Virus record (IMG/VR): IMGVR_UViG_3300020213_000123
Span: 1-22,276 of that record
Direction: 5' to 3' (one strand)
Length of the DNA: 22,276 nt
From: a virus
The notes beneath the pieces are model-generated. The model was not told the origin of the DNA. It saw nothing but the letters and a program-made list of their open reading frames with translations, and did not search any database. A program made the translations under genes and the position numbers. This document shows, piece by piece, positions 1-22,276 of this stretch (position 1 is its first letter; every line of letters begins with the position of its first letter).

Positions 1-2062
1 GCCATCAGGCGCAGCTACTGAAGCAACCCTGGTTACTAGGTTAGCTGAATCTACATTCACTGCTCGCATTAATACTTTGGGTCAGAAGACTATGGCCAAT
101 TCAACGCCAGTAGTTTTATCATCTGATCAATCTACCCTTCCAATTAGCGCAGCTTCTTTACCACTTCCTTCTGGTGCTGCCACCGAAACAACTTTACTTA
201 CACTATTAACTGCATCTACTTTTACTACCAGAATTAACACTCTGGGTCAGAAGACGATGGCTAATAGTACTCCCGTTGTTATTTCTTCCGATCAATCTAC
301 AATAACAATTACTGGCGCCGTCACTGTTACCGGAACAGTCACTTCCAATCAAGGAACGCCCGCCGCTTTAGCTAATGCTTGGCCTATTAAAATAAGCGAT
401 GGCTCTAATTATGCTCCTTTAACTAATGCAGCTCCCGTTGGAAACGAACAAGGTTTAGTAGTAAGAAATATTCCATCTGGAACGCAGGTTATCTCTGGAA
501 CTGTTACAGCAACCGTATCTGGAACGGTTACCGCCAATCAAGGTACACCTGCTTCACTAAGCAATCCATGGCCAGTTCAATTATCGAATGGCACTAATAC
601 TCCGATAATTACTAATACTACACCAGGTGGTTCTGATCAAGCTTTGGTTGTAAGAAATATACCGTCTGGTACACAAGCTATTTCTGCGGCTTCTCTGCCA
701 TTACCAACGGGGGCGGCCACCGAGGCAACATTAGCTACTAGGTTAGCGGAATCTACATTCACTACTCGTATTAATACTTTAGGACAAAAGACTATGGCTA
801 ATTCTATGCCTGTAGTTATTGCCTCCGATCAAACTACATTGGCTATTACTGGTTCAGTTTCGGCCACTCAAAGCGGAACTTGGACTGTTCAGCCTGGAAA
901 TACAGCGAATACTACTCCGTGGTTAACTACTATTAGTCAAGGAGGTAATGCAGCCACTGTAACTGGCGCTAATGCACTTAAGGTAGATGGTAGCTCTGTT
1001 ACTCAGCCCGTTAGCGGAACTGTTACGGCTAATATTGGCACTTCCGGCTCATTAGCTCTTGATGCATCTATTATAGCACAATCACTTATAGATAATAATG
1101 CGTTTACTGATGGTGTTACTAGAGTTCAACCAGTTGGATATATTTTTGATGAAGTAGCTGGTACAACTCTTACTGAAAATGATGCCGCGGCAGCTAGAAT
1201 CGATTCTAAACGCGCTCAAATTCAAGTAATTGAAGATGGAACTACTAGAGGCACAAGAGCTACGGTTAAAGCAGCTAGCACTGCCCCAGTATCTGGTGAT
1301 ACTTCATTAGTTGTCGTATTAAGTCCAAATCAACCACCTATTCTAGTCACAACATCTCCAAGTAGTTCAACTCCGCTTCTTGCTTTTGGTGATATTGCTT
1401 TAGCAGCTATTACAACCGTAGCATTACGTCGTACTACTTATACCGAGCAAAGCGTTAATTTTACTGGATCAATTGTTTCATCATCGGCAAATGATTCATC
1501 CGCAGGTACAGGCGCACGTACAGTTCGTATTTATTGGATGAATCAGGCAGGCGCCACAACTGGATTTGAAGATGTTACTCTTAATGGAGTTACTCCAGTT
1601 AATCTAGTTACTTCAACTAAATGTTTTATTGAGGCTATAGAGGTCTTAACAGTTGGTAGTACTAGATCTAATGCTGGAATTATTACTTTGAAAACGGGCG
1701 CGGCAGGAGCTGGCACAACTGTTGGAACTATTGGAGCAACAGATAACATTACATTTTGGGCCCATCATTATGTGAAATCAGGACTTACCTGTAATGTAAC
1801 GGGTATCCTTATAGGGTCTAACGTTACAAACAGTTCCGGTTCGTGTATTGGGTCTCTTCGTTCACAAGTATTGCCTGTTGCAGATCAAGTAGATAAGCAG
1901 GTTTCTGACGGAATTACAGTAGCTGGATTAGATAGTTCGGTATATCGTTCTTATGGTTCTCAGATTCAAGTAGCTGGCCCGGCACGTATTACTTTAATTG
2001 TTACCACTGCAACGGGTTCTGCATTTAATTATCGTGGCTCATTTGATGCCTATGAAAGCTAA
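1..2062 (+). CDS. Repetitive tail-fibre/virion protein, 5' end outside window
   Basis: The frame is open from base 2 with no stop, so the gene began upstream; a TTG at 77 lies inside a repeat unit and is not the start. About 686 codons are visible. The N-terminal part is modular: a ~51-residue unit containing GAATEATL and NTLGQKTMANS occurs three times (the first cut by the window edge), alternating with two copies of a TVTxNQGTPAxL...LVVRNIPSGTQ unit. The last ~210 residues, from about base 1420, form a beta-type domain with DSSAGTGARTVRI and LNGVTPVN motifs, shared with the next two genes. Composition (Thr, Ser, Ala, Asn) and the repeats indicate an extended trimeric fibre or adhesin; the receptor is unknown. 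The next gene starts 8 bases after the stop. Confidence 0.85.
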   Translation, partial: PSGAATEATLVTRLAESTFTARINTLGQKTMANSTPVVLSSDQSTLPISAASLPLPSGAATETTLLTLLTASTFTTRINTLGQKTMANSTPVVISSDQSTITITGAVTVTGTVTSNQGTPAALANAWPIKISDGSNYAPLTNAAPVGNEQGLVVRNIPSGTQVISGTVTATVSGTVTANQGTPASLSNPWPVQLSNGTNTPIITNTTPGGSDQALVVRNIPSGTQAISAASLPLPTGAATEATLATRLAESTFTTRINTLGQKTMANSMPVVIASDQTTLAITGSVSATQSGTWTVQPGNTANTTPWLTTISQGGNAATVTGANALKVDGSSVTQPVSGTVTANIGTSGSLALDASIIAQSLIDNNAFTDGVTRVQPVGYIFDEVAGTTLTENDAAAARIDSKRAQIQVIEDGTTRGTRATVKAASTAPVSGDTSLVVVLSPNQPPILVTTSPSSSTPLLAFGDIALAAITTVALRRTTYTEQSVNFTGSIVSSSANDSSAGTGARTVRIYWMNQAGATTGFEDVTLNGVTPVNLVTSTKCFIEAIEVLTVGSTRSNAGIITLKTGAAGAGTTVGTIGATDNITFWAHHYVKSGLTCNVTGILIGSNVTNSSGSCIGSLRSQVLPVADQVDKQVSDGITVAGLDSSVYRSYGSQIQVAGPARITLIVTTATGSAFNYRGSFDAYES
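2..838 (+). repeat. Three coding repeats of a ~51-residue fibre unit
   Basis: Copies lie at about 2-132 (truncated by the window edge), 146-297 and 683-838. Each encodes a GAATE.TL segment, then TLGQKTMANS, then PVV.xSDQ. DNA similarity is visible (for example the GGxCAxAAGACxATGGCyAAT stretch) but synonymous sites differ, so these are old, diverged repeats. Between copies B and C lie two units with NQGTPA and VVRNIPSGTQ, at about 322-488 and 511-672. Confidence 0.85.
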
Positions 2063-2070
2063 GGAATAAT

Positions 2071-3039
2071 ATGTCACTTACACTAGCACCACAATTTACA
2101 CAAATAAATTATACTTGGACTAACTGGAAAACTATTCAAGTTTTAAAAACTGGCAATCATCAATATGATGATGATAATTCAGTTTATACAATTTATTTTT
2201 ACGATGGCCCCGAGGCTCATATTTGTTCCATATGGAAAGGTACAATTCCAGAAACTATTATTACTAATGGTACTTATACTCAAGTTCAAAATAATATTGA
2301 CAAATCAGATTTTGAAACTAATTTCAAACCTTATGGTAATAAATCGCTTGAACCATCTGCTAATGTTGTTTTAGGATATGCGACTTCAGTTAATGGTGCT
2401 CTGACCATTATGCGTGCAACAGCATATGCGCAGCCAAGCACTAACGCTCAACGTTCTTTATTATCGAGTAATGCTGATGATACTTCGGCTGGCACTGGCG
2501 CAAGAACTATTAAGATTACGTATTATGATCAAACATTAGCTGGACCATTTTATGAGATAGCCTCTTTAAATGGAGTTACTCCAGTAAACACTGTAGCCTC
2601 TAATATTTGTTTCATAGAAAAAATAGAAGTTAATACAGTTGGTAATCAGTTAAGTAACGTAGGAACCATAACATTAAAAGCGGCCGTCGCAGGCGGCGGA
2701 ATCACTATTGGTACCATTGCAGCAGGAGACGGAGTTACTTACTGGTGTCATCATTATGTTGGGACTAATAAAATCTGTAGAGTGATATCAGTTATTGGGT
2801 CCATCGATGGAATAAACAGCGGAGCGTTAGAGGTTCATAAATTGGTACCCACAAGTGTAACAACTCCAGAAACAACAATTTCACCTAAACTTAGAATAAC
2901 ACCAAATAATACTGGACAAATAACTTTTGATGTTCCTATTACCGTAGTAGGGCCCGCCTTTATTGCTGTATATGGCCGTTCAGATGCAACGTCTGGTAAT
3001 TTAGATTGGTTTTCTAAAATTGGATTTTATGAGGTATAA
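2071..3039 (+). CDS. Tail-fibre-like protein, second paralogue of the shared C-terminal domain
   Basis: 322 residues, ATG after an AAGGAAT-type ribosome site 8 bases past the previous stop. The first ~110 residues are unique (aromatic and Asp/Asn rich, for example around YDDDNSVYTIYFYDG) and are not recognised. From about residue 112 (RATAYAQP) the protein aligns by eye with the C-termini of its neighbours: DDTSAGTGARTIKITYYD, LNGVTPVN, CFIEKIEV, GTITLKA, TIGTIAAGDGVTYW, HHYV. It is probably a fibre or appendage subunit whose conserved C-terminus folds, trimerises or binds a shared partner. The stop TAA is followed directly by the next ATG, so translation is probably coupled. No enzymatic motif was seen. 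Confidence 0.8.
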   Translation: MSLTLAPQFTQINYTWTNWKTIQVLKTGNHQYDDDNSVYTIYFYDGPEAHICSIWKGTIPETIITNGTYTQVQNNIDKSDFETNFKPYGNKSLEPSANVVLGYATSVNGALTIMRATAYAQPSTNAQRSLLSSNADDTSAGTGARTIKITYYDQTLAGPFYEIASLNGVTPVNTVASNICFIEKIEVNTVGNQLSNVGTITLKAAVAGGGITIGTIAAGDGVTYWCHHYVGTNKICRVISVIGSIDGINSGALEVHKLVPTSVTTPETTISPKLRITPNNTGQITFDVPITVVGPAFIAVYGRSDATSGNLDWFSKIGFYEV

Positions 3040-3858
3040 ATGCCGATAACAGACAGACCAGTAAATAATTCTATTCTATATGATGAAAGTGGGAAAGCTA
3101 TCTTAGTAGACTCTGGTAATGGAGCGCTTATTGTGGGAGGGTTAGAGCATGCTATTGGCGACGGCCTCATTTCTACTGCTGGCGTATCTAGCGATCATGC
3201 TAAAGGTTATGTTGCAACAGCAAGCACATCCATTACAGTTGCAAGAGCCTCTACCTATGTAGAGCCAGCTTCTGCCTCACAAATGGAAATACTTTCATCC
3301 AGCGCAAGCGATTCATCCGCTGGAACCGGAACAAGAACGGTAAGAATTACGTATTATGATGGCTCTTTGAATGGGCCATTTACAGAAGATAAAACTATGA
3401 ATGGTGTTGCTGCTGTTACGACAACTGCAACTAATATGAGATTCATAGATAAAATTGAAACACTAAGCGTAGGATCTAACGGAACTAATGTTGGAACAAT
3501 TACTTTAAGGGCAGTAAGTGCAGGGGCTACTGTAGGAACTATTGCTGTTAGCGATGGTATTACTTTTTGGGCACACAAATATGTTCCTGTAAATACTAAG
3601 TGTTTTATTAAAAGGTGGTTTGTTGGTGTTCTTGGAAATAGCGGCGTAACATTTTTACGCACTAATCAACCACTAACAGGAGTTTCTTTTGAGAAACAAA
3701 TGACTCCATCTGTAAGAGTAACTACTGCGCAGCCATCACAAATTTATGACATGGAACATTTTATCGTACCTGGTCCAGCTAAGATTAGTGCGTGGGTCAG
3801 AGCAGATAGTAACACTGCTGCAACTTGGCATGTTGGATTTTCGTTTTATTGTCTTTGA
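3040..3858 (+). CDS. Tail-fibre-like protein, third paralogue of the shared C-terminal domain
   Basis: 272 residues, starting at the base after the previous stop. The N-terminus, MPITDRPVNNSILYDES, resembles the start of the TIM-barrel protein encoded next and may be a short attachment peptide (inference). From about residue 64 (VARASTYVEP) it carries the same ~205-residue domain as the two genes before it: SDSSAGTGTRTVRITYYDG, MNGVAAV, FIDKIETLSVG, GTITLRA, VGTIAVSDGITFWAHKYV, and a final PGPAKISAWVR segment. Three successive genes thus have different N-termini and one conserved C-terminus, which suggests repeated duplication with exchange of the N-terminal part. It is very likely a virion appendage protein; its ligand is unknown. 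Confidence 0.8.
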   Translation: MPITDRPVNNSILYDESGKAILVDSGNGALIVGGLEHAIGDGLISTAGVSSDHAKGYVATASTSITVARASTYVEPASASQMEILSSSASDSSAGTGTRTVRITYYDGSLNGPFTEDKTMNGVAAVTTTATNMRFIDKIETLSVGSNGTNVGTITLRAVSAGATVGTIAVSDGITFWAHKYVPVNTKCFIKRWFVGVLGNSGVTFLRTNQPLTGVSFEKQMTPSVRVTTAQPSQIYDMEHFIVPGPAKISAWVRADSNTAATWHVGFSFYCL

Positions 3859-3872
3859 GTTCTATTAAAATT

Positions 3873-3901
3873 TTGACATGAATGGTGTAAGAACTTAATA
3901 C
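3873..3901 (+). promoter_or_regulatory. Promoter-like sequence before the TIM-barrel gene
   Basis: A perfect TTGACA at 3873-3878 is followed after 17 bases by TAATAC at 3896-3901, a weak -10 element with 3 of 6 consensus bases. It lies in the 68-base gap between two genes, and the downstream gene also has its own terminator, which supports an independent transcription unit. Assignment as a sigma-70-type promoter is tentative. Confidence 0.4.
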
Positions 3902-3926
3902 TAAACCAATGACAAAAGGAAACACA

Positions 3927-4844
3927 ATGGCAGTTACTCCGTTAACTAATCGTCCAGTTCCACAAAATTCAAATGAAAGCCGCGCAATGTTCGTATGGGT
4001 AGGCGCAACCGCTGCTCTAGACCCACTAGACACTGATGCAGATCAACAAGCTCTACTTAACTTCTGTGGCACCAATGGTGTCAACGTACTTTTTCTAGAC
4101 ATTTGGCGCTACCTAGGTGGTGCTAACTGGACTAACGCAAAGCGCGACAGACTTAAGCTTTTCAACGATGCAGCTCACCGTTCCGGTATCAAGGTCCACG
4201 CTCTATGCGGTGATCTTGGTTGGGGAACTCTTCAACAATGGGTTATGAAGAATATCATGAATCCAATCATGGCATACAATGCTATGTGCACTAAGACATC
4301 TGAACAATTTGATGGTATTTGTTTAGACGTAGAGTATTGGCAAGACGAGGTTGCTTACCCAGCAGCTACTCACCTTCCAGGGCTATGCGACCTAATCAAG
4401 GCTATGCGTCAACAAGCTGACGGGTCTCTTTCCGTTGGATGTTTCGCAGGGTTCTTCCTTAAGGATAACTCTGGGGCCCGCGCTCTACTTACTTACAATG
4501 GTAAGCTTGCTCAAGACGGCGAACATTTGATGGATGTTTGTGATTTCGTTATTCCAGGAACTTATCGTGATCATGCTGCTGATAACGGAACTGATGGTGT
4601 TGGACAAATTACTTTGTTCCAGCCATGGTACGATTACGCCTCTACTGAAGGAAAGAATTTTGGACTATACTGTGGTTCTGAAACCATCAATATTACCCCA
4701 ACCTACATCACGTACTTCGGTGGAACTAAGGCTGCTATGGAAGCTGAGCACACTTTAGTCTCTAACGCATTTAAAGTTGAAACTAACTCCGTATTTCTTG
4801 GTCAAGCTATCCATAGCTACGATGGTTGGAAAGCAATGTCCTAA
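3927..4844 (+). CDS. TIM-barrel glycoside-hydrolase-like protein
   Basis: 305 residues from the ATG at 3927. An upstream in-frame ATG at 3909 exists, but AAAAGGA at 3913-3919 sits 7 bases before 3927 and fits that start better. The pattern is that of a beta/alpha barrel: VNVLFLDIWRYLG, IKVHALCGDLGWG, FDGICLDVEYW (D134 and E136 at the end of a strand, typical catalytic or binding position), LSVGCFAGFF, CDFVIPGTYRDH and a late FLGQAIHSYDGW. No signal peptide is seen. The start (TPLTNRPVPQNS) resembles that of the preceding fibre gene, so it could be virion-attached and act on cell-surface glycan. Codons ending in C and AAG are more frequent than in neighbours, suggesting high expression or separate origin. 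The exact family and activity are not established. Confidence 0.65.
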   Translation: MAVTPLTNRPVPQNSNESRAMFVWVGATAALDPLDTDADQQALLNFCGTNGVNVLFLDIWRYLGGANWTNAKRDRLKLFNDAAHRSGIKVHALCGDLGWGTLQQWVMKNIMNPIMAYNAMCTKTSEQFDGICLDVEYWQDEVAYPAATHLPGLCDLIKAMRQQADGSLSVGCFAGFFLKDNSGARALLTYNGKLAQDGEHLMDVCDFVIPGTYRDHAADNGTDGVGQITLFQPWYDYASTEGKNFGLYCGSETINITPTYITYFGGTKAAMEAEHTLVSNAFKVETNSVFLGQAIHSYDGWKAMS

Positions 4845-4870
4845 TCAAATTAAGTTTCTAGAATGATGAG

Positions 4871-4903
4871 ACGCCCGGTAGAAATACCGGGCGTTTCTAT
4901 TTG
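4871..4903 (+). terminator. Rho-independent terminator
   Basis: A perfect 10-bp inverted repeat, ACGCCCGGTA (4871-4880) and TACCGGGCGT (4885-4894), encloses a GAAA tetraloop and is followed by TTCTATTTG. It lies 26 bases after the TIM-barrel gene. The tail is interrupted by C and A but the stem is very stable. It is the only strong terminator seen in the window. Confidence 0.9.
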
Positions 4904-4944
4904 TGTGACTAATTTGATATATCATTAATAGCCAGTGGGGTTTA

Positions 4945-5805
4945 ATGAGAGTATTAGTCTTGAGCGGTGGCGGGAGTAAAGGTGCTTATCAGGTCGGCGC
5001 CCTCAAACACATCATTGGTGAGTTAGGTGTTGTTTATGATGCCTTTTGTGGCGTCTCTGTTGGGGCAATTAATTGCGCCTCTTTAGCTATGTTCTCTTCT
5101 GGACAAGAGGAGCAATCTATCTCTGTTCTTGCTGATATGTGGGCTAAAATAAATACCTCTCAAATATATAAGAGGTGGTTTCCATTTGGACGTTGGCATG
5201 CACTTTGGAACAAGAGTTTTTTTGATAGTTCTCCTATGCGCAATCTAATTAGAAACAGTTTAGATATTAAAAAGATTCGAGCTAGCGGTAAACCAATTAA
5301 CGTTGGTACCGTATCTCTTAGCTCTGGAAAATATACTATTTTTGATCAAACCTCAGATCATTTTATAGATGCCGTTACCGCCTCAGCCTCCTTTCCTGGC
5401 ATGTTAACTCCGGTGAAATTCCTGGGCCAATTGTGGACGGATGGAGGGGTAAAAGAAATATCTCCAATCAAGAAGGCCGTAGAGATGGGGGCGGATGTTA
5501 TTGATGTCATAATTACGTCTCCACATACACGTGTCAATAGATTTTTGGAAAATCCAACTACGGTTGATATTCTAAAACGCTCTATTGATCTATCTACAGA
5601 TAAAATTATGGCAAATGATATTGAGAAAGTTCAAATGCATAATGTGCTAGCTTTAGCAGGTCTGGAAGATAAAAGGTATGTCAAAATTAATATATTAAGA
5701 CCAGATTTCAATCTAATTGAAGATCTACTTGATTTCAGACCTGAAAAAATCCAAGAAATGATGGAAAAAGGGTATATGGACGCTAAAAACAAATACACAA
5801 TGTAA
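4945..5805 (+). CDS. Patatin-like phospholipase
   Basis: 286 residues. Patatin-family enzymes are serine lipid acyl hydrolases using a Ser-Asp dyad. All landmarks are present: the oxyanion loop SGGGSKGAYQ (residues 7-16), the nucleophile elbow GVSVG with Ser38, an ASASFPGMLTPV segment typical of the family, and the DGG motif with Asp166 (WTDGG). The length suits a single catalytic domain; no signal peptide or transmembrane segment is evident, so it should be cytoplasmic until lysis unless packaged in the virion. ATG at 4945 follows AGTGGGG with suitable spacing, downstream of the terminator, so it needs its own promoter; the gap contains TTGATATATCATTAATA but no clear consensus. Hydrolysis of host phospholipids during lysis or entry is a plausible role, not shown. 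Confidence 0.92.
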   Translation: MRVLVLSGGGSKGAYQVGALKHIIGELGVVYDAFCGVSVGAINCASLAMFSSGQEEQSISVLADMWAKINTSQIYKRWFPFGRWHALWNKSFFDSSPMRNLIRNSLDIKKIRASGKPINVGTVSLSSGKYTIFDQTSDHFIDAVTASASFPGMLTPVKFLGQLWTDGGVKEISPIKKAVEMGADVIDVIITSPHTRVNRFLENPTTVDILKRSIDLSTDKIMANDIEKVQMHNVLALAGLEDKRYVKINILRPDFNLIEDLLDFRPEKIQEMMEKGYMDAKNKYTM

Positions 5806-5814
5806 TAATTCTAC

Positions 5815-5831
5815 ATATCTAGTGGAGATAT
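5815..5831 (+). promoter_or_regulatory. Small hairpin holding a ribosome binding site
   Basis: ATATCT (5815-5820) and AGATAT (5826-5831) can pair around the loop AGTGG, placing the Shine-Dalgarno sequence (GTGGAGA) partly in the loop just before the ATG at 5834. The stem is six AT-rich pairs, so any effect on translation would be modest. Confidence 0.3.
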
Positions 5832-5833
5832 AA

Positions 5834-6187
5834 ATGGCTTTTAAGAACATCAAGAAAACCCAAGGTAGGGATTTTAACTTCTGGAATTCAACCGCTGTAA
5901 GCTGGGCGCAGTTTGGGGCACCAGATGGCTATACCCTTCTTGATGGCTATGGGCCTGATTTGGTTATTACTTTTCCAACTCAAGGCATCATGTTCACTAA
6001 TGAAACTTCAGCAAGCGTTGTAGAGTATTCGTTTAATGGATCTACGATTCATGGAGTTTTGGATGGAACTGCCGGCAGCACTACTCGCGTAGTTATGTTT
6101 GATAATCGTGTAGCTTCTTTGATTTGGTTTAGATTAAAATCAGGCGGCACAGCAACTATAACGACCACCGCGTGGGGAATACGATAA
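5834..6187 (+). CDS. Small probable virion protein, unknown function
   Basis: 117 residues; ATG 7 bases after GTGGAGA. It is not recognised as a named family. The sequence is beta-type, with alternating hydrophobics (DLVITFPTQGIMF, SVVEYSFNGSTIHGVL, TTRVVMF, SLIWFRLKSGGTATITTTAW), and looks like a small beta-sandwich such as those in phage decoration or tail accessory proteins. Residues 31-39 contain two DGY tripeptides six residues apart, a motif enriched in the structural proteins here. The final AWGIR after a run of Thr resembles the last strand of a sandwich. Its position after the patatin gene and before small accessory genes does not fix a role. Confidence 0.65.
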   Translation: MAFKNIKKTQGRDFNFWNSTAVSWAQFGAPDGYTLLDGYGPDLVITFPTQGIMFTNETSASVVEYSFNGSTIHGVLDGTAGSTTRVVMFDNRVASLIWFRLKSGGTATITTTAWGIR

Positions 6188-6206
6188 CTTGATATAGTAA
6201 GGTATT

Positions 6207-6539
6207 ATGGGAAAGAGTAAGCTAATCAAGAACAAGTGTGAGATCGAGACGTGCTCGATTACGGACCCTAACCTACTTCAATTGCATCATATTATAGAAA
6301 GAACGGAAGTCAATACTAATAATAACAATTTTAACCTCGCAATCTTGTGTGCCAATTGCCACGGTTTGACGCATAGTAGTAGGCTAAAGATTATTGGAGT
6401 TTACCCATCTACACAATTACCTAATGGTAGAACTTTGGTGTATGAGTTAGATGGTAAAAGAAATATTGAAGGTATTGATAAGCCTTACGTTAAGTTCGAA
6501 AATAAATCGTTCAAGTTACATGGAGTGAAGGATGAGTAA
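6207..6539 (+). CDS. HNH-type zinc-binding protein, putative endonuclease
   Basis: 110 residues. The core fits a treble-clef HNH fold: Cys11 and Cys16 (CEIETC), the His pair in LHHII (His27, His28), Asn43 in the NFNLAILC strand, and CANCHGLTH (Cys48, Cys51, His52, His56). This gives two zinc-binding Cys pairs plus the HH and N catalytic positions. The C-terminal half (residues 60-110) has no recognised domain and may bind DNA or a partner. Small free-standing HNH proteins are common phage genes, as mobile endonucleases or packaging and recombination accessories; which applies here is not visible. The gene overlaps the next by 8 bases (ATGAGTAA), so translation is coupled. Confidence 0.75.
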   Translation: MGKSKLIKNKCEIETCSITDPNLLQLHHIIERTEVNTNNNNFNLAILCANCHGLTHSSRLKIIGVYPSTQLPNGRTLVYELDGKRNIEGIDKPYVKFENKSFKLHGVKDE

Positions 6540-6852
6540 AATAGATAAGACATTCTTGAGAGATGTCGGTGGTACGGTAGAAAAGACAAATCTTGATGAT
6601 GCGGCTAATCTAAGTAACAAAGTGCTTCAAGAACAAGAGACTCGTCGTAGGCTCTTAGCCCATGCCAGAATTATTGGCTGTGAAAGAGATATGCTTTTGC
6701 TCTTTGCAAAATACGATAAATTGATGCGTAACTGCACCAACGATAAAGAAAGAGCAGATATTGCCAAACTTGGAGCTGTAGATACGTACAGACTATTGGG
6801 TGGCGGTGGGGAGTTGTACGTTGACGGACAACTTGTTTGTAAAGATAGTTAA
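6532..6852 (+). CDS. Hypothetical small helical protein
   Basis: 106 residues, starting inside the end of the HNH gene (8-base overlap). No family is recognised. The N-terminal ~75 residues are charged and predicted helical by eye (NLSNKVLQEQETRRRLLAHARI, then a DMLLLFAKYDKLMRN segment with Leu/Met spacing). The C-terminus has a GGGG turn followed by a short hairpin, ELYVDGQLVCKDS. There is no signal peptide or membrane segment. Tight linkage to the HNH gene suggests co-expression, but no function is proposed. The cold-shock gene starts 11 bases after its stop. Confidence 0.65.
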   Translation: MSKIDKTFLRDVGGTVEKTNLDDAANLSNKVLQEQETRRRLLAHARIIGCERDMLLLFAKYDKLMRNCTNDKERADIAKLGAVDTYRLLGGGGELYVDGQLVCKDS

Positions 6853-6862
6853 GGAATAAACG

Positions 6863-7096
6863 ATGAGTAATGAAAAATTTGTAGGTGAAGTTGTCTGGTT
6901 CGACCCTAAAAGGGGTTTCGGATTTATTACATGGGAAAAAGATGGCGAAAAACAGAAAGATCTGTTTGTTCACTTCTCTGATGTAGCTTGTGAAGGTTTT
7001 AAAACCTTATACAAGGGACAGAAAGTATCTTTTGGTCTAGGTACTAATGTACGTGGTGATCCAAAGGCTACAACTGTTGAAGTCCTAAAAAACTAA
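6863..7096 (+). CDS. Cold-shock-domain protein (CspA family)
   Basis: 77 residues, slightly longer than bacterial CspA (about 70). Cold-shock proteins are single-stranded nucleic-acid-binding OB folds that act as RNA chaperones. Both motifs are intact: RNP1 KRGFGFI (residues 16-22) and RNP2 LFVHF (34-38), after the usual N-terminal GEVVWFDP strand. Between the two lies WEKDGEKQK, a longer charged loop than usual. The ATG follows AAGGAAT with good spacing. A phage copy might assist translation or mRNA stability during infection, or prevent structured late mRNAs; this is inference from the family. The GIY-YIG gene begins 3 bases after the stop. Confidence 0.93.
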
Positions 7097-7099
7097 TCA

Positions 7100-7717
7100 A
7101 TGTATTGTGTAATTTACAAAATTAAAAATATTGTAAATGGGAAACTCTATATTGGGCAGACCTGGCGTACTTTAAAGAAAAGATGGTATGAACATTTAAC
7201 GCAATCTACTTGCGTTAAATTAGTAAATGCTATTTCCAAATATGGTAAAGAAAAATTCTCAATAGAATTAATAACTATTTGTCATACTCAGGAAACTGCC
7301 GATTATTGGGAGAAATTTTTTATTGAAAAATTTGATACCATTAATAATGGGTATAATTTGAAAACAGGTGGGTCAAAAGGTAAAATGTCTCAAGAAAGTA
7401 GATTGAAAATGTCTTTATCCCATATTGGTAAAAAATTATCAATTGAAGCTAAAAATAAAAAATCAAAGTTTATGTTGAATAACACTAATGCACTTGGTAA
7501 AAAGCTTTCTGATTACACTAAAAATAAAATGTCTATCAGTAAGAAATTATCTCAAAATGGTGAGGGTAATAATGCTTCCAAATTAACCTGGAGTATTGTG
7601 GAAGAGATAAGATCTTCAATAGAAGGTGCTAAAATTGTTGCAATTAGATATGGCATATCGCGCAGAACAATTTCAGATATACGATCTTACAAGACCTGGA
7701 AACTAATTACTTCTTGA
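7100..7717 (+). CDS. GIY-YIG homing endonuclease
   Basis: 205 residues. The N-terminal catalytic domain is clear: the VIYKI...LYIGQT strand pair (first Gly of GIY replaced by Val4), Arg28 and His32 in KRWYEH, and Glu71 in the DYWEKFF helix, followed by the usual NNGYNLKTGG. Residues ~95-150 contain NUMOD3-like short repeats (SQESRLKMSLSHIGKKLS and similar). The C-terminal region, ASKLTW...AIRYGISRRTISDI, is a helix-turn-helix of the type that follows NUMOD repeats and reads the target site. It is more AT-rich than its neighbours and has no visible Shine-Dalgarno before ATG at 7100. Its 3' end overlaps the convergent gene by 11 bases. It is probably a mobile insertion between the cold-shock gene and the minus-strand cluster. 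Confidence 0.92.
   Translation: MYCVIYKIKNIVNGKLYIGQTWRTLKKRWYEHLTQSTCVKLVNAISKYGKEKFSIELITICHTQETADYWEKFFIEKFDTINNGYNLKTGGSKGKMSQESRLKMSLSHIGKKLSIEAKNKKSKFMLNNTNALGKKLSDYTKNKMSISKKLSQNGEGNNASKLTWSIVEEIRSSIEGAKIVAIRYGISRRTISDIRSYKTWKLITS
7112..7138 (+). promoter_or_regulatory. Hairpin in the first codons of the GIY-YIG gene
   Basis: ATTTACAA (7112-7119) pairs perfectly with TTGTAAAT (7131-7138) across an 11-base loop. It starts 12 bases inside the gene, which lacks a clear ribosome site. Phage homing-endonuclease genes are often held translationally silent by early hairpins; this one is AT-rich and moderate in stability, so the role is tentative. Confidence 0.25.
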
Positions 7718-8000
7718 TTACGAATATTTGTATAATTTGGATTACTAGAGATAGTAATCCGGTGATGAATAGTATTTGAATTTTGAATAGGTCGCGGTTT
7801 GTTTCTTCGGCCTGTTTAACAATTTTATCAAGTTTTTCGTCTTGATCTTCTTGGATTTTCTTAATGTCTCTTAAAGAGTCAATGATTTCTTCATTTTGCT
7901 CAGCGACTTCTGACTGAATTTCAATAGTCTTTTTGTTGACTTCTAGAATTAACTCCAGGTCCTTTTTCTTTACAGTTTCATTGTTTAGTTTCTCAACCAT
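7707..8000 (-). CDS. Coiled-coil protein with C-terminal membrane anchor, XhlA-like topology
   Basis: 97 residues. Residues 1-70 are highly charged with heptad-like hydrophobics (LELILEVNKKTIEIQ, IIDSLRDIKKIQ, KLDKIVKQAEE), a probable coiled coil. Residues ~74-95 form one hydrophobic segment, ILFITGLLSLVIQIIQIFVI, ending in KK. This layout and length match the haemolysin XhlA-type holin partner of phages (short coiled coil plus one C-terminal membrane span), but the match is on topology only. On the minus strand a GAGGG sequence precedes the ATG by a few bases. It is the last gene of a three-gene leftward cluster and converges with the GIY-YIG gene. Other options: a membrane-tethered virion or superinfection-exclusion protein. 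Confidence 0.7.
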   Translation of the reverse strand: MVEKLNNETVKKKDLELILEVNKKTIEIQSEVAEQNEEIIDSLRDIKKIQEDQDEKLDKIVKQAEETNRDLFKIQILFITGLLSLVIQIIQIFVIKK

Positions 8001-8023
8001 CGGACCCTCAGCATATTTTAAAG

Positions 8024-8203
8024 TTATTTCTTTTTCCCTTTCCTACCCTTAATTTTTGATATGACATCATCAAGTTTGTCATTCAGCTTTTTATAATCTT
8101 CTATAGTCTCATTTTCCAAATCATCAATTGGTAATGGTTCTGTAACAGAAATTGTTTCACTTATACTTGCGGCGGCAGCAGCTATATTGCGTCTACGTGA
8201 CAT
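8024..8203 (-). CDS. 59-residue basic/acidic small protein, unknown
   Basis: An ATG on the minus strand at 8203 opens 59 codons to TAA at 8024. The Shine-Dalgarno AAAGGTG lies in the last codons of the upstream gene, 5 bases before the ATG, as in a normal operon. The product begins MSRRRNIAAAAASIS, continues with an acidic centre (IDDLENETIEDY) and ends with a basic tail (SKIKGRKGKKK). No family is recognised; it is likely a small helical nucleic-acid-binding or virion-core-type protein, but nothing proves that. The perfect fit between neighbours and the ribosome site are the main evidence that it is real. Confidence 0.7.
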   Translation of the reverse strand: MSRRRNIAAAAASISETISVTEPLPIDDLENETIEDYKKLNDKLDDVISKIKGRKGKKK

Positions 8204-8205
8204 GA

Positions 8206-8619
8206 TTACACCTTTTGGATCATAAGTTTCGTATCTGCATCAGCGGTCTCTGCATTTTCATTTGCAAAGATTTCATCAGATTTCTTTTGGTCATCTTCTG
8301 AGACATTAAGTTCTTCATAATTTTCTTCTTTAATGCTGAGCATAGATCTTTCTCTAGTTGGGATAAATGTTTCGCGGGTAAGTGGAATATTTGCTATTAA
8401 AACCTCTGGAGCGACCTTACGTACGATTATCTTATCTCTTTTCTTGAAGATAGAACCTGATTCAACGGATTTTTTAAGCTGATCAACCTTGTATTGATAA
8501 TGCTTTGTGTCCATTAAGTTAACTGAACTATACGCCTTTATTGTGAGATTCAAGTCAGCTAAACTAACATTCATCTTAGAGATGTTGGTTACCCAAAATG
8601 TAACTGCTTCTTTTTTCAT
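8206..8619 (-). CDS. Conserved-looking phage protein, probable virion or assembly component
   Basis: 137 residues, first gene of the leftward cluster. The N-terminal ~75 residues look like a compact beta domain: VTFWVTNISKMNVSLADLNL, then IKAYSSVNLMD, KHYQYKVDQLKKSVESGSI, and KKRDKIIVRKV. I have an impression of this pattern from short phage proteins but cannot name a family. The C-terminus (residues ~90-137) is acidic and probably disordered (EENYEELNVSEDDQKKSDE). On the minus strand AGGAATAAATC lies about 17 bases before the ATG, a rather distant ribosome site. TATAAT abuts the start codon but is too close to act as a normal -10. It diverges from the 8699 gene. Confidence 0.7.
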   Translation of the reverse strand: MKKEAVTFWVTNISKMNVSLADLNLTIKAYSSVNLMDTKHYQYKVDQLKKSVESGSIFKKRDKIIVRKVAPEVLIANIPLTRETFIPTRERSMLSIKEENYEELNVSEDDQKKSDEIFANENAETADADTKLMIQKV

Positions 8620-8698
8620 ATTATAATGTTGATTTATTCCTAAAAATTGGCGCTACTACTATTTAAGTATTGTATTGCTAGCGTATTTTAGGAGAATT
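8620..8698. promoter_or_regulatory. Divergent intergenic region between minus cluster and structural run
   Basis: This 79-base AT-rich gap separates leftward and rightward genes and therefore must contain or follow promoters for at least one direction. On the plus strand it holds AGGAG at 8690-8694 before the ATG at 8699. Candidate AT-rich boxes (TATTTAAGTATTGTATT) match no strong consensus, so no promoter is called within it. Confidence 0.4.
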
Positions 8699-9166
8699 AT
8701 GAGCAAAAGCAACACTTGGGAAACCGATCTATTAAAACTTGTATTTCAGAACATTGATGCCGCTCTAATTGGTGATGCAGTCGGACTTCGTGGCTCATCA
8801 ACTGCCGGAGTTCTTTATTTAAGCCTACATACAGCCGATCCTACCGAAGGGGGCGCTCAAAATAGTTCAGAGGCAAACTATACAAATTACACAAGAATTT
8901 CACTTGTAAGAAGTGCTGGAGCTTGGACTGTTACCGCTGTAGATGTTGGTCCCTCAACAGTATCTAATGCCGCTCAAGTTACCTTTCCTCAGGCAGGCTT
9001 AGCCTCTCCAACGAACGTTATTACACATGTAGGAGTTGGTACAGCTCTTAATGGCGGCGGTGGTAAGCTTCTATATTCTGGTATTTTGGCAACAGGATCT
9101 TTGACTGTTAATCAAAACATTACCCCAAGTTTTGGTACTGGACAACTAGTAATTACTGAAGATTAA
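8699..9166 (+). CDS. Tail-associated protein of a widespread phage family
   Basis: 155 residues from ATG at 8699 with AGGAG 4 bases before; an in-frame TTG at 8675 is upstream of the ribosome site and is rejected. The sequence follows a pattern common in phages: MSKSNTWETDLL at the start, LYLSLHTADP in the middle, YTNYTRISLVRS, then THVGVGTA, LLYSGIL and a C-terminal VITED. Proteins of this type are usually annotated as tail fibre or minor structural proteins; the fold is probably a small beta-sandwich. The next gene begins 14 bases after its stop. I am confident about the family pattern, less about its precise position in the virion. Confidence 0.8.
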   Translation: MSKSNTWETDLLKLVFQNIDAALIGDAVGLRGSSTAGVLYLSLHTADPTEGGAQNSSEANYTNYTRISLVRSAGAWTVTAVDVGPSTVSNAAQVTFPQAGLASPTNVITHVGVGTALNGGGGKLLYSGILATGSLTVNQNITPSFGTGQLVITED

Positions 9167-9180
9167 TAAGGGTGAACTAG

Positions 9181-12100
9181 ATGGTAGAGCAGTTCGCGAA
9201 TAATGCAGACTCCACATTAAATGGAGCAATCAACGACTCAACAACTTCTATTGTTGTAGTTAATGGTTCTTCATTTCCTTCAGTCGGCAATTTTCGCCTT
9301 TTAATTGGAAGTGATCCTGATACTGGTGAGCTTGTTTTAGTAACTGCCCGTTCTGTAAACACACTTACTGTTGTGCGTGGACAAGAAAGTACAAGTGCTC
9401 AGTCTTGGCCTGATGGAACAACAGTGACTCATATTGTTACTGCTGGTGCGATCATTACTCTTCGAGATACCCTTAAGGGTAAGACACTTAACTCATTATT
9501 AGAAACAATTAGTATTTCTCAAGATGGCTACGCGCTTACTTGGCTTAATACTGATGGTTATTGGGCCGCTCGTCCAGGTAGTCCATTTACAATTTCTGGA
9601 AACGAATTAAATACCACAAGAACACTATCAATTGATGGTTATGGAACTTTTACATCATCTCATTTTAATCCACAATTATATGTTAATGGTAATGTTCTTT
9701 CAAGCTCTTCTTTCTCAGTCGGAGACATACCATTAAGTACATCTACATATAATTATGTATCGGATGGGTATCAAACTTTCGTAGTTCCAACCGGCGTTAC
9801 CCAGCTTCAAGTTAAAATGTGGGGACCGGGCGCTGGCACGGGTAATTATAACAATGGTTATGGCGGCGCCTCTGGAGGTTATTCCACGGGATTTTTAACA
9901 GTTACGCCTGGTGAAACACTTGTGTTAGCTGTTGGTAGTGGTGGAAAGAAATCTGTTTCATCTACTGGTAATGGTGGCGCGGGCGGTTGGCCAAGTGGCG
10001 GTAATGGTTCTAGAGGCGATGCTTCCGCAGGCGGCGGTGGTGGTCTAAGTGGTGTTTTCACTACTTCTTATTCACAAGCTAATGCTCTTATGATCGCTGG
10101 CGGTGGTGGTGGATCTAGCGGATACACAGGTGGTGGAACACCAGGAGCTGGAGGAGGTTCTTCTGGTGCGGACGGCTCAGATCTCACTTCTGGAAAAGGT
10201 GGCACTCAAATCTTTGGAGGATTTGGAGGGGGCCCAGCCGTTTATACCGTTACACAAACTACTGGTGGAACTTATGAAACTGGCATAACAGATGTTGGCA
10301 ACCACACTGATGATAGTCCATTAACTGCTGTTGCATTGCCATTCTCTTTTGTATTTTATGGGGTATCTTATTCATCTCTTAACGTATCATCTAATGGTTT
10401 TATTAATTTTAATAGCTCTGATACTTCATATGCTTGGGATATTCCTGGAACCGCTCGTCCAGCAACTATTAATTTATGGAATAGGGATAATACTACTTCT
10501 GGCGGCGATAGAGGTTGGTATACTAAAACAATAGGAACAACCCCTAATAGAATTTTTGTTCTTGAATATAGAGGCTATCAACTTGGCACTGGAAATACCA
10601 TTAATGCAGAAGTAAAATTGTATGAAGGAACTACTACCTTCGAAGTTTTGTATTCAACATCTACTTCTATAGATACTTCTGGAACTATAGGTATACAGGA
10701 TAATCTCGGAGCACACTATACCATATATAATAACAACACGGCCCCACCTGCCAATGGAACTAGATTAGTTTATACTGCGGATGCAAATATTACTGGTAAA
10801 CCATTAGCTGGAGGTAGTGCATTTACCGATGTTACCACTTCACAAGCAAATGATGCTGGTGGTGGTGGTTCTGGTTATTTCGGCGGTGGTGCGGGTCAAG
10901 GTGACGGAAGACAGGGAGGCGGAGGTTCTGGATATCTTCATCCAACCAGAGTAACTAATGGTACAACTACTGCTGGAACTAATGGTGCTATTGGTGTAGT
11001 TGGTGCCGCTCCTCCTAGTGTTACTGATACCAATTATGTTGCTGGAATAGGTGTAGGTGGAGCCGCGACCGGAACAGGCAGTGATGGTGGAAATGGGCGC
11101 ATTGCTATCTCATATGGTAATAGCTCTAATTTAGCTACTAATTCACTAGTTTTGGGAAATAACGCCTCTCTTACTGCACCAGTTGGATATTCAGATTTGT
11201 ATCTAAATACATCTAGTGGCGGTAATATAGTATTAAATCCAAGTTCTGGATTAGTTACTTTACAGGGAACCTCCGCATTATCTTCAACCTCAGATTTAAT
11301 TTTGTCTTTTGCTAGCAGTTTAAAAGTTAGCTCTAGCTCAGTTAATAAATTCAAAGTTTACTCTACTGGAGCTGTTAATATTGGAGAAGGTACGAATAAT
11401 GATACTTCCTCAGAGGCCCAAGCAGGTCTTACTGGTCCGCTTATTAATCTTTCTCCAGCAACAGGAACATTTACTAGTACCACCAATCAAGCTTTAAATT
11501 TCAATATTGCAGGCGCGCATCATATTCAAGGTAATACTGAAGTTAGGTTTGATATCGCAGCAAATCTCGCCGGTTATTTTGACTCCAATAGAACATTTAG
11601 AATCGGCCCAAATGCTGCCACTAGTGCATCCGCATTTGGTGGTACTACCAATACTCCTTTTGCTGGGGATTTCATGTATGGCCATTCAACATCTGGAGAT
11701 TTGGTTGGAAGATTTGCAGCTAGCGCTTCTGGAAACATAGCTGCTATGGATTTTCTCAATACCACTGGTGGAGCAACCACCACTGTTATGATGAGAATTG
11801 GAGCTGCGGGCCCGACAAGTGGAGTTACGGCTTGGCAAAATAATGGAATTATTGAGCAAGGTGGAATTGCAACATCAGCAATTGTATTTACAAAAACAAG
11901 CGCAAATGGTTCTGTGCGTACTACGAGTGGACGTATCTATCAAAGCGGGGCCTGGTCAATTGGTGACGCCACTCAAAACGATACTTCGTCTGAAGCTCAA
12001 GCCGGATTAACTGGTCCGCTTCTTAATATCACACAAACGACGGGTGGTACATTAACTACCGTAGCTAATCAATCACTTATTTATAATGCAGCCGGGATTG

Positions 12101-13905
12101 CCATTCATCAAGGTCACTCCGGAGTTAATCTCATAGTTGGGACTACCACAGCACTAGCCGCAACCACAACTACAATTACTGCTCCTTCATATACTATTGG
12201 GACAAGTGGCCCCTCTATTACTACTGGTACAGGAGTTCCCGCTACAACAGTACCAAATGGCTCCCTCTTTTTAAGGAGTGATGGGGCTTCTTCAACAGCA
12301 ATTTATACTCGCCAATCTGGAGCCTGGGCAACGGTAGGCGCACTACCTGATGTTAATACATCAATTGCTGGGGGTATCCTTACCGTATCAAATACGGAAT
12401 TGATACCTACAACTAATGTTGTGGCAGCATCAACGCTTTATTATAAACCTTATCTCAGCGGACAAATTGCAATTTATGATGGATCAGCGTGGAATCTTCG
12501 CACATTTACATTTACTTCATTGGCTTTAACAGGATTAACTGCTGATAAAAATTATGATGTATTTATTAACTGGAATGGTTCAGCAATAGTTATTACATTA
12601 GGTGCAGCTTGGACTTCGGATACACTTAGAGCTGAAGCATTAGATATTCGTGATGGTGTTGTAGTTAAAACTGGCAATCATACCAAACGTTGGGTTGGAA
12701 CTATTCGAGCAAGTAGCGCAACTACAACCGAAGACACTCTACTAAAACGTTTTGTTTGGAATGCTTATAATGGAGCTATTAGAAAGTTCAAAGTAACTGA
12801 AAGTACTGCAAATTGGACTGATAATACTTCTGGTTGGCGTGCCGCAAGAAATCAAGCCACAAATGCCGTTGAATATGTTACAGGAGACGCTTCGTCTTTC
12901 TTAAACATGCAAACGTTCTCGCTATGCTCTTCTAGCGGCCCTAACGCCGCAGCCAGCGGTGTAGGCATTGATAGTACTACTGTAAATTCTGCCGATGTCT
13001 TTGGCGGAGTAGCCGTAACATCTGGTTTATTGCCTGTTACCTCTGCTTACGCAGGATATCCTGGACTAGGATATCATAAAATCACTTGGCTTGAAAGAAG
13101 CGACGGAAGCACCGTTACTTATTACGGTATTCATTCTGACGCGAGCGGGTTTCAATCTGGAATGACTGGAGAAATCTTTAGTTCATTAGTAAGTAGTGGT
13201 GGTTCTGCCCCCATTGCATCAAATGCATCAGTAGATTCAAATGCCGGGTTTTTTACTATAGTAGATAATGTAGCAGGTAATGGTTCATATCCAAGCACTA
13301 ACGCTACTAACTGGACTGGTACGTATTCAGCAGATGGATATAGTAGAGTGTTAATTATTGGTAGCGCCACGGGAGGTCAGTACTCGTCCGGAGGCCCAAT
13401 TACCCTTAATTTGAAAATTGACAATGTCACAGTTAGATCAGTCACTAGGTATGCCAATACTAATGGTATTCATGCTACTTTCCCTACATTAGTCCATTCA
13501 GTTATTTTATCAGCCGGTGATCATACTATTGCCTTAACACAAACTGGCTCTAATACATTTACTAATTCTGATAGTTATGCAAATTTGTATGTTTATAAGA
13601 CTCCAAGTATAACTAATATTAGTTGGGGCGCTACTAAAACATCTAACTATACTGCAACACCTGCTGATACTTATATTCCAGTAGATACCGCTAGTAATGC
13701 TGTTACAATTACTTTACCAGCATCTCCAGATAATGGAGAGCGTCATTTAATTGCTGATGTTGGCGGACTAGCAAGTATAAGTAATATTATCGTAGATGGT
13801 AATGGACACAATATTATCGGTGTATCGACATACATAATGACAGGCGCTTATAACGTATTAGAGGTTGCTTATCATTCAGGTAAAGCAATTTGGGTGATCA
13901 TATGA
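9181..13905 (+). CDS. Giant multidomain tail fibre/adhesin
   Basis: 1574 residues; ATG follows AAGGGTG. Visible order: a small beta module (residues ~14-80) with FPSVGNFRLLIG and LTVVRGQE; a short linker with DGYALTW and DGYW; a glycine-rich domain of the GGGGGSSG type (~200-350 and 536-645) interrupted by a beta domain (~352-535, FVFYGVSYSSLNVSSNGFINF, NRIFVLEYRG); a long Thr/Ser/Ala fibre region with two similar units (NDTSSEAQAGLTGPL at residues ~741 and ~934); a domain from ~1081 to ~1335 (YYKPYLSGQIAIYDGSAW, DGVVVKTGNHTKRWVGTIR, YPGLGYHKITWLE) widespread in phage fibres; and a C-terminal VTITLPASPDNGERH domain (~1490-1574). It is probably a host-binding appendage. The stop overlaps the next start (ATGA). 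Confidence 0.88.
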   Translation: MVEQFANNADSTLNGAINDSTTSIVVVNGSSFPSVGNFRLLIGSDPDTGELVLVTARSVNTLTVVRGQESTSAQSWPDGTTVTHIVTAGAIITLRDTLKGKTLNSLLETISISQDGYALTWLNTDGYWAARPGSPFTISGNELNTTRTLSIDGYGTFTSSHFNPQLYVNGNVLSSSSFSVGDIPLSTSTYNYVSDGYQTFVVPTGVTQLQVKMWGPGAGTGNYNNGYGGASGGYSTGFLTVTPGETLVLAVGSGGKKSVSSTGNGGAGGWPSGGNGSRGDASAGGGGGLSGVFTTSYSQANALMIAGGGGGSSGYTGGGTPGAGGGSSGADGSDLTSGKGGTQIFGGFGGGPAVYTVTQTTGGTYETGITDVGNHTDDSPLTAVALPFSFVFYGVSYSSLNVSSNGFINFNSSDTSYAWDIPGTARPATINLWNRDNTTSGGDRGWYTKTIGTTPNRIFVLEYRGYQLGTGNTINAEVKLYEGTTTFEVLYSTSTSIDTSGTIGIQDNLGAHYTIYNNNTAPPANGTRLVYTADANITGKPLAGGSAFTDVTTSQANDAGGGGSGYFGGGAGQGDGRQGGGGSGYLHPTRVTNGTTTAGTNGAIGVVGAAPPSVTDTNYVAGIGVGGAATGTGSDGGNGRIAISYGNSSNLATNSLVLGNNASLTAPVGYSDLYLNTSSGGNIVLNPSSGLVTLQGTSALSSTSDLILSFASSLKVSSSSVNKFKVYSTGAVNIGEGTNNDTSSEAQAGLTGPLINLSPATGTFTSTTNQALNFNIAGAHHIQGNTEVRFDIAANLAGYFDSNRTFRIGPNAATSASAFGGTTNTPFAGDFMYGHSTSGDLVGRFAASASGNIAAMDFLNTTGGATTTVMMRIGAAGPTSGVTAWQNNGIIEQGGIATSAIVFTKTSANGSVRTTSGRIYQSGAWSIGDATQNDTSSEAQAGLTGPLLNITQTTGGTLTTVANQSLIYNAAGIAIHQGHSGVNLIVGTTTALAATTTTITAPSYTIGTSGPSITTGTGVPATTVPNGSLFLRSDGASSTAIYTRQSGAWATVGALPDVNTSIAGGILTVSNTELIPTTNVVAASTLYYKPYLSGQIAIYDGSAWNLRTFTFTSLALTGLTADKNYDVFINWNGSAIVITLGAAWTSDTLRAEALDIRDGVVVKTGNHTKRWVGTIRASSATTTEDTLLKRFVWNAYNGAIRKFKVTESTANWTDNTSGWRAARNQATNAVEYVTGDASSFLNMQTFSLCSSSGPNAAASGVGIDSTTVNSADVFGGVAVTSGLLPVTSAYAGYPGLGYHKITWLERSDGSTVTYYGIHSDASGFQSGMTGEIFSSLVSSGGSAPIASNASVDSNAGFFTIVDNVAGNGSYPSTNATNWTGTYSADGYSRVLIIGSATGGQYSSGGPITLNLKIDNVTVRSVTRYANTNGIHATFPTLVHSVILSAGDHTIALTQTGSNTFTNSDSYANLYVYKTPSITNISWGATKTSNYTATPADTYIPVDTASNAVTITLPASPDNGERHLIADVGGLASISNIIVDGNGHNIIGVSTYIMTGAYNVLEVAYHSGKAIWVII
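11401..12030 (+). repeat. Two copies of a fibre unit ~193 residues apart
   Basis: Bases 11401-11448 and 11980-12027 encode nearly identical peptides NDTSSEAQAGLTGPL followed by [IL]NLS/NIT, a Thr-rich stretch, then TxxNQxLxxNxAG and a His-containing turn. Synonymous positions differ, so this is an old internal duplication in the long fibre gene. Confidence 0.75.
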
Positions 13906-14660
13906 GTTATCTTACAGACACAATACGAAGAGGTACATTTGCTAGCAGGCCAGCTACAGCTCCAGATGGAACGGTGTTTCTATGCACTGATGGTCCAGTG
14001 CAATTCGTAAGAAAAGGTGGAGCTTGGCAGCCTTATCATGGCTCTACAGCGTTAGCTCAACCAGCTGCTGCTTCTAATTTTACAATTAATCAAACTAGCA
14101 GTAATGGTACGCTAACAGATGATGCGGGTGGGTTATTTTTTACGGCTTTAAGTAGAGATGTTGGTGAAGATGTTATTTTTGCCACCCAAACTAATCCTGG
14201 TGGAACTGGAGCAGCTTATACATTAACAGTTGGGTTTATTCCAAATCCTGGAAGTAGAAATGGAACTGCTGGATGGTTTAATTATCATCTTACTGGAATA
14301 GGACTATATAATTCAAGTACTACTCAAATTAAAGCTCTAAGAGTTTATACTACGGGCACCGGAGAATTTCGCTTACAACTTATCAGTAAAACTGGGCTTT
14401 TGGGTAGTAGTTCAGCTTCTATTGACTATGGAGCATATTCTTTTGCATCCGCATCTATGGTGTGGTTTAGAGTTCAAGATGATGGAGTTACTAATAGAAC
14501 TTGGTCAGTTTCAAATGATGGTAAACATTTTAAAGCGCTTACAATTGAAGCAAGAACTACAGGATTTTCTAGTCAGCCTGATAGAATTGGAATATATATG
14601 AATGCATGGAATGCAGATGCAACAATGACTATTTTAAGCCATCAATTAACTAGTCCATGA
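13902..14660 (+). CDS. Lectin-like beta-sandwich virion protein
   Basis: 252 residues from the ATG at 13902, overlapping the preceding stop as ATGA, with GGGTGAT as ribosome site; the in-frame TTG at 13890 is less likely. The first ~45 residues (ATAPDGTVFLCTDGPVQFVRKGGAWQP) resemble phage appendage N-termini. The remainder looks like a concanavalin A-type jelly roll: GGLFFTALSR, YTLTVGFIPN, GIGLYNSSTTQIKALRVYT, MVWFRVQDDG, RTWSVSNDGKHFKAL, PDRIGIYMNAWN. Such domains bind carbohydrate in many phage fibres; no ligand residues can be assigned from sequence. The translational coupling to the giant adhesin suggests the two act in one structure, for example as tip or chaperone. Confidence 0.7.
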   Translation: MSYLTDTIRRGTFASRPATAPDGTVFLCTDGPVQFVRKGGAWQPYHGSTALAQPAAASNFTINQTSSNGTLTDDAGGLFFTALSRDVGEDVIFATQTNPGGTGAAYTLTVGFIPNPGSRNGTAGWFNYHLTGIGLYNSSTTQIKALRVYTTGTGEFRLQLISKTGLLGSSSASIDYGAYSFASASMVWFRVQDDGVTNRTWSVSNDGKHFKALTIEARTTGFSSQPDRIGIYMNAWNADATMTILSHQLTSP

Positions 14661-14670
14661 GGTAATGTAA

Positions 14671-15747
14671 ATGTCATTTGTTGGGCAATTAGGATTACGA
14701 GAAAGTCAACCAGGAAATATCCAGCTTGGAATTATTTCATCTGTGTCTTTGATTAGTGCACAGATTGATGGGATTTCGACTATCACTGCCTCTTTGGCTG
14801 CATCTGGTGCCTTAACTGCTCAAGTGGATAATATTGCAGCTATCGATGCATCGCTCATGGGAAGTGCTGCTACGAGCGCAACCATCGATAATGCGGCCAC
14901 TATCTCAGCTACTATTACTGGAATTTATCCAGCAGAGTCAACTATAAATGGATTTTCTAATACTTCGTTTTCTCTTTTAGCTACTGGAAATATGATAGTA
15001 GCTGTAAATAATATTGCAAATGTTTCTGCTAATCTTATAGCAAATGGAAGTTTATCATCTACTATTTCAAATGTCGCAACTGTTTCCGCTAACCTTATAG
15101 CAGATGGTATTATTGCAAGCACTATTCTAAATACATCGACAGTTAGCGTCGTAATTCAAGGACTCGGAAATCTTTCTAGTCAATCTGATAATCAAGGAAT
15201 CATGACTGGTTCTATTACCGGAACCTATTTGATATCTGCTTTAATTAATGGAACTTCAGGCATAGAGGCTAGTCTTAATGGTATTATTAATATACTTATT
15301 ACTATGAATGGTATTTCAACTGTTACTAGCAGCTTGGCTGGAATTGCTCCAATCAGTGCCACTGTCGATGGAACATCTGAATTTTTAATAGGCTATTCTT
15401 TTATAAAAGCAGAAATGGCAGGAACTTCTACCATATTTGCTAGATTATTTAATTATCTTCAAGATAAAGCTATTATAGATCCGATTGATCTAGAAGATAC
15501 TAATGTCTTTATTCATTCTCCGCCTACATCTCAATACATTAAAAAAATTATTATTGTAGATTCTATTGTTCCTCCAGTTGTGCCAGTAAATAATTCTATA
15601 ATGGCTTCTGGCAATAAACTAAATGGCCCATTCTCTTCCGTCCTTTTAAAACATATTGTTCCTCCTCCACCTCCAGAACCACCAGAGCCACCACCACTAC
15701 CTCCTGAAGATATTCCAATAGTTAGTTCGGGTATAAAAGTGCATTAA
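14671..15747 (+). CDS. Decapeptide-repeat virion protein with proline-rich tail
   Basis: 358 residues; GAGGT lies 8 bases before the ATG. After a ~29-residue N-terminus, residues 30-239 are about 21 uninterrupted repeats of exactly 10 residues, consensus A-x-[IL]-x-[GN]-x-x-x-[IL]-[ST], with odd and even repeats differing to give a 20-residue super-period. The regularity suggests a stacked beta-strand fibre or beta-solenoid. Then follow a shorter non-repeat region (IGYSFIKAEM, DKAIIDPIDLED), two hydrophobic beta segments (IKKIIIVDSIVPPVVPV, NGPFSSVLLKHI) and a proline-rich stretch, VPPPPPEPPEPPPLPPED, before the short end. No enzymatic motif is seen. It is probably a fibre, whisker or spacer protein. 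Confidence 0.75.
   Translation: MSFVGQLGLRESQPGNIQLGIISSVSLISAQIDGISTITASLAASGALTAQVDNIAAIDASLMGSAATSATIDNAATISATITGIYPAESTINGFSNTSFSLLATGNMIVAVNNIANVSANLIANGSLSSTISNVATVSANLIADGIIASTILNTSTVSVVIQGLGNLSSQSDNQGIMTGSITGTYLISALINGTSGIEASLNGIINILITMNGISTVTSSLAGIAPISATVDGTSEFLIGYSFIKAEMAGTSTIFARLFNYLQDKAIIDPIDLEDTNVFIHSPPTSQYIKKIIIVDSIVPPVVPVNNSIMASGNKLNGPFSSVLLKHIVPPPPPEPPEPPPLPPEDIPIVSSGIKVH
14758..15387 (+). repeat. About 21 tandem 30-bp coding repeats (10-residue units)
   Basis: Examples of successive units are AQIDGISTIT, ASLAASGALT, AQVDNIAAID, ASLMGSAATS. No insertion or deletion breaks the 10-residue register over 210 residues, although the DNA sequences have diverged strongly, so register is kept by protein structure and not by recent duplication. 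Confidence 0.85.
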
Positions 15748-15768
15748 ACAGCATAGTAAAAGGATAAC

Positions 15769-16122
15769 ATGAGCGCTACAGAACTTTATTATTTCCCAGG
15801 ACAAAAAGCCACAGTTTTTTTGGAAACTTTGAATGCTAGCGGTGTGCGCGCAGACGGCTACACTGCTCCTGATGGTTATCCAAGCATCACTAGAGTAATT
15901 TTCCCCGATCTTTCTTTGGCCTCCGCTTTCCCACAGAATATGGTTAAGCTAGATATTGGTCTTTATTTCTTTCAATTTACTTTGCCAACTGGAGCTGCAT
16001 CTGTCGGCAGCTACTTGGTAGATGGATATTATAATCTGCCAGGCACTGGTAATTATAGTAGGAAGTTATGGCAGATCATAGTAACAGCGCCGTTTGGTAA
16101 CTTCGGCACAACCTCAGGATAA
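15769..16122 (+). CDS. Ig-like small virion protein
   Basis: 117 residues; AAAAGGATAAC precedes the ATG. The whole protein is a single beta-sandwich: YYFPGQKATVFLETLNASG, ITRVIFPDLSLAS, KLDIGLYFFQFTLP, VGSYLVDGYYNLPG, RKLWQIIV. It resembles the Ig-like domains that precede or decorate phage tail and baseplate proteins. The next gene starts with a similar domain, so the two are probably paralogues and may occupy the same structure. Three DGY tripeptides occur (residues 29, 35, 85). The spacing of 2 bases to the next gene indicates co-translation. Confidence 0.75.
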   Translation: MSATELYYFPGQKATVFLETLNASGVRADGYTAPDGYPSITRVIFPDLSLASAFPQNMVKLDIGLYFFQFTLPTGAASVGSYLVDGYYNLPGTGNYSRKLWQIIVTAPFGNFGTTSG

Positions 16123-16124
16123 CA

Positions 16125-17024
16125 ATGGTAATCAAAGCACGTGGAGAATTGATTGACGTCACAGATCAAGTCAATTTAACTGTACAATTTAGAGATACTG
16201 CTGGGAGCCCAATCGATACCGATTCCTTCCCAACAATTTCTATTGTTCAACCAAGCGGCTTAGTAGCTATGGCTCCAACCTCTGCGGGAGTTGCTCGCAT
16301 TGGCGTTGGTAAGTATTCTTTTATCTACACCGTTCCTATCAATGGGCCTTATGGTGTCTTCAATGATGTTTGGGTTGGATTCGTTAATGGATTCAGAGTC
16401 CAAACTCAGTTTGATTTCGTAGTTCTTCATACTCAAGTCCCAGCCATCAACATCGATGGTTACGCTCATCTTGGAGATGATCCGGGCTTTCAATATTCAC
16501 AAGCTGCTATCAAGAACATCAACAAACTTCTTAAGTCTCTTAAAGCTAGATTAAATAGTTCAGGTAAAGCTAAAGCTACTGATAAATACGGTAACGTAGT
16601 TTATGTTGACTGTGATATCTTCTCGATAGACATGTTAGTTACCTTCTTGGCTACTGCTCTTTGGGATTTCAATCAAGTTCCATTCTTTACCTTCTTCCAA
16701 TTTGACGATGATAACTTCGTTGAACAATTTGGAGAGATCCTAGTAGAAGGGGCTACTCTTTATTCTTTGGCTTCAAAGTCTTTGATTGAAAGAGGTCGCG
16801 AGTTTCAAGTAACTGATAACGGATTGAATTTCAATCCTCCTACGGTCAGCGACTTGATGAATACGCAATACAGCGCCTTGCTTTCTCATTACTGGGAAAA
16901 GCTAAAGATGATTAAGGCAAGTCTTAGACCCGCCCCCAGAGGACTAGGCGTATTCTCAATGAACTCTGGTATCAATCCAGCCGTTGCTAGATTGCGTCAT
17001 CTAAGGGCCCGTAGAGTTATTTAA
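16125..17024 (+). CDS. Virion structural protein with Ig-like N-terminus and helical C-terminus
   Basis: 299 residues; GGATAAC before the ATG. Residues 1-105 form an Ig-like domain aligning with the preceding protein (TISIVQPSGLVAM, ARIGVGKYSFIYTVP, DVWVGFVNGFRVQ). Residues ~120-299 are mostly helical and non-repetitive: NINKLLKSLKARLNSSGKAK, a hydrophobic DMLVTFLATALWDF stretch, GREFQVTDNGLNFNPP, and an Arg-rich C-terminus, RLRHLRARRVI. The compositional change and conserved look suggest a true capsid/tail scaffold component and not a fibre; I cannot name the family. It uses more AAC, TTC and AAG codons than the fibre genes, consistent with higher expression. Its stop shares TTAA with the convergent gene. 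Confidence 0.75.
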   Translation: MVIKARGELIDVTDQVNLTVQFRDTAGSPIDTDSFPTISIVQPSGLVAMAPTSAGVARIGVGKYSFIYTVPINGPYGVFNDVWVGFVNGFRVQTQFDFVVLHTQVPAINIDGYAHLGDDPGFQYSQAAIKNINKLLKSLKARLNSSGKAKATDKYGNVVYVDCDIFSIDMLVTFLATALWDFNQVPFFTFFQFDDDNFVEQFGEILVEGATLYSLASKSLIERGREFQVTDNGLNFNPPTVSDLMNTQYSALLSHYWEKLKMIKASLRPAPRGLGVFSMNSGINPAVARLRHLRARRVI

Positions 17025-17635
17025 CGCTCACCCTTACGTCTTTCATAAGACGGAGTCAAGTATAGTATGTCTGGTTTTTGAGCTAGCTTGTAGAATAGAT
17101 CTACCTTTTGCATCAAATAAGAATGCTTGTGTTTTTCTGGAGCCTTCAAAGGGAAGGTAATGAAGATACGGTCATCTCCGTGGTCCCCGCCCCACAGAAC
17201 AAGCTCTTGAACAGTGAATTCTACTTCATCAATTTTGAATTCATCAATTTCTTCATTATTATAAGCTAGAGTAATATGTGGCTTAAAGTCTTTAAAATGT
17301 TTAGAGAAATCAATATCTTCTTTTTCAAATTCTTTAGCTAGCTTATCACGTAACTCGTGTAATTCAGCGGATTTAACTGGTGCAATGATAGCGCATTTGT
17401 CTCCATGCTTGGGAAAGCATGTAACCTTATCAAAGGTAACTCGAAAAGGCTTCATCTTGGAAACTATGTCGTACACAGCCTCTAGGGATTTAGCTATTTC
17501 GGAAACAGGCCAGTTATCTTCAAAAAGAAGCATAGTGATATGCATCTCAGATACGGCTGTAGTTTCTCCTGGCACATCAAGGCCGGTAAGTAAACGTCCA
17601 CATTCTGTGGGAATTTTAATTCCTAAAAAAGCCAT
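17021..17635 (-). CDS. 2H phosphoesterase (LigT / 2'-5' RNA ligase superfamily)
   Basis: 204 residues on the minus strand. The two signature HxT motifs are present: His32-Ile-Thr34 in MHITML and His120-Ile-Thr122 in PHITLAY, 88 residues apart, each on a beta strand as in the 2H superfamily. The first ~160 residues form the domain; the last ~45, after FITFPLKAP, are an extra tail with HSYLMQKVDLFYKLAQ. Members cleave or make 2'-5' linkages, open cyclic phosphates, or in phages (Acb1) degrade cyclic nucleotide alarm signals. Which applies here is not visible. It faces the structural genes in reverse orientation, diverging from the metalloprotease gene across 45 bases, which marks it as an accessory (moron-like) insertion. 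Confidence 0.85.
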   Translation of the reverse strand: MAFLGIKIPTECGRLLTGLDVPGETTAVSEMHITMLLFEDNWPVSEIAKSLEAVYDIVSKMKPFRVTFDKVTCFPKHGDKCAIIAPVKSAELHELRDKLAKEFEKEDIDFSKHFKDFKPHITLAYNNEEIDEFKIDEVEFTVQELVLWGGDHGDDRIFITFPLKAPEKHKHSYLMQKVDLFYKLAQKPDILYLTPSYERRKGER

Positions 17636-17680
17636 TGGGTCTCATTACATCCTATATCTGACTACGCAACTTGTCAATGA

Positions 17681-18235
17681 ATGGGAAAATATGACTATTT
17701 TGTCATGTACGATATGGCATCTAAAGATAAAAAGCTTCCAATATCAGCCGTCAAAAAGCTACCCTATAAGTCTTTGAATCGAATGATTAAAAAGATGAGG
17801 GAGTATCTTAAGCATGATGGTGTTGTGCAAGAAATGTTCAAAGAGTACGAAGTTGATATTGAAGAAATAGATCTAATTCCAATGCGTTTTGGCACATTAG
17901 ATGTATCTGCCAAGACCGACCATGGTGTAATTATCTTTAATTACAAACTTTTGACTGATGGGGACTTCTTTAAAGACTTCTCTTATGGAGTTCACGAGAT
18001 GACCCACTGGCTTCAGCAAACAACCGGAACAAAACCAACTAAAAGTTCTGACGAAGGAAGCTATTTGGACAATCCATTTGAGCAAGAAGGATTTCAAAAC
18101 CAAGTTGAATATATTGCTAAGCAATTTGGTGAAGATGAAGCCGAAAACTACGTAGATGATTTGTTAGATCATCATGACGTTGAAGATGATAAAGAATATG
18201 AAGAAAAGAAAGAAACCTTGATGTCCAAAGTCTGA
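17681..18235 (+). CDS. HExxH zinc metalloprotease-like protein
   Basis: 184 residues. A zincin motif, HEMTH (His105, Glu106, His109), is followed about 25 residues later by NPFEQEGF, whose Glu134 or Glu136 is placed to be the third zinc ligand, giving a gluzincin-like active site. The N-terminal half is basic (SVKKLPYKSLNRMIKKMREYL equivalent region, residues 20-45), the C-terminus strongly acidic (DDLLDHHDVEDDKEYEEKK). There is no signal peptide, so it acts inside the host or virion. No good Shine-Dalgarno precedes ATG at 17681; ATG at 17705 is an alternative. Possible roles are processing of virion proteins or cleavage of a host protein; neither is shown. Its stop is followed by GAGGAGAGG. 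Confidence 0.75.
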   Translation: MGKYDYFVMYDMASKDKKLPISAVKKLPYKSLNRMIKKMREYLKHDGVVQEMFKEYEVDIEEIDLIPMRFGTLDVSAKTDHGVIIFNYKLLTDGDFFKDFSYGVHEMTHWLQQTTGTKPTKSSDEGSYLDNPFEQEGFQNQVEYIAKQFGEDEAENYVDDLLDHHDVEDDKEYEEKKETLMSKV

Positions 18236-18263
18236 GGAGAGGCTAATAAATTAGAATAATAGT
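18234..18263 (+). promoter_or_regulatory. Strong but distant ribosome site with a foldable spacer
   Basis: GAGGAGAGG (18234-18242) is the best Shine-Dalgarno in the area, yet it ends 21 bases before the only usable ATG (18264); TAG at 18252 closes the frame upstream. The spacer contains CTAA (18243-18246) and TTAG (18251-18254), which could form a 4-bp hairpin with a TAAA loop and shorten the distance to 9 bases. The stem is weak, so the effect is uncertain. Confidence 0.35.
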
Positions 18264-20228
18264 ATGCCTTTCTATCCTACACCAGTTCGTTCTGGTACAT
18301 ACAACGTTGCTTCGCTTGGAGATGGGTACACCATAAGTGTATCTTGGCGTCAAGCTTTTCCAACGGGTTCGGCAAACAACATTGCGTATAATATCTATTA
18401 TTCAACGATTAAAGAGAACGTATTTGCTGAAGGTGCAAAATATGTTTCCATTGATGATGCTTTAGTCGCCAACATTATTGATTTGATTCCAGGTCAAGTA
18501 TATTACTTCTGTGTACGCCCTATTGAGTATAATTCAAGTACTAATGATCTAAATGATTTACCTATTGCTTATGATAACCTTAGAGTTTATCCACAGAGTT
18601 TTTTAAGAGCAGATATTTCTAGTTCTGATTTGATAATTCCATTGCTCGACGTATCTGACTTCCCTCTTTCGGGAGCTATACGAGTCGGCGCAGAAGCTAT
18701 TCAATATTCTTCTATAGATGTACCAAATAACAATCTAATAGTTCCACCAGGGTCTGCGGGCTCACCTGTACAGTTAGTTGATCAAGGTGGTTCAAATTAT
18801 TTCACTCCGTTTACTGGAAATACAGGCTCAGGCACCATTGCCAGTTTAACTACCGTTCCAGCTTCTGGCGCCCCCACAGAAGATTGGAATATCATCTGTA
18901 ATTTTGTGCAAAGAAACAATCTTAATGCACCAATTGTTGGTACTGCTAAGTTTATTGCAATTGGAACCCTCTCTGGACAAAAATTAGATGGATATGCGAA
19001 TCCAATTGTATGGACGGCTAATGGCGGCGTTGTTTCCAATGGAGTAATTAGTTTTGCTATCAATGATGCTTCCCCAGTGTTTGTTGAAGGAGATGGCTTC
19101 CTTGTCAAAGTACAAGGCGCAGGCATTGGAGTTCCCAATGGAAGAGGATACGCCAATACTAGCGCTCGCTCTCATACGGTAGCAGGATTTGATGGATATT
19201 CTCTATATAATCCAAGTGTCTTTTTATATATTCCAGGTGATGATAGTAGTTGGGATCAAATCTTTGCATGTCAAAATCGCTTTGAATATCCAAATTATCA
19301 ATACACTAATGCTGATGGATATCATCAAGTCACTAAAGACTTATTGCATGCTGCCTGGCAAGAAATGGATGCTGCCAATGTTGATTTTCCGATGTATGAT
19401 TTTTCGGGTTATCATAGGACAGATCCAGTTCAACTGTTAAATGGAACTTGCGTAGGTAGTTACATTGGCGGCGAAATGGGATGCATAGATAAATACGGTA
19501 ATGTGCAAATCCTAAGAGGGTTCTCATTACAAGATCAGAATACTCAACGTCAAGAAGTATTATTATCTATAACTGGACGTGATGCTATTTTAATTAAGAT
19601 GGTTCATACTGGCATTACTTGCGCTTGTTATTTACCGTCTAGCGAATATCAAGATGATAGATGCCCTAAATGCTATGGAACTAAATTTGTTTATGGATAT
19701 GAGCAATATTTTAATCCACGTAGTTCTAATGGTAGAATAAAAGTTCGTCCAGGGCCAACCGCCGAAAACATCAAGCAAACTGAGGCCGGTTTAGAATCAG
19801 AGTTCCCAGTTGATTTGTGGACTTTGGCTGTTCCAACCATTCATACTAGAGATATTATTATTCTTTTTGATCAAGATGGAATTAATGAAGAGTTTAGATA
19901 TGAAATATCAGATGTAACTAGAAACAATACTATTGTTGGATTACAGGGCGGTCAACATATGAAGGCCTTGAGAATCAGAAAATATGATCCTGCGTATCAA
20001 ATCAGAGTATTTAGAGATAGCTCTGAATTCCCAAGCAAGTTAAACACTAGCATTGGATTTGTGCCAGGTATTCCGCCTCACACCCATGAAATCGTAATTA
20101 GTGAGAAAATAACTTCTGTCAATCAGATTAATCAAACTACAGCCGTTTCGCAGGGACATAACCACCCAATCGTCAATGGAGTAGTTATGGAGGCGCTTGG
20201 ACACACGCACACGATTATACTTCCATGA
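18264..20228 (+). CDS. Large virion protein with zinc-knuckle motif and HxH clusters
   Basis: 654 residues. Residues ~10-95 resemble a fibronectin III domain (YTISVSWRQAFP, YNIYYSTI, GQVYYFCVRPIEY). Residues ~114-160 repeat the small module of the giant adhesin (LIIPLLDVSDFPLSGAIRVG). The centre (~230-450) is large, beta-rich and not recognised. Then comes a zinc-binding site, Cys453-x-Cys455 and Cys467-Pro-Lys-Cys470 followed by YGTKFVYGYE, a pattern common in phage virion proteins of the neck, tail or baseplate. The C-terminus has three HxH pairs: His606/608, His632/634 (GHNHP) and His647/649 (GHTHT); in phage short tail fibres such pairs bind metal ions in a trimeric tip. It is probably a baseplate or tail structural protein. 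Confidence 0.75.
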   Translation: MPFYPTPVRSGTYNVASLGDGYTISVSWRQAFPTGSANNIAYNIYYSTIKENVFAEGAKYVSIDDALVANIIDLIPGQVYYFCVRPIEYNSSTNDLNDLPIAYDNLRVYPQSFLRADISSSDLIIPLLDVSDFPLSGAIRVGAEAIQYSSIDVPNNNLIVPPGSAGSPVQLVDQGGSNYFTPFTGNTGSGTIASLTTVPASGAPTEDWNIICNFVQRNNLNAPIVGTAKFIAIGTLSGQKLDGYANPIVWTANGGVVSNGVISFAINDASPVFVEGDGFLVKVQGAGIGVPNGRGYANTSARSHTVAGFDGYSLYNPSVFLYIPGDDSSWDQIFACQNRFEYPNYQYTNADGYHQVTKDLLHAAWQEMDAANVDFPMYDFSGYHRTDPVQLLNGTCVGSYIGGEMGCIDKYGNVQILRGFSLQDQNTQRQEVLLSITGRDAILIKMVHTGITCACYLPSSEYQDDRCPKCYGTKFVYGYEQYFNPRSSNGRIKVRPGPTAENIKQTEAGLESEFPVDLWTLAVPTIHTRDIIILFDQDGINEEFRYEISDVTRNNTIVGLQGGQHMKALRIRKYDPAYQIRVFRDSSEFPSKLNTSIGFVPGIPPHTHEIVISEKITSVNQINQTTAVSQGHNHPIVNGVVMEALGHTHTIILP

Positions 20229-20242
20229 TAGCAATAACCCCG

Positions 20243-20252
20243 TATAATACCA
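20243..20252 (+). promoter_or_regulatory. Promoter-like box TATAATACCA
   Basis: The ten bases lie in the 42-base gap before the fibre gene at 20271. The same ten bases recur before the membrane-protein gene at 22041. TATAAT is a perfect -10, but no -35 hexamer is present at the proper distance, so it may be a phage-type or activator-dependent promoter. Confidence 0.4.
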
Positions 20253-20270
20253 GCAAATTGAGAGTAATAA

Positions 20271-21983
20271 ATGAGTGATCCAATATCCCCCAACTTTAAG
20301 CCAGGCGTAGGTAGATTAGTTACGGACAGATTCGATTTTCAGAATCATGTTGATGGATATAGCTTTAGGCATAAGGCTAATAATATGGATCTTTTTCCAA
20401 CTGTAGTTATTAGTGCCGTCACTCATTCTAACGTTCAAAGCGCTATTGAAGCTTTAGTTGCTGTAGTTTCTCCTCCTGATATCATTGTTACCGATGCAAC
20501 TTTGTTTGCAAAGGGCATCGTTCAATTAGCTGGAGATATTGGTGGAACCGCAACTAATGTTAGAGTCACTAAGATTCAAAATTTTGCAGTTGCAAACACT
20601 GCCCCATCTTCTGGACAGGTATTGGCTTGGAACGGTGTCCAGTGGACCCCAACGACTTCCGTATCAACTTTCACGGCAGCTAATGACCTTTTTGGTAGCA
20701 ACGTAACTCAAACTGTTGTCGGTATTCAAAGCAGACCTGTCGCTAATATCCTTCCAACTAACAATCAAGTATTAACTTGGGTCGGCGCCAACTCTAGATG
20801 GGAGCCTGTTCTAAGTACTCCTACTGGAACTGGATTTGCAACATTAACTTCTGGTGCTTTTGATGGCACTGCTACCGCTAATATTCGTTATACAGGCGGC
20901 AAGTTACAAACCGACACTAATCTTCAATTTAAGAATAGTTCTATTACTGGAGATTTAGCTTGGGCACCAACTTCTGTTAACAAAACTATTACATTGCCAA
21001 ATGCTACGGATACTCTTGTTGGTTTGGCTACTACTGATGTCCTAACTAATAAAACAGTAAACGCATCTAACAATACAATTACTGATACGAGCATTGCTAC
21101 AGGAGACATTTTAATTTCTAATGGAACTAAATTTGTTCGTCAGGTAAAGGGATCTAATGGAAGTTTCTTAGGCGTATCAGGCGGCGTTGTTGGATATTAT
21201 ACACCAGCCAACAGCACTCCAACTGGAACTGGATTTGCTCACGTAACTGCCGGCGCTTATGATGCTACGGCTACTGCTAATATTAGATATGTTAGCGGTA
21301 AGTTTCAAACTGATTCAAGTATTCAATATCTTAGCGGAGGTATTAGTGGAGACCTTACTTGGACTCCTGCTACCACAAATAAAGTATTAACTTTACCAAA
21401 TGCTACGGATACGCTTGTTGGAAAAGCCACCACTGATACTCTGACCAATAAAACTTTTAACATTATTGATACTGGTAATTTCTTAACGTCTACATCGCAA
21501 GCTACTGGAGATTTGATTAAAAATAATGGAACTCAGTTTCTTCGTTTTGCTAGAGGAACCTCTTTACAAGTTTTGCGCGTTAACGTTAGCGCAACTGATT
21601 TGGAATGGGCGACCGTAGCTTTCCCTTCTACTGAAGTTACTATTAATCAGGTAGGAGCTGGACAGCTTAATAACGTAGTAACAGATAATGGTGCTGGTAG
21701 CAATGCTGCAATGATAAGATTTACTGGAGACGGAGCTGCTACTGATATTACCCTTAGCGGTCTTGCTAGCGGCTCAGGAGTTAGAAGAGTGGTGCTTGCA
21801 GCTACAAGTACTTCTAAGCTAATTGTTTCACATCAGGATACAAACAGTACATCCACTAATAGGATTATTTGTCCAGGTAATGTACCTTGGATTGTTGGAA
21901 CAGATGGCTATACTACTGAGGTTATGTGGGATAGCACTACTTCAAGATGGAGATTAATTGGCAGTTTGGCCCAAATGACTTAA
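20271..21983 (+). CDS. Tail fibre protein with duplicated collar domain
   Basis: 570 residues; GAGAG precedes the ATG. The N-terminus (residues ~1-60, TDRFDFQNHVDGYSFRHKANNMDLFP) looks like a virion-attachment segment. Residues ~105-180 hold two GQVLAWNGVQW-type units typical of fibre necks. Then two ~83-residue copies follow, each from PTGTGFA through ATANIRY, GDLxWxP to LPNATDTLVGxxTTDxLTNKT, a motif common in phage tail fibres. Residues ~455-570 are a different C-terminal domain (INQVGAGQLNNVVTDNGAG, VRRVVLAATSTSKLIVSHQD, TEVMWDSTTSRWRLIG), likely the receptor-facing or trimer-closing end. It is long, Thr/Asn/Ala rich and without enzymatic motifs. Confidence 0.85.
   Translation: MSDPISPNFKPGVGRLVTDRFDFQNHVDGYSFRHKANNMDLFPTVVISAVTHSNVQSAIEALVAVVSPPDIIVTDATLFAKGIVQLAGDIGGTATNVRVTKIQNFAVANTAPSSGQVLAWNGVQWTPTTSVSTFTAANDLFGSNVTQTVVGIQSRPVANILPTNNQVLTWVGANSRWEPVLSTPTGTGFATLTSGAFDGTATANIRYTGGKLQTDTNLQFKNSSITGDLAWAPTSVNKTITLPNATDTLVGLATTDVLTNKTVNASNNTITDTSIATGDILISNGTKFVRQVKGSNGSFLGVSGGVVGYYTPANSTPTGTGFAHVTAGAYDATATANIRYVSGKFQTDSSIQYLSGGISGDLTWTPATTNKVLTLPNATDTLVGKATTDTLTNKTFNIIDTGNFLTSTSQATGDLIKNNGTQFLRFARGTSLQVLRVNVSATDLEWATVAFPSTEVTINQVGAGQLNNVVTDNGAGSNAAMIRFTGDGAATDITLSGLASGSGVRRVVLAATSTSKLIVSHQDTNSTSTNRIICPGNVPWIVGTDGYTTEVMWDSTTSRWRLIGSLAQMT
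20815..21462 (+). repeat. Tandem duplication of an ~83-residue fibre unit
   Basis: Copies at about 20815-21065 and 21212-21462 encode PTGTGFA...GxxDxTATANIRY...TLPNATDTLVG..TTDxLTNKT. DNA similarity is highest around CCAAATGCTACGGATAC. The segment between copies is different, so this is a unit with a linker and not a simple direct repeat. Confidence 0.85.
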
Positions 21984-22001
21984 TCCTATAAGTTTGCGTA
22001 A

Positions 22002-22011
22002 TATAATACCA
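22002..22011 (+). promoter_or_regulatory. Promoter-like box TATAATACCA (second copy)
   Basis: Identical in ten bases to the box at 20243-20252 and again in a short intergenic gap, 29 bases before the ATG at 22041. No TTGACA-like element lies 16-18 bases upstream. Confidence 0.4.
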
Positions 22012-22040
22012 ATTCTTTTGCATATATCCGAGGAGTTTTT

Positions 22041-22276
22041 ATGGATACGATTTTACAAGCCTTCTTAAGTTGGCAATTTTTAGCTTTTTCCTTGTCAATT
22101 GGTGCAATTATTTACGTAATTAGACAAGTTGTTGAATATGCAATGATTCATTGGTGGCCGCTTAAGCAATGGAAGGCTGCAAACAAGCAATCTAAAGTAT
22201 GGAGAGCCTTAATTCTTCCAATTCTTCCAATTTTGCTTGGCGGCGCAAGCTTCTTTATTACTACATATCCATATCC
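22041..22276 (+). CDS. Small membrane protein, 3' end outside window (holin candidate)
   Basis: The first 78 codons are visible. ATG at 22041 follows CCGAGGAG, a strong ribosome site, with 6 bases spacing. The product starts with a hydrophobic segment (residues ~8-30, WQFLAFSLSIGAIIYVI), then a basic/aromatic loop (HWWPLKQWKAANKQSKVWR) and a second hydrophobic segment (ALILPILPILLGGASFFI). Two membrane spans with a charged loop suit a holin or another small phage membrane protein. Because the end is not visible, total length and extra domains are unknown. Position after the fibre gene is compatible with a lysis function. Confidence 0.7.
   Translation, partial: MDTILQAFLSWQFLAFSLSIGAIIYVIRQVVEYAMIHWWPLKQWKAANKQSKVWRALILPILPILLGGASFFITTYPY

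Follow-up and report, generated by a model that had tools for sequence, protein, structure and literature searches.

A beta domain of remote NIDO and RemZ kinship nested in the glycine-rich domain of a probable phage fibre protein

Among the described systems closest to the locus studied here, the Pam3 fibre has glycine-rich loops that follow the fibre axis and a conserved stem, and the polar residues located at the hypervariable distal ends of its protein gp24 have been proposed to bind receptors, according to the excerpted text of PMC9608196. More generally, domain shuffling in phage receptor-binding proteins is well documented, as stated in the available part of PMC10684548. On the bacterial side, RemZ is a homologue of a Flavobacterium gliding adhesin and only its C-terminal domain is well resolved, while a paper cited therein describes RemA in its title as a lectin (excerpts of PMC10994853).

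The DNA analysed here (the window) corresponds to a single virus record, 22,276 bases in length. Its open frame at 9181-13905, on the forward strand like all the parts described below, encodes 1574 amino acids and is a probable virion fibre or adhesin gene, whose role is suggested by a match to the Pfam family ALK_LTK_GRD (PF12810) above the cut-off and which adjoins a match to the head protein family phrog_240 at 8699-9163. Scans of viral contigs returned three close relatives of its glycine-rich domain, namely L001, L008 and L012, located on contigs of 204,387, 209,766 and 202,609 bases, respectively. A rescan with an alignment of the four sequences returned the same three contigs only; such scans need short exact patterns and can miss distant relatives. 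The N-terminal region (residues 1-189, positions 9181-9747) is probably the attachment end of the protein. Its residues 1-100 are 84% identical to L001, 76% to L008 and 82% to L012, and residues 45-91 match at 42% those of L006, an otherwise different contig. This region is followed by a TNF-like and glycine-rich domain in two halves, the first comprising residues 190-351 (9748-10233) and the second residues 536-645 (10786-11115), which ends in the closing strand IAISY. Each half aligns with its counterpart in L008 and L012. Between them lies the predicted beta domain of NIDO and RemZ kinship (residues 352-535, positions 10234-10785). The C-terminal remainder (11116-13902) is a mosaic between relatives, with identities of 31-67% to L001, L008 and L012 over residues 721-1110 and, among these three, an alignment to L008 only beyond residue 1110; no Pfam match was obtained for residues 651-1574. 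As a separate observation, the single window protein corresponds to two L012 frames (5518-8763, 1081 aa; 8748-10283, 511 aa), the shorter of which resembles by eye the C-terminal end of the window protein, so that, judging from the frames, the fibre gene seems to have been fused or split between these close relatives.

A sequence-only reading of the window had proposed that the glycine-rich region stops, gives way to a complete beta domain and then resumes with the NGRIAISY ending of the same domain. This course is borne out by the number of glycines per 50 residues, which amounts to 12-22 in the blocks over residues 201-350, falls to 3-7 over 351-550 and rises again to 13-18 over 526-650, as well as by the positions of the motifs, with FVFYGVSYSSLNVSSNGFINF at residues 390-410, RIFVLEYRGYQLG at 457-469 and NGRIAISY at 638-645. 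Window positions 10234-10785 are exactly residues 352-535, and alignment to relatives with an empty site extends the end of the insert to about residue 538 (base 10794). Further evidence comes from the relatives. L001 is 84% identical over 474 residues and has the insert, whereas the glycine-rich domain of L008 and L012 is uninterrupted and has a turn of about 10 residues at the corresponding point, so that two of the four copies in hand, the window included, carry the insert and two do not. The uninterrupted relatives that the reading had suggested looking for thus exist, two of three close relatives lacking the middle part, and PF12810 runs continuously through the site in both of them (L008: residues 175-412, profile positions 11-232, 47.3 bits; L012: residues 185-406, profile positions 11-220, 37.2 bits). 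The two window halves align consecutively on this single domain, rather than as two separate glycine-rich domains, which indicates at the level of sequence that both pieces belong to one PF12810 domain. The arrangement is more than chance, because the 84%-identical L001 keeps all of it while L008 and L012 miss precisely the middle part. Nesting of the insert in the glycine-rich domain is therefore well supported. Moreover, conservation within the uninterrupted domain is lowest at the turn that receives the insert: when L008 is compared with L012 in windows of 15 columns, the lowest identity (13%) falls on columns 167-181, and the 11 lowest windows (13-33%) all begin at columns 161-171, over the site.

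These data are probably best explained by an ALK/LTK-type tip domain that carries a NIDO/RemZ-type module in one of its turns, the module having been acquired once and exchanged between relatives. Residues 190-645 would form a single fibre-tip domain of the type found in ALK and LTK, which are animal receptor kinases, with a beta-sandwich extending into a bundle of glycine-rich segments, and a beta domain of about 184 residues would be inserted into the turn between two of these segments. By our own count, the L008 sequence has six glycine segments between two sandwich strands, and the insert comes after the third. Since odd-numbered segments would run outwards, this turn is expected at the distal end of the domain, and the insert would accordingly sit at the tip. 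The flank of the fibre, where the sequence-only reading had put it, is a doubtful location in view of this order of segments, which favours the tip.

The kinship of the insert was addressed through an alignment of 11 copies of its family, five from phages, five from bacterial metagenome-assembled genomes and one from Streptomyces. Of the seven bacterial loci considered, L027 was excluded for a stop within its match and L028 because the end of its contig truncates it. As for the eight viral loci, L014 and L015 are the L001 and L010 copies, L018 is the L013 copy, and L013 has a near-identical counterpart in L016. L017 entered the alignment, whereas L019, L020 and L021, with identities of 24-33%, did not and hence lie outside the scope of the tree described below. 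The NIDO alignment comprised 8 domains out of 20 loci from the phylum to which a Planctomycetota genome belongs, with matches at E up to 0.001 in 20 of its 199 genomes. When compared by hhalign, the insert family matched NIDO (PF06119) at 97.3%, with an E value of 2.3e-11 over 118 columns, while controls from the same phages gave 0.1% for the glycine-rich domain and 0.0% for the LamG-like proteins. The Pfam NIDO profile itself reaches two of the 11 family members at E up to 0.1, with a best value of 3.8e-4, and gives one match in five module-carrying bacterial genomes (E 0.0013, under the cut-off), inside the L025 copy of the module. Taken by itself, the window copy matches no Pfam family, NIDO included, at E up to 10, and for this reason the insert is called here a remote relative of NIDO, with which it shares common ancestry by profile comparison, and is not filed as a NIDO member. 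The nidogen resemblance that had been noticed in the middle part consequently holds, but remotely.

A second line of kinship leads to RemZ. Searched against the PDB sequences, the 11-copy profile matched residues 38-199 of 8gl6 chain D (E 1.5e-18, 70.3 bits), and the next match had an E value of 0.039. The chain is labelled RemA in the PDB and, on our own reading of the excerpted PMC10994853, is the RemZ of that paper, so that, by profile, the insert and an adhesin homologue have a domain in common. A solved structure was found neither for the insert domain nor, by profile at E up to 0.1, for any NIDO relative. We infer from this kinship that the insert is a surface-binding module which would add a second binding surface at the fibre tip, and whose gain or loss may change host-surface binding and thereby host range. 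The nested domain might instead be a spacer or stabiliser that stiffens or protects the tip and binds nothing, a reading favoured by those relatives of the module that accompany different domains in peptidases and further proteins secreted by bacteria. This explanation deserves serious consideration but is unlikely, given the kinship of the insert with NIDO and with the N-terminal part of a gliding-adhesin homologue, its place in the least conserved turn of a receptor-type tip and its presence or absence between close relatives.

Further copies of the module are found outside the fibre gene. Besides its fibre copy, the L001 contig carries a second one in a 504-aa frame, the L012 contig, whose fibre has no insert, carries one in a 505-aa frame, and two contigs of 36,632 and 480,838 bases carry one each (505 and 509 aa, respectively). 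All these non-fibre viral copies lie inside a protein with a LamG match (PF13385), at either of two points, namely a late position in L015, L016 and L018, where the module precedes a DLRIANVVR/DLRIANIAR segment, and an early position in L017, where it follows DLNLT. The late point is free of an insert in L017, as is the early one in L015 and L016. The L008 contig (G002) contains no copy of the module at E up to 10, and its LamG-like orthologue of 319 aa, which shares 54% identity with L016 across 207 of the 211 residues in the query, is uninterrupted at both points. In L016, PF13385 matches before the late point (residues 85-201) and not after it. In the uninterrupted orthologue the match stops at profile position 119, short of the late insertion point, so the alignment, rather than the profile, is the basis for nesting in LamG. 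PF13385 extends to position 148 of 151 in the LamG domain at the C-terminal end of the L008 fibre protein. In bacteria, the module stands beside other domains of secreted proteins (e.g., an S8 peptidase or a BNR protein) and is not visibly nested. A viral library yielded two matches at E up to 0.001, namely A0A6J5P7T5 from an uncultured phage (507 aa, 4.1e-8) and A0A879R3E6 from Synechococcus phage S-SRM01 (1.5e-4). From a plasmid collection, an S8 peptidase of Streptomyces clavuligerus was obtained in three records (E 8e-3). No tblastn match was obtained in the 'phages' collection, whether the query was the entire domain, the insert, the first of the glycine-rich halves, the L008 domain, the module copy from the LamG-like protein or either of two structural genes.

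Two observations concern the surroundings of these genes. Three LamG-like genes lie side by side in G001:C1:119333-122156, G002:C1:104755-107038, G003:C1:151990-154311 and G005:C1:379537-382327, and one of the three carries a nested module in G001, G003 and G005, while none does in G002. Moreover, the LamG-like proteins of L016 (36.6-kb contig 3300020213_001060) and L018 (202.6-kb contig 3300015360_000023) show 100% identity across the 211 residues that precede the module.

In a tree of the 11 copies, the five phage copies form one clade (support 100/99), within which the two glycine-rich copies (100/99) and the two late LamG copies (99/98) are grouped, and the early copy L017 falls outside the other four phage copies with a support of only 90/91. 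This topology is read most simply as a single uptake with subsequent moves to new sites. The module would have been acquired once by the virus lineage, from secreted bacterial proteins or sharing ancestry with them, and would now occupy at least three positions, i.e., the glycine-rich turn and two points of the LamG-like protein. Conversely, the ancestral fibre could have had the nested domain, the empty form of L008 and L012 being a deletion and the module not moving at all. In the fibre gene taken alone, two inserted alleles against two empty ones favour neither gain nor loss. Nevertheless, the module is also found at two further points of a second protein, each with empty homologues, and loss alone leaves three sites unexplained; in addition, the empty form follows the 243-position PF12810 profile from one end to the other, and this suggests that the empty form is the usual one. 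Thus, loss seems improbable to us, if still worth keeping in mind, and a single acquisition with later moves is preferred.

Structure prediction, which the sequence-only reading had recommended for residues 190-650, was carried out with AlphaFold2 on residues 185-650 (12 sequences) and gave a mean pLDDT of 52. It upheld the independent beta fold of the insert, and left the glycine-rich halves mostly below a pLDDT of 50; the closing strand IAISY was modelled as a strand (model residues 456-460), at low confidence. In the insert (model residues 171-350), 13 of 18 ten-residue blocks reached a pLDDT of 70-94 and the others 59-69, and the model consists of beta strands with no helix. The module was again predicted with confidence inside L016 (residues 212-391, blocks of 67-94), where the LamG part was left without a confident fold. 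The whole first model retrieved nothing from the PDB with Foldseek at E up to 0.001. With VIA-align, weak matches of the low-confidence part of the model were obtained to ALK (7nx3_F, Z 5.0, 80 residues, 3.0 A, model residues 1..464) and LTK (7nx1, Z 4.4, 2..466; 7nx0_B, Z 3.9, 2..462), and they draw residues from both sides of the insert. However, unrelated sandwich proteins such as galectins (1gan_A, Z 4.6, 1..462) and TRIM domains (9qba, Z 3.7, 1..466) also match across both sides, so that the ALK/LTK match is unspecific and, as far as such a low-confidence model part allows, the fold matches point to a sandwich closed by both ends rather than to ALK in particular. The PF12810 sequence match is independent of these fold matches. 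A resemblance of the insert to sandwich domains of carbohydrate-active enzymes (VIA-align Z 5-6) was too weak to be used.

The lack of a confident fold in the glycine-rich parts would also suit two independent glycine-rich domains with the NIDO-like domain between them, arranged in line without any nesting, and so would the failure of the second half, taken by itself, to match any Pfam family at E up to 10. In the whole window protein, PF12810 is the only Pfam match (26.1 bits against a cut-off of 24.5, residues 211-368), and residues 190-351 alone match it more strongly (31.6 bits). Yet this first half covers only positions 11-149 of the 243 in the profile, and the relatives with an empty site carry both pieces as one continuous domain, which already largely refutes an arrangement in line and makes it very unlikely.

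Comparison with a close relative shows both alleles in otherwise similar viruses. The window is 99.90% identical to the L012 contig (scanned as L062) over positions 2073-7071, 93.7% over 7701-9590 and 89-91% over 13262-19236. In the glycine-rich halves, the pieces that could be matched reach an identity of about 71%. At the protein level, the two halves are 87% and 87% identical to L001, and 65% and 58% identical to L012. This is the pattern that recombination of the fibre gene would be expected to leave, and alleles with and without the insert may therefore have been exchanged between close relatives by this route. Between the first two of these segments, the frame 7100-7717, which we take to resemble a GIY-YIG endonuclease, fills window positions 7072-7700, where the L012 contig has 19 bases. 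It lies at a possible recombination boundary, because the identity is 99.9% before it and 93.7% after it. Inspection by eye of the three insertions for target-site repeats yielded only a possible ACAACA at both ends in L017, which may be due to chance. That the insert is a selfish element, such as an intein or homing element, or else an assembly chimera, is improbable in the extreme: it is inserted in frame in one allele and the endonuclease-like frame ends about 1.5 kb upstream of the gene, but it has no Hint or endonuclease match in Pfam at E up to 10, which led us to reject an intein, its homologues occur in bacterial secreted proteins, and its presence at 80% identity on two different contigs (the window and L001) argues against a chimera.

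A further feature of these genomes is a strong over-representation of the tripeptide Asp-Gly-Tyr, which is seen 17 times in the window against 1.2 expected, or 3.2 with an expectation based on dipeptides. The 17 occurrences are distributed over six frames (5834-6187, 9181-13905, 15769-16122, 16125-17024, 18264-20228 and 20271-21983), all of them in frame and with varied codons, and none is found out of frame or on the other strand. The numbers seen and expected are 15 and 1.0 in L062, 14 and 0.85 in L001, 11 and 1.1 in L061, and 6 and 0.43 in L063, and the bacterial loci L022-L024 have 0, 0 and 1 occurrences. In alignments, the tripeptide replaces other residues after Asp (VSDGYQ/VSDTLQ; NDGYVW/NDILVY). 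It is a motif at the protein level, on which nothing was found in open-licence papers.

A bolder generalization can be offered tentatively, as a conjecture that we place slightly on the doubtful side of even: one adhesion module, taken up once by a jumbo-phage lineage, would be carried, nested like a cassette, into turns of fibre folds that are unrelated to each other (a glycine-rich tip and, at two points, a LamG-like protein), and its presence or absence at the tip would act as a natural host-range switch between close relatives. Whatever the fate of this conjecture, natural alleles with and without the insert constitute a clean natural experiment, in which a second binding surface would be gained while the fold is kept, and they suggest that the glycine-rich tip has a turn that accepts a folded insert. 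In addition, the copies assembled here give a handle on a NIDO/RemZ-related domain family that is largely missed by Pfam.

With respect to known systems, the tip domain can be compared firstly with the TG domain of ALK and LTK (PF12810; 7nx3, 7nx1), since a Pfam match above the cut-off is common to the window, L008 and L012, whereas the profile that the empty form follows throughout is interrupted in the window form. In the PDB sequence set, the L008 domain alone had no match and its alignment gave two matches at chance level. As in Pam3 gp24, with its TNF-like and glycine-rich domains, the beta-sandwich strands would run on into a glycine-rich lattice. Unlike the window fibre, Pam3 gp24 is not described in the excerpted PMC9608196 as having a second folded domain in a loop, and no open-licence paper was found that describes the nesting of a folded domain, NIDO-like or otherwise, within a glycine-rich tip of a phage. 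Secondly, the likeness of the insert to NIDO includes the NG..F segment and the acidic segment after it, while the first 45 columns of the NIDO profile stay outside the hhalign alignment, and the likeness to RemZ/RemA is confined to the matched N-terminal residues of what is, in that case, part of a secreted bacterial protein. Finally, the locus resembles the mosaicism of receptor-binding proteins, in which binding domains are shuffled between otherwise similar phages. This exchange is known mostly in the form of swapped fibre ends and, unlike the end domains dealt with in the available part of PMC10684548, here a whole domain, apparently of a binding type, is placed inside another one, within a turn of the tip domain.
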